Source: Candidatus Rokuibacteriota bacterium (GTDB lineage: Bacteria; Methylomirabilota; Methylomirabilia; Rokubacteriales; CSP1-6). Taken from it: a stretch of 61,161 nucleotides of DNA. Shown here in pieces: positions 1-61,161 of the stretch. Positions within the stretch are counted from its first letter, which is position 1; each line of letters starts with the position of its first letter. A program made the position numbers and the translations under genes. The notes below the pieces were generated by a model. That model saw only the letters and a program-made list of their open reading frames with translations, ran no database searches and was not told where the DNA came from. The stretch covers positions 1-61,161 of the forward strand of contig QHSI01000107.1 in assembly GCA_003221515.1 (NCBI GenBank), written 5' to 3'.

Positions 1-252
1 GACGCCGAACTGGCTCGTCGCCTTCATGAGCCGCGCCACCCGGCCGTCGAGCAGGTCCATGATCATCGCGACGAAGATGGCCAGCGCCGCGTCGCTGTAG
101 CGGCCTTCCACCGTGAGCAGCAGCGCGAAGAAGCCGCAGAACAGGTTGCCGGTCGTGAGCAGGCTCGGCAGCAGCACGATGCCGCGCCGCCGCTTCTCGC
201 GCAGCTCGTGCCAGCGCCGTCGCCGAAGACCTTTGCCGTGCCGTCTGATCAT
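1..252 (-). CDS. pssA: CDP-diacylglycerol-serine O-phosphatidyltransferase, 3' part cut by window edge
   Basis: Makes phosphatidylserine from CDP-diacylglycerol and serine in the membrane, the step before Psd. The first 84 residues are visible: a basic N-terminus, a hydrophobic segment (about residues 26-45, containing LLPSLLTTGNLFCGFFALLL) and the start of the CDP-alcohol phosphotransferase motif, DLLDGRVAR then the following Gly about eight residues on. The Asp-rich second half of the motif lies outside the window. It starts with ATG at 252, 16 bases after the psd stop, and closes the visible ppdK-ilvBNC-psd-pssA operon. In several bacterial groups this order continues into leuA, so leuA may follow outside the window (inference). 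Confidence 0.88.
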   Translation of the reverse strand, partial: MIRRHGKGLRRRRWHELREKRRRGIVLLPSLLTTGNLFCGFFALLLTVEGRYSDAALAIFVAMIMDLLDGRVARLMKATSQFGV

Positions 253-268
253 CGTGGCACCTCACCCC

Positions 269-898
269 TCATGACAGCACGCCGAGCACGCTCACGCCAC
301 CGGTCACGCGATCGCCGGCCCGCACCTGGATCCCGGTCCCCCGCGGCATGCAGCAGTCCGTCCGCGAGCCGAAGCGGATCATGCCGAAGCGCTCGCCGGC
401 CGCCAGCTTGTCGCCGGGACCCACGCGGCAGACGATCCGGCGGGCGACGACGCCCGCGATCTGCACCACCGTGACCCGCGCACTGTCGCCCTGGAGGTGG
501 ACCACGCACCGCTCGTTCGCCTCGCCGGCGTCGGGACGATACGCGGCGAGGAAGCGTCCCCGCGAGTACGTGGCGCTGACCACGAGTCCCGCCAGCGGCG
601 CCCGATTCACGTGGACGTCCAGGGGCGAGAGGAAGATCGCGACGCGGACCGCCGGACCGACGAAAGGATCGTCCAGCTCGTCGACGGCCAGCACGCGGCC
701 GTCGGCCGGCGCCAGCACCCCCCCGGGCACGTGGGTCACCTCGCGTTCGGGATCGCGGAAGAACCCGAGAGAAGCGAGCGCCGCGGCCGCGAACGGCGCG
801 GCCAGCGCGCGCCGGCCGGCGAGAGCGAGACCGGCGGCGATCACCGCCGGAATCGCGATGAACGGCCAGCCCTCGGGCGCGACGGGAAGCCGGCGCAT
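269..898 (-). CDS. psd: Phosphatidylserine decarboxylase proenzyme
   Basis: Decarboxylates phosphatidylserine to phosphatidylethanolamine. It has 209 aa, the length of the short Psd type. A hydrophobic N-terminal stretch (about residues 10-38) is followed by FFRDPER and APADGRV, both typical of the family. Near the C-terminus is the self-cleavage site, seen as RFGSRTD: cleavage between Gly and Ser makes the pyruvoyl cofactor. The start ATG shares its A with the ilvC stop (TGATG), so translation is probably coupled. It pairs with pssA downstream as a two-gene phosphatidylethanolamine pathway attached to an amino-acid operon. Confidence 0.93.
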   Translation of the reverse strand: MRRLPVAPEGWPFIAIPAVIAAGLALAGRRALAAPFAAAALASLGFFRDPEREVTHVPGGVLAPADGRVLAVDELDDPFVGPAVRVAIFLSPLDVHVNRAPLAGLVVSATYSRGRFLAAYRPDAGEANERCVVHLQGDSARVTVVQIAGVVARRIVCRVGPGDKLAAGERFGMIRFGSRTDCCMPRGTGIQVRAGDRVTGGVSVLGVLS

Positions 899-1905
899 CA
901 CCCCATCCGCGGCGGCTGGATCCACGACATCATGGACCGCAGGCGCTTGCCGACCTCCTCGATCGGATGCTCGGCGTCCCGCCGCCGCATGGCCAGGAAG
1001 CCGGCCCGGTTCGCCTGATTCTCGAGCACCCACTCGCGCGCGAACTGGCCAGACTGGATCTCGCCGAGGATCCGCTTCATCTCGGCCTTGGTCTCGTCGC
1101 TGACGACGCGGGGCCCGCGGGTGTAGTCGCCGTACTCGGCCGTGTCGGAGACCGAGTAGCGCATGTAGGCGAGGCCGCCCTGATAGAAGAGGTCGACGAT
1201 CAGCTTCATCTCGTGCATGCACTCGAAGTAGGCGACCTCGGGTTGGTATCCGGCCTCCACCAGCGTCTCGAACGCCGACTTGATCAGGTGAGAGATGCCG
1301 CCGCACAATGTCGTCTGCTCGCCGAACAGATCGGTCTCGGTCTCTTCCTTGAACGTCGTCTCGATCACGCCGGCGCGCGTGCAGCCCACGCCCTTGCCGT
1401 ACGCCAGGGCCTTGTCACGTGCCTTGCCGGAGACGTCCTGATAGACCGCGAGCAGCGCCGGAACACCCGGACCCTGGGTGAAGAGGTCGCGCATCACGTG
1501 GCCCGGCGCCTTCGGCGCGATCATCGTCACGTCGACGTCGGGCGGCGGCACGACCTGGTTGAAGTGAATGTTGAAGCCGTGCGCGAACATCACCATCTTG
1601 CCCTTGCCGAGTCCGCCCTTGATCTCGGTCTCGAACACGTGGCGCTGGCTCTGATCGGGCAGCAGGATCATGATCACGTCGGCCATCTGGGTCGCCTCGT
1701 TCACCGTCGCGACCCGGAGGCCTTCCTGCTCCGCCTTGCTCCAGCTCTTCGAGCCCTTGTAGAGGCCGACGACGACGTCCTGACCCGAGTCCTTCAGGTT
1801 CAGCGCGTGGGCGTGGCCCTGGCTGCCGTAGCCGATGATCGCGATCTTCCGGCCCTTGAGCAGGCCGAGATCGGCGTCCTGGTCGTAGTAGATCTTCGCG
1901 GGCAT
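898..1905 (-). CDS. ilvC: Ketol-acid reductoisomerase (class I)
   Basis: Second common step of valine/isoleucine synthesis: Mg-dependent isomerisation and NADPH reduction of acetolactate or acetohydroxybutyrate. The product has 335 aa, usual for class I KARI. The N-terminal Rossmann motif [17 protein letters not shown] lies near residues 25-41, with the cofactor-specificity loop [10 protein letters not shown] just after it. The all-helical C-terminal half carries the acidic metal ligands (ETDLFGEQ and the [14 protein letters not shown] region). The start is ATG at 1905 with an AGGAAAGG ribosome site just upstream. It lies 29 bases after ilvN and overlaps psd by one base. Confidence 0.97.
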
Positions 1906-1934
1906 CTGGTGTCCTTTCCTCTTCGCGGTGAACG

Positions 1935-2510
1935 TTAATCGGCGAAGCCGACCACCCTCGGGTCGTCCGCCACGCGGGGCTTGCGCGGCGCCTCGACGCG
2001 CCGCACGCGCGTCTTCGGGCCGCGGGCGATCACGACCTTGCCGGTGCGGACGAGCTCCTGGATCCCCATGGGGCGCAGCAGCTCGATCAGCGCCTCGAGC
2101 TTGCCCTCGTCGCCGGTGGCTTCCAGGACGAACGAGACCGGCGTCACGTCGACCACTCGCGCCCGGAAGATGTCGGCCGTGCGCAGGATCTCCGCCCGGT
2201 TCGAGGGCTCGGCGTTGACGCGGATGAGCACCAGCTCGCGCTCGACGTGGCTCTCGTCCGTCAGGTCGGTCACCTTGATCACGTCGATGAGCTTGTGCAG
2301 CTGCTTCGTGGCCTGCTCGATCACGAACTCGTCGCCGCGCACGACGAGGGTCATCCGCGAGACCGACGGGTCGAGCGTCTCGCCGACCGACAGGCTCTCG
2401 ATGTTGTAGCCGCGCGCCGAGAAGAGCCCGGCGACCCGCGAGAGAACGCCGAACTTGTTCTCGACCAGGACGGCGATCGTGTGCTTGCGGGGCTCGTTGC
2501 CGTTTGGCAT
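1935..2510 (-). CDS. ilvN: Acetolactate synthase small (regulatory) subunit
   Basis: Regulatory partner of IlvB that confers activation and valine feedback inhibition. It is 191 aa with an N-terminal ACT domain ([31 protein letters not shown] region, about residues 10-40) and the C-terminal ALS_ss_C domain ([15 protein letters not shown] then [13 protein letters not shown]). The ATG directly follows the ilvB TAG with no spacer, so synthesis in a fixed ratio with IlvB is likely. A basic tail of about 25 residues ([11 protein letters not shown]) extends past the usual domain end. Confidence 0.96.
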
Positions 2511-4265
2511 CTAGAAGCCCGTCTGCGACTTGGCGGCCTTGTCCCGCACTTCGCGGGTCGGCGGCTCGAGGATCATGTCGGTATTGGCGCCGCCGGCCGG
2601 CACCATCGGGAAGACGCACTCGTCCTTGTCGACGCACACGTCGAGGATGACCGGCGCCGGCGTGCTGATCATCTTCTCGATCGCCGGCAGCACCTCGCTC
2701 GGCTTCGTCACGCGGAGCCCCACGCAGCCGTACGCCTCGGCCAGCCGCACCCAGTCTGGAATCTGCGGTAGGTCGATCGCCGAGTAGCGCTCTTTGTAGA
2801 TGATCCGCTGCCACTGCCGGACCATCCCGTGGCCGCCGTTGTTGATGATGACCGTCTTGACCGGGAGCCCCTCGGTGAAGCAGGTGGCGAGCTCCTGACT
2901 GTTCATCTGGAACGATCCGTCGCCGTCGATGTTGATCACGAGCTTGCCCGGGTGGGCCGCCTGCACGCCCATCGCGGTGGGCAGCCCGTAGCCCATCGTG
3001 CCGAGGCCGCCGGAGGTGCACCACATCCGCGGGTGCTTGAACTTGTAGTACTGGGCCGTCCACATCTGGTGCTGGCCGACGCCGGTGACGATGAAGGCCT
3101 CGCCGCCGGTGGCGTTGGAGATCTCCTGGACGACGTGCTGCGGCTTGACGACGTCGTCGCTCCACTCGTAGCGGAACGGGAAGTCCCGCTTCCACTCCGC
3201 GATCTGCGCGGCCCACTGGCGCCGCCCTTCGCGGACCGCCGGCGCCGGCTCCTCGCGCAGCTCCTCGCGGAGCGCTTCGACCAGCTTGGCCAGCACCCGC
3301 CGGCAGTCGCCCACGATCGGCACGTCGACCTTGATGTTCTTCGAGATCGACGAGGGATCGATGTCGATGTGGATGATCTCGGCCTTCGGCGCGAACGCGT
3401 CGACGCGGCCGGTCACCCGGTCGTCGAAGCGGGCGCCGACGGCGACGAGCACGTCGGAGTGATGGACCGCCATGTTCGCGTAGTAGCTCCCGTGCATCCC
3501 GAGCATGTCCAGCGAGAGCGGATGCTCCATCGGGAACGATCCCAGGCCCATGAGGGTCTGCGTCAGCGGGATCTGCGTCAGCTCGGCCAACTCCCGCAGC
3601 TCGGCGTTGGCGTCCGCCGAGATCACGCCGCCGCCGACGTAGAGGACGGGTTTCTTGGCGCGGGCCATGAGCTTCGCGGCGCGCTTGATCTGACCGGGGT
3701 GGCCATCGTAGTTCGGGTTGTACGACCGCATCTGGATCTTGTCCGGCCAGACGAGGTCCCATTCCTTGACGAGGATGTCCTTGGGCAGATCGACGTGCAC
3801 CGGCCCCGGGCGGCCGGTCGACGCGATGTGGAACGCCTCGCGGATGATGGGCCCGAGATCGTTGCCGTCCTTCACCAGGAAGTTGTGCTTCGTGCACGGC
3901 CGCGTGATCCCGACGTTGTCGGCCTCCTGGAACGCGTCGTTGCCGATGAGGTGCGTCGGCACCTGCCCGGTGAAGGCCACGATCGGGATCGAGTCCATCA
4001 TCGCGTCCTGCAGCGCGGTCACCAGATTCGTGGCGGCCGGGCCGGACGTGACCAGGCAGACGCCGACCCGACCCGACGTCCGCGCGTAGCCCTCGGCGGC
4101 GTGGCCGGCGGCGGCTTCCTGGCGCACGAGGATGTGGCGCAGGCCCTCGAAGTCGTAGAGCGCGTCGTAGATGGGCAGGACCGCGCCGCCGGGCAGACCG
4201 AAGATCAGATCGACTCCCTGGCGCTTGAGACATTCCAGCACGATTCGGGCTCCGGCCATTTTCAC
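2511..4265 (-). CDS. ilvB: Acetolactate synthase large (catalytic) subunit
   Basis: TPP-dependent condensation of pyruvate with pyruvate or 2-oxobutyrate, first common step of branched-chain amino acid synthesis. The 584 aa contain the N-terminal pyrimidine-binding domain with catalytic Glu50 (in [16 protein letters not shown]), a central FAD-type domain, and the C-terminal TPP/Mg motif beginning [11 protein letters not shown] and ending in INN. I chose the GTG at 4265 because an AGGAGG sits 8 bases upstream; the ATG at 4259 would be 14 bases away. It lies 45 bases downstream of ppdK with no terminator between them, so the two genes probably share a transcript. Confidence 0.97.
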
Positions 4266-4310
4266 CGCGTGATCCTCCTGGAGCGGTCCAACTGTCGCCA
4301 GGACTCGCCG

Positions 4311-7013
4311 CTAGCCATGCGAGCTCTCGTCCGACGCGTGACGCGCTTTGATCTTGGCCTGCGCGGCCGAGAGTCGCGCGATCGGGATCATGAAGGGCGA
4401 GCAGGACACGTAGGTCATGTTCACCCGATGACAGAACTCGACGGACGACGGCTCGCCGCCGTGCTCACCGCAGATGCCCACCTTGAGGTCGTGCCGCGCG
4501 CGCCGCCCGCGCTCGATACCGATCTTGATCAGCTCCCCCACCCCTTCCTGGTCGAGCACCGAGAAGGGATCGTGCGGAAGGATCCCCTTCTGCAGGTAGT
4601 CCGGCAGAAACTTCGCGACGTCGTCGCGACTGTAGCCGAACGTCATCTGCGTGAGGTCGTTGGTGCCGAACGAGAAGAACTCGGCGGTCTCCGCGATCTG
4701 ATCGGCGATGAGCGCGGCGCGGGGCACCTCGATCATGGTCCCGATCAAGTACTTGACCGGCACGCCCATCTCGGCGATGACGCCGTCGGCGACCTTCTTC
4801 GTCTGCTCGTATGTCAGCCGCATCTCGCCGACCGTGCCGGTGAGGGGGATCATGATCTCCGGCTCGACGCGGCCCCCCTGGCTGGCGACCGCGCACGCCG
4901 CCTCCATGATGACCCGCACCTGCATGCCGTAGATCTCGGGGAAGGTGATCCCGAGCCGGCAGCCCCGGTGACCCAGCATCGGGTTGGCCTCGCGGAGCGT
5001 CTCGATCTTGGCGATCCGATCGTCCAGCAGGCGCTGGCGCTCGGGGTTCACGCCGAGCGCGTCGAGACGCACGCGCTCCTCGATCATCTCCTTGTACTCC
5101 TTGGGCGTCGTCAGGAATTCGTGCAGCGGCGGGTCGAGCAGTCGGATCGTGACCGGCAGTCCGTCCATCGCGCGGAAGATGCCGACGAAGTCCTGGCGCT
5201 GGAACGGCTCCAGCTTCTTGACGGCCGCGTGTCGAGTCGCGGCGTCGGGCGCCATGATCATCTCGCGGACGATCGGGATGCGTTCGGCCGCGAAGAACAT
5301 GTGCTCCGTGCGCACGAGGCCGATGCCCTCGGCGCCGAACTCCCGCGCCTTGCGCGCGTCCTCGGGGGTGTCGGCGTTCGCCCGTACGCCCAGGGAGCGG
5401 TACTTGTCCGCCCACTCCAGGAACTCCCGGAACTCGTCGCGGAGCTCGGGCTGGATCGTCTGCACGCTGTCCAGGATGACCTCGCCGGTGTTGCCGTCGA
5501 CCGAGATGATGTCGCCCTCGCGTACCCGGCGGCCGTCGGCCTCGAAGGAACGGTGCTCCTCGTCGACCAGCACGTCGCTGGCGCCGACGACGCACGACTT
5601 CCCCATGCCCACCGCCACCACCGCCGCGTGGGAGGTGCGCCCACCGCGCGCCGTCACGATGCCCTGCGAGGCGTACATGCCGGCGACGTCTTCGGGCGAC
5701 GTCTCAGGTCGCACGAGGACGACATGCTCGCCGGTCTTCGCCCACTCGACGGCGCGGTCGGCGTCGAACACGACCTTCCCGACCGCGGCGCCGGGCGCGG
5801 CCGGCAGCCCTCGAGCCAGGAGTCGGCCGCGGGCGATCGCCGCCGCCTTGTCGGCGGCGTCGAAAACCGGATGGAGCATCTGGTGGAGGTCGTGGGGACG
5901 CACCCGCAGGAGCGCGGTGTGCTCGTCGATGACGCTCTCGCGGACGAGGTCGACCCCAACGCGCACGGCGGCGGCGGCCGAGCGCTTTCCAGACCGCGTC
6001 TGCAGGAGGTAGAGCGTCCCTTCCTGGATCGTGAATTCGATGTCCTGCATGTCCTTGTAGTGGCGCTCGAGACGGTCGGCGATCGCGAGCAGCTGGTCGT
6101 AGATGTCCGGCATCCGACGGCGCAGCTCATCGATGTGCTCGGGCGTGCGGATGCCCGCCACCACGTCCTCACCCTGCGCGTTGGCCAGGAATTCGGCGTA
6201 GAAACGATGCTCACCGGTGCGCGGGTCGCGGGTGAAGCCGACGCCGGTTCCCGAGGTCTCGCCGAGGTTCCCGAAGACCATCGACATCACGGTCACGGCG
6301 GTGCCCCAGTCGCCGGGGATGTCGTGGATGCGCCGGTACTCGATGGCCTTCTTGGCGAACCACGAATTGAAGACGGCGGCCACGGCGAGCCGCAGCTGGT
6401 CGACCGGGTTCTGCGGGAACGCGGCGCCCGTCCGCTCGACCACGACGTCCTTGTAGGTCTGCACGAGCTTCCGGAGCTCCTGCGCCGGCAGCTTCGGGTC
6501 GGTCTTGATGCCGAGGCGCGACTTGAGCGCGTCGAGGTGCTCGTCGAAGGTCTCCCGCCTGATACCCAGCACCACGTTCCCGAACATCGCGATGAAGCGC
6601 CGGTAGCAGTCCCAGGCGAAGCGCTCGTTTCTCGTCCAGGTGGCGAGCCCCAGCACGGTCGAGTCGTTGAGCCCGAGGTTGAGGACGGTTTCCATCATTC
6701 CCGGCATCGACACTCGCGCTCCGGAGCGGACCGACACGAGCAGCGGGCGGCTCGCGTCACCGAATGCGAGGCCCGACGCCGTCTCGAGCTTTTTGAGATT
6801 CTCGTGCACTTGGTCCCACAACCCCTCGGGCGCGCGCCGGCCGGCGCGGTTATAGCGCGCCCACGCCTGGGTCGTGATCGTGAACCCTGGCGGGACCGGG
6901 ATGCCGAGGTTGGTCATCTCCGCCAGCTCGCACCCCTTGCCCCCGAGCAGGTTCCGCATGAGGGACGAGCCCTCGGCGTGCCCCCCGCCGAAGAAGTAGG
7001 CGTATTTCGTCAT
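4311..7013 (-). CDS. ppdK: Pyruvate, phosphate dikinase
   Basis: Reversible conversion of PEP, AMP and PPi to pyruvate, ATP and Pi. At 900 aa it is a full-length PPDK: N-terminal ATP-grasp ([21 protein letters not shown] near residue 25, then [15 protein letters not shown]), the phosphohistidine domain ([13 protein letters not shown]) and a C-terminal TIM barrel ending with GICGEHGG, whose Cys and flanking residues are catalytic. I chose ATG at 7013 (GGAG 10 bases upstream) over an in-frame GTG at 7163, because a good promoter lies at 7055-7084 and the protein family starts here. As first gene of an ilvBNC operon it likely feeds pyruvate to acetolactate synthase. Confidence 0.96.
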
Positions 7014-7054
7014 AGGCGCGGTTCTCCGTGTTGAATGACCGAAAAAGTCTTGTA

Positions 7055-7084
7055 ATCTTAGTGGATAAGGAGCACCGGTGTCAA
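7055..7084 (-). promoter_or_regulatory. Proximal promoter for ppdK-ilvBNC
   Basis: On the minus strand, a perfect -35 TTGACA (7084-7079), an 18-bp spacer and -10 TAAGAT (7060-7055, four of six consensus). Transcription would start about 7048, giving a 35-base leader before the ppdK ATG. This promoter lies downstream of the hairpin terminator at 7171-7195 and so would escape it. Confidence 0.6.
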
Positions 7085-7170
7085 ACCTTCCGATGCTCTC
7101 CCCGGTCATCGCGCCCATGGTCACCCTTCTGCCCTCGACCGTTCCGGAAGCCGCGCGTACCAAAGAAAAA

Positions 7171-7236
7171 GGCCACGGGGCATTCGCCCGTGGCCTTTCG
7201 AGTCGTCATCGCCACGGGCTCCGTCCCGCCCGTGGC
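7171..7236 (-). terminator. Tandem hairpins with U-tract: terminator, possible attenuator
   Basis: Read on the minus strand: hairpin 1 has arms GCCACGGGC (7236-7228) and GCCCGTGGC (7219-7211). Hairpin 2 has arms GGCCACGGG (7195-7187) and CCCGTGGCC (7179-7171), followed at once by TTTTTCTTT (7170-7162), a classic intrinsic terminator. Because both hairpins share the CCACGGG core, the second arm of hairpin 1 can pair with the first arm of hairpin 2 over 8 bp, which would disrupt the terminator. This 1:2/3:4 versus 2:3 choice is the geometry of amino-acid attenuators. A plain terminator for the transcript above it is the simpler reading. The rest of the 353-base gap between gntR and ppdK holds the mini-ORF and two promoters listed separately. 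Confidence 0.75.
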
Positions 7237-7249
7237 ATCCGATGTCGTA

Positions 7250-7333
7250 CTAGCTCGCGGATGCTCCGGGCGGGCCCGGCAGCGCCAGCAGAATCAGACC
7301 CAGTGCCGTTACCCGCGAAGTCGTCCTGGTCAC
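7250..7333 (-). CDS. Candidate 27-aa leader peptide, Leu/Ile-rich
   Basis: A GTG-started mini-ORF, too short to be called by length. Residues 11-18 read LGLILLAL, then PGPPGASAS and TAG. The -10 box TATACT lies 8 bases before the GTG, so the message would be leaderless. The stop is 13 bases before the first hairpin arm (7236). The peptide precedes an operon that makes leucine/isoleucine/valine precursors, and its composition (five Leu, one Ile and an internal Val) resembles ilv/leu leader peptides. Against this, the Leu codons sit over 40 bases upstream of hairpin 1, so the simple stalled-ribosome model does not fit perfectly. It could instead be a chance ORF inside a small RNA, or a tiny membrane peptide. 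Confidence 0.4.
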   Translation of the reverse strand: MTRTTSRVTALGLILLALPGPPGASAS

Positions 7334-7341
7334 GGCCGGGG

Positions 7342-7370
7342 AGTATACGGACTCGTCACGACGTCGTCAA
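7342..7370 (-). promoter_or_regulatory. Distal promoter upstream of the leader mini-ORF
   Basis: Minus strand: -35 TTGACG (7370-7365), exactly 17 bp spacer, -10 TATACT (7347-7342); five of six matches in each box. The predicted start coincides with the GTG of the mini-ORF at 7333. The -35 overlaps the gntR stop codon. A transcript from here to the U-tract would be about 170 nt. Confidence 0.6.
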
Positions 7371-8146
7371 GCACGCTCGCGTCGGCGGCTCCGCGTCCCG
7401 TGGGGCGCCGTGCCGAAGACGAGCGCCTCGACCGCGATCACGTGATCGAGCATCGCCTGGTGCGCCGCGGCGCCGTCGCGCCGCTCGATCGCCTGCAAGA
7501 TCCGGAGATGGTCCTGGTGCGAGCGCGTGGGCCGCCCCGGCGTGTTGAGGGATTCCTCGCGGCTCTGGGTGAGCAGGTCCATCAGCGCGTGCACGATCCG
7601 TGTGATCGCGCGATTGTGCGCGGCGGTGCCGATCGCCTCGTGGAACGCGGCATCCTGCGCGAGGCCGGTCTTGCCATCGCCGATCTCGCGGGCCTGGTCG
7701 TCGAGGATCCGCTTCATCTCCTGGACTTCTTCCGGCGTCGCCCGGCTGGCCGCGAGCGACGCGATGGCCGGCTCCAGGACGCGCCGGGCCTCGAACAGCT
7801 CGCCGATCGCCTCGCGCTGGGCCGTCATCACGAGAGCGAGCGGGCCGACCAGCGAGTCGACCGACATCTCGCGCACGAACGTCCCCTCACCCGGTCGGAT
7901 CTCCACGAACCCGAGGCTCTCGAGGGCGCGCAGGGCCTCGCGCACGGAGGTGCGGCTCACCACGAACTTCTCGGCGAGGTCGCGCTCGGGGGGCAGCTGG
8001 TCTCCGCTCTTGAGCCGCCCCTCCGCGATGAGCTGCTTGACCTGGCGGACGATCTCCTCGTAGATCCGGGTCGACTTGATCGGCCCGAGCTCGATGGGCT
8101 GGCGTCCGGCGTCCCGATCGGCGCGCGGGGGCTTCGACATAGCCAT
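7367..8146 (-). CDS. FadR-family (GntR/FCD) transcriptional regulator
   Basis: DNA-binding repressor or activator that responds to a small carboxylate, by family. It is 259 aa: N-terminal winged helix (IVRQVKQLIAEGRLKSGDQLPPERDLAEKFVVSRTSVREALRALESLG region, roughly residues 28-75; wing RPGEGTFV) and a C-terminal FCD domain with the metal-binding His residues expected of this family (FHEAIG, SHQDH, MLDHV). ATG at 8146 was chosen (GAGG 6 bases upstream; 7 bases after the terC stop); ATG at 8140 is possible. It is the last gene of the tctCBA-terC string. A matching TGGT-N3-ACCA operator lies at the oxidoreductase promoter (15530-15542). Confidence 0.9.
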   Translation of the reverse strand: MAMSKPPRADRDAGRQPIELGPIKSTRIYEEIVRQVKQLIAEGRLKSGDQLPPERDLAEKFVVSRTSVREALRALESLGFVEIRPGEGTFVREMSVDSLVGPLALVMTAQREAIGELFEARRVLEPAIASLAASRATPEEVQEMKRILDDQAREIGDGKTGLAQDAAFHEAIGTAAHNRAITRIVHALMDLLTQSREESLNTPGRPTRSHQDHLRILQAIERRDGAAAHQAMLDHVIAVEALVFGTAPHGTRSRRRERA

Positions 8147-8153
8147 AGTGGCC

Positions 8154-8852
8154 TCAGAGCTTCTCCGGGACGCGAGCGTGGCGGTGGCCTCGTCCGAGCC
8201 ACCAACCGATGACCGAGATAACCAGGCCAATCACGATCGGGACCGGATGGAGGAGTAGTTTCGCCGTGTCGCCGAGCCATCCGCGGATGACCGAGTCGCT
8301 CATCATCATCTCGCCCGCAACATAGCCGAGGAGCCCGCCGCCGAGCCAGACGATCCAAATGTAGCGATTCATGAGGCGGGCCAGGATCGCTGCGCCCCAG
8401 ATGACGATCGGGAGGGAAAGCCCGAGTCCAAACATCACGAGCAGAAGGTCGCCATGCGCCGCGGCGGCGATCGCCAGGACGTTGTCGAGACTCATCGTCA
8501 CGTCGGCCACGATGATGATCCAGATCGCCTCCCACAGCGAGGCGCCGTGGCGAACCTGGCCCTCACCGCCCGTCTCCGGTCGTACGAGCTTGATGGCGAT
8601 CCAGACCAGGAGGAGTCCTCCCACGAACTGGAGGAACGGGACCCGGAGGAGGACACTGATGATCGCCACGAAGATCAGCCGCAGCACCACCGCGCCCGCC
8701 GCGCCCCACACCTGGCCGAGCATTCGTTTTCGCCTGGGCAGCGTTCGGACGGCCAGGGCGATGACCAGCGCGTTGTCGCCGGAGAGGAGCAGGTTCAGCA
8801 CACTGATGCCGAAGAGGCGGATCCAGAACTCGGGGTCTGCGAGAACCGCCAT
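8154..8852 (-). CDS. TerC family integral membrane protein
   Basis: 232 aa with about seven hydrophobic segments and the TerC signature acidic motifs inside membrane helices: SGDNALVIALAV (about residues 24-35) and TMSLDNVLAIAAAA (about 115-128). Family members act in metal-ion (often Mn) export or envelope stress; tellurite resistance is only the historical name. Its ATG shares a base with the tctA stop (TGATG), so it is translationally coupled to a tripartite tricarboxylate transporter, an unusual partner. The basic tail GRGHRHARVPEKL ends the protein. The transported ion cannot be read from sequence. Confidence 0.85.
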   Translation of the reverse strand: MAVLADPEFWIRLFGISVLNLLLSGDNALVIALAVRTLPRRKRMLGQVWGAAGAVVLRLIFVAIISVLLRVPFLQFVGGLLLVWIAIKLVRPETGGEGQVRHGASLWEAIWIIIVADVTMSLDNVLAIAAAAHGDLLLVMFGLGLSLPIVIWGAAILARLMNRYIWIVWLGGGLLGYVAGEMMMSDSVIRGWLGDTAKLLLHPVPIVIGLVISVIGWWLGRGHRHARVPEKL

Positions 8853-10363
8853 CACGTCGCCCGCGGCGCTGGCGCCGACCCATGGAAGCGCCGCCACCAC
8901 GGCGTCAGCGCCGGGAGCACGAAAAAGAAGATCGCGACCGCCGTGATCGCGCCGGCGATCGGGCGCGTCACGAAGATCCCCGGCGTCCCCTGGGACATGA
9001 TCAAGCTCTGACGGAGCGCGTTTTCCGCGAGGTCGCCGAGCACGAGCGCCAGCACCAGCGGGGCGAGCGGATAGTCGAGCTTCTTGAACGCGTAGCCGAC
9101 GACGCCGAAGATCAGCATGTACCAGATGTCGATCATACTGCTGTGCACCGCGTAGGAGCCGACCGCGCAGACGACCACGATCACTGGCGTGAGGATCGCG
9201 AACGGGATCCGGAGGATCGCCGCGAAGAGCGGCACGAAGGCCAGGACCATCAGGACACCGATGAAGTTGCCGGTGTACATGCTGGCGATGAGTCCCCAGA
9301 CGAACTCGGGCTTCTCCTGGAACAGGAGGGGCCCGGGCTGCAGCCCCCAGATGATGAGACCGCCCAGCATCACCGCGGCCGTCGGCGATCCCGGGATCCC
9401 CAGCGTGATCATGGGCAGGATCGCCGCCACGCCGGCGGCGTGCGCCGCGGTCTCGGGCGCGACGACCCCTTCGAGCTCGCCCTTGCCGAAGCGCTCCGGA
9501 TGCTTCGAGAACCGCTTGGCGAACGCGTAGCTCATGAACGAGGCCGGCGTCGCCCCGCCCGGCTTGAAGCCCATCCAGAAGCCGATGAACGCCCCGCGCA
9601 CGAAGGTGCGCCGGTAGCGCGGGAGCACCTTCCAGGTATCGAGGACGACGCGCAGGTTCATCCCCGTCGGAATGCTGCGGAAGGAGAGCCCTTCTTCCAC
9701 CGACAGGAGGATCTCGCCGATTCCGAAGAGACCGATCACCGCGACGATGAAGTCGAAGCCCTTCATGAGGTCCAGGAAGCCGAACGTCATCCGGAGCTGA
9801 CCGGTCACGACGTCGAGCCCCACGGCGGCCAGGATGAAGCCGAGCAGGATCGCGACCAGCGACTTGACCGGGTTGCCGCCCCCGAGCCCCACGAAGCTCG
9901 AGAACGTCAGGAGCTGGATCGCGAAGAACTCGGGCGGCCCGAACTTCAGCGCGACCTCCGCCAGCAGGGGCGCGAAGAACGTGATGAGGACGATCGAGAA
10001 CAGCGCGCCGACGAACGACGAGGTGAAGGCGGCCGTGAGCGCCTGGCCGCCCTGTCCCTGTCGGGCCAGCGGGTACCCGTCGAAGGTCGTCGCGACCGAC
10101 CACGGCTCGCCCGGGATGTTGAAGAGCACCGACGTGATGGCGCCGCCGAAGAGCGCCCCCCAATAGAGCGACGTCAACAAGATGATCGCCGAGGTCGGGG
10201 GCATCGTGAACGTGAGCGGCAGGAGGATCGCGACGCCGTTGGCGCCGCCGAGCCCGGGCAGCACGCCGATGACGGTTCCCAGCGTGATGCCGACGACGGC
10301 GATGAACAGGTTGTAGGGCGTGATCGCGACGTGGAACCCGAGGAGGAGGTTCTCGATGCCCAC
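8852..10363 (-). CDS. tctA: Tripartite tricarboxylate transporter, large membrane subunit
   Basis: The main permease subunit of a TTT secondary carrier, powered by an ion gradient and fed by TctC. It is about 503 aa with roughly 11-12 membrane segments and the family signature early on (GTVIGVLPGLGGANGVAILLPL region, about residues 27-49), plus a second Gly/Pro-rich repeat (GIPGSPTAAVMLGGL). The start is uncertain: GTG at 10363 gives GIENLLLGFHVAITPYN, the usual family beginning; an in-frame TTG at 10369 overlaps the tctB stop. No strong ribosome site is seen, consistent with coupling to tctB. The substrate is unknown. Confidence 0.93.
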   Translation of the reverse strand: MGIENLLLGFHVAITPYNLFIAVVGITLGTVIGVLPGLGGANGVAILLPLTFTMPPTSAIILLTSLYWGALFGGAITSVLFNIPGEPWSVATTFDGYPLARQGQGGQALTAAFTSSFVGALFSIVLITFFAPLLAEVALKFGPPEFFAIQLLTFSSFVGLGGGNPVKSLVAILLGFILAAVGLDVVTGQLRMTFGFLDLMKGFDFIVAVIGLFGIGEILLSVEEGLSFRSIPTGMNLRVVLDTWKVLPRYRRTFVRGAFIGFWMGFKPGGATPASFMSYAFAKRFSKHPERFGKGELEGVVAPETAAHAAGVAAILPMITLGIPGSPTAAVMLGGLIIWGLQPGPLLFQEKPEFVWGLIASMYTGNFIGVLMVLAFVPLFAAILRIPFAILTPVIVVVCAVGSYAVHSSMIDIWYMLIFGVVGYAFKKLDYPLAPLVLALVLGDLAENALRQSLIMSQGTPGIFVTRPIAGAITAVAIFFFVLPALTPWWRRFHGSAPAPRAT

Positions 10364-10365
10364 CG

Positions 10366-10827
10366 TCAATGGCCCAGCCAGGCTTCGAGCGGGCCCTTGG
10401 GCATCGGGACCAGGAACCATTTCTCGAAGACCAGGAACGTGACCAGGGGGAACAGGACGGCGACGGCGAGCACGGTGAGCCACGCGTGGCGCCCGATCCA
10501 TCGCATGTAGAAGCCCGTATAGAGCGCGGCGGAGACGTAGAGCCCGAGCCAGTGGATCAGCGCGACGAACGCGACCGCAGGCGCCAGCACCTTCAGCACG
10601 GGGCCGAGCTGCTGCCGCGTCACGAAGGGCGTTCCGTCGGCGCGCCGCGCCGCCTGGAAGAAGATCGTCACGCAGGCGGCGATCAGAAGCGCGCCGAGCC
10701 AGAACGGGAGGAATCCGCTCTGGGGCCCGTCGGTCCCCCACCCGGTGCCGAGCCGAACCGCGTCGAAGACGACGAGCCCACCCAGGAGGGCCAGGAACGA
10801 CGCGGTGACGAGGTCGGCGAGGCGCAT
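10366..10827 (-). CDS. tctB: Tripartite tricarboxylate transporter, small membrane subunit
   Basis: 153 aa with four hydrophobic segments (about residues 8-28, 42-62, 80-110 and 118-140), the layout of TctB. It helps TctA in the membrane. It lies between tctC (15 bases upstream) and tctA (adjacent or overlapping). C-terminus is PKGPLEAWLGH; the PxGPLEAWLG ending is common in TctB proteins and supports the call. Sequence conservation in this family is otherwise low. Confidence 0.88.
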   Translation of the reverse strand: MRLADLVTASFLALLGGLVVFDAVRLGTGWGTDGPQSGFLPFWLGALLIAACVTIFFQAARRADGTPFVTRQQLGPVLKVLAPAVAFVALIHWLGLYVSAALYTGFYMRWIGRHAWLTVLAVAVLFPLVTFLVFEKWFLVPMPKGPLEAWLGH

Positions 10828-10841
10828 GCGTGCGAGGCCGC

Positions 10842-11834
10842 TTACTTCTTCAGCAGCCCTCCCTTGCCCATGAGCTCCTTGTGGAGCCGCTCGTTCTCCT
10901 CGACCCACGTCACGTACTCGGCGCCGGCGGCGAAGGCCGGCCTCAGCGCGCCCTCCTCCATGTATTTCTTCCACTCCGGCGTCTCGGTGACCTTCTTCAG
11001 GAACGCCACATACCAGTCCACCGCGTCCTTGGGCATGTTCGGCGCCCCGAAGATGCCGCGCAGCATCAGGTAGCTCACGTCGGCGCCGAGCGCTTCCTTG
11101 ATCGTGGGGATGTTCTTCCACTCGCCGACGGTGAGCCGCGCGGTGTCGAACACCGCGAGCGGGCGCACCCGCCCGGCCCTCCAGTGGCTCGCGCACTCGG
11201 CCGGGTTGTTCACGGTCGAGTCCACGTGCTTGCCGACCAGGTTGACGCACACCTCGCCGCCCCCCTTGAAGGGCACGTAGGTGAACTTGACGCCCGCGAG
11301 AGCCTGCTCGAGCTGGATCGTGAGGATCTGGTCTTCCTGCGCCGAGCCGGTGCCCCCCATCAGACACTGGCCCCCCTGGCGCTCCTTGCACTGCTTGTCC
11401 TTGACGGCGGCGAGGTATTCCTTGGCGGTCTTGTATGGCGAGTCCGCGTTCACCCACAGAACGAACTCATCGAGGGCCATGCGGGCCAGCGGCGTGTAGT
11501 CGCGCCAGTTGAACGGGAGGTTGTTGTGCAGCGGCGTCGTGAAGAGATTCGAGAGCGTGATGATGATGGTGTGGGCGTCGCCCTTCTTGTTCTTGACGTC
11601 GAGGAATCCCTCGGCGCCCGCGGCGCCGGACTTGTTGACGACGATGAGCGGACGGGGCGTGAGCTTGTGCTTGTCGGCGAGACCGGCGATCAGCCGCGCC
11701 ATCTGATCGGCGCCGCCGCCGGTTCCAGCCGGCACCACGAACTCGATCGGCTTGGCCGGCTCCCACGCGATCGAGGAGTCGGGGACGATGACCAGCGAGG
11801 CGAGGACGGACAGGAGGACGCTGCTGAGCTTCAT
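10842..11834 (-). CDS. tctC: Tripartite tricarboxylate transporter substrate-binding protein
   Basis: Periplasmic receptor of the TTT system, 330 aa. A signal peptide covers about residues 1-23 (MKLSSVLLSVLASLVIVPDS, then A/W). The mature part starts WEPAKPIEFVVPAGTGGGADQMAR, the typical TctC/Bug beginning, and continues through NLPFNWRDYTPLARM and the C-terminal TPEWKKYME region. An internal pair of cysteines (KQCKERQGGQC) is unusual for the family. GGAG lies 6 bases before the ATG. Clustering with an oxalate-oxidoreductase-like enzyme suggests a small 2-oxo or dicarboxylic acid ligand (inference). Confidence 0.94.
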   Translation of the reverse strand: MKLSSVLLSVLASLVIVPDSSIAWEPAKPIEFVVPAGTGGGADQMARLIAGLADKHKLTPRPLIVVNKSGAAGAEGFLDVKNKKGDAHTIIITLSNLFTTPLHNNLPFNWRDYTPLARMALDEFVLWVNADSPYKTAKEYLAAVKDKQCKERQGGQCLMGGTGSAQEDQILTIQLEQALAGVKFTYVPFKGGGEVCVNLVGKHVDSTVNNPAECASHWRAGRVRPLAVFDTARLTVGEWKNIPTIKEALGADVSYLMLRGIFGAPNMPKDAVDWYVAFLKKVTETPEWKKYMEEGALRPAFAAGAEYVTWVEENERLHKELMGKGGLLKK

Positions 11835-11849
11835 CGTTCGCTCCTTTAC

Positions 11850-11866
11850 CCGAGGCCAGGCCTCGG
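11850..11866. promoter_or_regulatory. 17-bp perfect palindrome upstream of tctC
   Basis: CCGAGGCC-A-GGCCTCGG: two 8-base arms about one central base, 16-32 bases before the tctC ATG and overlapping the place where a promoter or leader would lie. It has the size of a dimeric repressor operator. It does not match the TGGT-N3-ACCA type seen at 15530. Confidence 0.4.
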
Positions 11867-11888
11867 TGCACGTTCGTCAGATGCGAAA

Positions 11889-11917
11889 GGCCGGGCCCCG
11901 TTTCCGGGAGCCCGGCC
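11889..11917 (-). terminator. Hairpin after the oxidoreductase beta gene
   Basis: Arms GGCCGGGC (11889-11896) and GCCCGGCC (11910-11917), extendable by C:G pairs toward the loop, followed on the minus strand by TTTCGC. It is GC-rich with a short U run, so termination may be partial, letting some transcription continue into tctCBA. Confidence 0.55.
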
Positions 11918-11965
11918 CAGCGTACGACGGCGCGACGGCGAGCGTCCTTGACGAGCTCCGCGCCC

Positions 11966-12997
11966 TTACTTTGGCGCGAGCGCCGCTTTGGTGGCGTCGA
12001 GCCGCCGGAACGGCACCACCGCCGGAATCTCCCACTTCTCCCACATCTCGTCGACCTTGGCCTGGAAGTACTCGAGGTCCTCCTCGAGGAAGTGGGCGAA
12101 CCGCCCCTGCTTCAGGAGGTACTCGCGCACCGGCTTGCGGGCGCGCCCCTCGACGATCGCCTTGGTCTTGCCGTAGTACTTCACCTGCCCGTCTTCGACC
12201 TCGTAGAGCGGGAAGATGCCGGTCTCGATCGCCAACTCGCCCAGCTCGTGCGACAGCATCGGGTCGTAGTCCCAACCCTTCGGGCACGGGTCGAGCGAAT
12301 GGATGAACGTCGGGCCGCCGATCGTCAGCGCGCGGCGCACCTTGTTCATCATCTCCACCGCGTACGAGGCGCAGACGGTCGCCACGTAGCGGCACTCCGG
12401 ATGCCCCGCCGCCATCAAGCCGGCCATGTTCTTCTTCCAGCGCGTGTGGATGAGACGCTTCACCTTGCCCGGAGGGCTGAACGTGGTGTTGGCGCCGTAC
12501 GGCGTCATCCCGGAGAGCTGGATATCGGTGTTGGCGTACGACTCGTTGTCGTAGAGGAGAATCAGCGAGTTGTACTCCTTGTGCGTCAGCGTGGCCGAGA
12601 TCGCTCCGAGCCCCATGTCGGCCCCGCCGCCGTCGCCGCAGAAGGCGATGACGTTGATGGGCTCGGATTTCATCTTGCCCTTACGCATGAGAGCCTTCAG
12701 TCCAGCCGCGGTCCCGAGCGCCGCCGACCCCGAGGATCCCAGCTGCGTGTGCATCCACGGCACCACCCAGGGCGTCGTGTAATACGTCGTGTTCGCGACG
12801 TACATACATCCGGTCGAGCCGAGCACGATCGTGCGCGGCCCGGACGCCTTCACCATGAGCTTCATGACCAACGCGGACTCGCACCCCTGACACGTCCGAT
12901 GCCCGGACGTGAAGTACTCCTCGATCGTGACCCGCTTGACGCCGCGGAAGGGCTCGAGGATCTGCGTGGCGTTGCTGAACGTCGTCGTCTCGGCCAT
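11966..12997 (-). CDS. 2-oxoacid:ferredoxin oxidoreductase beta subunit (oxalate oxidoreductase-like)
   Basis: TPP-binding subunit of an enzyme that oxidises a 2-oxoacid and reduces ferredoxin. It is 343 aa. Cysteines for a [4Fe-4S] cluster are visible in RTCQGCES (near residues 34-41), STGCMYV and SLDPCPKGW. The TPP/Mg motif is GDGGGADMGLGAISATLTHKEYN followed by YDNESY, matching the GDG...N pattern. The CPGC of most pyruvate or ketoglutarate enzymes is CQGC here. Gene order is gamma-delta, alpha, beta with 11 bases between alpha and beta. Substrate assignment rests on the alpha subunit. Confidence 0.9.
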   Translation of the reverse strand: MAETTTFSNATQILEPFRGVKRVTIEEYFTSGHRTCQGCESALVMKLMVKASGPRTIVLGSTGCMYVANTTYYTTPWVVPWMHTQLGSSGSAALGTAAGLKALMRKGKMKSEPINVIAFCGDGGGADMGLGAISATLTHKEYNSLILLYDNESYANTDIQLSGMTPYGANTTFSPPGKVKRLIHTRWKKNMAGLMAAGHPECRYVATVCASYAVEMMNKVRRALTIGGPTFIHSLDPCPKGWDYDPMLSHELGELAIETGIFPLYEVEDGQVKYYGKTKAIVEGRARKPVREYLLKQGRFAHFLEEDLEYFQAKVDEMWEKWEIPAVVPFRRLDATKAALAPK

Positions 12998-13008
12998 CGT
13001 GGCTTCTC

Positions 13009-14241
13009 CTATTCCCGCACGCCCAGCCAGTGGGTCTTTGGGTCGGATTTCCCGGCCTTGGCGGCCGCGTAGCAAAGGTCGGTCGCCTTGTAGACGTCTT
13101 CGAGCGTCACCTCGCGGCCGCCCAAACCGCAAATGAAGGAGAGGAGCGGTGGCCGCCGGTCGGCATTGTACAGGGCGGCGCGGATCTCGTTGGCGACCAC
13201 GCCCGAGCCGAACGGCGAGCCGAAGGAATAATCGCGGTCGATGATCCCCAGCGCCGACGCCTTCGAGAGCGCCGCCACGAGCTTCTCGGTCGGGAACGGC
13301 CGGAACCAGCGCAGCCGCACCAGGCCGACCTTCCGGCCTTTGGCGCGCATCTCGCGGATGGCGACCTTGATCGGCAGCGAGATGGTGCCCATCCCGACCA
13401 GGATCACCTCGGCGTCGTCCGTCATGTACTCCTCGAACCAGGGGTTCTCCGGTCCGCGTCCGAAGACGCGGCGGAAGTCGGCGTACGCCTCCTCGATGAC
13501 GCCGACGGCGCGGGCCATCGCTTCGTTGTTCTGCCGGCGAATCTCGATGACCCAGTCCTCGTTCGCCTGAGGCGCGACGGTGATCGGGTTGTCGGGATGC
13601 AGCAGGAGGTCCCCGCGGTTGTAGCGCGGCAAGAACTGATCCACCTTCGACTTGGGCGGCACCATCGTGAGCGCCTGCGAGTGGGTGAGGAACGCCCCGT
13701 CCGCGGAGATCGCGAGCGGCAGGAAGACGCGCCGGTCCTCGGCGACCCGATAGGCGATCAGCGTGGTGTCGAGCGCTTCCTGCGACGTGTCGATCCAGCA
13801 GAGGAGCCAACCGACGTCCCGGACGACGAGCGCGTCGTTGTGCTCGACGCCGAAGGCGCCCGGATCGTCGAGCGCGCGGTTGCCGACGAGGGCGACCATG
13901 GGCACGCGCAACGGCGGCGTGACGACCAGGCACTCCATCGCGTACATCCAGCCGACTCCGGACGAGCCGCAGAAGACCCGCGCGCCCACGGTCGACGCGT
14001 GCTTGACGATCTCGAACTGGCTGTGCTCGCCCTCGGCGACGATGTACTCGGCCACGAGCTGGCCGCCCGAGATCTTCTTGGCGATCGCCTGCATGACCGT
14101 GTCGTACGGGCGGATCGGATACGCCGTCACGACGTCCAGGTCGGCGAGCGTCAGCGCTTCGGCGACGGCCTCGCTGCCGGAGATCAGGAGTTCCTTGTCT
14201 TCTTCGTGGCCGGCCGGAGCCGCCTGGGTCACAACGGCCAT
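13009..14241 (-). CDS. 2-oxoacid:ferredoxin oxidoreductase alpha subunit (oxalate oxidoreductase-like)
   Basis: 410 aa, covering the pyrimidine-binding domain and the domain II transketolase-C-like region. The substrate-site motif is YPIRP (residues 41-45) instead of the YPITP of pyruvate and ketoglutarate enzymes. As I recall from the Moorella oxalate oxidoreductase structure, that Thr-to-Arg change marks the oxalate enzyme, which uses a second Arg and an acidic loop after it. Here Arg121 in GNRALDDPGAFG sits in the matching place, with Asp124/Asp125. EGEHSQ (70-74) and the C-terminal VGLVRLRWFRPFP are family features. Best call is oxalate or a closely related small 2-oxoacid; not proven. 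Confidence 0.88.
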   Translation of the reverse strand: MAVVTQAAPAGHEEDKELLISGSEAVAEALTLADLDVVTAYPIRPYDTVMQAIAKKISGGQLVAEYIVAEGEHSQFEIVKHASTVGARVFCGSSGVGWMYAMECLVVTPPLRVPMVALVGNRALDDPGAFGVEHNDALVVRDVGWLLCWIDTSQEALDTTLIAYRVAEDRRVFLPLAISADGAFLTHSQALTMVPPKSKVDQFLPRYNRGDLLLHPDNPITVAPQANEDWVIEIRRQNNEAMARAVGVIEEAYADFRRVFGRGPENPWFEEYMTDDAEVILVGMGTISLPIKVAIREMRAKGRKVGLVRLRWFRPFPTEKLVAALSKASALGIIDRDYSFGSPFGSGVVANEIRAALYNADRRPPLLSFICGLGGREVTLEDVYKATDLCYAAAKAGKSDPKTHWLGVRE

Positions 14242-14275
14242 TGCGCTGGTCCTCCCGTTTTACGTATCGCTGCGG

Positions 14276-15484
14276 CTAGACCGTTTTGTGCTGCGCGTTC
14301 TCGCCCGGAATGCCCGCGGTGATCTCGACGCCGCCGGCGTCGAGGTTCGTCTCGAGCTCCTTCTCGTACTGGCCGCGGAAGCGGAAGCCGTGCGAGCGTA
14401 CGGTGGCGTTCTTGTCGCCGATCTTCGACGTCATCCAGGTCTTGTAGCCGCCCTTGTCCTTGCGCCACATCTCCCACTGGCTCGCGTTGTCGTCGAACAC
14501 TGACTCGTTGACCATGGTGATGCAGTGCTCCACCGGACACACCGCCTCGCACACGCCGCAGCCGCAGCACGCCTCCATGTTGGCATCGTACGTCCCGTCG
14601 GGCATGACGTCGAAGCAGGAGTCGGGGCACTGGATCCAGCAGAGCGTGCACTTCACGCACGTGTCGAAGTCGATGACCGGGCGCATCGTGCGCGTCGTGA
14701 ACTTCTTGAAGTACGGATTGCGCTCGGGCACGTAGCCCTTGCCGGACTCCTTCGGCTTGCCCACCGGGATCGCCGGGATCGTCACGCCCTCCCGCATCTC
14801 CCACCACTTGGGCATCTCGAACGAGTACGGGATCTCGGCGTTGCCCTCGGTCATCGTGACCTCGCGGGTCTCGAGCCGCCCGTGGGCCTTCTTCGCCGAC
14901 TCGACCTTGAGGTCCGAGCCCCACTCCATCTCCCGGATGGCCTCGCCGACCCCGTCGAGCGTGAGGAAGGCCGGCGCGATCTTGGCGAGCGCCCCGAGGA
15001 TACGCACCTCGGTGTGGTCTTCGCGGTAGACCCAGAGGCCGGAGAACGACGCCTTGGCGCGGAGGAGCGCCAGCTTATACGGCGCGTCCTTCTTGTGGAT
15101 GTCCTTCAGCAGGCTGTCGAAGCTCTGGAGCGAGGTCATCAGCAGGGTGCCGTTGGGCACCGTGAGGCGGTTGATGGGCTGGAGCCCGTACCACGCCCAC
15201 GACTCGACGCCCTTGGACAGCGTGTCGTCCACGGCGATCGTGACGTCGACATGCTTGGGCTCGTAGCGTGCCATGTTCTGCTCGAGCTCTTCCTTGGTGT
15301 CGGCGACGATCGCGAAGTCCTTCGCGGGGATGCCGTTCCGCTGCGGGCTGTCCCCGTACCGCCCGAACGCGATCCCCCATCGCCCCGACTTGCGCGCCGA
15401 GAGCACGATCCCGCGGGTGATGCGCGCGGCGAGGTTTTTCTGGAAGATACCGCGGTAGACGACCTCACAGATCAGGGCTGCCAT
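14276..15484 (-). CDS. 2-oxoacid:ferredoxin oxidoreductase fused gamma-delta subunit
   Basis: 402 aa. The N-terminal gamma domain begins CEVVYRGIFQKNLAARITRG and contains NRLTVPNG. The C-terminal delta part is a two-cluster ferredoxin: CVKCTLCWIQCPDSC (about residues 277-291) and CCGCGVCEAVCP (about 307-318). Eight cysteines in two CxxCxxCxxxCP-type sets bind two [4Fe-4S] clusters carrying electrons to ferredoxin. A gamma-delta fusion is also the arrangement of oxalate oxidoreductase, supporting that assignment. A 60-residue tail after the clusters is extra. First gene of its operon, 46 bases downstream of the operator. Confidence 0.92.
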   Translation of the reverse strand: MAALICEVVYRGIFQKNLAARITRGIVLSARKSGRWGIAFGRYGDSPQRNGIPAKDFAIVADTKEELEQNMARYEPKHVDVTIAVDDTLSKGVESWAWYGLQPINRLTVPNGTLLMTSLQSFDSLLKDIHKKDAPYKLALLRAKASFSGLWVYREDHTEVRILGALAKIAPAFLTLDGVGEAIREMEWGSDLKVESAKKAHGRLETREVTMTEGNAEIPYSFEMPKWWEMREGVTIPAIPVGKPKESGKGYVPERNPYFKKFTTRTMRPVIDFDTCVKCTLCWIQCPDSCFDVMPDGTYDANMEACCGCGVCEAVCPVEHCITMVNESVFDDNASQWEMWRKDKGGYKTWMTSKIGDKNATVRSHGFRFRGQYEKELETNLDAGGVEITAGIPGENAQHKTV

Positions 15485-15529
15485 TCACGCCTCCTCTACC
15501 ACCTCGTGACCAGGGGGGCTCGTGGTCGG

Positions 15530-15542
15530 CTGGTCTGACCAG
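15530..15542. promoter_or_regulatory. FadR-type operator
   Basis: CTGGTC-T-GACCAG, a perfect palindrome containing TGGT-N3-ACCA, the site type bound by FadR/FCD-subfamily GntR regulators. It lies just downstream of the -10 box at 15545-15550 and covers the predicted transcription start, so a bound repressor would block initiation. The likely binder is the GntR protein at 7367-8146. Confidence 0.7.
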
Positions 15543-15544
15543 AC

Positions 15545-15573
15545 AGATTACTGGCAGGCCTCCAGCCTGTCAA
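15545..15573 (-). promoter_or_regulatory. Promoter of the oxidoreductase operon
   Basis: Minus strand: -35 TTGACA (15573-15568, perfect), 17-bp spacer, -10 TAATCT (15550-15545, partial match). The -35 falls in a 16-bp imperfect tandem repeat (15558-15573 and 15574-15589, two mismatches, core GCCTCC-GCCTGTC). Confidence 0.6.
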
Positions 15574-15602
15574 GCCTCCGGCCTGTCGAGGGCTCGTCTC
15601 GG

Positions 15603-16394
15603 TCAGCCGAGCTTGCTCAGGAAGCCGACGAGCGCCTGCGTGAACGCTTCCGGCTGCTCCATGTTCGAGAGGTGCGCCGCGGACTTCAAGATGGCGAGCT
15701 GGGAGCCCTTGATCTGCTCGTTCATGACCCGCGACGCGGCAACCGGCGTGCCCTGATCCTCCTCGCCCACGATGATCAGCGTGGGCAACTTGATCACGCC
15801 GATGCGGTCGGTCAGGTTGAGCGACGAGATCGCCTGGCAGCAGCCGATGTACCCGACGGGGTTCGTCGACCGGATCATCCCGCGAACACGCTCGACGACC
15901 TCCCCGCCCCGCTCCCTGAACGGCGTCGTGAGCCAGCGGGCCAGCGTGCCCTCCACGAGCGGCTCCATCCCCTTCGTCTCCGCGGTGTGGACACGCTCGT
16001 CCCACAGGGGCTTGGCCTCGGGCGGAATGCGGCTCGAGGTGTCGCACAGCACGAGGCTCGAGAAGAGCTCCGGGGCCTTGAGCGCGAGGGTCTGGCCGAT
16101 CATGCCGCCCATCGAGAGCCCGACCCAGTGGGTGCGCGCGATCCCGAGGGCGCGGAGCAGCGCCTGGGCGTCGTCGGCCAGCTGATCGAGGGTGTAGGCA
16201 CCCCGGGGGGCGTCGGTGCCGCCGTGCCCGCGCGTGTCGTAATTCAGCACCCGCCAGCGCGCGGTCAGCGCTTTGAGCTGTGGCTCCCACATCGCGAGCG
16301 TCGTCGCCAACGAATGGCTCAGCGTGACGACCGGCGCGCCGGTCGGACCGTCCAGCGTGTAGTTCATCGAGATCCCGTTGGCCGTGATCTTCAT
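15603..16394 (-). CDS. Alpha/beta-fold hydrolase (3-oxoadipate enol-lactonase-like)
   Basis: 263 aa, complete alpha/beta hydrolase. Oxyanion region LSHSLAT near residue 25, YDTRGHGGTDAP, nucleophile elbow GLSMGG (Ser about residue 93), acid in GEEDQGTP and catalytic His in SAAHLSNMEQPE. The overall pattern resembles PcaD enol-lactonases, but this group also holds esterases and is often over-annotated. It is the last gene of the pdx string, 36 bases after the split-barrel gene. No catechol or beta-ketoadipate genes are nearby, so its substrate is open. Confidence 0.85.
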   Translation of the reverse strand: MKITANGISMNYTLDGPTGAPVVTLSHSLATTLAMWEPQLKALTARWRVLNYDTRGHGGTDAPRGAYTLDQLADDAQALLRALGIARTHWVGLSMGGMIGQTLALKAPELFSSLVLCDTSSRIPPEAKPLWDERVHTAETKGMEPLVEGTLARWLTTPFRERGGEVVERVRGMIRSTNPVGYIGCCQAISSLNLTDRIGVIKLPTLIIVGEEDQGTPVAASRVMNEQIKGSQLAILKSAAHLSNMEQPEAFTQALVGFLSKLG

Positions 16395-16430
16395 CGCCCG
16401 TCCTCCCCTAGTCGCCGCGCACTGCGCAGC

Positions 16431-17051
16431 TCACCGTCCGGCGGAGTCGATCGTCCACTGCAGCGCATCGGCGGCGCGCCCGTCGGCCGGGCGGCCGCGC
16501 CTGCGGAGCTCGGCGATCACGCGCCGCCGCGCCTCCGCGGGACGATTTTGCCCCAACTTGAACTTCGCGCGCCAGTGGGTGATGTCGAGCCTCACCGCGG
16601 CCAGCTGGGCCATCGCGCCACGGTAGAGCGGATCGTTCGGGTCGAGCGTCCGGAACCCGCCCTCAGGCTGATAGCGCGCCAGGAGCTTCAGCTGCTGCGC
16701 CGCCACCGCGGCCGGGTCCTCCGCGACGTGGGCCGTGCACTCGAAGATCACGGTCTGGTGATAGGCGGTCGCCGATCCTCCGTACTCGGCGTGGACCCAG
16801 TAGGACGGGATCACCGCCAGGACCTCGTCGACCTCGACCACGCAACGCGGGCGCAGCTTCAAGTCGTGGATCTGCTCGTCAGCCCTCACCAGGTGGATCT
16901 CGAAGCTTTTCCCGTCGTAGACGAACGGGTATAACCCGACGTGGGGAAGCGCCTCGTCGCTCACGGTCAGGAGGCGAGCGAGCTCCTGCGTCTGCACGAA
17001 GCGGTCGACGTCGGGGCGCGGGATGTTCGAGTAGTAGTCGTGGAAGATCAC
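16431..17051 (-). CDS. FMN-binding split-barrel protein (PaiB / pyridoxamine-phosphate-oxidase-like)
   Basis: 206 aa. A beta-rich N-terminal domain of the pyridoxamine 5'-phosphate oxidase fold (FVQTQELARLLTVSDEALPHVGLYPFVYDG region) and a C-terminal KFKLGQNR motif like that of PaiB-type proteins. Starts with GTG overlapping the pdxT stop (GTGA), so it is coupled to PLP synthase. Family members bind FMN (known); a role in B6 salvage or in sensing is inference from context. The last 40 residues are Arg/Ala-rich and not conserved-looking. Confidence 0.7.
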   Translation of the reverse strand: MIFHDYYSNIPRPDVDRFVQTQELARLLTVSDEALPHVGLYPFVYDGKSFEIHLVRADEQIHDLKLRPRCVVEVDEVLAVIPSYWVHAEYGGSATAYHQTVIFECTAHVAEDPAAVAAQQLKLLARYQPEGGFRTLDPNDPLYRGAMAQLAAVRLDITHWRAKFKLGQNRPAEARRRVIAELRRRGRPADGRAADALQWTIDSAGR

Positions 17052-17635
17052 GCGGCGATCCGAGCCTGGCCGACCATGTCGCAGAAGTACCGGTGGATCA
17101 CCGTGCTGTCGGTCAGCTCGGGATGGAACGTCGCCACCAGGACGCTGCCGTACCGCGCCATGACCGGCTCGCCCCCGTGCTCGGCGAGCACGTGAACGTC
17201 GGGACCCACGCGGCGGATCCGCGGCGCCCTGATGAAGAACATCTCGATGCGCGTGTCGACGCCGTCGAGCCGCGCCACCCCCGCGGCCTCGAACGACTCG
17301 CGCTGGCGCCCGTACGCGTTGCGCTCGACGGTGACGTCAATGAGCCCGAGCGAGAACTGCCGCGGGCCCTCGACCTCGCGCGCCAAGATGATGAGCCCCG
17401 CGCAGGTGCCGAAGAGCGGCTTGCCGGCGCGATGGAACTTCTCGATCGCCGGCACGAAGTCCCACGCGTCGATGAGCTTGAGCAGGGTCGTGGACTCGCC
17501 CCCGGGGATGACCAGCCCGTCGACGGCGTCGAGCTCGGTGGGCTTGCGCACCTCCACCGCCTCGACGCCGCACTTCTCCAGCGCCTTCGCGTGTAACCCG
17601 AAGTCGCCCTGGAGGGCGAGGACGCCGACTCTCAC
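17048..17635 (-). CDS. pdxT: PLP synthase glutaminase subunit
   Basis: Releases ammonia from glutamine for PdxS in the DXP-independent vitamin B6 route. 195 aa with the class I glutamine amidotransferase triad: Cys78 in GTCAGLI, and His/Glu in FHPEL near residue 172. PGGEST (residues 44-49) contacts glutamine. Start ATG lies two bases after the pdxS stop; its own stop overlaps the split-barrel gene. Confidence 0.96.
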   Translation of the reverse strand: MRVGVLALQGDFGLHAKALEKCGVEAVEVRKPTELDAVDGLVIPGGESTTLLKLIDAWDFVPAIEKFHRAGKPLFGTCAGLIILAREVEGPRQFSLGLIDVTVERNAYGRQRESFEAAGVARLDGVDTRIEMFFIRAPRIRRVGPDVHVLAEHGGEPVMARYGSVLVATFHPELTDSTVIHRYFCDMVGQARIAA

Positions 17636-17637
17636 CC

Positions 17638-18534
17638 CTACCAGCCCCGTGTCTGCAGGAGATCCTTCTCCGCGAGCTTGGAGGTCTCGATGCCCACCAT
17701 CGCGTCGCCCAGCTCCTCGCTGACGCGCGCCAGGACGTCTGGATCCTTGAAGTGGGTCGTCGCCTGCACGATCGCCTTGGCCCGCTGCGCCGGGTCGCTC
17801 GACTTGAAGATTCCAGAGCCGACGAAGACGGCCTCGGCGCCCAGCTGCATCATGAGCGCGGCGTCCGCCGGCGTCGCGATCCCGCCGGCCGAGAAGTTGG
17901 GCACCGGCAGCTTGCCGGACTTGGCCACCCAGCGCAGGAGCTCGTACGGCGCGCCGAGGTTCTTCGCCTCGGTCATCAGCTCCTCGGGCGACAGCGTGGT
18001 GAGACGCCGCATGCCGGAGACGACCGCGCGCATGTGACGGACGGCTTCGACGATGTTGCCGGAGCCCGCCTCGCCCTTGGTGCGGATCATCGCCGCGCCC
18101 TCGCCGATGCGACGGAGCGCCTCGCCGAGATCACGGCAGCCGCACACGAAGGGGATCCGGAACGCGAACTTGTCGATGTGGAAGTGCTCGTCGGCCGGCG
18201 TCAGCACCTCCGACTCGTCGATGTAGTCGACGGCGAGCGACTCGAGGATCTGCGCCTCGACGAAGTGGCCGATGCGCGCTTTCGCCATGACCGGGATCGT
18301 CACGGCCTTCTGGATCTCCTTGATCTTCTTCACGGGCGACATCCGCGCCACGCCGCCGTCCCGGCGGATGTCGGAGGGCACGCGCTCGAGCGCCATGACC
18401 GACACGGCGCCGGCGTCCTCGGCGATCTTCGCTTGCTCGGCGTTGGTGACGTCCATGATGACCCCGCCCTTGAGCATCTCGGCGAGGCCGATGTGCTTCT
18501 TGTCCGCGATCCGCAGTCCGTTCAGGTCCGACAT
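17638..18534 (-). CDS. pdxS: PLP synthase, lyase/synthase subunit
   Basis: Builds pyridoxal 5'-phosphate from ribose 5-phosphate, glyceraldehyde 3-phosphate and PdxT-derived ammonia. 298 aa, the normal length. Visible family blocks: [20 protein letters not shown] with the substrate-binding Asp, [12 protein letters not shown], the MAKARIGHF Lys, and [16 protein letters not shown] perfect AAAGGAGG sits 6 bases before ATG at 18534. It follows the pdxR-like regulator by 74 bases. Confidence 0.97.
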
Positions 18535-18608
18535 GTGGAGCCTCCTTTGATTTGCCGTCGGGGCACCTTCGCAGGGCTCCGGCGCCCGACGTTCGGGCAG
18601 TCAACCCG

Positions 18609-20141
18609 TCACACCACTGGAACCGCCGCGCGCTCATCCCGCTCCCGGCCGCGGAACCGGCTGCGCGCGGATTTTATCGTTTCGGCGAGCCGCCGCACAC
18701 CTTCGTCGATCCGGCCCGCCGGCACCGAGGAGAACGAGAGGCGCAGCGTGCGCTGGCCGCCGCCGTCCACGAAGAAGGGCGCACCGGGGGCGAAGGCGAC
18801 ACCGCGCTCGACCGCCCGCGGCAGGAGCGCGCCCGCGTCCATCCCGGGCGGCAGCGTGAGGAGCAGCGAGAATCCGCCCTGCGGCTCCGTCCACGTGACC
18901 TCGGTCGGCATGCGACGTCTGAGGGCCGCCAGCAGCAGCGAGCGGCGCCGCGCGTACTCCGTCGCGACGCGCGCGGCGTGCCGGTCGAGGAGCTTGCGCT
19001 CGCAGAAACGATGCACCGCGGCCTGGATGAGGGCGCTGGTGTGGAGATCGGCCAGCTGCTTCGCCGCCTGGAGCCGCTCGAGGATGGGCCGGGGGCCCAC
19101 CAGCCAGCCGAGCCGCAGCCCGGGGAAGAGGATCTTGGAGAAGGTGCCGATGTAGATGACGACGCCGCCCCGATCGGCGGCCTTGAGCGGAAGGCTCGGG
19201 CCGTCGCCGTAGTAGAGGCTGCCGTCGAAGCCGTCCTCGACGATCGGTACCTGGTGGCGCGCCGCCGCCTCCAGAAGGCGCCGTCCCGTCTCCGGCGTCA
19301 CGACCAGGCCCGTCGGATTGTGGGCGCTCGGCTGGCAATAGAAGAGCTTCGGCGTGTGGCGCTCCAGCAGCCGCTCGAACACGTCGGCGCGCGGGCCCGC
19401 GCCGTCCCACGGCACGCTCAAGAGCTGCGCGCCGAACGACCGAAACACCTGCATGGCTCGCGGATAGGTCGGCTGCTCGATCGCCACGAAGTCGCCGGGA
19501 TCGATCAGCGTGCGCGCGATCAGGTCAAATCCCTGCTGCGAGCCGTTGACGATCAGGATCTCCTCCGGCCGCGCCTCCAGGCCGAACCGAAGAAGATAGG
19601 TCGAGAGATAGCGGCGGAGCGGAGGATAGCCGCCGGCCGGATAGTACTGCAGCAGCGCGGCGCCCTCCTCACGGATCACCTGGTTCAACACGCGACGGAA
19701 CGCGTCGGTCGGGAAGAGCCCGCTGTCCGGCATGCCCCCGGCGAAGGACACGACCGTCGCGCTCGACGGGATCGGCGTCAGCGCGCGCGACCGCTCGTCG
19801 TCGGCGCCGAGGATCTGCGCGTTGCGCGAGAAGAGTCCCGACCAGTCGAGGGCCACGGGCGGGAGCGCGGCCGCCGACGCCACCGGCGCACCGGCGCCCA
19901 CGGCCCGCTCGGCGACGAACGTCCCCTGGCCGACGTGTGCGCGCGCCCAGCCGGCGGCGACCAGCTCTTCGTAGGCCAGCGCCACCGTGCCGCGGTTGAC
20001 GCGGAGCTGCCGCGCGAGCTCGCGGGTGGCCGGCAGCTTCGTGCCCGGCGTCAGGAGGCGCTCGTGGATCAACCGCTCCAGGTGGGTCTGGATCTGGCGG
20101 GGCAGCGCCGTGGGATTGTCGCGATCCAGCGGAATGTTCAC
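18609..20141 (-). CDS. pdxR: MocR-family regulator (PdxR-like)
   Basis: A fusion of a GntR winged helix and a fold-type I aminotransferase domain that senses PLP. 510 aa from the GTG at 20141 (GGAGAG run upstream); a TTG at 20159 is possible. Helix-turn-helix: LIHERLLTPGTKLPATRELARQLRVNRGTVALAYEEL region (about 23-60). Aminotransferase part: GSQQGFDL, NPTG and the PLP-lysine motif TFSKILFPGLRLGW. Directly upstream of pdxST on the same strand, so it most likely controls them. Paired GGCCAATT sites in front of it are likely targets. Confidence 0.88.
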   Translation of the reverse strand: MNIPLDRDNPTALPRQIQTHLERLIHERLLTPGTKLPATRELARQLRVNRGTVALAYEELVAAGWARAHVGQGTFVAERAVGAGAPVASAAALPPVALDWSGLFSRNAQILGADDERSRALTPIPSSATVVSFAGGMPDSGLFPTDAFRRVLNQVIREEGAALLQYYPAGGYPPLRRYLSTYLLRFGLEARPEEILIVNGSQQGFDLIARTLIDPGDFVAIEQPTYPRAMQVFRSFGAQLLSVPWDGAGPRADVFERLLERHTPKLFYCQPSAHNPTGLVVTPETGRRLLEAAARHQVPIVEDGFDGSLYYGDGPSLPLKAADRGGVVIYIGTFSKILFPGLRLGWLVGPRPILERLQAAKQLADLHTSALIQAAVHRFCERKLLDRHAARVATEYARRRSLLLAALRRRMPTEVTWTEPQGGFSLLLTLPPGMDAGALLPRAVERGVAFAPGAPFFVDGGGQRTLRLSFSSVPAGRIDEGVRRLAETIKSARSRFRGRERDERAAVPVV

Positions 20142-20191
20142 GCGTGTCTCTCTCTCCAAGCCATTTTGGCTCGGTTTGGATCGTGGTCAAG

Positions 20192-20222
20192 GGCCAATTG
20201 GCCTGATTGCTCCAGGCCAATT
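20192..20222. promoter_or_regulatory. GGCCAATT direct-repeat operator region
   Basis: GGCCAATTGGCC (20192-20203, fully palindromic) and a second GGCCAATT (20215-20222), 23 bp start to start, about two helical turns. They lie 51-81 bases upstream of the pdxR-like GTG. MocR regulators commonly bind direct repeats in their own control region; assignment to PdxR is inference. Confidence 0.5.
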
Positions 20223-20389
20223 CCTGAACGGGCGGGTGCCGTTCCCCGCGCCGGGTACAATGGCGGCTGCCGTCGATGCGATCACAGTTCCTGGTCGCGT
20301 CTCAACCCGGCGGGCCCCCGCGACGCTAGGGGCGCGCCCGACGATCACCCCGACCGCGGACAACCCGGTCACGAGAAAGGGAGACCCGC

Positions 20390-20566
20390 ATGGCGGGTGA
20401 AGCGCCGATCAAGCAGGCCGTGAAGTGGATCGACGATCAGCTCACCGAGAACCCGAGCGTCGACCGGGTCAAGCTCGTCGACGAGGCGTCGCGCCGCTTC
20501 GATCTGTCCCCCCTCGACGCGGACTTCCTGTTCCGTCATCTCGCCGAGCGGGCGCGGAAGAAGTGA
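20390..20566 (+). CDS. Small conserved-looking protein of unknown function (58 aa)
   Basis: Starts ATG at 20390 with GAAAGGGAG 7 bases upstream. 58 residues, MAGEAPIKQAVKWIDDQL at the N-terminus, then helical, charged sequence ending HLAERARKK. No cysteine, no membrane segment. The stop overlaps the next gene's GTG (GTGA), so it is coupled to the methyltransferase. The good ribosome site and the overlap make it a real gene. I do not recognise the family. Confidence 0.7.
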   Translation: MAGEAPIKQAVKWIDDQLTENPSVDRVKLVDEASRRFDLSPLDADFLFRHLAERARKK

Positions 20567-21339
20567 GCGAGGCGCACGCGCGCCGCGTCCAGGCGCAATT
20601 CGGCGGGAGCGCCGCGGCGTCCGTGACGAGCGCCGGCCATGGCGCCGGCGAGGATCTCGACCGGTTGGTGGCCTGGGGCGCCGCGCGGCGCCCCGATCGC
20701 GTCCTCGACCTCGCGACCGGCGGCGGCCACACCGCGCTCCCCTTCGCGGCCATCGCGCGCCGGGTCGTGGCGGTCGACCTGACCGAGCCGATGCTGCGCG
20801 CCGCCCGTGAGCACGTGCGGGCGCGCGGCGGCGCCCACATCGAGTTCGTCGCCGCCGACACGTCCGCCCTACCGTTCGGCGACGGGGCGTTCGACGTGGT
20901 CACCTGTCGTACGGCGGCGCACCACTTCGCCGACGTCGCGGCGGCCGTCCGTCAGATCCAGCGTGTCCTGCGTCCGGGCGGGGCGTTCCTGCTCCAGGAC
21001 ATCCTCGGGCACGACGACGCCGAGGCGAGCGCGTTCATCCTCGAGGTCGAGCGCAGGCGCGACCCGTCGCACCTGCGGAGCTATCGGGCCGCGGAGTGGA
21101 AAGCCTTCCTGAGAGCGGCGGGGCTGACGGTGATGGAGGACGCCGTGATCTGGAAGATCCGCGAGTGGGGCGACTGGACCGGGCGGATGCGGATGAGCAC
21201 CGAGGCGCGCCACGAGCTCGAGACCTTCGTGCGGGCAGCGCCCGAGCGATGCCGGGCCGCGTTCGACTTCAAGCTCAGCGGGGAGCGCGTCGAATCGTTC
21301 AACGACCGGCAGATCCTGTTGCGTGCAGAGCGGGACTGA
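20563..21339 (+). CDS. Class I SAM-dependent methyltransferase
   Basis: 258 aa. SAM-binding motif I VLDLATGGGHTAL (about residues 41-53), followed by VVAVDLTEPML (motif I acidic end), FVAADTSALPFGDGAFDVV (motif II) and VLRPGGAFLLQD (motif III). This is the UbiE/BioC-like Methyltransf_11 type acting on a small molecule or lipid; the substrate cannot be told. GTG start at 20563 is chosen for the 4-base overlap with the upstream small gene. Confidence 0.88.
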   Translation: MSEAHARRVQAQFGGSAAASVTSAGHGAGEDLDRLVAWGAARRPDRVLDLATGGGHTALPFAAIARRVVAVDLTEPMLRAAREHVRARGGAHIEFVAADTSALPFGDGAFDVVTCRTAAHHFADVAAAVRQIQRVLRPGGAFLLQDILGHDDAEASAFILEVERRRDPSHLRSYRAAEWKAFLRAAGLTVMEDAVIWKIREWGDWTGRMRMSTEARHELETFVRAAPERCRAAFDFKLSGERVESFNDRQILLRAERD

Positions 21340-21376
21340 CGCGCCGCGGCCGGCTGATGCCGCCGAGCGGCCGGGC

Positions 21377-21688
21377 TCAGCCGGCGCTGATGCGGAGACG
21401 CACGATCGTGGCGCCGACGCCCCCGCGCTCCGGCGGCGCGTCGGCGTAGCCGGCCACTCGCGGATGTCGGGCGAGCACGGCCTGGACGATCTTTCGCTGA
21501 ACGCCGATGCCGCGGCCGTGGATCAGCCGGACCTCGCTGAACCCCCTCGCGGAAGCCGCCTCGAGGTACTCGTCGACGACCGAGGGGATATCGCGCGGCG
21601 CGAACGCATGGAGATCCAGCGCATCCTCGATCGGGATGCGGATGGGCTCGTCTACAGCCGCGGCCCTTCCAGGACGTGCTGCTGCCAG
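21377..21688 (-). CDS. Smr/MutS2-type domain protein
   Basis: The C-terminal ~88 residues are a clear Smr domain: ALDLHAF, a helical stretch with VVDEYLEAA, then the signature VRLIHGRGIGVQRKIV and a C-terminal GGVGATIVRL strand. Smr domains are small nucleases or RNA/DNA-binding modules. The start is unclear: no ATG/GTG/TTG lies just before the domain. I give an in-frame CTG at 21688; a GTG at 21727 would overlap the upstream PCP-reductase gene by 76 bases. Either way it is coupled to that gene. Confidence 0.72.
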   Translation of the reverse strand: MAAARPGRAAAVDEPIRIPIEDALDLHAFAPRDIPSVVDEYLEAASARGFSEVRLIHGRGIGVQRKIVQAVLARHPRVAGYADAPPERGGVGATIVRLRISAG

Positions 21689-22146
21689 TGATCGAAGCTC
21701 AGGAGATCCTCCCCCGAGAGCTTGCACTGTAAGAAGGTCGCGGCTCTCTCGAAGAACTTGACGTCCACCATGCCGACGTTCTCGGCGCGCGCCGTCTCCG
21801 CGACCTTCTGGCTGACCATCTGCCGGACGAACGGAATCGGGATCCGGCCGAGCCGGCCGATCACCTCGTCGGTGCAGCGGATCCGTGTCCCCGGCAGCAC
21901 CGGGCCGTCGGCCGCGGCCGCGCCCGCGTCCACCTCGCGCTCCGGATGCTCGCACGTCTCCGGCACGAGCTGCTGGAGGCGCAACGACACGTATTCGGTC
22001 ACCCACCCCTGAAGCTCCCGCCTGGCGTCGTCCATGCTCGGCACCGCGCGATCGAGCTTGTCGTGGATCGCGGCGAGGAGCCGCTCGAGGTGGTCGAACC
22101 GCGACTCGAGCGCGCCGAGTCGCCGATCCAGGTTCGCGTCGCTCAT
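21652..22146 (-). CDS. PCP-reductase-domain protein
   Basis: 164 aa. An N-terminal coiled-coil-like stretch (LDRRLGALESRFDHLERLLAAI region, residues 5-30) precedes a C-terminal domain like that in the 57-kDa protochlorophyllide-reductase-related family: IGRLGRIPIPFVRQMV, then KVAETARAENVGMVDVKFFERA. This domain occurs widely in non-photosynthetic bacteria with unknown role. Two Cys residues (ETCEH, IRCTD) precede the domain, and FLQCKLSGEDLLSFDHW follows. It sits 34 bases after the amidase stop and overlaps the Smr gene. Confidence 0.65.
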   Translation of the reverse strand: MSDANLDRRLGALESRFDHLERLLAAIHDKLDRAVPSMDDARRELQGWVTEYVSLRLQQLVPETCEHPEREVDAGAAAADGPVLPGTRIRCTDEVIGRLGRIPIPFVRQMVSQKVAETARAENVGMVDVKFFERAATFLQCKLSGEDLLSFDHWQQHVLEGPRL

Positions 22147-22180
22147 CGAGTCCTCCGTCTCCAGAGCCCGAGACCGCCGC

Positions 22181-23596
22181 TCACGCGACCGCGGGGCGGC
22201 GCGTGTGCCAGTCCGTGAGCCGCTGATAGGCGTCGATGACCCGCAGCACCGTTGCCTCGTCGAACGGCCGCCCGACGATCTGCAGCCCGATCGGGAGACC
22301 GCTGGCGGTGACACCGCACGGCGCCGCGCAGGCGGGATGGCCGGAGAAATTGATCGGCCGCGTGAGGCGGATGAGCGCCGACCGGACGTCCGACGGCCCG
22401 TCGCCCAGCGTCGCATCGCGCTCGCCCAACACGGGCGCGGCAATCGGCGTCGCCGGCCCCAGGAGCACGTCGCGCTTCGCGAGCGCCTCGTCGACTTCCC
22501 GGCGCACGAGCGCCCGCACCTGCTGCGCGCGGACGTAGTGGGCGCCGCTGACGAAGGCGCCGATCCTCAACCGCTCCCGGACGTCGGGCTGATAGTCCTG
22601 CGCGCGCGTGCGCATCCAGCCGGCGTGGTACGCGACCGCCTCCGAGGCCACGATCGCCGAGGAGGCAGCGGCGACGTGGTCGATCTGGGTCAGATTCACC
22701 TCGTCCACGACTGCGCCGGCCTGCTCGAGCCGACGCGCGGCCACTTCGACCGCCGCCCGCACCTCGGGCGTCGCCACGTCGGTGAAATGAGCGCGTAGGA
22801 GCCCAACGCGCAGCCCCTTGACCTCGCCGCCGAGCGCCGCCGCGTAGTCGGGCACCGGCAGGACGCTCGTGGTCGGATCGTCCGGGTCGTAGCCGGCGAT
22901 TGCGCCCAGGATCAGCGCGCAGTCCCGCGCGGTTCGCGCCATCGGTCCGACGTGGTCCATCGACCAGGACAGCGGCAGGACGCCGGCGCGGCTCACCCGA
23001 CCATAGGTAGGCTTGAGGCCAGTGATCCCGCAGAGCGAGGCCGGGATGCGGATCGACCCGCCGGTGTCGGAGCCGAGCGATCCGGGTGCCAGCCCGGCCG
23101 CGACGGCTACACCCGAGCCCGAGGACGAGCCGCCGGCGATCCGATGCGCGCTCCCGTCCCACGGGTTGCGCGCGTCGCCGTAGTGAGCGTTGAGCCCCTC
23201 GGGCCCGTACGCGAACTCGTGCATGTTGAGCTTGCCGAGCACGACGGCGCCGGCCTGACTCAGACGGCTCACGACCGTCGCGTCCTTCGACGGGACCGAC
23301 TCGGCGAGGATCTTCGATCCACCGGTGGTGCGGATCCCCTTCGTCGAGTAGAGGTCCTTCGGCGCCCACGGCACGCCGTGCAGCGGCCCGGTGATCTTGC
23401 CGGCCATCAGGTCGGCTTCGGCGGCGCGCGCCGCCTCCAGCGCGCTCTCGGCGCAGACGGTGATGAACGCGCGGAGCCTGGCGTCGAGCGCGGCGATACG
23501 GTCGAGGTGGGCGCGGGCGACCTCGACCGGCGAGACTTCCTTGGTCGCGACCATCCGGCCGAGCTCGGCCATCGAGAGCCAGACGAGGTCGCTCAC
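22181..23596 (-). CDS. Amidase-signature enzyme (GatA-like)
   Basis: 471 aa amidase. The Ser-cisSer-Lys triad is complete: Lys80 (WAPKDLYS), cis-Ser157 (AGGSSSGSG) and nucleophile Ser181 (SDTGGSIRIPA). GTG at 23596 lies one base after the stop of a GatC-like mini-protein, as in gatCA operons. No gatB is present in this window, and a second amidase occurs at 48234, so this could be a catabolic amidase rather than the Glu-tRNA(Gln) amidotransferase. The product may be called GatA by homology alone; I would not assign the symbol. Confidence 0.88.
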   Translation of the reverse strand: MSDLVWLSMAELGRMVATKEVSPVEVARAHLDRIAALDARLRAFITVCAESALEAARAAEADLMAGKITGPLHGVPWAPKDLYSTKGIRTTGGSKILAESVPSKDATVVSRLSQAGAVVLGKLNMHEFAYGPEGLNAHYGDARNPWDGSAHRIAGGSSSGSGVAVAAGLAPGSLGSDTGGSIRIPASLCGITGLKPTYGRVSRAGVLPLSWSMDHVGPMARTARDCALILGAIAGYDPDDPTTSVLPVPDYAAALGGEVKGLRVGLLRAHFTDVATPEVRAAVEVAARRLEQAGAVVDEVNLTQIDHVAAASSAIVASEAVAYHAGWMRTRAQDYQPDVRERLRIGAFVSGAHYVRAQQVRALVRREVDEALAKRDVLLGPATPIAAPVLGERDATLGDGPSDVRSALIRLTRPINFSGHPACAAPCGVTASGLPIGLQIVGRPFDEATVLRVIDAYQRLTDWHTRRPAVA

Positions 23597-23597
23597 C

Positions 23598-23774
23598 TCA
23601 CAGCATCCGGTACTGGGTGGTCGGCTCGATCGCGTCGAGGGGAACGCTCTCGAGACGCTCCAGCATCTCGAGAAGGCGCAGAACGCCGGGACGGATCGCC
23701 TCCAGCTCGGCGTCGGTCCACGCGAACCCACCGAGTCGAGCCAGGCGCTGCAACGTCTCCACGGTTATTTCCAT
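23598..23774 (-). CDS. GatC-like small protein (58 aa)
   Basis: Begins MEITVETLQRLARLGGFAW with the GatC helix pattern and ends LDAIEPTTQYRML. GatC is normally about 95 residues; here the protein stops at the EPT motif and lacks the C-terminal strand-like tail with its RED segment. It directly precedes the amidase. ATG at 23774 is 7 bases from a TATGCT box (leaderless); ATG at 23786 falls within that box. Confidence 0.6.
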   Translation of the reverse strand: MEITVETLQRLARLGGFAWTDAELEAIRPGVLRLLEMLERLESVPLDAIEPTTQYRML

Positions 23775-23781
23775 GGGCGCG

Positions 23782-23797
23782 AGCATACCACTAGAAT
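23782..23797. promoter_or_regulatory. Divergent leaderless promoters, gatC-like and RACo-like genes
   Basis: Minus strand -10 TATGCT (23787-23782) is 7 bases before ATG 23774. Plus strand -10 TAGAAT (23792-23797) is 8 bases before ATG 23806. With 31 bases between the two start codons, neither message has room for a ribosome site. The -35 regions would lie inside the opposite gene and are not clear. Confidence 0.5.
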
Positions 23798-23805
23798 GAA
23801 AGACC

Positions 23806-25686
23806 ATGGCCGTCGCGCTGACGATCATCGTGGATCCCAACGACCCCGCGTCGCGTCGCAGCCTCACGGCCGCCGCCGGCACCACGATCCTCAAGGCCGC
23901 CCACGCCGGCGGCGTCGACATCACCGCCACGTGCGGGGGCCGCGGCCGCTGCACGTCGTGCCGGGTCAAGTTCCTGACGGGCGCTCCGCCGCCGCCGACG
24001 ATCATGGACGCGCTCCAGCTGGGCGACGACCTCGTCCGCGAGGGGTATCGCCTCTCCTGCCAGTGCGTGCTCCACGAGCCCGTCATCGTTCAACTCGCGC
24101 CGCCGCTGGAGGAGCGCGCCTTCCAGATCCTGGGCGCTGGCCCCGGCGTCCACGCGCTCGGCCGCGTCACGCTCGACTCGGGCGTCGCCAAGCAAGTGGT
24201 CAAGGTCAACCTGCCGCGCGAGGAGCATCATCAGACGTCCGACCTCGAGCAGCTCCTCGCGGCGGTCGGTCTCACGGCCGACGACGTCGGGCCCGCGGTG
24301 GTCCAGGGACTGCCGCAGGCGCTCCGCGACGATCCGGCTGGCGTCACCGTGACGACCTTCGCGGCGGGCGGTCGCCAGCGCATCCTCGCGGTGGAGCGCG
24401 GCGACACCGCCGGCATGAAGTTCGGCCTCGCCATCGACGTGGGCACCACCAGCGTGGTCACGACCCTCATCGAGCTCGAGTCGGGCGAGCAGCTCGCCTC
24501 GGTGTCGAGCCTGAATCCTCAGGCGGTGTTCGGCGGCGACCTGATGTCGCGGATCGCGTTCGCCCAGTTCAACCCCGGCAACCTCCGGAAGCTCCACACC
24601 CGGATCATCGGTCTCCTGAACCAGCACATCGAGCAGATCTGCCGCGAGTCCGGCGTGCTGGCGAAGTGGATCTACAAGGTCGTGATCGTCGGCAACACCT
24701 GCATGCACCACATCCTGCTCGGCATCGATCCGTCGCACGTCGGCCTCGCCCCGTATGCGCCGGTGATGCGCCACGCGGTCATCCTCGCGGCCCGCGATCT
24801 GTTCCTGAAGGTCGCGCCGGAGGCGCGCGTGTGCCTGCTGCCGCTGGTGGCGGGGTTCGTGGGCGCCGACGCGGTCGGCGTGGCCCTCGCCACGCGCATC
24901 TACGAGAGCGCCGAGATCCGCGTCGCGGTCGACATCGGGACCAACGGCGAGGTCATCCTCGGCTCGCGCGACCATCTGTGGGCGTGTTCGGCGCCGGCCG
25001 GCCCGGCGCTCGAGGGCGCGCAGATCCGCCACGGGATGCGTGGCGCCCTCGGCGCCATCGACCGCGTCCGGGTGGACGACGACGTCCACGTGCACACGAT
25101 CGGCGAGACCGACGCGCTCGGCATCTGCGGCTCCGGGATCATCGACCTGATCGCCGGCCTCCTGGACGCGCGCGTCATCGACTGGACCGGGCTGATCCAG
25201 GTCGAAGCGCGCGACGCGCTCCCGCCGAAGCTCGCCGCACGGGTCGTGATGCGCGGCGAGGAGCGTCAGGTCATCGTGCTGCGTCCGGGCGAGGCCGGCG
25301 CGCGTCAGGAGATCGTGCTGACGCAGGACGACGTGCGTCAGGTCCAGCTGGCGAAGGGGGCGATCGCCTCGGGCGTCGCGATGCTCCAGCACGTCGCGGG
25401 CGTGCCCGCGGAGCGCGTCGCCGAGCTCATGCTGGCCGGTGGGTTCGGCAACTACCTGTCGATCGAGAGCGCGCTGCGGATCGGGCTGATCCCGCCCCTG
25501 GCCCGCGCGCGGATCCGCTACGTCGGCAATGCGGCGTCGCTCGGCGCTCAGCTCTGCCTGGTCTCGGAGGCCGAGCGGGCGCGAGCCGACTCGGTGGCGC
25601 GGCGGATCGAGCACGTCTCGCTCGCGGCTCACCCGGACTTCGAGCAGATCTTCGTCGACTGCATGAATTTTCCCCGGCCGGCATGA
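23806..25686 (+). CDS. RACo-like corrinoid-activation protein (2Fe-2S + ASKHA domain)
   Basis: 626 aa. N-terminal plant-type ferredoxin with Cys43-x5-Cys49-x2-Cys52 (CGGRGRCTSC) and further Cys in RLSCQCVLHEP near residue 87. A linker follows, then an actin-like ATPase domain (AIDVGTTSVVTTLIELESG near residue 207; VDIGTNGEVIL; GTCGSG-type IGICGSGI region; AGGFGNYL). This is the layout of reductive activators of corrinoid methyltransferases (RACo family), which use ATP to drive Co(II) to Co(I). First gene of a three-gene overlapping operon. No corrinoid protein is encoded in the window. Confidence 0.85.
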   Translation: MAVALTIIVDPNDPASRRSLTAAAGTTILKAAHAGGVDITATCGGRGRCTSCRVKFLTGAPPPPTIMDALQLGDDLVREGYRLSCQCVLHEPVIVQLAPPLEERAFQILGAGPGVHALGRVTLDSGVAKQVVKVNLPREEHHQTSDLEQLLAAVGLTADDVGPAVVQGLPQALRDDPAGVTVTTFAAGGRQRILAVERGDTAGMKFGLAIDVGTTSVVTTLIELESGEQLASVSSLNPQAVFGGDLMSRIAFAQFNPGNLRKLHTRIIGLLNQHIEQICRESGVLAKWIYKVVIVGNTCMHHILLGIDPSHVGLAPYAPVMRHAVILAARDLFLKVAPEARVCLLPLVAGFVGADAVGVALATRIYESAEIRVAVDIGTNGEVILGSRDHLWACSAPAGPALEGAQIRHGMRGALGAIDRVRVDDDVHVHTIGETDALGICGSGIIDLIAGLLDARVIDWTGLIQVEARDALPPKLAARVVMRGEERQVIVLRPGEAGARQEIVLTQDDVRQVQLAKGAIASGVAMLQHVAGVPAERVAELMLAGGFGNYLSIESALRIGLIPPLARARIRYVGNAASLGAQLCLVSEAERARADSVARRIEHVSLAAHPDFEQIFVDCMNFPRPA

Positions 25687-26555
25687 GCGCCCCCGGCGCC
25701 GCGCCCGCGGCCATCCCCGGCAAGATCGTCGGGACCGAGATCGGCGCCGTCAGCACCTCGCTCGACGCGCGCTGGCTCATGGCGTACTCGGCGGCGCTCG
25801 GCCTCGACGATCCGCGCTACTACGACACCGCGAACGGGTCGGGGCCAGCCGCCCACCCGCTGTTCCCGGTGTGCTACGAGTGGCCGGCGGTGCAGGCGCT
25901 CCGGGCGCGGACCATCCACGAGACCCTGTTGAAGCTCGCGGTCCATTCGACTCACCACGTCGTCATCCATCGACCGCCCACCGCTCACGATCGTTTGCTC
26001 ACGCGCGCCCAGGTCACCGAGGTGCGGCCGACCCGCACCGGGACCCTGTACGTCGCGCGGTTCTCCACCGTCGACCGCAACGGCCGGCCCGTCACCACGA
26101 CCGAGTACGGCTCGGTGTTCCGGGGCGTCGAGACGGACGGTCAGACGCGCCTGGTCGTCGAGCCCCTGGTCCGGCCCCTTCCGCCGACCTCGCCCGGGAC
26201 CCGCTGGAGCGAGCCCGTGAACGTCGCGTCCTGGGCCGCCCACGTGTATTCGGAGTGCGCGCGGATCTGGAACCCGATCCACACCGATCTCGCCGTCGCC
26301 CGCGAAGCGGGGCTGTCGGCGCCGATCCTCCACGGGTCGGCGACATTGGCGCTCGCGGTGTCGCAGGTGATCCGACGGGACCTCGACGGTGACCCCACGC
26401 GCGTCCGGGAGGTCGCGGCGCGGCTCACCGGAATGGTGAGCATGCCTTCGACCATCACGGTTCGCGGCCTCACGCGCGCGGGCGACGTCATCGGCTTCGA
26501 CGCGGTCGACGCGCGGGGTGAGCCGGTGCTGAGCGACGGGGTGATCTGCGCATGA
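25683..26555 (+). CDS. MaoC-type hot-dog dehydratase-like protein
   Basis: 290 aa double hot-dog protein. The N-terminal half (FPVCYEWPAVQAL near residue 60) lacks an obvious catalytic pair; the C-terminal half has IWNPIHTDLAVAREAGLSAPILHGSATLALA (about 199-229), the hydratase-2 type Asp/His motif with N-P-I-H and a following LHG. It would hydrate or dehydrate a CoA-linked or related enoyl substrate. ATGA overlaps both with the activator before it and the UroD-like gene after it. Confidence 0.82.
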   Translation: MSAPGAAPAAIPGKIVGTEIGAVSTSLDARWLMAYSAALGLDDPRYYDTANGSGPAAHPLFPVCYEWPAVQALRARTIHETLLKLAVHSTHHVVIHRPPTAHDRLLTRAQVTEVRPTRTGTLYVARFSTVDRNGRPVTTTEYGSVFRGVETDGQTRLVVEPLVRPLPPTSPGTRWSEPVNVASWAAHVYSECARIWNPIHTDLAVAREAGLSAPILHGSATLALAVSQVIRRDLDGDPTRVREVAARLTGMVSMPSTITVRGLTRAGDVIGFDAVDARGEPVLSDGVICA

Positions 26556-27574
26556 AACAGATGAGCCGGCGTGAGCGCGTGCTGGCGGCCATCAACCGCC
26601 AGCCCGTCGATCGCGTGCCCTACGCGGTCTGGCGTCACTTCCCCACTGTCGACCACTCGTCGGCGGGGCTCGCGCAGGCGACGCTGCGCTTCCACGAGCG
26701 ATACGGCTCGGACTTCCTCAAGATCACGCCGCGCGGCGGCTACGCGGTGGAGGCCTGGGGATGCGTCGAGTCCACCGCCGTGCGCGAGGACGGCCATCGA
26801 CCGTGCGGGACTTGCGCGGTGCGCTCGGGCGACGACTGGAAGAAGATCCGCGCCCTCGACCCGGCGTCGGCGCCCGGCTACGCCGAGGAGATCGAGACGA
26901 TCATCCGCCTCGGCTTCGATCGCCGCATCGGGGACGCCCCCGTGTTGCCGACGCTGTTCTCGCCGCTGTCGCTGGCCCGCAAGCTCTCGGCCGACCGCCT
27001 GCCCAACGACATGCGCGAGCACGCGGGAGCCGTAACCGACGCGCTCGAGGCGATCACCGAGACGCTGATCAAGTTCGCGCTCCTCGCCCTGACCGAGGGT
27101 GTCTCCGGCATCTTCTATTCGATCCAGGCGGCCAGCCGGTCGGCCAACTCCGAGGAGGACTACGCGCGGTTCGGCGAGCCCTACGACCAGCGGTTTCTCG
27201 AGGCGATCGCCGCGAAGTCGACGCTGACGATCGTCCACTGCCACGGCGACCGCCTCATGTTCGACCGGCTGGCGCGCCTGCGCGGGCACGCGTGGAACTG
27301 GGACGACCGCGCCACGCCCCCCTCGCTCCGCGACGGCCAGGCCCAGGTGCCGGGCGCGGTCATCGGGGGACTGCACCAGTGGAAGACGCTGCGCGACGGG
27401 ACCGCGGAGCAGGCGGTCGCCGAAGTTCGCGACGCGATCGCGCAGACGGCGGGCACCGGACTCATCGTCGGTCCCGGCTGCGTGCTGCCGATGAACACGC
27501 CGGACGCGACGGTCGCGGCCGTCGTTCAAACGCTGGGCGGGCCGCTCAAGCGGATTCCCGGAATCAAAGAGTAG
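26552..27574 (+). CDS. Uroporphyrinogen decarboxylase-family protein (methyltransferase-like)
   Basis: 340 aa, TIM-barrel UROD superfamily. Begins MSRRERVLAAINRQPVDRVPY, typical of the MtaA/MtbA-like branch that moves methyl groups between corrinoid proteins and a thiol or tetrahydrofolate. The Zn site of that branch is H-x-C...C; here the matching residues read His229-Cys230-His231 and Cys310 (GPGCVLP), so the second ligand looks like His or is shifted by one. An extra cysteine pair, HRPCGTCAV (residues 82-90), is unusual. Not haem synthesis: it sits with a corrinoid activator. Confidence 0.8.
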   Translation: MKQMSRRERVLAAINRQPVDRVPYAVWRHFPTVDHSSAGLAQATLRFHERYGSDFLKITPRGGYAVEAWGCVESTAVREDGHRPCGTCAVRSGDDWKKIRALDPASAPGYAEEIETIIRLGFDRRIGDAPVLPTLFSPLSLARKLSADRLPNDMREHAGAVTDALEAITETLIKFALLALTEGVSGIFYSIQAASRSANSEEDYARFGEPYDQRFLEAIAAKSTLTIVHCHGDRLMFDRLARLRGHAWNWDDRATPPSLRDGQAQVPGAVIGGLHQWKTLRDGTAEQAVAEVRDAIAQTAGTGLIVGPGCVLPMNTPDATVAAVVQTLGGPLKRIPGIKE

Positions 27575-27589
27575 ACGCGCCGACCGGGC

Positions 27590-28669
27590 TCACTTTCCGA
27601 CGTTGAAGCGGAAGTGGCAGATCTCGCCGTCCCGGACGACATAGTCCTTCCCCTCGAGCCGTAGCTGACCCTTCGCCCGGAGCTCTGCGAACGCGCCGTC
27701 CACCGCGACCAGATCGTCGTAGCGGTTGACCTCGGCACGGATGAACCCTCGCGCGATGTCGGAGTGGACGGTCCCGGCGGCGTCTTGCGCGCGCGTTCCG
27801 GCGGGAATCGGCCAGGCGCGGACCTCGTCCTCGCCGACCGTGAAGAAGGACACGAGCCCGAGCAAGGCGAAGCAATCGCTGAGCACGCGATGGATGGCCG
27901 GCTCGTCGAGCCCGAGGTCGGCCAGGAAGACGCGCTGCTCCTCGCCGGCGAGCTGGGCGACCTCGGCCTCGATGATCGCCGAGACCCAGCCGATGCGGGT
28001 TCCGGGCCGGCCGGCGATCGCTTCGAGCCCGAAGCGCTCGACCAGCTGCGCCGCCTCGCCGATCGCCTTCTCGTCGAGGTTCAGACAGTGAAGGATCGGC
28101 TTCTGAGACAGGAAGGTGTAGCCTCGAATCGCCCGCGCCTCGTCGGGCGTGAGCGTGACGGCCCGTAACGCAGTCTCGCCCTCGAGCTCCCCCTTGAGGC
28201 GGACGAGGATCGCCTGCTCCTTCACCTCGACGTCCTTCCGCTGCTTCTTGATCGACGCCTCGAGGCGCTCGAGGCGCCGCTCGACGACCTCCAGATCCGC
28301 CAGGATCAGCTCGGTCTCGAGGTCCTCGATGTCGCGCTTCGGCGCCGCCGCGCCCTGCGCCTCGTCGGCGAACGTTCGCACGACGTGCAGCAGCGCGTCT
28401 GCGTTTCTGAACTCCTTGGTGTCCAGGCCAGCGCGCTCCCCGCGAGCGATCCCGGCCAGATCCACGACCTCGAACGTGGCGTACGTCGTCTTCTTCGGCT
28501 TGAAGAGCGCCGAAAGCCGGTCGACGCGCGGGTCGGGCACGCGCGCCACGCCGGTGTGGAGCTCCGCGCGCCCGGAGTCGTAGCGCGCGGTCGCGATGTT
28601 CGAGCCGGTGAGCAGGTTGAACAGGGTGGTCTTTCCCGACTTGGCGAGTCCGATCAGGCCGATCTTCAT
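27590..28669 (-). CDS. ychF: Obg-like ATPase YchF
   Basis: Ribosome-associated P-loop ATPase linked to stress responses. 359 aa: P-loop GLAKSGKT (residues 7-14), DLAGIARG (switch region), a coiled-coil insert (about 110-165, [15 protein letters not shown]), NLDE in place of the usual NKxD specificity motif (ATP preference), and a C-terminal TGS domain ([17 protein letters not shown] ... FIRAEV). The P-loop differs from the usual NVGKST form. Convergent with the UroD-like gene 15 bases away. Confidence 0.93.
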
Positions 28670-28675
28670 GGGGCG

Positions 28676-28785
28676 ATTATGCCAGGTGTCGTATCCTCGA
28701 GAGCGTTCTGAGCCATCCTTCGAAAGACATGGACCTCACGGGCGCGGCCATGGCCGTCTTCAGTTTGTCGCCGCGCGGGTATAAT
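28676..28785. promoter_or_regulatory. Divergent leaderless promoters of ychF and queF
   Basis: Minus strand: CATAAT (28681-28676), then CGCCCC and ATG of ychF. Plus strand: TATAAT (28780-28785), then CGCCCC and ATG of queF. Both genes share the string ATAATCGCCCCATG, so each transcript should start at or next to its ATG. -35 boxes are weak. Confidence 0.6.
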
Positions 28786-28791
28786 CGCCCC

Positions 28792-29157
28792 ATGCCGACG
28801 TCGCCCTCGAAGACGCTAGAGATCGTGCCGAACCCTCATCCGGATCGCGACTACGAAGTCTCCATGACCGTGCCGGAGTTCACCTGCCTCTGCCCGATGA
28901 CCGGCCAACCGGACTTCGCGACGATCCGCATCCGCTACGTGCCCGACGCGCACCTGGTCGAGCTGAAGTCGCTCAAGCTCTACCTGTGGTCGTACCGGCA
29001 GGAGGGCGCCTTCCACGAGGCGGTGACCAACCGGATCCTCGACGACTTCGTGGCGGCGGCGCGGCCTCGGTGGCTCGAGGTGATCGGCGACTTCAACGTC
29101 CGGGGCGGCATCAAGACCGAGATCCGCGCGACGTACGGCAAGCGGCCGGAGATCTAG
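28792..29157 (+). CDS. queF: NADPH-dependent 7-cyano-7-deazaguanine reductase
   Basis: Reduces preQ0 to preQ1 in queuosine synthesis. 121 aa, the unimodular T-fold form. Catalytic Cys34 and Asp41 are in [14 protein letters not shown]; the QueF motif [19 protein letters not shown] (about 63-81) binds NADPH and preQ0, with the Glu/His pair at its end. The ATG is 6 bases after the TATAAT box, leaving no space for a preQ1 riboswitch. No other queuosine gene is nearby. Confidence 0.96.
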
Positions 29158-29178
29158 ACCAGCCGCCGTTCCCGGGCG

Positions 29179-30041
29179 CTACGTCGCCACCGCCAGCAGG
29201 ACCATTCCCAGCAGCATCACGAACGCCGCCGGCGCCGATTCCTTCACCCGGCGCGCCTCGCCGAACACCAGGACGCCGATCGCCATCGCGTAGAGGATCT
29301 CGATCTGCTTCACGGCCTCGACGTACGAGGAGAGCGTGAGGGTGTAGGCCTTACCCTGGCTCAGCGTGGTGAGCGCGGCGAACAGGCCGAGCGCGGCGAA
29401 CTCCTTCCAGTGCGGCGGCACGGCGCGGAGATGGCGCGCGGAAGTCCGCAGCGCGATCGGCGTGACGATGAGGCTGGCGGCGAAGTACGTGCCGAACGTG
29501 CCAGCGGCGGTGTTGGACGCGAGGATCGCCTTCTTGATCGTGATGACCGAGGGCGCGTAGAGCGCGGCGGCCAGCAGTGTGTAGCGCGGGCCGTGGTCGG
29601 TGAAGAGGACCAGCAGCGGCGCCCACGGGGAGATCCGCGCGCTCCGGACGTTCAGGAGGTACACGCCGGACGCGCTCAGCACGACGCCGCCAGGCCCAGC
29701 GCACTCGGCCGCTCGCCGATCGCGACCCAGCCCAGGCCGAGCAGCAGCAGGCTCACCTTCCAGAGCGCGGTGACCAGCGAGATCTCCGAGAGCTTGAGCG
29801 CCTTCGAGAGCGCCAGGGTGGACGCCGTCTGGCACACGCCGAAGGCCAGACACCACGGGACGAAGCTCGGCGCGAAGGTGGGCCAGCCGCTCCACCGGCA
29901 GGCGACGAAGGCGAACGGCAGAAGGAAGGTGAAGCGGCCCCAGACGTTGATGTACTCGTCGAGCGCGTGGCCCAAGCGCTTCATCGCCGTGTTGCGGAGC
30001 GCCTGGAACAACGCCGCGGCCAGGGACAGGACGATCCACAT
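29179..30041 (-). pseudogene. EamA-family transporter broken by a one-base deletion
   Basis: A drug/metabolite-type ten-helix permease read in two frames. The N-terminal half (MWIVLSLAAALFQALRNTAM onward) runs to GERPSALGLAASC and a stop near 29680. The C-terminal half resumes in another frame as VVLSASGVYLLNV and ends in a family-like last helix (VMLLGMVLLAVAT). Inserting one G in GGCGGCGTCGTG near 29690 restores a continuous protein of about 287 residues. The rest of both halves is intact, so this is either a recent mutation or a sequencing/assembly error. Confidence 0.8.
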
Positions 30042-30070
30042 GGGAGGTCTGTAGGGACGCGCCGTCACGA

Positions 30071-31075
30071 TCAGAGGTCGAGCGCGACCTTGATCGAGGC
30101 GGGCTCGGCGTGGGCTGCGAACGCGTCGCCGATGCGGTCGAGGCCGAACCGGTGCGTGATCAAGGGCCGCGTCCGCACCGCGCCGCTGGCGACGAGCCGG
30201 AGCGCCTCCCCAAACTCGTCCTGATAGATCATCGAGCCCGTGATCGTGATCTCGCGGCGCACGACCGAGAAGAAGGGTACGGGCGTCGACTCGTGCGGAA
30301 GCCCGGTGACCACCACGCGGCCCCCGGGCCTGACGAGATCGAGCGCGTGGGTGACCGCGTCGGCGGTGCCCGCCGTCTCGACGACGAGGTCGACGCCCTC
30401 GCGGCCCGAGAAGCGGCGCGCGGTCTCCACGAGCGCGCCGTCGGCGGTCGCGTGCGTCGCCTCGGCGCCGAGCGCGCCTGCCAGGGCGAAGCGTCGGGAG
30501 GTGCGGCTCACCACGAGCACGCGGGCGCCGCGCGCTCGGAGCACCTGGAGCGCCAGCAGTCCCAGGCTTCCGGCCCCGACGACCGCCGCCGACTCGCCGC
30601 GCCGGGGCGCGCCGCGATCGACCGCGCGAACGACCACGGCGAGCGGCTCGGTGAGCAGCAGCGCGTCGGTCTCGGCGCCGTCCGGGGCCGGCCAGCAGCA
30701 GCGTGCGGGCAGCCGCATCAGCTCGGCGAATCCGCCGTCGACGTCGATGCCGATCGCCCGACGCGACAGGCAGAGATTGCGATTGCCCTCGAGGCAGAGC
30801 GGGCAGCGGCCACAGCCGTAGTTCGGCTCGACCACCACGCGCGCGCCGGGCCTGACGGTCGTCACGTCGGCCGCCACGGCGTCGACGCGGCCGACCAGCT
30901 CGTGGCCCATCACGCGGGGATAGTCCACCGGCCGGTCGCCCGTAAAGATCGAATAGTCGGTCCCGCAGAGCCCGGCGGAGGCCACGCGCACGATGGCTTC
31001 GCCGGGCTCCAGGCGCGGCTCGCGCGTGGACTCGACCCGAAGATCGTGCGGTCCGTAGAGCACCGCCGCTTTCAT
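30071..31075 (-). CDS. Zinc-dependent alcohol dehydrogenase-family oxidoreductase
   Basis: 334 aa medium-chain dehydrogenase. Catalytic Zn: Cys in GLCGTDY (about residue 37), GHE (about 58) and the later acidic ligand; structural Zn lobe CGRCPLC...NLC (about 87-101). NAD(P) site: AVVGAGSLGLLALQVLRARGA. Resembles threonine/sorbitol dehydrogenase-type members, substrate unknown. TAGATT lies 7 bases before the ATG, so it may be leaderless. Confidence 0.88.
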   Translation of the reverse strand: MKAAVLYGPHDLRVESTREPRLEPGEAIVRVASAGLCGTDYSIFTGDRPVDYPRVMGHELVGRVDAVAADVTTVRPGARVVVEPNYGCGRCPLCLEGNRNLCLSRRAIGIDVDGGFAELMRLPARCCWPAPDGAETDALLLTEPLAVVVRAVDRGAPRRGESAAVVGAGSLGLLALQVLRARGARVLVVSRTSRRFALAGALGAEATHATADGALVETARRFSGREGVDLVVETAGTADAVTHALDLVRPGGRVVVTGLPHESTPVPFFSVVRREITITGSMIYQDEFGEALRLVASGAVRTRPLITHRFGLDRIGDAFAAHAEPASIKVALDL

Positions 31076-31125
31076 CGCGCACAATCTACGCGAGGGTCTC
31101 CCGTCCGGCAACCGTCGTCATCGCG

Positions 31126-31886
31126 TCACGCCGCCGAGTGACCGCCGTCGAGAAACACCGTCTGCCCCGTCATGAAGTCGGAGGCGGCCGACGCCAGGTA
31201 GACGGCCAGCGGGCCGATCTCGTGCGGCTGCCCGATCCGCCGCGCGGGGATGTCGCGGGTGAGCCGCTCGTTGATCCTGGGGTTCGCGAAGGCTTCGTTG
31301 GTCATGTCGGTGGCGAACCAGCCCGGGGCGATCGCGTTCACCTGGACGTTGTGGCGCGCCCACTCCACCCCGAGCGCGCGCGTGAGCGCGATGACGCCGC
31401 CCTTGGTCGCGCCGTAGAGGGTGTAGCCCGGCAAGCCGACCTGGCCGAGGACCGAGGCGACGTTGATCACCTTGCCGGATTTCTGGGCGATCAGATGAGG
31501 GCCGGCGGCGCGGCAGCCGTTGAAGACGCCGGTCAGGTTCACGTCGAGCATGAAGCGCCAGTCCTCGGGCGTCATCTCGACCAGCGGCGCCACCTTCGCC
31601 ACGCCCGAGTTGTTGACGACGATGTCGAGACGACCGAGCTCCCAGCGCGCCCGGTCGACGAGGCTCTCGACCGCGGCGTAGCTCGCGACGTCGGTGGGCA
31701 CCACGAGCGTGCGGCCGCCGCTTCCCGCGGCAAGTCGCGCCGTTTCCGCGAGCGCGTCCGTCGAGCGGCCCGCCAGCACAACGTGGGCCCCAGCCTCCGC
31801 CAGCGCGACCGCGATCGCCCGCCCCAGACCGCGGCTGGCCCCCGTGACGACCGCGACCTTGCCGGCGAGCGTCCCGGGGCCTGCGG

Positions 31887-31890
<4 letters not shown>
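31126..31890 (-). CDS. Short-chain dehydrogenase/reductase (CTG start likely)
   Basis: 254 aa from a CTG at 31890: TAGPGTLAGKVAVVTGASRG, with the cofactor motif TGASRGLG intact only if this early start is used. NNSG (in place of NNAG), catalytic Ser in NVASVLGQVGLPG, Tyr-x3-Lys in YTLYGATKGG, and the PGW/TDM loop. The CTG overlaps the acyl-CoA synthetase stop (CTGA). The first standard start (GTG 31779) would remove the nucleotide-binding motif and is unlikely. 3-oxoacyl reductase-like; substrate unknown. Confidence 0.85.
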
Positions 31891-33683
<1,793 letters not shown>

Positions 33684-33764
33684 GCAGGCCTCCCCGTAAA
33701 GCTTCAATATGTAAGGGATACTCACGCTAGCACATGGTGACTGACGCAATGCACAAAATCGGGG

Positions 33765-33792
33765 TTGACGGGATAACGCGACGCGTTATACT
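33765..33792 (+). promoter_or_regulatory. Phasin promoter with internal palindromic operator
   Basis: -35 TTGACG (33765-33770), 16-bp spacer, -10 TATACT (33787-33792). The spacer and -10 hold a 17-bp palindrome ATAACGCG-A-CGCGTTAT (33773-33789). A dimeric repressor there would block polymerase. PhaR next door is the likely binder (inference); the TetR site at 40367 has a different sequence. No other element was seen in 33684-33855. Confidence 0.65.
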
Positions 33793-33855
33793 GACATCGA
33801 TCGAGGCGAAGCGTTCGGAGTTCGCAAACGACGGAAAGTTTCAGGAGGGCCGACG

Positions 33856-34302
33856 ATGAACGATTCCAGAAAGACTCAAGAGCTGTTCGGTCAGGTCGCC
33901 GCGAAGGCCGTCGAGACGGTGACGGTATGGGCGGACGCCAACCAGCGCGTGCTGCGAGAGATCGTGGAGTTCTCGACGGCGACCGCGAAGGAGGGCGTGA
34001 GGCTCTACGCCGAGCTGCAGCAGACGGCCATCGAGGCGCTGCGCGATTCGCAAGCCACCGCCGCGCGGTGGCAGGGCGCCTGGTCGGACGGCGCGAAGGA
34101 TCCGGTGCAGGCCTGTCAGAGGGTGCTGCTGGACGGCGTCGAAGGCACCCAGAAGGTGTTCAAGCTTCTCGAGGGCCAGGCCCAGGCGTTCACCCGCGCC
34201 GCCGAGCGGCTTCAGACGTCGGCGGAGCAGGCCGGCAAGGGCATCCAGGAGACCTACACCGCGGTCGTCACGAGGGTGAAGGACGTCTACGCGCAGAACT
34301 AG
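33856..34302 (+). CDS. phaP: Phasin-family PHA granule-associated protein
   Basis: 148 aa, all helical and amphipathic, no cysteines: FGQVAAKAVETVTVWADANQ near the N-terminus and repeated Ala/Gln/Glu-rich heptads. Phasins coat polyhydroxyalkanoate granules and control their size and number. AGGAGGGCC ribosome site 6-7 bases upstream. It ends 4 bases from the convergent phaR stop. Assignment rests on composition and context, since phasins are weakly conserved. Confidence 0.75.
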   Translation: MNDSRKTQELFGQVAAKAVETVTVWADANQRVLREIVEFSTATAKEGVRLYAELQQTAIEALRDSQATAARWQGAWSDGAKDPVQACQRVLLDGVEGTQKVFKLLEGQAQAFTRAAERLQTSAEQAGKGIQETYTAVVTRVKDVYAQN

Positions 34303-34306
34303 GCGG

Positions 34307-34804
34307 TCACTTCGCCTGGTTCTTCTTCCGCTCGAGCCGCTCTTCGAGGGAGCGTAGGCGCTCTCGCAGCGTCGAAACTTCCTCGCGGAGCCGGTCGGCA
34401 TCGGGCTCGCCGCCGTCGCGCTTCGCGTCCACGCGCGGCGCGACGATCCCCCACCCGGCGCGGGAGGCCCAGTCCTGGAAGATGCGCTCCATCTCGCGCT
34501 GGTTCGAGACGATGCCCTCGAGGCTCGACTTCATCGATCGCTGGACGAAGTCCTGCCACGCCTCGCCGTGCTTGATCAGCTGATGGAGAAACGCGGTGGG
34601 CAGTGCGGCGCGGTGGTTCCGCTCGTTCTCGAGAATGATCTGGGCCAGTGTCACGGACGTCAGGTCCTCACCCGAGGCGGCGTCGACGACGGCGATCTCC
34701 TTACCCGCCCGGATCATCTCCTCGATCTCCTCGAGCGTGACGTAGCGGCTCTCCTGCGTGTCGTAGAGCTTTCGGTTCGAGTACCGCTTGATCACGTACG
34801 CCAT
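34307..34804 (-). CDS. phaR: PHA synthesis repressor PhaR
   Basis: 165 aa. The N-terminal DNA-binding domain is highly characteristic: MAYVIKRYSNRKLYDTQESR followed by YVTLEEIEEMIRAGKEIAVVD. The middle ILENERNH and the C-terminal coiled coil (REEVSTLRERLRSLEERLERKK) fit PhaR. PhaR binds granules and DNA; when polymer is absent it represses phasin genes. ATG at 34804 gives the usual family start. Convergent with the phasin gene. Confidence 0.93.
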   Translation of the reverse strand: MAYVIKRYSNRKLYDTQESRYVTLEEIEEMIRAGKEIAVVDAASGEDLTSVTLAQIILENERNHRAALPTAFLHQLIKHGEAWQDFVQRSMKSSLEGIVSNQREMERIFQDWASRAGWGIVAPRVDAKRDGGEPDADRLREEVSTLRERLRSLEERLERKKNQAK

Positions 34805-34910
34805 GGCCTCGGCCCCCGAGGGCAACTATGAATGGCGTAACACCGCGCGTCAAGAGTCCGTCCGGGCTCAGCGTGCTAGACTCTCGCCCATCCCGCAGGA
34901 GGTGTGTGTC

Positions 34911-35654
34911 ATGAAGCTCACGGGACGTACCGCGCTCGTCACCGGAGGCTCCCGAGGCATTGGTCGAGCCATCGCGCTGGCGCTCGCTCAAGAGGGCGCC
35001 GACGTCGCCATCAACTACGTGTCGAGCGAAGGCGCCGCCAAGGAAGTCGCCGAGGAGATCCGGAAGATGGGCCGTGTCGCGATGCTGGCCCAGGCCGACG
35101 TCGGCGACTACCCGGACACCTTCCGGATGGCGCAGGAAGTGATGAAGGAGTTCGGCCACCTGGACATCCTGGTGAACAACGCCGGGATCAACTCGGACAA
35201 GACCTTCGTGAAGATGGATCACGCCTCGTGGCGCAAGGTGCTCGCCATCAACCTCGACGGTGTGTTCAATTGCTCGAAGGTGTTCATCGACCAGATGCTC
35301 AAGCAGGAATACGGCCGCGTCGTGAACATCACCTCGGTGATCGGCCAGATCGGCAACTTCGGTCAGGCCAACTACGCGGCCTCGAAGGCCGGCGTGGCGG
35401 CGTTCACCAAATCGCTCGCCAAGGAACTCGCCGGCAAGGGCATCACCGTCAACGCCGTCGCGCCCGGGTTCATCGAGACCGAGATGGTTCAGGCGATCCC
35501 GGAAAAGGTTCGGGAGAAGCTCTTGAGCCAGATTCCGCTGAAGCGGTTCGGCACGGCGGAAGAGGTCGGACGGGCCGTGGTGTATATCGTCTCGTCGGAC
35601 GGCGCCTACATCACCGGCGCCGAGCTCTCGATCAACGGCGGACTGCTGATGTGA
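34911..35654 (+). CDS. phaB: Acetoacetyl-CoA / 3-oxoacyl reductase (PhaB/FabG type)
   Basis: 247 aa SDR. TGGSRGIG (residues 11-18), NNAGI, Ser-x12-Tyr-x3-Lys as TSVIGQIGNFGQANYAASK, and PGFIETEM. Reduces 3-oxoacyl-CoA to (R)-3-hydroxyacyl-CoA for PHA synthesis. AGGAGG 8 bases before the ATG; a possible -10 TAGACT at 34877-34882. The last 23 bases overlap the convergent phaJ-like gene. Confidence 0.88.
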   Translation: MKLTGRTALVTGGSRGIGRAIALALAQEGADVAINYVSSEGAAKEVAEEIRKMGRVAMLAQADVGDYPDTFRMAQEVMKEFGHLDILVNNAGINSDKTFVKMDHASWRKVLAINLDGVFNCSKVFIDQMLKQEYGRVVNITSVIGQIGNFGQANYAASKAGVAAFTKSLAKELAGKGITVNAVAPGFIETEMVQAIPEKVREKLLSQIPLKRFGTAEEVGRAVVYIVSSDGAYITGAELSINGGLLM

Positions 35655-36177
35655 CCATCGCGGCCCAGAGCCTCATGGCCTGAGCCGCGAGCGCCCACGG
35701 ATGGAGCGCGAGCGCCCCCAGCGCCGCCGCGGTCGGCCGGCGCTCCTCGTAGGTGACGTGCGCCCGCGACGGCATCACCCACGCCTCGCCCGACAGCACT
35801 TCCTCGTCGCGCTGATTGACGCAGACGGTTTGCAGGCGGACGCGGTTCCGCTCGCGGATCACCTCGAGGACGGTCACCCGCGCGGTGATCGTGTCCCCTG
35901 TCCGCACCGGCTTCACGAACTTGAGGCTCTGGGTGAGGTAGATGGCGCCCGGTCCCGGCAGTTGCGTGCCGATGACGGCGGAGATCAGCCCCGCGGTGAA
36001 GATGCCGGGTGCGATCGGCTCCTTGAACGCCGTGGTCGCGGCGTAGGCGGGGTCACTATGGACCGGGTTCAAATCCCCGACTGCGTCGATGAAGCTCGCG
36101 ATATCGTCCGTCTCGACCCGGCGCACCAGCTCCGCGGAGTCACCGGCCGAGATCTCGGCGATCGTGCGGCCGATCAT
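35632..36177 (-). CDS. phaJ: MaoC-like (R)-enoyl-CoA hydratase, PhaJ type
   Basis: 181 aa hot-dog protein. Catalytic hydratase motif with Asp and His: FIDAVGDLNPVHSDPAYA (about residues 29-46), then IAPGIFTAGLIS. Makes (R)-3-hydroxyacyl-CoA from enoyl-CoA, linking beta-oxidation to PHA. About 40 residues beyond the domain (TAAALGALALHPWALAAQ...) are extra. Its ATG overlaps the PhaE-like stop (ATGA), and its 3' end overlaps phaB. Confidence 0.87.
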   Translation of the reverse strand: MIGRTIAEISAGDSAELVRRVETDDIASFIDAVGDLNPVHSDPAYAATTAFKEPIAPGIFTAGLISAVIGTQLPGPGAIYLTQSLKFVKPVRTGDTITARVTVLEVIRERNRVRLQTVCVNQRDEEVLSGEAWVMPSRAHVTYEERRPTAAALGALALHPWALAAQAMRLWAAMVTSAVRR

Positions 36178-36695
36178 CGGGGCTCCTGGTCGCCGAGACG
36201 TCGAAGGACCGCGTGGATCGAGTCCTCGAGGCGCTCGATCCGATCCTCCAGCTCGATGATCTGCTTGGCCACGGCGGTCAGCTGGCTGCGCGACGGAAGG
36301 TTCAACGCCTGCAGCGACTGCTCGACCTGCTGGTCCATGAGCTTCTTGGCCGGGGCCTGGGCGACGAGGAACTGGTCGAGTGACTGACCCATGAGCTTCG
36401 CGAACTGCTCGGTGCCCATGGTCTGCCCGAGCACCCTCGACCACGATTCGATCCACTGGTCGACGAACTGCTTCCACTGCGTCACGAGCTCGGGCGAGGC
36501 CGGCGTCTGGGCGAAGAGCTTGGCCCATGTCTGCACGCCCTGATCGAGGACGGGTTGCCAGAACGCCGCGGGGTCCGCCGGTGGCGCCGGCGCGGCCGAG
36601 GTCTGGTCGACGAGCCGCGTCCAGGCCTGCGTGCTCTCCTCGAGCTGGCGTTTCCACAAATCGAACAGCTGGTTCGACCCTGAAGACTCTGCCAT
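36174..36695 (-). CDS. Small PhaE/PhaR-like subunit of PHA synthase
   Basis: 173 aa: Trp/Gln-rich helical N-terminus (LFDLWKRQLEESTQAWTRLVDQ region), then a C-terminal coiled coil (IIELEDRIERLEDSIHAVLRRL). This is the layout of the accessory subunit of class III/IV synthases, ending with the coiled coil characteristic of PhaE, but half its usual length, closer to the class IV partner. ATG at 36695 with AGGA 8 bases upstream. It lies 64 bases after phaC. Confidence 0.68.
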   Translation of the reverse strand: MAESSGSNQLFDLWKRQLEESTQAWTRLVDQTSAAPAPPADPAAFWQPVLDQGVQTWAKLFAQTPASPELVTQWKQFVDQWIESWSRVLGQTMGTEQFAKLMGQSLDQFLVAQAPAKKLMDQQVEQSLQALNLPSRSQLTAVAKQIIELEDRIERLEDSIHAVLRRLGDQEPR

Positions 36696-36759
36696 CACTT
36701 AAATCCTAGCGCCTACTGACGCGCAGCGTCAACAACATTCGCTGCCGCCAGGCTCGAGG

Positions 36760-37884
36760 CTACGAGCGTGGCGCGAGCCAGCTGGAAACCTTGGGCCAGC
36801 AGTGGACGGAGGCGCCGCGCCCGGCGATGAGCGAAATGTGGCCGCCCGGCAGCTCGATGTATTCCTTCTCGTGGCTCCCCACCGCGTCCATGAGGGCCCG
36901 CACGCACCCGGGTGGTGCGATGTAGTCCTCCTTGGCGCCCACGACGAAGACGGGACACGTGATGCGCTCCAGGCGCACCGGCCGGCCGCCCATCACGAGC
37001 TCGCCCCGGTAGAGCTTGTTGTCCTGGTAGAAGTCGCGCACCCACTGGCGGAAGAACTCACCGGGAAACGCCACGTACTCGTTCGCCCACTTGTTGAGGG
37101 CCTGGAATCCCTCCACGTACTTGTCGTTCCACAGGTTCCACCAGAGGTTCAGGGTGGTCGACAGGTCCATGGTCGGCTTGATGAGCTTGAAGCCGGCCTT
37201 CACCATGTCGGCGGGGATCGAGCCCAGCGTGTCGACGAAGCGGTCGACGTTGAAGTACTGCTTGCCGAGCCAGAGCCCGAAGAGCCCGACCTTCGCGAAG
37301 TCGATGGGCCCGGCCATGTTGATGAAGTTCTTCACCGGCACCTCGGGATGCGAGGCCACGAACGCCGCGGAGATCGGCGCGCCCATGCAATAGCCGAGGA
37401 CCGAGAGCTCGTTCTGGCCCGACGACTCGAGCACCCGCCGGGCCATGCGCGGCAGGATCCGCGTCACGCACTCCTCGACCGTGAGATCGTTGTCCTCCGG
37501 CCCGAACACGCCCCAGTCGAGCATGTAGAAGTCGAATCCCTGGCGCGTCATGTGCTCGACGAAGCTGCCGCCGGGCAGGAGATCGAAGATGTACGGTCGG
37601 CTGATGCCGAGGTTGGGCACGAAGAGCAGCGGCGTCCGGTGGGTCCGCTTCGACTCGTACCGGTAGAGCCGCGACTTGTTCCGCTTGTAGATCTCCACGC
37701 GTGGCGTGACCCCGGTCTTGGGCTGGGGGGGATTCGTCATCAGGCGCTGAAGGTTCTCGAGCCGGCGGAAGCCGCGCTCGAGCTCCTCCTGCCACGGCTT
37801 GACCGCTTCGGCCGGCGCCTCGACCGCGCGGGGGAACCCGTTGGTGAACCACTCGACGACGTCTGCGAAACGCTCCGGACCCAT
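36760..37884 (-). CDS. phaC: Poly(3-hydroxyalkanoate) synthase, class III/IV size
   Basis: Polymerises (R)-3-hydroxyacyl-CoA. 374 aa, short form that needs a partner subunit. Lipase-like box GYCMGA with catalytic Cys166, Asp320 in AKEDYIAPP and His349 in GGHISLIAG complete the triad. GAGGAGC sits 8-9 bases upstream of ATG 37884. Located between SCP2 and the PhaE-like gene in the TetR-led operon. Confidence 0.93.
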   Translation of the reverse strand: MGPERFADVVEWFTNGFPRAVEAPAEAVKPWQEELERGFRRLENLQRLMTNPPQPKTGVTPRVEIYKRNKSRLYRYESKRTHRTPLLFVPNLGISRPYIFDLLPGGSFVEHMTRQGFDFYMLDWGVFGPEDNDLTVEECVTRILPRMARRVLESSGQNELSVLGYCMGAPISAAFVASHPEVPVKNFINMAGPIDFAKVGLFGLWLGKQYFNVDRFVDTLGSIPADMVKAGFKLIKPTMDLSTTLNLWWNLWNDKYVEGFQALNKWANEYVAFPGEFFRQWVRDFYQDNKLYRGELVMGGRPVRLERITCPVFVVGAKEDYIAPPGCVRALMDAVGSHEKEYIELPGGHISLIAGRGASVHCWPKVSSWLAPRS

Positions 37885-37913
37885 AGTCGAAAGCTCCTCT
37901 CTACGTCTCTGCG

Positions 37914-38234
37914 TCACATCGAGAACATCGAGCCGAGCTTCATGGCGAGCCCCATGTCACCCTTGACCTTCAGCTTGCCCGACATGAACAGCATCTGGCC
38001 CGACTGCTTGCCCGACAGCATGTCGAGCCAGTCCTGCGCCGAGATCTGGAGCGTCAGCGTCGGGCTCGTGCCGGCGCCGGACTTCACGGTGCAGGTGCCG
38101 TCCTTGATCACGGCGTGCCACGTCCCGCCACCGTCGCCGCTCACGTCGTACTGGATCACGGCGTTCGTCCCGGCCGACTTGTCGGCCCGGAATCGGTTCG
38201 CCATCGCGTCGAAGCTGTCTTTCACTGTGGGCAT
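37914..38234 (-). CDS. SCP2 sterol-carrier-type lipid-binding protein
   Basis: 106 aa, a single SCP2 domain: AVIQYDVSGDGGGTWHAVIKDG, then SPTLTLQISAQDWLDMLSGK and the C-terminal LFMSGKLKVKGDMGLAMKL, which lines the hydrophobic cavity. It binds acyl chains or acyl-CoA. In a PHA operon it may present acyl-CoA or coat granules (inference). 29 bases before phaC. Confidence 0.88.
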   Translation of the reverse strand: MPTVKDSFDAMANRFRADKSAGTNAVIQYDVSGDGGGTWHAVIKDGTCTVKSGAGTSPTLTLQISAQDWLDMLSGKQSGQMLFMSGKLKVKGDMGLAMKLGSMFSM

Positions 38235-38256
38235 ACGGTCCTCCCTGCGTGGGAAT

Positions 38257-39006
38257 TCAAAACGTGAACAGATCCATCCCGCCCGTCACCGTGACGACCG
38301 CGCCGGTGATGTACCGCGCGCGCTCGGAGCAGAGGAAGGCGACGGTATTGGCTACGTCCTCGGGCTCTCCCTCGCGCTGCATCGCGACGCGCTTGACCAT
38401 TCGCTCGTAGAGCGGGCTCAGCTTCGCGTTGGGTGCGATGATCCCGGGCGCGATCGCGTTGCACGTGACATTGTACCGGGCGCCCTCGAGCGCCACCGAC
38501 CGCGCGAACCCGATCAGGCCAATCTTGCTCGTGGCGTAGGCCGTCTGACCGAAGCCCCCCATGAGGCCGGCGATCGACGCCATCACCACGATGCGCCCCC
38601 AGCGCCGCTCGCGCATCCCCGCGAAGACCGCCTTGGTCACCTTGTAGGTTCCGGTCAGGTTCACGGCGAGGTTCAGCTCCCAGTCCTCGTCCTTCATGTC
38701 CTTGAGCTGCGCCACCGTGTAGATGAGGCCGGCGTTGTTCACGCAGATGTCGACGGGCCCGAGGTCGCGCTCGATCCGGCTCACGACCTCCTGCACCTGG
38801 TCCGCCTCGCGGATGTCGCACGCGTAGCCCTGCGCGCGCCCGCCCGACGACGCGATCGATCCCGCGGCCTCCGCGGCGCCGTCACCGTCGAGATCGACGA
38901 TCGCGACCGCGCACCCCTCGCCGGCCAGCGTCGTCGCGTCAGCAAGGCCGAGGCTCCGCGCGCCACCCGTCACCAGCGCGACCCGGCCGCGGATACCCAG
39001 GTCCAC
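38257..39006 (-). CDS. SDR 3-oxoacyl reductase (FabG-like)
   Basis: 249 aa. TGGARSLG cofactor motif (residues 13-20), NNAG, catalytic Ser in MASIAGLMGG, Tyr-x3-Lys in YATSK, and VTVTGGMDLFTF at the end. GTG start at 39006 shares one base with the enoyl-CoA hydratase stop (TAGTG). A second reductase beside PhaB, plausibly with different chain-length preference. Confidence 0.9.
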   Translation of the reverse strand: MDLGIRGRVALVTGGARSLGLADATTLAGEGCAVAIVDLDGDGAAEAAGSIASSGGRAQGYACDIREADQVQEVVSRIERDLGPVDICVNNAGLIYTVAQLKDMKDEDWELNLAVNLTGTYKVTKAVFAGMRERRWGRIVVMASIAGLMGGFGQTAYATSKIGLIGFARSVALEGARYNVTCNAIAPGIIAPNAKLSPLYERMVKRVAMQREGEPEDVANTVAFLCSERARYITGAVVTVTGGMDLFTF

Positions 39007-39779
39007 TACTTGCCCTTGAAGTTCGGCTCGCGCTTGGCGAAGAACGCCTGGATACCCTCCGAGGCGTCTTCCGTCTTGAGCGATTTCAGAAACGCACGCA
39101 CCTCGATGTCGATCGCCTTCTCCATCGGCGCCTCGAGCCCCTCGTCGATCGCCTCGATGATCAGCCGCGTGGCGATCGGCGGCCGCTTGGCGATCTCGCG
39201 GGCGAGCTTCTTGGCGTCGTTGAGCGTCTCGCCTTCCTTGGTGAGCCGGGTCGCGAGGCCGAGGGCCAGGCACTCGGGCGCCGGCACCTGGGTGCCGAGG
39301 ATCAGGAACTCGAGCGCCTTCGTCCGCCCGATGAGGCGCGGCAACCGCTGGGTGCCGCCGAAGCCCGGCGTGATGCCGAGGTTGGTCTCGGTCTGGCCCA
39401 GGCGCGCCGTCTCCTTGACCAGGCGGAAGTGACACGCCATCGCGATCTCGCAGCCCCCGCCGAGCGCGTGGCCGTTGATGGCGGCGATGACGGGCTTGGG
39501 GAAGCGCTCGATTCTTCGGACGACGTCGTTGCCGAAGCGGATGAAGGCGTCCACGTCGCCGCCGGAAAACGCCGAGCCGAGATCGGCGCCCGCGCAGAAG
39601 ATGCGGTCCCCGGCGCCGGTGATGATGACGGCGCGCACGGTGTCGTCGTGCTCGACCTCGTTCAGCGCCTCGTTCAGCTCCCGCATCAGCGGCTCGCTGA
39701 TCGCGTTCGCGGGCGGACGGTTCAGCGTGATCACCGCGAAGCTCTCCTCGCGCGCGAACAGGAGCGTCTCAAACGCCAT
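39006..39779 (-). CDS. Enoyl-CoA hydratase/isomerase
   Basis: 257 aa crotonase. Oxyanion motifs FCAGADLG (about residues 61-68) and HALGGGCEIAMACH (about 103-116, with catalytic Glu) and ETNLGITPGFGGTQRLPR (second Glu region). Standard fatty-acid degradation hydratase. Overlaps the tetR 3' end by 11 bases, so they are co-translated. Confidence 0.94.
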   Translation of the reverse strand: MAFETLLFAREESFAVITLNRPPANAISEPLMRELNEALNEVEHDDTVRAVIITGAGDRIFCAGADLGSAFSGGDVDAFIRFGNDVVRRIERFPKPVIAAINGHALGGGCEIAMACHFRLVKETARLGQTETNLGITPGFGGTQRLPRLIGRTKALEFLILGTQVPAPECLALGLATRLTKEGETLNDAKKLAREIAKRPPIATRLIIEAIDEGLEAPMEKAIDIEVRAFLKSLKTEDASEGIQAFFAKREPNFKGK

Positions 39780-40356
39780 CGGCGCACACTCCCTGGAGGA
39801 AGATCGCCGCGACCGGCTCGGCCGCCTCGGTGAGGCGGTACGCGCGCTTGCCGAGTACCCAGGAGGTCGCCATCTGGTCCATCGCCCCGAACAGCATCTT
39901 GGTGGCGACCTTGACCGGCAGGTCCCGGCGGAAGCGTCCGGAGGCCGCCCCCTCCTCGAGCACGTCGTTGATCACGCTGAAGTAGGCGGAGATCTCGTGC
40001 GCGGAAGCGCCGCGGAAGAACTTCTGTCCCTGTCGCAGCTCGACCTGCACGACCTCGGCGAGATCCGGATTCTCCTCGAGCACCCGGAAGTGGAGCGCCA
40101 CGATCTTGCGGATCTTGGCGACCGGGTCGCCCTCGGCGGCGATCTCGCGCCGGACCGAGGCCACCCACTCGGCCATCTTTTCCCGGAACAGCGTGACGAG
40201 GATGTCGTCCTTGGTCTTGAAGTAGAGGTAGATCGTGCCGCTGGCGATGCCCGCCTCGCGCGCGATGTCCGAGACGCGCGAGTTGTAGTAGCCACTGCGC
40301 GCGAACACGCGGATCGCGGCGTCGATGATCTGCTGGGGCTTGTCGGGATCACGCAT
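39769..40356 (-). CDS. TetR-family regulator (fatty-acid/PHA operon)
   Basis: 195 aa. Helix-turn-helix ARSGYYNSRVSDIAREAGIASGTIYLYFKTKDDI (about residues 19-52), all-helical ligand domain after it. Resembles the FadR/YsiA-type TetR repressors that respond to long-chain acyl-CoA. First gene of the operon leading to phaJ, with a perfect palindrome 11 bases upstream of its ATG, so autoregulation is likely. Confidence 0.9.
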   Translation of the reverse strand: MRDPDKPQQIIDAAIRVFARSGYYNSRVSDIAREAGIASGTIYLYFKTKDDILVTLFREKMAEWVASVRREIAAEGDPVAKIRKIVALHFRVLEENPDLAEVVQVELRQGQKFFRGASAHEISAYFSVINDVLEEGAASGRFRRDLPVKVATKMLFGAMDQMATSWVLGKRAYRLTEAAEPVAAIFLQGVCADGV

Positions 40357-40366
40357 GAGTGATGAC

Positions 40367-40380
40367 TGAACCGCGGTTCA
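40367..40380. promoter_or_regulatory. TetR operator candidate
   Basis: TGAACCGCGGTTCA, a perfect 14-bp palindrome 11-24 bases upstream of the tetR ATG and within the 26-base gap to the M20 gene stop. Size and position fit an autoregulatory operator for the adjacent repressor. Confidence 0.6.
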
Positions 40381-40382
40381 TC

Positions 40383-41741
40383 TTACGGGGCCCGGCGCGG
40401 AGAATCAACTTCGGAGCCGTCGTAGATCTCGCGCCGGCGGATCCCACGCTGGAATTCCACATATGCCGCTCGCGTCATCCCCGGACGGGCGCTCCCGACG
40501 ACCTCGCGGGCGCCGGCGGCGCCGTCCCACAGGAGGTCGATCACCATCGCCGCCATCGCCCGCGCCGGCATCACGTAGGCGAGATGCGGGTCGGCGATCG
40601 CGTAGTCGGCGCCGTGGCCGCTACCGCGCGCGCCGCCCATGTACGGGTGGAGCACCGGAATCACCTGGCTCACGTCGCCCATGTCGGTGGACCCGGCACG
40701 GTGGCCGGCATGGCCGCAGGCGCCGGCGCCGAACAGGTCGTCGGCAACGCGTGTGAAGGTGCGGGCCATCGTCGGATCGGTCTTGAGCGGCAGGTATCCC
40801 GGCAGCGTCTCGATCTCGACGGTGGCGCCGAGGGCCAGCGCCCCGGCGCGCAGCGCGCGGTCGACCTTCGCGTTCGCGTCGCGAATGCCCTCGAGCGTCC
40901 GGCCGCGCACGTAGGTCTCGAGGCGCGCCTCGCCCGGAATGACGTTCACCTGGGAGCCGCCGTGGGTCAGGATCGGGTGGACGCGGATCGTGTCGTCGTC
41001 GCGGAAGGTTTCGCGCTGCGCGTTGATCGCCCCGAGCGCGAGGTGCGCCGCGTAGAGCGCGTTGACACCCAGGTGCGGCGCGCCGCCCGCGTGGGCCGCG
41101 CGCCCGACGAAGCGCACGGTCTTGCCGAACCGGCCGTTGTTGGAGCTCGGGATCGAGACCGTGCCGTCCTCGGCCCGGGGCGTGGTGTGGATCATCATCG
41201 CCAGGTCGACGTCGTCGAGGTGGCCCAGCCGCAGCAGCTCGCACTTGCCGCCCAGGAACTCGAGCCGCCCTTCGCGGACCTCGTTGAGGCGCCACTCGAG
41301 GTCGCCGCCTTCCTCGGCCGGGACCGCCAGGAACGCCACGCGCCCGGCCAGCCGCTCGAGCGCGTGCGCGGTGACCAGGCCGATCGCCGCGCCCACCAGC
41401 CCGGCGATCTGGGCGTTGTGGCCGCACGCGTGGACGGCGCCGGTGGTGGCGTCCGCGTCCGGATGTCCCGCGACCACGAGCGCGTCGAGCTCGCCCAGAA
41501 GCGCGAACGTGGGGCCAGCGCCCGCGCCCCCCGCCACATCCGCGCGCACACCGGTGAGCGCCAGTCCGGTCCGCGGCGTCAGGCCGAGCTTGCGGAGCTT
41601 CGTCTCGACCAGCGCCGCGGTGCGCCGCTCCTTGAAGCCGAGCTCGGGATGGCGGCGGATGTCTTCGCCGAGCCCGACGATCTCGTCGGCGTGGCGCTCG
41701 ATCGCTTCGTCGACACGTCGCTTCAGCTCGTCGCGGGTCAT
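40383..41741 (-). CDS. M20-family amidohydrolase
   Basis: 452 aa metal-dependent amidohydrolase of the IAA-amino-acid/aminobenzoyl-glutamate hydrolase type. Metal site: GHNAQIAG after VHACGH (His-x... about residue 102), EEGGD (catalytic/metal Glu) and AAHAGG in the dimerisation lid. RRHPELGFKERRT (about 29-41) is the family start. Cleaves an N-acyl or amide-linked amino acid; the substrate is unknown. GGAGAGGAGC precedes the ATG at 41741. Divergent from the TPP enzyme across a 114-base gap. Confidence 0.87.
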   Translation of the reverse strand: MTRDELKRRVDEAIERHADEIVGLGEDIRRHPELGFKERRTAALVETKLRKLGLTPRTGLALTGVRADVAGGAGAGPTFALLGELDALVVAGHPDADATTGAVHACGHNAQIAGLVGAAIGLVTAHALERLAGRVAFLAVPAEEGGDLEWRLNEVREGRLEFLGGKCELLRLGHLDDVDLAMMIHTTPRAEDGTVSIPSSNNGRFGKTVRFVGRAAHAGGAPHLGVNALYAAHLALGAINAQRETFRDDDTIRVHPILTHGGSQVNVIPGEARLETYVRGRTLEGIRDANAKVDRALRAGALALGATVEIETLPGYLPLKTDPTMARTFTRVADDLFGAGACGHAGHRAGSTDMGDVSQVIPVLHPYMGGARGSGHGADYAIADPHLAYVMPARAMAAMVIDLLWDGAAGAREVVGSARPGMTRAAYVEFQRGIRRREIYDGSEVDSPRRAP

Positions 41742-41855
41742 GGGCTCCTCTCCGTTCGAGTCGATCACGATTTCCCCGATGGTCGGGTCTGGCGTAGGAT
41801 ATGCGAGCCTCGGGCTGAGGCGCGAGGCTATTTGGCTCACCGAGGAGAATGACTC

Positions 41856-43490
41856 ATGAAGGCGGCGGCGGCGGTCGCGGAAATCCTGAAGCGCGAGGGC
41901 GTGAAATTCCTCATCGGCTACCCGGTCAACCCCATCATCGAAGCGGCGGCCGAGGCTGACATCCGGACGATCATCGTCCGTCAGGAGCGCACCGGACTCC
42001 ACATGGCCGACGCGGTGAGCCGCATCTCGTCGGGCGATCGCATCGGCGTGTTCGCGATGCAGCACGGCCCCGGTTCCGAGAACGCCTTCGGCGGTGTGGC
42101 CCAGGCCTACGGCGACTCGGTGCCGATCGTGGTGCTGCCGGGCGGCTACCCGCGGCGGATCACGAACATCCAACCCAACTTCAACTCGTTCCTGAACTTC
42201 CAGCACGTGACCAAGTGGTGCGAGCAGGTCATTGTGCCGGACGCGGTGGTGGACGCGATGCGCCGGGCGTTCACGCAGGTCAAGAACGGCCGGCCGCGCC
42301 CGGTGCTGATCGAGTTCCCCGTCGATCTCCTGAGAGAAGACGTGCCGGTGCCGATCCAGTACACGCCGGCGCCCCGGCTGCGCTCGGGGCCCGATCCGCG
42401 CGACGTCTCGCGGGTGGCCGAGGCGCTCGTGGCCGCCCAGCGGCCCGTGATCTACGCCGGCCAGGGCGTGCACTACGCGCGGGCCTGGCAGGTCCTGCGC
42501 GAGCTGGCCGAGCTCCTGGAGGCGCCGGTGACGACCAGCCTGCAGGGCAAGAGCGCGTTCCCGGAGAACCACCCGCTGTCGCTCGGCTCGGGCGGGCGCT
42601 CCATCTCCCAGCAGCTCCACCATTTCCTTCAGAACACGGACCTAATTTTCGGCATCGGCTGTAGCTTCGCCACGACGAACTACGGGGTCACGATGCCGAA
42701 GGGCAAGCGCATCGCCCACGCCACGCTCGACCCGACCGACATCAACAAAGACGTGCCGGCCGAGCTGGCGCTGGTCGGCGACGCCGGGCTCACGCTGCAG
42801 GCCCTGCTGGTCGAGGTGAAGGACCGGCTCAAGGGCGGGCCGCGCGGCCGCTACTCGGCCGTGACCCAGGAGATCAAGAACCTCAAGAGCCAGTGGCTGG
42901 AGAAGTGGACGCCGCGGCTCACCGCCGACACGAAGCCGCTGTCGCCGTATCGCGTGATCTGGGATCTCATGCACACGGTCGACGTCGCGAACACGATCAT
43001 CACCCACGACGCCGGCAGCCCGCGCGACCAGATCTCGCCGTTCTGGGAGCCGGTCTCGCCGCTCAGCTACATCGGCTGGGGCAAGACCACGCAGCTCGGC
43101 TACGGCCTGGGCCTCGCGATGGGCGCCAAGCTCGCCGCGCCGGACAAGCTCTGCGTCAACGTCTGGGGCGACGCCGCGATCGGCTTCACCGGGATGGACT
43201 TCGAAACGGCCGTGCGGGAGCGGATCCCCATCATGTCCGTGCTGCTCAACAACTTCTCGATGGCCATCGAGCTGAAGGTCATGAAGGCGGCCACCGCCAA
43301 GTACCGCTCCACCGACATCAGCGGCGACTACGCCGCGATGGCGCGCGCCTTCGGTGGCCACGGCGAGCGCGTCAGCGAGCCCGCCGAGATCGTGCCGGCC
43401 ATCCGGAGAGCGATCCGCAAGACGCAAGAGGGCACGCCCGCGCTCCTGGAGTTCATCACCGAGAAGGCCGAAGACTTCTCGATGTTCTAG
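41856..43490 (+). CDS. Thiamine-diphosphate-dependent enzyme (acetolactate synthase-like fold)
   Basis: 544 aa. Catalytic Glu44 in RQERTGLHMADAVSR, FAMQHGPGSENAFGG, central domain, and TPP/Mg motif GDAAIGFTGMDFETAVRER ... LLNN near residue 431. Clearly not the ilvB gene: it is shorter, has no regulatory subunit, and its N-terminal GYPVNP replaces FGLPGG. Members act on 2-oxoacids, oxalyl-CoA, sulfopyruvate or phosphonopyruvate; substrate open. GAGGAG 8 bases before ATG. Followed 7 bases later by the LLM gene. Confidence 0.82.
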   Translation: MKAAAAVAEILKREGVKFLIGYPVNPIIEAAAEADIRTIIVRQERTGLHMADAVSRISSGDRIGVFAMQHGPGSENAFGGVAQAYGDSVPIVVLPGGYPRRITNIQPNFNSFLNFQHVTKWCEQVIVPDAVVDAMRRAFTQVKNGRPRPVLIEFPVDLLREDVPVPIQYTPAPRLRSGPDPRDVSRVAEALVAAQRPVIYAGQGVHYARAWQVLRELAELLEAPVTTSLQGKSAFPENHPLSLGSGGRSISQQLHHFLQNTDLIFGIGCSFATTNYGVTMPKGKRIAHATLDPTDINKDVPAELALVGDAGLTLQALLVEVKDRLKGGPRGRYSAVTQEIKNLKSQWLEKWTPRLTADTKPLSPYRVIWDLMHTVDVANTIITHDAGSPRDQISPFWEPVSPLSYIGWGKTTQLGYGLGLAMGAKLAAPDKLCVNVWGDAAIGFTGMDFETAVRERIPIMSVLLNNFSMAIELKVMKAATAKYRSTDISGDYAAMARAFGGHGERVSEPAEIVPAIRRAIRKTQEGTPALLEFITEKAEDFSMF

Positions 43491-43497
43491 GCCGGAC

Positions 43498-44445
43498 ATG
43501 AACATCAAGTACCGGATCGGCGTCATGCCCGGCCCGTGGCCGGCGGACCCGCCGGGCGAGGTCGACGGCCGCGAATTCTTCTGGCGGTTCGTCGACCTCT
43601 GCGAGCGGACATCGATCGATTCGGTGTGGTTCTCGGACCGGCTCTCCTCGCCGACGACCGTCCTCGAGCCCATGACCACCATGGCGGCGGTCGCGGCGCG
43701 CACCCAGCGGCTCAAGTTCGGTCCGAGCGTGCTGGTGGCGCCGTTCCGGTCGCCGGTGATGGCCGCGCGCCAGCTCGCGATGCTCGACTATCTCTCGGCC
43801 GGGCGCGTCCTGCCCGCGGTCGGCATCGGCGTCGAGCAGGAGCGCGAGTTCCACGCCGCCGGGGTGCCGTTCCACGAGCGCGGTCGGCGCACCGACGAGG
43901 CGATTCGGATCATGCGGCAGTGCTGGGAGACCTCGGACGTGACGTACGCCGGCGAATTCTGGAAGCTCGACCGCATCACCGTGCTGCCGCGGCCCGTCCA
44001 GCAGCCGATGCCCCTGTGGATCGGCGGAAACAGCGAGGCGGCCATGCGCCGCGCCGGGCGCCTGGGCGACGGCTGGATCCCGTCGTTCATCACACCGGAG
44101 CAGTTCCGTGTGGGCGTCGACAAGACGCTCGCCTACGCCGCCGAGGCCACGCGCGAGGTGCCGGGCGACCACTTCGGCGTGCTCGTGAACTATTGCCTCG
44201 ACGACGACCCGGCGGCCGCCCGCGCGCTCGCGATGCCGTTCATCCCGCGCGGCCGTGCCGACGCGCCGACGCTCGACGCGTGCACCGCGTTCGGTCCGGC
44301 CGACCTCGTCAGCGAGCGCCTCGAGGGGTACGTGCGGGGCGGCGGCTCGAAGTTCGTCCTGCGGCCGATGTGCCCGCCCGAGCGCATGCTCGACCAGCTC
44401 GAGCGTCTGGCCGCGGACGTCATCCCGGCCTTCCACACGATGTAG
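43498..44445 (+). CDS. LLM-class F420/FMN-dependent oxidoreductase
   Basis: 315 aa luciferase-like TIM barrel. SVWFSDRL, VAARTQRLKFGPSVLVAPFRSPVMAARQLAMLDYLSAGR (about 66-106; canonical), GIGVEQEREFHAAGVPFHERGRRTDEAI and PLWIGGNSEAAMRRAGRLGDGW. The RTxRLxxG and LSxGR patterns are signature features. Could use F420 or FMN. ATG lies 7 bases after the TPP enzyme stop, so the two likely act in one pathway. Confidence 0.88.
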   Translation: MNIKYRIGVMPGPWPADPPGEVDGREFFWRFVDLCERTSIDSVWFSDRLSSPTTVLEPMTTMAAVAARTQRLKFGPSVLVAPFRSPVMAARQLAMLDYLSAGRVLPAVGIGVEQEREFHAAGVPFHERGRRTDEAIRIMRQCWETSDVTYAGEFWKLDRITVLPRPVQQPMPLWIGGNSEAAMRRAGRLGDGWIPSFITPEQFRVGVDKTLAYAAEATREVPGDHFGVLVNYCLDDDPAAARALAMPFIPRGRADAPTLDACTAFGPADLVSERLEGYVRGGGSKFVLRPMCPPERMLDQLERLAADVIPAFHTM

Positions 44446-44477
44446 CCGCGCCTCGGCCGCCCGGACCCGAGCCCGGC

Positions 44478-45449
44478 TCAGCCGCGCAGAATCTGGATCA
44501 ACAAGTCCGGGTCGATGTTCCCGCCGGAGAGCACCACGCCGACGCGCGCCCCCTTCCGGAGCGAGAGCTTCCCGGTCAGCACCGCGGCGGCCCCGACCGC
44601 GCCCGTGGGCTCGACCACGATGCGGGCGCGCAGCGCGAGGAGCCGCACGGCCGCGACGATCTCCTCGTCGCTGACGAGCACGATCCCGGCGAGGTTCTCG
44701 CGCAGAATCGGAAAGGTGAGCTCGCCCGGGGTCTGCAGGCGGATCCCGTCGGCGATGGTGGGCGGCGGCGGAATGGTGACGCGCTCGCCCTTCTGCAGCG
44801 AGAGGTAGGTGTCGTTCGCCGTGTCGGCCTCGACGCCGAACACCGCGATGGACGGGACCAGCGTCCGCGCCACCGTGCTGCAGCCGGCCATGAGCCCGCC
44901 GCCGCCGACCGGGGTGACGAGCGCGTCGAGCGACGGAATCTCCTCGAGGAGCTCGAGCGCGGCGGTTCCCTGGCCCGCCATGATCGCGGGATCGTCGTAC
45001 GGCGGCACCAGCACGCGGCCGGTGTCGCCGACGATGCGCCGGGCCACCGCCGCGCGGTCGTCCTTCTGGCGATCGTAGAAGACGACCTCGGCGCCATAGC
45101 CGCGCGTCGCCTCCACCTTGAGCTTCGGCGCATCGGTGGGCATGCAGATGACCGCTGAGGTTCCGACGATGCGCGCGGCCAGGGCCACGCCCTGGGCGTG
45201 GTTACCCGACGAGTAGGCGACCACGCCCCGCGCGCGCTCCGCCGGGGCGAGCGAGCGGAGCTTGTTGAGCGCGCCGCGGATCTTGAACGAGCCCGCGATT
45301 TGTAGATTTTCGCACTTGAAGAAGACGCGGTAGTCGCTCGCCTCGTCGGCGGCCGCCGACGAGATCACCGGCGTCCGGTAGATGTGGCCCGAGAGCCGCT
45401 GCGCGGCGGCGCGCACGTCGTCGATGGTCAGCCGAGCCACCGTCGTCAC
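44478..45449 (-). CDS. Threonine/serine dehydratase or racemase (PLP fold type II)
   Basis: 323 aa, no C-terminal ACT domain, thus the catabolic/racemase-sized form. PLP Lys in AGSFKIRGA (about residue 56), YSSGNHAQGVA, phosphate loop GGGGLMAGCS and C-terminal VLSGGNID. Deaminates threonine or serine to 2-oxobutyrate or pyruvate, or racemises serine. GTG start 8 bases from a TATAAT box: leaderless. Confidence 0.9.
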   Translation of the reverse strand: MTTVARLTIDDVRAAAQRLSGHIYRTPVISSAAADEASDYRVFFKCENLQIAGSFKIRGALNKLRSLAPAERARGVVAYSSGNHAQGVALAARIVGTSAVICMPTDAPKLKVEATRGYGAEVVFYDRQKDDRAAVARRIVGDTGRVLVPPYDDPAIMAGQGTAALELLEEIPSLDALVTPVGGGGLMAGCSTVARTLVPSIAVFGVEADTANDTYLSLQKGERVTIPPPPTIADGIRLQTPGELTFPILRENLAGIVLVSDEEIVAAVRLLALRARIVVEPTGAVGAAAVLTGKLSLRKGARVGVVLSGGNIDPDLLIQILRG

Positions 45450-45457
45450 GGGGTGCC

Positions 45458-45498
45458 ATTATAGCCGCGCGAGCGGCGTGCAACCCTCGCGGTATACT
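45458..45498. promoter_or_regulatory. Divergent leaderless promoters (dehydratase and sppA)
   Basis: Minus strand TATAAT (45463-45458), 8 bases, then GTG of the dehydratase. Plus strand TATACT (45493-45498), CGCGCC, then ATG of sppA. The start codons are only 55 bases apart. Confidence 0.6.
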
Positions 45499-45504
45499 CG
45501 CGCC

Positions 45505-46470
45505 ATGTCGACGCGGGTCGCCGTGCTCCTCGCGCTCGCGCTGCTGGCGGGCTGCTCGCTCATCTCGATCGACCTCACGCCGCGGATCCGCCCGCTCGAG
45601 GAGCACACCGTCGAAGGCTCCAAGGGGCCGAAGATCCTCCTGACCGACGTCTCGGGATTCCTCAGCGAGGAAGGTCCGGCGCCCATCGTGGTGATCGGCG
45701 GGACCACGCCGCGCGTGCCGCTGCTCGTCCGGTTCCGCGAGGAGCTCAAGAAGGCCTCGGAGGATTCGGGGATCCGCGCGCTCGTGATCCGGATCAACAG
45801 CCCGGGCGGCACGGTGACGGCGTCCGACATCCTGTTCAACGAGCTCGAGACGTTCAGGCGTACCGCTCGCGTCCCGGTCATCGCCGTCATGATGGACGTC
45901 GCAGCCTCCGGCGGCTACTACGTAGCGCTCGCGGCCGACACGATCATCGCGCACCCGACCAGCGTGACCGGGTCCATCGGCGTGATCCTGGTGACCATGA
46001 ACGCCGAGGGGCTCATGCAGAAGCTCGGGCTCGCCGCGTCGGCGATCAAGTCCGGCGAGCGCAAGGACATGGGCAGTCCGTTCCGTGCCCTGTCGGACGA
46101 CGAGCGAAAGATCTTCCAGTCGGTCATCGACGGACTGCACGGCCAGTTCGTCGCCAAGGTGGTCGAGACGCGCAAGATCCCGATCGAGACGGCCCGCGCC
46201 ATCGCCGACGGTCGCATCTACACGGCGCAACAGGCGCTCGAGCTCAAGCTCGTCGACCGCATCGGATACATGGGCGACGCGCTCGCGATGGCCCGGCGGG
46301 CCCTCGGCGCCGACGAGGCGCGCGTGGTCGTCTACCAGCGCCCGCGTGAGCACCGCGCCACCTACTACGCGCGCGCCGAGGCGCCGGCCAGCAGCCTCGA
46401 CGCCACGCTCACCCAGTTCTCGACCGCCCTCGGCGCCGGTCCTCGCTTCCTCTATCTCTGGTGGCCCTGA
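45505..46470 (+). CDS. sppA: Signal peptide peptidase SppA-like lipoprotein
   Basis: 321 aa S49 serine peptidase. Lipoprotein signal peptide with lipobox LLAGC (Cys17). Catalytic Ser135 in DVAASGGYYVA and Lys187 in KSGERKDMG give the Ser/Lys dyad of SppA. INSPGGTV (about 98-105) and SVTGSIGV shape the site. It degrades leftover signal peptides or other membrane peptides. The lipid anchor replaces the usual membrane helix. Overlaps the convergent Cys-rich gene by 19 bases. Confidence 0.92.
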   Translation: MSTRVAVLLALALLAGCSLISIDLTPRIRPLEEHTVEGSKGPKILLTDVSGFLSEEGPAPIVVIGGTTPRVPLLVRFREELKKASEDSGIRALVIRINSPGGTVTASDILFNELETFRRTARVPVIAVMMDVAASGGYYVALAADTIIAHPTSVTGSIGVILVTMNAEGLMQKLGLAASAIKSGERKDMGSPFRALSDDERKIFQSVIDGLHGQFVAKVVETRKIPIETARAIADGRIYTAQQALELKLVDRIGYMGDALAMARRALGADEARVVVYQRPREHRATYYARAEAPASSLDATLTQFSTALGAGPRFLYLWWP

Positions 46471-46679
46471 TCCTCGCTCGTGGTCGCCGCCGGCCGATAG
46501 CCGCCGCACCGTAGGACGGGCAACCGCGGGTACTTCGGGAAGGACGGATCGGTCCGGCTCAGACCGCATAACACGAACGTCGACTGCCGGGCCGACGTGA
46601 TCTGGCTCGCGTGCTCGCATCCGCCGCACAACCCTGCCGACGCCGACGCACGGGCGCTCCGGCCCGGCTCGGCGCTCAC
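46452..46679 (-). CDS. Small four-cysteine protein coupled to a Nudix hydrolase
   Basis: 75 aa. Core: LCGGCEHASQITSARQSTF, then VLCGLS, FPKYPRLPVLRCGGY. The CxxC plus two single Cys look like a zinc knuckle or small cluster site. GTG at 46679 overlaps the Nudix stop (GTGA). Without that overlap, the first ~15 residues would be doubtful. No known function; family recognised only as a conserved-looking pattern. Confidence 0.6.
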   Translation of the reverse strand: MSAEPGRSARASASAGLCGGCEHASQITSARQSTFVLCGLSRTDPSFPKYPRLPVLRCGGYRPAATTSEDQGHQR

Positions 46680-47251
46680 GGTCTCGGGGCGACGAGGTCG
46701 AGGTAGTGCTTGAGGATCCGGGCGGTCGCGCCCCAGATCGTGTCGCCGCCGTAGTCGAAGAAATAGACCGGGCGTCTGGCGCCGTCGCGCTCCCAGTGCT
46801 CGACGCGAAGGCCGCCCGGCGCGGCGAGCGCGGTGAACGGGACCTCGATCACGCGCTCCACCTCCGCACCGTCCGTGCGCCACGCGACGGGCTTGCGGAT
46901 GACGCCCACCCAGGGCGTGATGACGAACGGCGTGGCGACCGTCTCGGTGTCGTCCAGCTCACCCAGCGGCTCGACGGCCGCGCGCGGCAGCCCGATCTCC
47001 TCCTCGCACTCGCGCAGGGCGGCTTCGAGGAACGAGCCGTCGCCGGGATCGACCGCGCCGCCCGGGAACGAGATCTGGCCCTTGTGCGTGGCGACCCGCT
47101 GCGTGCGCTTCGTGAAGACGAGACAGGGCTCGCCGCGGTCGACGATCGGGACCAGGACGGCTGCGCGCACGAGCTCGTTCCCCGGCACGACGCGGCGCGC
47201 ATGGGCCGCGAGCCGTGCTTTCGTCAGCGCGACGAGCGCATCCAGCGTCAT
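46676..47251 (-). CDS. CoA pyrophosphatase-type Nudix hydrolase
   Basis: 191 aa. Nudix box GGAVDPGDGSFLEAALRECEEEIG (Gly then REcEEEIG with metal-binding Glu residues), preceded by RTQRVATHKGQISFPGG, the NuCoA signature of CoA/acyl-CoA pyrophosphatases. Cleaves CoA derivatives to 3',5'-ADP and 4'-phosphopantetheine (family knowledge). ATG 47251. Confidence 0.9.
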   Translation of the reverse strand: MTLDALVALTKARLAAHARRVVPGNELVRAAVLVPIVDRGEPCLVFTKRTQRVATHKGQISFPGGAVDPGDGSFLEAALRECEEEIGLPRAAVEPLGELDDTETVATPFVITPWVGVIRKPVAWRTDGAEVERVIEVPFTALAAPGGLRVEHWERDGARRPVYFFDYGGDTIWGATARILKHYLDLVAPRP

Positions 47252-47273
47252 GGCGTCCTCGAGCGCGTCGTCG

Positions 47274-47430
47274 TCACGACATCACGAACCCGCCGTCGAC
47301 GTTCAGGGCCTGGCCGGTGATGCCGGCCGATTCCGGGAGCGCCAGGAACACCGCGGCGTTGGCGATCTCTTCGGGCTCGATCATGCGGCGCTGCACCGGT
47401 GATCACCACGACCGAGCCTTTCAGACGCAC
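47274..47430 (-). pseudogene. SDR remnant with internal deletion
   Basis: The first 13 residues of an SDR (GTG start, VRLKGSVVVITGA) run directly, after a frame change near GGTGCAGCGCCGC, into an SDR C-terminus: MIEPEEIANAAVFLALP, ITGQALNVDGGFVMS, stop. About 200 residues of the middle, including Ser/Tyr/Lys, are gone. Product could not be active. Confidence 0.75.
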
Positions 47431-47441
47431 GGGCCCCGACC

Positions 47442-48233
47442 CTACAGCGCCGTGCGGGTGCGGTGCAACCACACGACGCACCCGGCGAACGCCACCGCGC
47501 ACGCGACCCCGAGGCCCGCGTTCACCGGAGCGCCTTCGATCGCGCCCCACAGCGCGGTGAGCAGCGTGAACACGGCGTTGTTGATGACGTGACACGCCAC
47601 CGCCGGCAGCGCGCTGCCCGCGAGCTCGGTGATCCAGCCGAGGTAGAGGCCCAGCAGGAAGGCGAGGATCGCGTGGAGCCACTCGATGTGCAGGATGCCG
47701 AAGCAGGCACTGGCGATCAGGACCGCGAGCCTCGGTCGAAAACGCTCACCGAGCCGCGTCTGCATGTAGGCCCGGAAGAAGATTTCCTGCGCCGTGCCGG
47801 CCAGGACCCCGATCACGATCACCGCGAGGAACAGGTCGGGACCGACCGCCTGCGCGAGTGCCTTACGGATCGCGACCATATTGCCTCGCTCGCCGAGCCC
47901 CGTGAGCATCGTGAGCGAGTCGAGCGCCTGGCCGAGCGCCAGCATCCCGACGACCATGACCACGAGCGCGCGGCCGGTCTCCCGGCCCGGGATCAGGCGC
48001 AGCGCGACGAGTGGCGCGCCGCGATTGACGGCCAGCGTCGTCAGCAGGAGCGCCGCGGACGAGGCGACGGCGCCGGCGAGCAGTCCCGGGAGGCCATCGA
48101 ACACGGCGTCCTCGGGAAGATCTGGATTCAGGCCGTGAACGATGCCGGCGGCGAGGAGCGAAAAGGCGATGATCGCCGCGAACGCTCCCACGTACGCGAC
48201 GAACACCGGCCACAGCGGAGGTCGGTCAGCCAA
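47442..48233 (-). CDS. CPBP-family intramembrane protease-like protein
   Basis: 263 aa with about seven membrane helices. Abi/CAAX motif region AQEIFFRAYMQTRL has Gln149-Glu150...Arg154, where the family has Glu-Glu; next motifs FGILHIEWLHAI (His) and ACHVINNAVF (HxxxN) are intact. Start TTG follows directly after the amidase stop. Activity is uncertain with Gln149. Members process prenylated or membrane proteins. Confidence 0.82.
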   Translation of the reverse strand: MADRPPLWPVFVAYVGAFAAIIAFSLLAAGIVHGLNPDLPEDAVFDGLPGLLAGAVASSAALLLTTLAVNRGAPLVALRLIPGRETGRALVVMVVGMLALGQALDSLTMLTGLGERGNMVAIRKALAQAVGPDLFLAVIVIGVLAGTAQEIFFRAYMQTRLGERFRPRLAVLIASACFGILHIEWLHAILAFLLGLYLGWITELAGSALPAVACHVINNAVFTLLTALWGAIEGAPVNAGLGVACAVAFAGCVVWLHRTRTAL

Positions 48234-49643
48234 TCACCCGCCCTGGAGGGTCGGCGCGACCAGGTGCCACGTCGTCGATTGCTGGTACGCGTGCCCGAGG
48301 CGAAGCACGGTCGCCTCGTCGAACGGGCGGCCCACGATCTGGAGGGCGAGCGGTCGGCCGTCGGCCGACCGGCCGCACGGTAGCGCGAGCGCCGGGAGCC
48401 CGAGCCCGTTGAAGGGACGAGTGAGCCGCGAGAACCGCCCCATCCGGGTGACGACCTCGTCGGCGCTGCCGGCCTTCACCGCCGCCAGCTCGGGCGCGGG
48501 CTCCGGGATCGCCGGCGCCACGATCGCGTCGACCTCGGCGAACACGTCCGCGATGAACTCGCGCGTCAGGCGGGCGCGCAGCCGGAGCGCCTGGAGATAA
48601 TCGTGGGCGGAGATGTGGAAGCCGACCTCGATGCGCGCGCGCACCGCCGGCTGCAACTCGTGCGGCCGCTCGCGAGCCAGGCGCGCGTGGATCGCCGCGG
48701 ACTCGGAGCGTGAGATGACGTTGCACACGTCCGCCATCGGGCGCGGGTCGGGAACGCGGAGCGGGATGATCAGCGCTCCCAGCCCCTCGAGCGTGCGGGC
48801 GGCGAGGCGAACGCCGGCGTCGATCTCGGGGGTGACGCCGTCGAAGTAGTAGTTCTCGGGCACGCCGAGACGGAGCCCACCCACCGGGCCGTCGAGCATC
48901 CCCTCGTAGAACGGCACGCCGCGGCGGCTCGACGTCGCGTCGTGAGCATCGTACCCCGCGATGATCGCCATGAGTCGCGCCGCATCGGCGACCGTGCGGG
49001 TCAGCGGCCCGAGATGGTCGAGCGACCACGACAGCGGCATCGCGCCGGCGCGGCTCACGCGACCGTACGTGGGCTTGAGGCCCACGACGCCGCAGCACGC
49101 CGCGGGCAGCCGGATGGAGCCGCCGGTGTCGCTGCCCAGCGCACCGAGCGCGAACCCCGCGGCCACGGCGGCCGCCGAGCCGCTGCTGGAGCCGCCGGCG
49201 CAGTGGCCGGCCTTCCACGGATTCTGGACGTCGCCGTGATGGGCGTTGTCCCCGAACGGGCCCATCGCCAGCTCGGTCATGTTCAGCTTGCCGAGCGTCA
49301 CCGCGCCGGCCTCGCGCAGGCGCGCGACGGCCGTGCACTCGATCGTCGACGCAAAGTACTCGCGCGTCATGGTGCCGCACGAGGTCGGAAGGCCCGGCAC
49401 GTGGCAGAGATCCTTGTAGGCGAGGGGCACGCCGTGGAGCGGGCCGCGTGATCGGCCCTGGGCCAGCTCGGCTTGGAGGGCCCGCGCGCTCGCCAGCGCC
49501 CCCTCGGCATCGACCGTGATGAAGGCGCGGACGTGCGCGTCGAGCTGGGCGATGCGCGCCAGGCACGCTTGAGTCGCCTCGACCGGTGAGATCTTCCGCG
49601 CGGCGATCGCGCGTGAGAGGGTGTCGAGCGTCCAGTCAGTCAC
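48234..49643 (-). CDS. Amidase-signature enzyme
   Basis: 469 aa, second amidase in the window. Triad Lys77 (LAYKDLC), cis-Ser152 (AGGSSSGSA) and Ser176 (SDTGGSIRLPA). GTG start at 49643, 8 bases inside the end of a 50-aa ORF. Together with the 22181 amidase it shares YGRVSRAG and LQIVGRPFDEATVLR blocks, so they are paralogues. Substrate unknown; not necessarily tRNA-linked. Confidence 0.9.
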   Translation of the reverse strand: MTDWTLDTLSRAIAARKISPVEATQACLARIAQLDAHVRAFITVDAEGALASARALQAELAQGRSRGPLHGVPLAYKDLCHVPGLPTSCGTMTREYFASTIECTAVARLREAGAVTLGKLNMTELAMGPFGDNAHHGDVQNPWKAGHCAGGSSSGSAAAVAAGFALGALGSDTGGSIRLPAACCGVVGLKPTYGRVSRAGAMPLSWSLDHLGPLTRTVADAARLMAIIAGYDAHDATSSRRGVPFYEGMLDGPVGGLRLGVPENYYFDGVTPEIDAGVRLAARTLEGLGALIIPLRVPDPRPMADVCNVISRSESAAIHARLARERPHELQPAVRARIEVGFHISAHDYLQALRLRARLTREFIADVFAEVDAIVAPAIPEPAPELAAVKAGSADEVVTRMGRFSRLTRPFNGLGLPALALPCGRSADGRPLALQIVGRPFDEATVLRLGHAYQQSTTWHLVAPTLQGG

Positions 49644-49788
49644 GGCGCTCGTCGAGGTCGCGCTCGCCCTCGAGCGCGACCGTGAAGCCCGCGGGCTCCT
49701 CGGCGATGGCCAGATCGGCCGCCGCTCGCTCGATGGCGGCGGCGAGGCCCGCGACCTCTGCGCTCGGTCGGCGCTCCGGCTCGCTCAT
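49636..49788 (-). CDS. 50-aa amidase-associated protein
   Basis: ATG 49788, MSEPERRPSAEVAGLAAAIE, then AADLAIAEEPAGF and an acidic/basic end ERDLDERRD. Occupies the place GatC takes before GatA, but it does not look like GatC. Overlap of 8 bases with the amidase suggests coupling. The ribosome site is weak. Confidence 0.5.
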   Translation of the reverse strand: MSEPERRPSAEVAGLAAAIERAAADLAIAEEPAGFTVALEGERDLDERRD

Positions 49789-49819
49789 GGCGCTCTGTCG
49801 GCGCATGATAGCATCGGCC

Positions 49820-50668
49820 CTAGCGCGGCGGCGGCTTCTCGCGGCCCGTGCGGGTGAATGCGGCCGGCATCGGACTCTCGAAGCGCGATCGTCCACCCGA
49901 GGGATGAGCGAACCCGAGCCGGGTTGCGTGCAGCGCGACCCGGCGCAGCGGGTTCCGCCGGCTCCCGAACTCCCTGTCGCCGATTATTGGATGGCCGAGC
50001 GCCGCGAGCTGGGCCCGGATCTGGCCGCGGCGTCCCGTGACCAGCGAGAGCTCGAGCAGGGTCGTGTCGCCGCGTCGCTCGAGGACGCGATAGCGCGTGA
50101 TCGCTTCGCGGCCCGCGCGCGGGTCGAGCGTGGTCCTGACCCGGAGCGAGCGGTCCTCCGCCACTCGCCCCATCAGCGTGCCCTGGTCCCGCTGAACGAT
50201 TCCCTCCACGAGGGCGATGTAAATCCGCTCCACGTCGCGCGTGGCGAACTGTGCCTGGAGGCTCTGCTTGGCGGCCATAGACTTCGCGAAGACGACGAGG
50301 CCCGACGTTTCTCGGTCGAGCCGGTGAACGATCAGGAGCCGGCCCGCGGTCGACCCACGCGCGGCGAGCCAGTCCCCGAGGAGTCGATATGCGGTTCGGT
50401 CTAGCTCGCGCTCGGTGGCGATGGTCAGGAGCCCGGCGGGCTTGTCGACGACCAGGAGGTCGGCGTCCTCGTGAACGAGCCTCAGCGGCTTTGGGCATTC
50501 GGGCGGTGGCGGCGCGGTCAGCTCCACTCGCGCGTCGTCGGCGACCGAAGCGGAGCCGTGGCGGACGATTGCGCCGTCGACGCGAACCCTCGAAGCTTCG
50601 AGCCACTGCTTGACCCGGCGCCGCGACGCTCCCGGGAACTGGGCCTGCAGTCGCTCGGCGAGCCGCAT
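49820..50668 (-). CDS. RluA-family pseudouridine synthase
   Basis: 282 aa. N-terminal S4 RNA-binding domain (ASRRRVKQWLEASRVRVDGAIV, about 14-35), catalytic Asp118 in HRLDRETSG, and LVTGRRGQIRAQLAALGHPI. It makes pseudouridine in rRNA or tRNA; exact target unknown. ATG 50668 chosen to begin just before the S4 domain. Divergent from a Zn-ribbon gene. Confidence 0.9.
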   Translation of the reverse strand: MRLAERLQAQFPGASRRRVKQWLEASRVRVDGAIVRHGSASVADDARVELTAPPPPECPKPLRLVHEDADLLVVDKPAGLLTIATERELDRTAYRLLGDWLAARGSTAGRLLIVHRLDRETSGLVVFAKSMAAKQSLQAQFATRDVERIYIALVEGIVQRDQGTLMGRVAEDRSLRVRTTLDPRAGREAITRYRVLERRGDTTLLELSLVTGRRGQIRAQLAALGHPIIGDREFGSRRNPLRRVALHATRLGFAHPSGGRSRFESPMPAAFTRTGREKPPPR

Positions 50669-50710
50669 GGGCGATACGGTAACAGCGTTCTCTCTCCTGC
50701 CGGGGAGGCC

Positions 50711-50729
50711 GGTGACGAGCCTCGTCACC
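50711..50729. promoter_or_regulatory. 19-bp palindrome upstream of rluA-like gene
   Basis: GGTGACGAG-C-CTCGTCACC, 9-base arms. A minus-strand TTGACA lies at 50750-50745; a -10 17 bp away would fall inside the palindrome (weak TGACGA). It could be an operator or a transcript hairpin. Nothing else recognisable in the 237-base gap 50669-50905. Confidence 0.4.
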
Positions 50730-50905
50730 TGGCCCACGCTCGGTTGTCAATCCGACGCCCGTCGCATCGACGGAGGCGAGGAGTGTTCGCTACTTACGCC
50801 TGGCTCGAACGATGCAGACGAGCGACGGTGGCCGAGCGCGACGCAGGTCGTCGCGGGGCCGGGGCCCCGCCGGCCGAGGCGCGGCCACAAAGAGAGGTAG
50901 CGGCC

Positions 50906-51103
50906 ATGATGACGTGCCGGTGCGGCGGACCCCTGAGACTCGACCTGGGTCACATCTCGGAAGCGCAGCGGTTCAACTGTCTGACGACCGCGCGCTTGCT
51001 GTGGAAGTGCTGCCTCTGCGGTCGGTCGCTCTGGCTGGAGCAAGCGGCGGTCGCCAGCCGGAGTGGATCCGTGACGCTCGCGGAGACGAAAGCGGTCGCA
51101 TGA
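50906..51103 (+). CDS. Small zinc-ribbon-like protein
   Basis: 65 aa. CRCGGPL near the N-terminus and WKCCLCGRSLWL: two Cys pairs spaced about 28 residues, typical of a zinc ribbon. AGAGAGG upstream. Seven bases before the response regulator; probably an operon. Function unknown. Confidence 0.6.
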   Translation: MMTCRCGGPLRLDLGHISEAQRFNCLTTARLLWKCCLCGRSLWLEQAAVASRSGSVTLAETKAVA

Positions 51104-51110
51104 GTCACCG

Positions 51111-51584
51111 GTGCTCCGGAAAATCTTGACACTTCCAGGAGATGCGGCGCAGATTTCCCTTCAGGCAACCCTCGTGGACCAACGCGACACTGCGCCGCGG
51201 CTTCATGGCCGAATCCTGGTCGTCGACGACGAACCCGACATCGTCACGATCCTCACCAAATACTTCACCGACGCCGGCCTTTCGGTCGACGCGGCGTCCC
51301 ACGGCGGCGATGCCCTCATCGCGGTGTCGCAGTACCGGCCGGATGTCGTGCTGCTGGACGTCCTCATGGAAGGTCTCAACGGCGTCCAGGTGCTCGAGCG
51401 CATCCGCGCCCTCGATCCGGCGATTCGCGTGATCATGATCTCGGGGAGCGGTGATTCCACGCTCCGCCCGAGGGCGCTGGCCATGGGCGCGTTCGCGTAC
51501 GTGCCGAAGCCGCTGTCGCTCCCCGACCTCCACCGCGCGGTGTCCGCGGCCCTGGCTCAGCCCGGCTCCTCTGCGCCCGCTTAG
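51111..51584 (+). CDS. Stand-alone response regulator (receiver only)
   Basis: 157 aa from GTG 51111, REC domain at about residues 34-152: acidic pair Asp39/Asp40, phospho-acceptor Asp83 (VLLDVLM), Thr/Ser switch in MISGSG and Lys133 (VPKPLS). No output domain. Receives phosphate from a kinase and signals through protein contact. The first ~30 residues are extra; a later start is possible. Confidence 0.85.
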   Translation: MLRKILTLPGDAAQISLQATLVDQRDTAPRLHGRILVVDDEPDIVTILTKYFTDAGLSVDAASHGGDALIAVSQYRPDVVLLDVLMEGLNGVQVLERIRALDPAIRVIMISGSGDSTLRPRALAMGAFAYVPKPLSLPDLHRAVSAALAQPGSSAPA

Positions 51585-51731
51585 CCGACAGCTGTCAACG
51601 CCCTGACGGTCAGGGCGAGTGTCCCACCTCCCTCTTCCATCCAAGTACACTGAACTAGGACAGTCTGCCGACTGGCACATCGGGTGCACGATGCGCGGCA
51701 GGCCAGTGCCTCGTCGTGCGGCCAAGAAAAG

Positions 51732-54101
51732 ATGAATGCGGAGCTGAAACCGACAGTGTCGCTCGCCCGTTGGCGCCGGCCGGTGCTCCTGGCCGTCCTC
51801 GCCCTCGGGTTGCTCACACCGATCGTCTACTCGATCGTCGAGCTCGTCCGGTTCGAGCGCGCGGACGCGCGCCGCACGACGTACGTCTACGCGTCCGGAC
51901 AATCGCTGGCACCGGGTGTCCACGTCCAGCGCATCGCGCTCGCGGCCACCCTCACTCGGCTCGGCTACGACGAGACGCGCGCCACCCCGAGGGCGCCGGG
52001 CCAGTTCCGACGCGCCGGCGGCTCGTGGGAAATCTTCCTGCGTGGCGCCGAGGACGGTGGCCGCGATTCGCGGCTGGTGCGGTTGGAGGTCGAGGACGAG
52101 CGTATCGCCCGGATCACCGACGGCGGCCAGGACATCGCGGCCGTGGCGCTCGAAGGCGAGGTGCTCGCGAGCGCGATGGATCGTCCGGGCGAGGATCACC
52201 GTCCGGTCCGGCTCGACGAGGTGCCCCGCGCGATGATCGACGCGGTGCTCGCCGCCGAGGACCACCGCTTCTTCGCGCACGGCGGCCTGGACGTCCGCGC
52301 GCTCGTGCGCGCCGCCTGGGCGAATCTTCGCGCCGGGCGCGTGAAGGAGGGCGGCAGCACGATCACCCAGCAGCTGATCAAGATCCGGTTACTCGGCCCG
52401 CAGCGGACGCTCGGCCGAAAGCTGCGTGAGGCATGGTTGGCGGCCCTGGTCGAGTCGCGCTACTCGAAGGAGCGGATCCTCGAGGCGTACCTCAACGAGG
52501 TCTATCTCGGCCAGCGCGGGCCGATCGCGATCCGGGGCGTGGGCGCGGCGACACGCGCGTACTTCGGCAAGGAGGTCCACCAGCTCACGTCGGCCGAAGC
52601 CGCGCTGCTGGCGGCGATGTTCCGCGGGCCGAACAGCTACTCACCCGCCGTGGATCCCAACCGCGCGCGCGATCGGCGCAACGCGATCCTGGCGCGCATG
52701 CGCGACCTCGGCACGCTCCCCCCGCGCGACTACGACCGGGCGCGGCGCGAGCCCGTGCGCGTACGCTCCCTGGTCGCCGCGGGCCAGTCGGCGCCGGCGC
52801 CGTACTTCGTGGATCACGTCCGCCAGGAGCTCGAGCAGCGCTTCGGCTCCGGGGCTTCGGGCGTGCGCGGGGCGCGCATCGTCACCACCCTCGACCTCAC
52901 ACTACAGCGGTTCGCCGACGGCGCGATCGCGCGGGGTCTCGATCGCCTCGAGACGAGCATGCCGCGCCTGCGCCGGAAGGATCCGGCGCGGCGTCTGCAG
53001 GCGGTCATGCTCGTCGTCGAGCCGGACACCGGAGAGATCCGCGCGCTGGTCGGCGGCCGGGACTATCTGACCAGTCAGTTCAACCGCGCCACGCTGGCCC
53101 ACCGCCAGCCGGGCTCGGCGTTCAAGCCGTTCGTGTATCTCGCGGCGCTGCACGCCGACGAGGGCTTGCCGAGCTTCACGGCGGCGACGCGCGTCGACGA
53201 CCTGCCGCTCACGCTCCAGATCGCCGGCCGGCCGTGGAGCCCGCGCAACTACGAGGACCGATACGAGGGCAACGTCAGCGTGCGACAGGCGCTCGAGCAG
53301 TCGCTCAACGCCGCCACGATCCGGATCGCGCAAACGGTCGGCCTCCCGAACGTGGTGAAAATGGCCAGGGCGATGGGACTGCACGGTCAGCTGGCGCCGG
53401 TCCCCGCGATGGCGCTCGGGGCCTTCGAGGTCACGCCGCTCGACCTCGCGCTCGCGTATCTGCCGCTGGCGAACGGGGGTATGCGGCTCTCCTCGGTGAC
53501 CGGAGTCCGCGCCGTCCACTATCGGGACGAAGAGGTAAAGTCCGGCGTCGAGCCGCCCACGCCCGTCGTCTCGGCGGCCGAGGCCTGGCTCGTGACCTCG
53601 CTGCTCAAGGGCGTCGTGACGTCGGGGACCGGCAGCGCGGCGCGAGCGAGCGGGCTTCCCGACGTGATCGCGGGCAAGACCGGCACGACCAACGATGGGC
53701 GCGACGCGTGGTTCGTGGGCTACACACCGCGGCTGCTGGCGCTCGTCTGGGTCGGGTTCGACGGCGGCGACGTCCACGGTCTGAGCGGCGCCCAGGCCGC
53801 GCTTCCGATCTGGATCGACTTCATGAAGGCGGCGATCGACACGTATCCCCAGCCCGATTTCACCGTGCCTCCTGGCCTCGTGCTTACGGAGATCGACGCG
53901 GCCAACGGCAAGCGCGCCACCTCGGCCTGCCCCGTCATCGTTCGAGAGGCCTTCCTCGCCGGGAGCGAGCCGCCGATGTGCGACGAGCACAGCGGCTTCG
54001 TCGATAGCGTCATCGGCGGCTGGAGCCGGCTGACCGACTGGTTCCGCCGGCGCTCCACCCCCGAGCCCACCATCCCCTCCGAACGATTCGGCAACCGCTA
54101 G
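51732..54101 (+). CDS. Penicillin-binding protein 1B-like transglycosylase/transpeptidase
   Basis: 789 aa. N-terminal anchor helix (about 18-40), a UB2H-like domain (about 60-115), GT51 glycosyltransferase (AAEDHRFFAHGGLD, GGSTITQQLIK, RKLREAWLAALVE), then transpeptidase with Ser-x2-Lys in PGSAFKPFVYL, SLN and KTGTTNDGRDAWF. Polymerises and cross-links peptidoglycan. PBP1b-like by the UB2H segment. ATG 51732, weak ribosome site. Confidence 0.93.
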   Translation: MNAELKPTVSLARWRRPVLLAVLALGLLTPIVYSIVELVRFERADARRTTYVYASGQSLAPGVHVQRIALAATLTRLGYDETRATPRAPGQFRRAGGSWEIFLRGAEDGGRDSRLVRLEVEDERIARITDGGQDIAAVALEGEVLASAMDRPGEDHRPVRLDEVPRAMIDAVLAAEDHRFFAHGGLDVRALVRAAWANLRAGRVKEGGSTITQQLIKIRLLGPQRTLGRKLREAWLAALVESRYSKERILEAYLNEVYLGQRGPIAIRGVGAATRAYFGKEVHQLTSAEAALLAAMFRGPNSYSPAVDPNRARDRRNAILARMRDLGTLPPRDYDRARREPVRVRSLVAAGQSAPAPYFVDHVRQELEQRFGSGASGVRGARIVTTLDLTLQRFADGAIARGLDRLETSMPRLRRKDPARRLQAVMLVVEPDTGEIRALVGGRDYLTSQFNRATLAHRQPGSAFKPFVYLAALHADEGLPSFTAATRVDDLPLTLQIAGRPWSPRNYEDRYEGNVSVRQALEQSLNAATIRIAQTVGLPNVVKMARAMGLHGQLAPVPAMALGAFEVTPLDLALAYLPLANGGMRLSSVTGVRAVHYRDEEVKSGVEPPTPVVSAAEAWLVTSLLKGVVTSGTGSAARASGLPDVIAGKTGTTNDGRDAWFVGYTPRLLALVWVGFDGGDVHGLSGAQAALPIWIDFMKAAIDTYPQPDFTVPPGLVLTEIDAANGKRATSACPVIVREAFLAGSEPPMCDEHSGFVDSVIGGWSRLTDWFRRRSTPEPTIPSERFGNR

Positions 54102-54189
54102 GGAACCCCCTCATATGTCATAGGTGTCCATCTGTTGACTCGGTGTATGTAATCCTTACTTTCCCAGTCGATATTTCCCGCCGGGTGAT

Positions 54190-54206
54190 CCCCTCATCAC
54201 GAGGGG
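54190..54206 (+). terminator. Weak hairpin terminator after the PBP gene
   Basis: CCCCTC-ATCAC-GAGGGG followed by TTTC, 89 bases past the PBP stop. Short U run. The AT-rich part before it (54120-54170) contains TTGACT and TACTTT-like boxes that may be a promoter for the small gene at 54327. Confidence 0.45.
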
Positions 54207-54326
54207 TTTCGATCGAGCCAACGCCGTAAAAAGTCCAGCAGTTAGCGTGACCGGCGGGGCCTCTGGCACGCGCCATGCTCCGTCTGCACGCCGCACGCAA
54301 TCGGAGCACCGATCCAGGAGGGCGAC

Positions 54327-54617
54327 ATGCGCATCGTCGTGTGGCTCGTGACCGTGGCGCTGATGCTGCTCGCCGTTGGATCACCTGCCTGGGCTCGCGC
54401 CGTCCGGATGGAGACCACAGTGGCGCTGGGGGACCGTTCCGAGCCGTCGGTCAAGCACGCTTTACGCGAGGCATTCGAGATCTCCGTTCGCGGCGCCCTG
54501 GCGATGGGCCTCAAACATATGCGGGTGGACGGAGCGCGCGTGCTCCCCGACGCCGTGATTCTGGCCATGGTCGCGACCGACGAGGAAGGCGAGGCCGAGG
54601 AAGTCGAAACCCGGTAA
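54327..54617 (+). CDS. Small secreted protein, unknown function
   Basis: 96 aa. Signal peptide about 1-23 (MRIVVWLVTVALMLLAVGSP, then AWA). Mature part: VRMETTVALGDRSEPSVKHALREAFEISVRGALAMGLKHM, then an acidic tail EEGEAEEVETR. AGGAGGGCG just upstream. No cysteine. Possibly periplasmic partner of the sensor kinase encoded downstream (inference). Confidence 0.75.
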   Translation: MRIVVWLVTVALMLLAVGSPAWARAVRMETTVALGDRSEPSVKHALREAFEISVRGALAMGLKHMRVDGARVLPDAVILAMVATDEEGEAEEVETR

Positions 54618-54653
54618 CGCGTCCGCGCGGGCGGACGAGAGGCGAGGGAAGGC

Positions 54654-54857
54654 ATGAAGAGCACGAGAACGACGTTCTGCGGGGAGTGCCGGGCGCTTCG
54701 CTGGGTGGAAGACTGGTCCGAGATGCGCGACGAGATGCTCGCGATCGTCCTCGGCCCGTGCGGTCACACCGTCGAGCGCACGGCGCGGTTGGAGTGGGCG
54801 CCCGGGCGGCGCCTCGTCTCGATCGCCGGCGTTGGACGGCACGCCGCGACTTCATGA
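54654..54857 (+). CDS. Small zinc-binding-like protein upstream of NtrC-type regulator
   Basis: 67 aa. FCGECRALRWVEDW and GPCGHTVERTARLEW: Cys-x2-Cys plus Cys-x-His, a possible Zn site. GAGGGAAGGC upstream. Stop overlaps the next ATG (ATGA). I do not recognise the family. Confidence 0.6.
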   Translation: MKSTRTTFCGECRALRWVEDWSEMRDEMLAIVLGPCGHTVERTARLEWAPGRRLVSIAGVGRHAATS

Positions 54858-56365
54858 GCGAGCACTCGACGCGCCAGATCGGGATTTCGACCACCGCGTC
54901 CTCGACCGACCCGCGGCGGGAGCCAGGCGCGCGTCCGCGCGGAGCGACCGAGCCCGCCGAGGGTGCTCCGTCCGCTGCCGAGCGGACGACGAAGGAGGAT
55001 CTGCCGCGGGACCGGCGCATCCTGGTGGTCGAGGACGAGCCCAGCTCGCGCCGGGGGCTTCAAGAGCTGCTGACGGCCTGGGGCTACGACGTGGTCGCCG
55101 CCGGCGACGGCCGCGAGGCGCTGGAGCGCGCCGCGGAGCGCACTCCCGACCTCGTGATCGCCGACCTCGTGATGCCGGGGATCGACGGCATGGAGCTCCT
55201 CGTCCGCCTCAAGCGTGAATTCCCCACGACGCCGGTGCTGATCCTGACCGGTCAGGGCAGCATCGAGAGCGCGGTGCAGGCGATCAAGGACGGCGCGTAC
55301 GACTATCTGACGAAGCCGGTGGATCCGACGCGCCTGCAGTTCCTGCTGGACCGCGCCCTCGAGCGTAGCGAGACGGTCCGGGAAGTCCAGCTGCTGCGCC
55401 GGCAGCTGCGAATGCGCGGAGTGTTCGGGCGGCTCGTCGGGAGCTCGCCGGGGATGCTCGAGGTCATGCGCCAGCTGGAGACCGCGGCGCCGACGGACGC
55501 GACGCTGTTCATCGCCGGCGACAGCGGGACCGGCAAGGAGCTCGTCGCGCGCACCGTGCATGAGCTCTCGGCGCGCCGCCGCGGGCCCTTCGTCGCGGTC
55601 AACTGCGCGGCCATTCCCGAGACCTTGCTCGAGAGCGAGATCTTCGGCCACGAGCGGGGTGCGTTCACCGGCGCCGTCGAGCGGCGCCAGGGCTGCTTCG
55701 AGCTGGCGGATGGCGGGACCCTGTTGCTCGACGAGATCGCCGAGATGCAGCCGGGGATCCAGGCCAAGTTCCTGCGGGTCCTACAGGAGGGACAGTTCCG
55801 GCGCCTCGGCGCGCGTTCGGAGACTCAGGTCAACGTACGGGTCATCGCGGCGACCAACAAGGATCCGATGGCGGCGCTTCGCGACGGGGCACTGCGCGAG
55901 GACCTCTACTACCGGCTCAACGTCTTCACGATCACGCTGCCGCCTCTCCGCGACCGCATGGAGGACCTCCCCGATCTGGTGCAGGCGTTCCTGGAGGAGT
56001 TCAACGATCGGCACGGACGCGCGGTCCGGGGCGTCGACGAGGAAGCGCTCGAGACCCTCCGGCGCCACCGCTGGCCCGGGAACGTCCGCGAGCTCCGGAA
56101 CGTGATCGAGCGTGCGGTGATCGTGTGCTCCGGCGACGTGATCCACGCCGAGCACCTGGCGGCCCTCGGTGCCGCCGCCACCCCCGCGCCGGCGACGACG
56201 GACGCCGACATCGTGATCCCGGTCGGCACGACCGTCGACAGCGCCGAGCGCGAACTGATCCTGAGAACGTTGAAGCGGACCGGCGGCAACAAGACCCGCG
56301 CCGCCGAGATCCTCGACATCAGCCTCAAGACTCTGCACAACAAGCTCCACCGCTACAACGCCTGA
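54854..56365 (+). CDS. Sigma-54-dependent response regulator (NtrC family)
   Basis: 503 aa. REC domain (about 53-168, Asp104 acceptor, Lys154), AAA+ domain with Walker A GDSGTGKE (222-229), GAFTGA loop (269-274) that contacts sigma-54, Walker B GGTLLLDE, and a C-terminal Fis helix-turn-helix (NKTRAAEILDISLKTLHNKL). A 50-residue disordered N-terminal extension is present. Forms a pair with the kinase 8 bases downstream. Confidence 0.94.
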   Translation: MSEHSTRQIGISTTASSTDPRREPGARPRGATEPAEGAPSAAERTTKEDLPRDRRILVVEDEPSSRRGLQELLTAWGYDVVAAGDGREALERAAERTPDLVIADLVMPGIDGMELLVRLKREFPTTPVLILTGQGSIESAVQAIKDGAYDYLTKPVDPTRLQFLLDRALERSETVREVQLLRRQLRMRGVFGRLVGSSPGMLEVMRQLETAAPTDATLFIAGDSGTGKELVARTVHELSARRRGPFVAVNCAAIPETLLESEIFGHERGAFTGAVERRQGCFELADGGTLLLDEIAEMQPGIQAKFLRVLQEGQFRRLGARSETQVNVRVIAATNKDPMAALRDGALREDLYYRLNVFTITLPPLRDRMEDLPDLVQAFLEEFNDRHGRAVRGVDEEALETLRRHRWPGNVRELRNVIERAVIVCSGDVIHAEHLAALGAAATPAPATTDADIVIPVGTTVDSAERELILRTLKRTGGNKTRAAEILDISLKTLHNKLHRYNA

Positions 56366-56373
56366 AAACGGGT

Positions 56374-58125
56374 ATGGGCTTGACCCTTCGCGCACGCCGA
56401 GGCCTGGCCTTGGCCGTCGTCGTCCTCCTGGTGGTCGCCGGGTCGACGGTCGGCCATCTGGCGAGCGTCACGCGGATTGCCCTCGGCGCCGCCTCGGAAG
56501 AGGGCGAGCTGCTGGCGCGGCAGCTCTACCACCAGAGCTCTCGGGTGCTCGCCACCGCGCCGACCCCCTCGCCGGAGGTCCTGCAGCGCGATCCGGGAAT
56601 CCGCGCCATGCTCGAGGGGATCGTGGGCTATTCCCACACGGTCGTGTACGCGGCCGTCGTCGATCCGTCGGGGCGGGCCCTCGCCCACAGCAATCCGAGA
56701 CTCGAGGGCGAGGTGCTGCCTCGTCGCCAGAGCCTCGAGCACCTGAAGGAGTGGTCGACGCTCCGGTCGGTCCTGTCGCTGCTGGGTGACCCCGACGTCT
56801 ACGAGGCGCAGGTGCCCATGGTGCTGGGGGAGCGGCCGTTCGCGACGGTGCGCGTCGGCGTTTCGACGAGCCTCCTGCGTCAAGAGCTCGGCCGCGCGGC
56901 GCTGCACAGCCTCGGGGTGGCGGTCGCCGCGCTCGCGGTCGCGGTCATCGTCGGGCTCGGGGTCGGCCACATGCTGCTCCGGGCACTGAGGAAGATCACG
57001 CAGGGGATGGAACGTCTCGCGCGCGGCGAGCGTGGCGCCGCGGCGGACCTGACGCGGGACGACGAGCTGGGCGAGCTCGCCGCGCGGGTCGACGGGCTCG
57101 GCGATCGCACGCGCGCCGAGGGGATCCTCGACAACCTCGAGGACGCGGTCATCGTGCTGAACGCGAACCGCCAGGTGGTGTTCCACAACCAGGCGGCCGA
57201 GGCGCTCCTGGGCCGACGCTCCGCGACGGCCCTGCCGACGGAGCACCCGCTCTCGACCGTGGTCGCCGAGCTCTTCGATCACGGTATCGAGCGCCGGAAC
57301 GCATCGGTGGAGGTCCCTTCGCCGGACGGACCGCGGGAGCTGGCGGTGTCGAGCGACCGCATCATCGCCGACGGCGACCGCACCGGCGGGGGCGTCCTCG
57401 CGCTGAGAAACCTGGAGCCGGTGCGGGCCGTGCAGTCGCTCGTGACCTACTCGCAGAAGCTGGCGGCGCTCGGCCGCCTCACCTCTGGGGTGGCGCACGA
57501 GGTGAAGAACCCGCTCAACGCGATGCGCATCCATCTCGAGCTCGTGAAGACGCGGCTCGCCGCCGGGACCCAGACCGGCGTCAAGGACAACCTCGACGTG
57601 ATCGCGCACGAGATCCAGCGCCTCGACCGGGTCGTGCAGGGCGTCCTGAAGTTCATGCGCCCGCAGGAGCTCAACGTCGGCCCGGTCGCCGTGGGATCGT
57701 TCCTGGACGAAGTCGCGAGGCTCATGGAGCCCGAGGCGGCGCGCGCCGGCACGAAGATCGTGCTCGACATCGTGCCCGATCTCCCGGCGGTCTCGGGAGA
57801 CGCCGAGCTGCTCCAGCAGGCGTGCACCAATCTAGTGACCAACGCCATTCAGGCGATGCCCGGCGGAGGCGAGGTGACGCTCGCCGCTCGCCGCGGCCCG
57901 CAAGGGACGATCGAGGTGCGCGTCAGCGACGAGGGGGTCGGGATCCCGCCAGAGGATCTCGACCGTGTTTTCCGCCTCTACTACACGACGAAGCCCGGAG
58001 GATCGGGCATCGGCCTCTCGATGGTTTATCGGATCGTGCAGCTCCACGACGGGCGGATCGATATCGAATCGGAGATGGGCCGGGGCACCACGATGGTCCT
58101 GACCCTGCCCGCTGCGCCGCCGTGA
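56374..58125 (+). CDS. Membrane sensor histidine kinase (NtrB-like)
   Basis: 583 aa. Helix 1 (about 11-33), a periplasmic sensor part (about 34-175), helix 2 (about 178-200), HAMP (about 201-245), PAS-like domain (about 248-345), HisKA with His375 in SGVAHEVKNPL, and HATPase_c (NLVTNAIQAM, DEGVGIP, GGSGIGLSM). Partner of the NtrC-type regulator. ATG 56374. Confidence 0.94.
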   Translation: MGLTLRARRGLALAVVVLLVVAGSTVGHLASVTRIALGAASEEGELLARQLYHQSSRVLATAPTPSPEVLQRDPGIRAMLEGIVGYSHTVVYAAVVDPSGRALAHSNPRLEGEVLPRRQSLEHLKEWSTLRSVLSLLGDPDVYEAQVPMVLGERPFATVRVGVSTSLLRQELGRAALHSLGVAVAALAVAVIVGLGVGHMLLRALRKITQGMERLARGERGAAADLTRDDELGELAARVDGLGDRTRAEGILDNLEDAVIVLNANRQVVFHNQAAEALLGRRSATALPTEHPLSTVVAELFDHGIERRNASVEVPSPDGPRELAVSSDRIIADGDRTGGGVLALRNLEPVRAVQSLVTYSQKLAALGRLTSGVAHEVKNPLNAMRIHLELVKTRLAAGTQTGVKDNLDVIAHEIQRLDRVVQGVLKFMRPQELNVGPVAVGSFLDEVARLMEPEAARAGTKIVLDIVPDLPAVSGDAELLQQACTNLVTNAIQAMPGGGEVTLAARRGPQGTIEVRVSDEGVGIPPEDLDRVFRLYYTTKPGGSGIGLSMVYRIVQLHDGRIDIESEMGRGTTMVLTLPAAPP

Positions 58126-58517
58126 GATCGAGCATCCTCGTGGCGGGCTGCGTCGTCGCTCTGTTCGGGTGCGGCCATCTCGAGGCCGTGCTCAAGCCCG
58201 CCGCGCGGGCGCCCGTCCCTGTCGCGCGCGCCGGCTCCGCTCCGCAGCCGACCGGATCGCTGCGACCCGAGCTGTCCGCGGAAGAGCAGCAGAAGTTTCT
58301 CGACGAGGCGAGGCAGCGGATCGGCGAGGTCGAGCGGCTTCTCCGCGATCTCGAAGGCCGTCAGATGAGCCCGCCGCAGCTCGACGCATTGACGGCGTCG
58401 AAGAACTTTCTGGACCAGGCTCGGGTGGCGCTCGGGCAGCGCGACTATCAGCGAGCGTCGAATCTGGCCGGGAAGGCTCGGGCGCTGGGTGACGACCTCG
58501 CCGCGACTACCAAGTAA
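58122..58517 (+). CDS. Small lipoprotein with coiled coil
   Basis: 131 aa, GTG overlapping the kinase stop (GTGA). Lipid attachment at Cys10 (LVAGC) or Cys17 (ALFGC). Then Pro/Ala-rich linker and helices (EEQQKFLDEARQRIGEVERLL; FLDQARVALGQRDYQRASNLAGKA) like a TPR-type or granule coiled coil. Envelope-located accessory of the two-component system (inference). Confidence 0.75.
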   Translation: MRSSILVAGCVVALFGCGHLEAVLKPAARAPVPVARAGSAPQPTGSLRPELSAEEQQKFLDEARQRIGEVERLLRDLEGRQMSPPQLDALTASKNFLDQARVALGQRDYQRASNLAGKARALGDDLAATTK

Positions 58518-58662
58518 GTCCTACGCGCAGGTTTTATACTCCCTGGCCGCGCGGGTATTTGCCCGTGCGCCTGATGCCGTGGATTTTCAGCTACTTGGAT
58601 TTCTCGACCCCGCGCCGGCGTCCCCGGCATGCGGGTTGCTGTCAAGAGCCCCGAGGCTCCAT

Positions 58663-59052
58663 ATGTCATTGAGAATCCTTGTCGTCGAGCAGGGTCTTCA
58701 CGCTCGGGAAGGCCTTCGGGACATCCTCGCGTCCGATGGCCACGAGGTGAGCGTCGCCGCCGATGCCGCCGCCGGGCTCGCCCGGGTCACTTCGCAGCGG
58801 TTCGATCTGCTCCTGCTCGACGCCGATCTTGGCCCGGCCCGCCGCCCGGAGATGGGCGTCCTCGATCTGCTGCGCATGGCGCGGCGCGGCCACCCGTCCA
58901 CGTGCGGGATCGTGATCTCGAGCTCCGAGGAGAACATTCCCGGCGATCTCGCCGAGCGCGGCGTCGTGGCGGTGCTCGAGAAGCCCGTCGACGTGTCCTG
59001 GCTGCGCTTCGAGCTCGAGTCGCTGACCTCCCGCCGGCCACCCGCCGCTTGA
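58663..59052 (+). CDS. Response-regulator-like receiver protein
   Basis: 129 aa. REC fold with Asp53 (LLLLDADLG) and Lys107 (LEKPVD). The acidic pair is Glu9-Gln10, so metal binding may be altered. GAGG 8 bases before ATG. A hairpin GCGCGGG/CCCGTGC and a TTATACT box lie in the 145-base gap before it, which may be its promoter region. Confidence 0.75.
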   Translation: MSLRILVVEQGLHAREGLRDILASDGHEVSVAADAAAGLARVTSQRFDLLLLDADLGPARRPEMGVLDLLRMARRGHPSTCGIVISSSEENIPGDLAERGVVAVLEKPVDVSWLRFELESLTSRRPPAA

Positions 59053-59161
59053 CTCTCCGCTACCGGCACGGGTAGTCTCTCGCTCGCGTATCGCCCGGCG
59101 ACGTCCAGCGCCGTGCCCGCCGATTCGTCAGAGCTGGCGATGCGACGCTACGGAGGCGCTC

Positions 59162-60370
59162 ATGATCCGCGCGCGAATGACGTCGCGTCTCGCCGGTCTG
59201 GTCGCCACGGTGTTCGTCGTCACCTGGGCAGCCACCGCGGTCGCGGCGCCGTCCGGGCCCCCGATCCGGATCGGGGGCACGCTGGCCCTCACCGGACCGC
59301 TCGCCGCGACGGCGCTGCTCCACAAGATCGCCGGCGAGATTTACGTCGAGGAGCTGAACCGAGCCAACGGCCTTCTCGGCCGGCCGGTGGAGTGGGTGCT
59401 GCTCGACGATCAGTCCAAGCCCGAGGTCACGCGCACGCTCTACGAGAAGCTCATCACGGTGGACAAGGTCGACTTGCTGATGGGCCCGTACGCGACGGGC
59501 GCGATCATCGCCGCCATGGGCGTCGCCCAGCGCTATCAGAAGGTGCTCATCCACCACAGCTTCGGGATGCCCCACCTGGCCAAGTACGAGATGCACTTCC
59601 CGGCCGCGCCGTTCGGCCCCGAGCCCAACCGCACCGTGCCCGGCGTCGTGTTCGACGCGGTGGCCGCGACCGCGAACCCGCCGAAGTCCGTGGCCATCGT
59701 CACCAGCAAGTTCCCGTCGGCCCAGTTCCAGTCCGCCGGCGCCCGTGACGTCGCCACGCAGCGCGGGCTGAAGGTCGTGCTGTACCTGGAATACGAATTC
59801 GGCACTCGCGACTTCGGGCCGATCGCCGCCCGGATCAAGGACGCGAATCCGGATCTTCTCTGGGTGGGCGCGCTGGGTCTCGACGGCAACCTCGTGCTCG
59901 AAGAGCTCAAGCGTCTCGACTACTCGCCGCGCCGGCACTTCCACCTGTTTCCAGCGCCCGGCCCGCTGGTCGTGGCCCCGGAGGCCAAGAACGCGCTCTC
60001 GAGCACGTTCTTCGAGGAGCACCCGCCGTTCACCAACAACCCGGTGGCCGCGCGGTTCGCGGCGACCTACCACGAGCGCGCCGCGAAGGCCGGGGTGCCG
60101 TACACGAACGTCGATACCCAAGCCGCCGGCTCCTACGCGGCCTGGCAAATGCTCGAGGCGGCGGTGACCGCGACGAAGAGCTTGGACGACAAGCTGATGG
60201 CGCAGTGGCTGCGCAAGAACCCGGTGCCCACGATCGTCGGTCGGTTCCGCTTCGATGGCCCGAACAACTACGGCGATGATCTGACGAAGGTGAAGCAGGT
60301 GCAGGACGGCAAGTGGATCGTCGTGTGGCCGAAGGAGTTCGCGGCTCCCGGCGCGCGCCTGCAGCCGTAA
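59162..60370 (+). CDS. Branched-chain-type ABC transporter substrate-binding protein
   Basis: 402 aa. Signal peptide to about residue 28 (TAVA/AP). Type I periplasmic binding fold: IRIGGTLALTGPLA at the start, VDLLMGPYATG, then the second lobe with IVTSKFPSAQF and YLEYEFGTRDFGPIAARIK. Family LivJ-like. No permease or ATPase genes follow; instead a molybdenum hydroxylase gene. Ligand unknown. Confidence 0.9.
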   Translation: MIRARMTSRLAGLVATVFVVTWAATAVAAPSGPPIRIGGTLALTGPLAATALLHKIAGEIYVEELNRANGLLGRPVEWVLLDDQSKPEVTRTLYEKLITVDKVDLLMGPYATGAIIAAMGVAQRYQKVLIHHSFGMPHLAKYEMHFPAAPFGPEPNRTVPGVVFDAVAATANPPKSVAIVTSKFPSAQFQSAGARDVATQRGLKVVLYLEYEFGTRDFGPIAARIKDANPDLLWVGALGLDGNLVLEELKRLDYSPRRHFHLFPAPGPLVVAPEAKNALSSTFFEEHPPFTNNPVAARFAATYHERAAKAGVPYTNVDTQAAGSYAAWQMLEAAVTATKSLDDKLMAQWLRKNPVPTIVGRFRFDGPNNYGDDLTKVKQVQDGKWIVVWPKEFAAPGARLQP

Positions 60371-60385
60371 GGGGGGGCTTCGACG

Positions 60386-61161
60386 ATGGGGCAGTTCGGG
60401 ATCGGGCAAGGCATCAAGCGGGTCGAGGACGTCCGGCTCCTGCAGGGAGGCGGTCGCTACCTCGACGACGTCAACGTCCCCTTCCAGGCGCACGCCGTGA
60501 TCGTGCGCTCGCTGCACGCGCACGCGCGGCTCCGCGCGGTCGACACGTCGGCGGCGCGGCGCGCGCCCGGCGTCCTCGCCGTCTTCACCGGCGCCGACGT
60601 CGACGGCCTCGGCACGATGACCATGACGCTCAAGCGCAAGCGCCCGGACGGCTCGCCGATGTTCGCCCGCCCCCATCGGGGTCTCACCCGCGACCGCGTG
60701 CGGTACGTGGGCGACCCGATCGCGCTCGTCGTCGCCGAGACCCGCGCTCAGGCCGAGGACGCGGCCGACCTCGTCCAGATCGACTACGAGCCGGTGCCGT
60801 CGGTGACCGCGACCGCGGAGGCCACCCAGCCCGGCGCCGCTCCGGTGTGGGACGAGTGTCCCGACAACATCTGCAACATCTTCGAGTCCGGCGACCGCGC
60901 GGCGACCGAGGCGGCCTTCGCCGGGGCTCACCGGATCGTCCGACGCCGCTACGTCATCACGCGGGTGCACGCGCAGTACATGGAGCCGCGGGGCTCGCTC
61001 GGCGTCTACGATCCGATCGAGGACCGCTACACCCTCTACGCCGACGTCCAGTACCCGCACCGCGTCCGCAATGCCCTGGCCAGCAGCATCTTCAAGATCC
61101 CCGAGCACAGGATCCGCGTCGTCGCCGGCGACGTCGGCGGCGCCTTCGGCACCAAGGGCTG
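60386..61161 (+). CDS. Xanthine-dehydrogenase-family molybdopterin-binding subunit, 5' part
   Basis: 258 codons visible before the window ends. Begins GQGIKRVEDVRLLQGGGRYLDDV, the usual CoxL/xanthine dehydrogenase large-subunit start, then a hammerhead domain and GGAFGTKG, the beginning of the molybdopterin site. ATG 60386, 15 bases after the binding-protein gene with a G-rich stretch upstream. The CO-dehydrogenase or aldehyde/xanthine type cannot be decided without the active-site loop. Confidence 0.9.
   Translation, partial: MGQFGIGQGIKRVEDVRLLQGGGRYLDDVNVPFQAHAVIVRSLHAHARLRAVDTSAARRAPGVLAVFTGADVDGLGTMTMTLKRKRPDGSPMFARPHRGLTRDRVRYVGDPIALVVAETRAQAEDAADLVQIDYEPVPSVTATAEATQPGAAPVWDECPDNICNIFESGDRAATEAAFAGAHRIVRRRYVITRVHAQYMEPRGSLGVYDPIEDRYTLYADVQYPHRVRNALASSIFKIPEHRIRVVAGDVGGAFGTKG

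Follow-up and report, generated by a model that had tools for sequence, protein, structure and literature searches.

A probable second subfamily of oxalate oxidoreductase, sister to the Moorella type, in Candidatus Rokuibacteriota

Introduction

Oxalate is a major soil product of plants and fungi. The closest described relative of the enzyme considered here is the oxalate oxidoreductase (OOR) of Moorella thermoacetica (PDB 5C4I, 5EXD, 5EXE), in which Arg31 and Asp116 are assigned roles in a bait-and-switch mechanism, Asp116 being credited with the ‘switch’ (PMC5020499). For the transporter OxlT, the residues that bind oxalate are Arg272 and Lys355 (PMC10070484). A large survey of oxalate genes counted OXDD, FRC and OXC, with OOR omitted for want of information (PMC8062136), and our literature search found no paper describing an OOR in Rokubacteria or in the clade described below.

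Herein we analyse a window of 61,161 nucleotides (the whole stretch of DNA examined) from Candidatus Rokuibacteriota, the host being an uncultured bacterium of soil. Its minus strand carries, at 11966–15484, a set of genes that a preliminary description had likened to those of OOR. We refer to the clade that holds this enzyme as the window clade.

Results

Locus organisation and subunits

The three enzyme genes are intact and lie in the order γδ–α–β, with intergenic gaps of 34 and 11 bases. Each starts with ATG, preceded by a purine-rich stretch. The features of the locus are as follows.

14276–15484, minus strand: fused gamma-delta subunit, 402 aa (sequence and fold match to Moorella OOR)
14537–14659, minus strand: two [4Fe-4S] motifs of delta, Cys 276/279/282/286 and 306/309/312/316
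13009–14241, minus strand: alpha subunit, 410 aa, POR_N and PFOR_II (Pfam, PDB match, Foldseek)
14107–14121, minus strand: YPIRP motif, alpha 41–45, with Arg44 equivalent to Moorella Arg31
13849–13878, minus strand: switch loop R122-ALDDPGAF-G131 of alpha (alignment with Moorella OOR)
11966–12997, minus strand: beta subunit, 343 aa (best PDB match 5c4i_C)
10842–11834, minus strand: TctC, periplasmic binding protein of a tripartite tricarboxylate transporter (Pfam PF03401)
10366–10827, minus strand: TctB (Pfam PF07331)
8852–10363, minus strand: TctA membrane subunit (Pfam PF01970, E = 1.6e-151)
8154–8840 (start approximate), minus strand: TerC/YjbE-family putative metal transporter (TIGR03717, 213 bits, cut-off 134.8)
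7367–8140, minus strand: FCD-type GntR regulator (Pfam FCD and GntR)

A search for structured RNA around the operon gave no Rfam match in 7000–17500.

All three subunits find their best PDB match in Moorella OOR: alpha in 5c4i_A (E = 1.9e-96, 43% identity; Methanosarcina PFOR is next best at 5.9e-61), gamma-delta in 5c4i_B (E = 1.4e-18) and beta in 5c4i_C (E = 3.7e-88). Foldseek placed 5c4i_E first for the AlphaFold model of gamma-delta (E = 3.8e-23), PFOR gamma reaching only 2.2e-10, and matched the alpha fold to 5c4i_A at TM 0.91 and to Methanosarcina PFOR alpha at TM 0.90. In the single-chain AlphaFold model of alpha, the switch loop (122–134) has a pLDDT below 50. The NCBIfam OOR equivalogs NF045790/1/2 were the best-scoring models, yet all fell below their cut-offs (76/230, 368/500 and 348/590 bits).

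The gamma-delta subunit is fused, as the preliminary description had reported, and eight of its 12 cysteines form the two delta motifs listed above, again as described. With Cys 36/39/64/238 of beta, the ligands of three [4Fe-4S] clusters are present (four Cys in beta, eight in delta), as are the TPP-site residues, among them beta N156.

Active site and switch loop

The reading of YPIRP at alpha 41–45 was borne out by the translated subunit. Arg44 is invariant across the five phyla of the window clade wherever the sequence covers the position, which is Thr or Ser in all sampled enzymes outside OOR. A chance occurrence of the motif is ruled out by this clade-wide invariance, in a subunit that shows 43% identity with the alpha chain of Moorella OOR.

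The arginine previously placed at 121 is indeed there, but its number was off by one: the stretch reads N121, R122 and then ALDDPGAFG, and R122 aligns with Moorella Arg109. The second substrate Arg is conserved in PFORs too (PMC5020499), and so it is not diagnostic of OOR. The diagnostic alpha positions are R44, Y46, D125, G128, F130 and G131. Seventeen alpha positions, including R31, Y33, D112, G115, F117 and G118 in Moorella numbering, are common to both OOR clades (see below) but seldom or never seen in other enzymes, and the beta positions common to both are C24/C27/C52/C225, D110, N138 and N143.

Within the switch loop, D125 and F130 are equivalent to Moorella D112 and F117, whereas D126 replaces P113 and A129 replaces D116. 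Every window-clade member carries NRA[LV]DDPGAFG in this mobile loop, and every canonical OOR sampled carries [DN]R-x-LDPPGDFG; Asp116 is therefore replaced by Ala throughout the window clade. New acidic residues specific to the clade are found at α126 (Asp126) and β158 (Asp158, the position of Moorella G145).

Phylogeny and distribution

In the tree, the YPIRP enzymes form a single group (100/100) with two branches, the window clade (100/100) and canonical OOR (100/99), and the same topology was obtained after the motif columns were taken out. The window enzyme lies outside the clade of characterised OOR, as sister to canonical OOR. The preliminary description had named a position within PFOR/KOR/VOR as contrary to its reading, and the tree shows none such. 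Identity as a PFOR, KOR or VOR is disfavoured by the tree of sampled sequences, with or without the motif columns, by genome context and by YPIRP in place of YPITP.

Of 95 Methylomirabilota genomes, 50 have a window-clade enzyme; the clade is also found in Chloroflexota, Actinomycetota, Acidobacteriota and Desulfobacterota. What is new here is this discrete clade, present in at least five phyla. Several related genomes have YPITP-type paralogues, and some genomes hold both OOR types together (G041; as tandem operons in L072), in which case each type could serve a different substrate.

Genome context

Neighbours were counted at loci of at least 9 kb (34 window-type and 64 canonical OOR), with 17 other 2-oxoacid oxidoreductase loci as controls; the counts take in related genomes, and the loci are not fully independent. 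A homologue of the FCD-GntR regulator is found at 30/34 window-clade and 36/64 canonical loci. OxlT or TctC lies within 4 kb at 15/34 window-type and 32/64 canonical loci, compared with 0/17 of the controls. TctC, OxlT and FCD regulators are thus neighbours common to both OOR clades.

OxlT genes adjoin window-clade OOR in Acidobacteriota, Chloroflexota and Actinomycetota. Three of these score 480–572 bits against TIGR04259 (cut-off 335), the best solved relative is Oxalobacter OxlT (3.5e-64), and Arg272 and Lys355 are both kept in 8/8 clade-adjacent sequences. In the window's own family, OxlT is absent from 24 of the 25 relatives searched, the window's own genome among them, so that the transporter link there rests on TctCBA, a candidate oxalate transporter. 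The closest relatives of the window TctCBA outside Rokubacteria adjoin canonical OORs: its TctC is 59–64% identical to those beside canonical OOR at Nitrospirota, Desulfobacterota and NC10 loci, and 43–47% identical to the TctC that adjoins window-type OOR in a different family of its class. Taken together, OxlT, the shared TctCBA and the shared FCD-GntR regulator support oxalate as the substrate, independently of the motif.

Oxalyl-CoA decarboxylase scoring over the cut-off was not found in the window's own genome, which speaks against an oxalyl-CoA route there, and was found in 1/30 relatives. Haem-copper oxidases are present in the same genome.

Discussion

The product of the locus is probably a 2-oxoacid:ferredoxin oxidoreductase that depends on TPP and [4Fe-4S] clusters and has oxalate as its substrate; it would represent a second subfamily, sister to the Moorella-type OOR. 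The OOR-like identity first proposed thus appears sound on the basis of the tree and genome context, albeit with a qualification: the enzyme is related to OOR but is not plainly of the Moorella type, given its sister clade, its Ala in place of Asp116 and its scores below the NCBIfam cut-offs.

The net reaction would be oxalate(2−) → 2 CO2 + 2 low-potential electrons, without CoA. The FCD-GntR regulator would control the operon, and TctCBA (OxlT in relatives) would import oxalate. By alignment with Moorella R31 and R109, alpha Arg44 and Arg122 would act as the ‘bait’, holding the two carboxylates. Attack by the TPP ylide, as in the known OOR mechanism, would then release the first CO2 and leave carboxy-TPP. 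Two electrons would pass from the beta cluster (C36/C39/C64/C238) through the two delta clusters to ferredoxin, and the second CO2 would be released. Asp116, which moves into the site in known OOR, is Ala129 clade-wide, so the charge switch would be made differently here; candidate replacements are alpha Asp126, in the same loop, and beta Asp158. The enzyme would form an energy-yielding oxalate sink in a genome that has haem-copper oxidases and lacks an oxalyl-CoA decarboxylase over the cut-off.

An ordinary pyruvate/2-oxoisovalerate-type ferredoxin oxidoreductase, with YPIRP incidental, would share the fold and domain set, and Methanosarcina PFOR alpha is indeed the next-best match in sequence and structure. 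This is nonetheless highly improbable, as the tree keeps the enzyme out of the sampled PFOR/KOR-like sequences, YPIRP is invariant in the clade while several related genomes have YPITP-type paralogues, and the oxalate transporter context is seen at none of the 17 control loci. A shift of the clade to glyoxylate or some other small 2-oxoacid (such as mesoxalate or oxamate), with Asp116 lost on account of a different substrate charge, is unlikely too. The change of Asp116 to Ala, clade-specific changes at T122, V85 and P94, the few genomes that hold both OOR types, and the glyoxylate-related genes found close to certain members (those for isocitrate lyase, malate synthase and a glyoxylate aminotransferase resembling BhcA) would fit such a shift. 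Both substrate arginines are invariant, however, the neighbouring transporter is either an OxlT that keeps both oxalate-binding residues or the same TctCBA as beside canonical OOR, and oxalate and glyoxylate metabolism are linked in any case.

A different role for the same reaction, in which the cell scavenges oxalate in complex with a metal, or detoxifies it, and the enzyme is linked to metal handling rather than to growth on oxalate, is suggested by a TerC-family gene within 4 kb at 8/34 window-type as against 0/64 canonical loci, and by Nramp-family genes adjoining beta in Actinomycetota and at one Chloroflexota locus. We regard this as improbable; the metal specificity of TerC is putative, the loci are partly related, and the oxalate chemistry would stay the same.

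Beyond oxalate oxidation itself, it is tentatively suggested that the window clade might be a mechanistically distinct second OOR class, which keeps the arginine bait, switches without Asp116 (by alpha Asp126 and/or beta Asp158), and provides a main route of oxalate oxidation in soil bacteria that respire O2, are largely uncultured and span at least five phyla, bacteria that frc/oxc-based oxalotroph surveys would miss; we rate this broader proposal at somewhat less than even. If the operon does oxidise oxalate, its conservation in 50/95 Methylomirabilota genomes and in parts of four other phyla would point to a large sink so far overlooked. The natural D116A/P113D/G145D exchange makes the bait-and-switch model of OOR directly testable across two enzyme classes.

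Comparison with known systems

With Moorella thermoacetica OOR the window enzyme shares its subunit set, the order gamma-delta/alpha/beta and the fused gamma-delta, as well as the YPIRP motif, the two substrate arginines, the switch-loop residues D112 and F117, the four beta and eight delta cysteines, and the top sequence and fold match for each subunit. It differs in identity (43% in alpha, about 24% in gamma-delta), in the exchanges Asp116 to Ala129, Pro113 to Asp126 (loop) and beta Gly145 to Asp158, in an additional C-terminal tail on gamma-delta, and in a host that has haem-copper oxidases. The canonical OORs of other bacteria, represented by the best 80 genome_contigs loci, have in common with it the FCD-GntR regulator, TctCBA or OxlT, and the 17 alpha positions, but form a separate clade (100/99) with an LDPPGDFG loop, and their delta is in many cases a subunit of its own or joined to an NAD(P)-type oxidoreductase. 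The archaeal-type PFOR of Methanosarcina acetivorans (PDB 9BT4) resembles it in fold, domain plan and the Arg109-type residue, whereas it has YPITP, no LDDPGAFG loop and a need for CoA, at 31% identity.

Operon organisation and host

The three subunit genes assigned to 11966-15484 in the preliminary description are present, complete, closely spaced and on the minus strand:

14276-15484, minus strand, gamma-delta subunit, 402 aa, complete
13009-14241, minus strand, alpha subunit, 410 aa, complete
11966-12997, minus strand, beta subunit, 343 aa, complete

The intergenic gaps are 34 and 11 bases, and a purine-rich stretch precedes every ATG. Alpha carries YPIRP at residues 41-45 as described, and the second Arg is also there, though at R122 and not at R121; the eight cluster cysteines of gamma-delta were located at 276/279/282/286 and 306/309/312/316. 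Downstream of beta, on the same strand, lie TctC, TctB and TctA (tripartite tricarboxylate transporter); further on come a gene for a TerC/YjbE-type membrane protein, one for an FCD-GntR regulator and one for pyruvate phosphate dikinase. Directly upstream of gamma-delta is a PcaD-type 3-oxoadipate enol-lactonase gene (15603-16394; 268 bits against a cut-off of 255.85), kept in some close relatives only, and 41856-43490 encodes a member of the PRK06154 family (884 bits, cut-off 607) that is predicted to require TPP. The host draft genome (5.1 Mb, 95% complete, GC 69%), of which the window is contig 66, contains three haem-copper oxidase subunit I genes, and the host is thus probably able to respire oxygen.

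Relationship to oxalate oxidoreductase

The top solved relative of each subunit is the oxalate oxidoreductase (OOR) of Moorella thermoacetica: alpha with E = 1.9e-96 (runner-up PFOR, 5.9e-61), beta with 3.7e-88 (PFOR, 1.1e-60) and gamma-delta with 1.4e-18. The predicted alpha fold (pLDDT 84) has 5c4i_A as its top structural match (TM 0.91), and the top matches of the gamma-delta fold (pLDDT 80) are all OOR (E about 1e-22; PFOR gamma, 2e-10). NCBIfam OOR equivalog models score highest for all three subunits, each under its cut-off, so that window-type genes are probably annotated generically.

In the alpha phylogeny proposed in the preliminary description, the window type and canonical, Moorella-type OOR form sister clades, each with full support, and the pair stands apart from all sampled YPITP-type enzymes; removing the motif columns gave the same outcome. 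Among the best 80 of 321 matches in a named-genome scan, taken as loci, all 80 are canonical and none is of the window type, the hosts being Firmicutes, Acidobacteria, Nitrospirae, Betaproteobacteria, deltaproteobacterial groups and others. The window type was counted by whole-genome search, in phylum samples named after their centre genomes. It occurs in 50 of 95 Methylomirabilota genomes, including 41/57 in the window's own family (83-99% identity where full length), in 16/301 of the Chloroflexi-centred sample, and in 6/246 Actinomycetota, 3/247 Acidobacteriota, 1/297 Desulfobacterota and 0/349 Pseudomonadota genomes. Two acidobacteriotal genomes (G1169, G1121) hold two copies apiece, one group adjoining OxlT, malate synthase and isocitrate lyase. 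A divergent, long-branched chloroflexotal enzyme (genome G749, L176:8569-10990) has a delta without one cluster Cys (CTQTRDC), and one [4Fe-4S] cluster may be altered.

Gene neighbourhood and substrate

Gamma-delta and beta adjoin alpha in all 34 window-type loci of at least 9 kb, in the order gamma-delta, alpha, beta; wherever it could be read through, gamma-delta is encoded by one gene. Homologues of the FCD-GntR regulator encoded in the window occur in 30/34 window-type versus 36/64 canonical loci; among 17 control loci, centred on other 2-oxoacid oxidoreductases, there were two weak matches only (about 30% identity).

In eight window-type loci an MFS gene either adjoins the operon or lies near it, at a distance of up to 1.5 kb in seven of them and of 8 kb in L168. 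The genes that were tested match the oxalate:formate antiporter OxlT, three of them with 480-572 bits (cut-off 335); the actinomycetotal gene falls under that cut-off, yet OxlT is its top solved relative. The OxlT structure has oxalate bound by Arg272 and Lys355 (PMC10070484), and both residues are kept in all eight genes. The transporter in the window's own family is TctCBA, whose TctC is 59-64% identical to TctC adjoining canonical OOR in Nitrospirota, Desulfobacterota and NC10 loci, but only 43-47% identical to the TctC that accompanies window-type OOR in a different family of this class. OxlT or TctC lies within 4 kb in 15/34 window-type, 32/64 canonical and 0/17 control loci (Fisher p against control, 8e-4 and 6e-5, respectively, a significance inflated by related genomes).

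Two diverged enzymes are thus accompanied by one type of regulator and by transporters that are interchangeable, and this sharing is the strongest evidence for a substrate common to both clades. Oxalyl-CoA decarboxylase scored above cut-off in 1 of 30 relatives and was not found above cut-off in the host genome. The locus would take up oxalate and oxidise it to 2 CO2 with reduction of ferredoxin; we infer oxalate as substrate, the reaction direction and CoA independence, as well as oxalate transport by TctCBA. Isocitrate lyase, malate synthase and BhcA-like aminotransferase genes of glyoxylate pathways lie near some relatives and lend glyoxylate a low probability as the substrate of the window-type enzyme. 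One such BhcA-like aspartate-glyoxylate aminotransferase gene (L193:12618-13817; 451 bits, under the cut-off of 650) sits between beta and an Nramp gene, with a matching gene in L195.

A TerC/YjbE-type putative metal transporter gene occurs within 4 kb in 8/34 window-type versus 0/64 canonical loci (window 8154-8840; L175, L184, L191, L193-L196), and Nramp-family genes accompany the enzyme in Actinomycetota and one Chloroflexota locus; these neighbours possibly reflect metal-oxalate handling. In Acidobacteriaceae bog_202 (L072:338-9667) the operons are in tandem: canonical OOR comes first, its delta fused to a GltD-like FAD/NAD(P) oxidoreductase (610 aa), followed by another FCD regulator and then the first part of a window-type gamma-delta. 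Large delta genes of this kind occur in twelve canonical loci, mostly in Acidobacteria and some in Actinomycetota, and they suggest NAD(P)-linked oxalate dehydrogenases.

The switch loop

The sequence split between the clades is discrete. Every window-type alpha has the loop NRA[LV]DDPGAFG and every canonical alpha [DN]R-x-LDPPGDFG; only nine alpha positions separate the clades, two of them in this loop (P113 to D126 and D116 to A129, Moorella to window numbering). In beta a further new acid (G145 to D158) stands two positions away from Asn143 of the TPP site.

The analysis established directly the genes and their ligands, the homology, the structure of the clades, the exchange in the loop and the gene context. 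On present evidence the enzyme would work like OOR; it is filed as a sister subfamily and not as Moorella-type OOR because it lacks the loop Asp and falls outside the canonical clade. The bait-and-switch mechanism of OOR depends chiefly on Arg31 and Asp116 (PMC5020499); compared with this Moorella pair, the window type retains the Arg and has lost the Asp, for which we hypothesise that the clade's new acids, alpha D126 and beta D158, could compensate.
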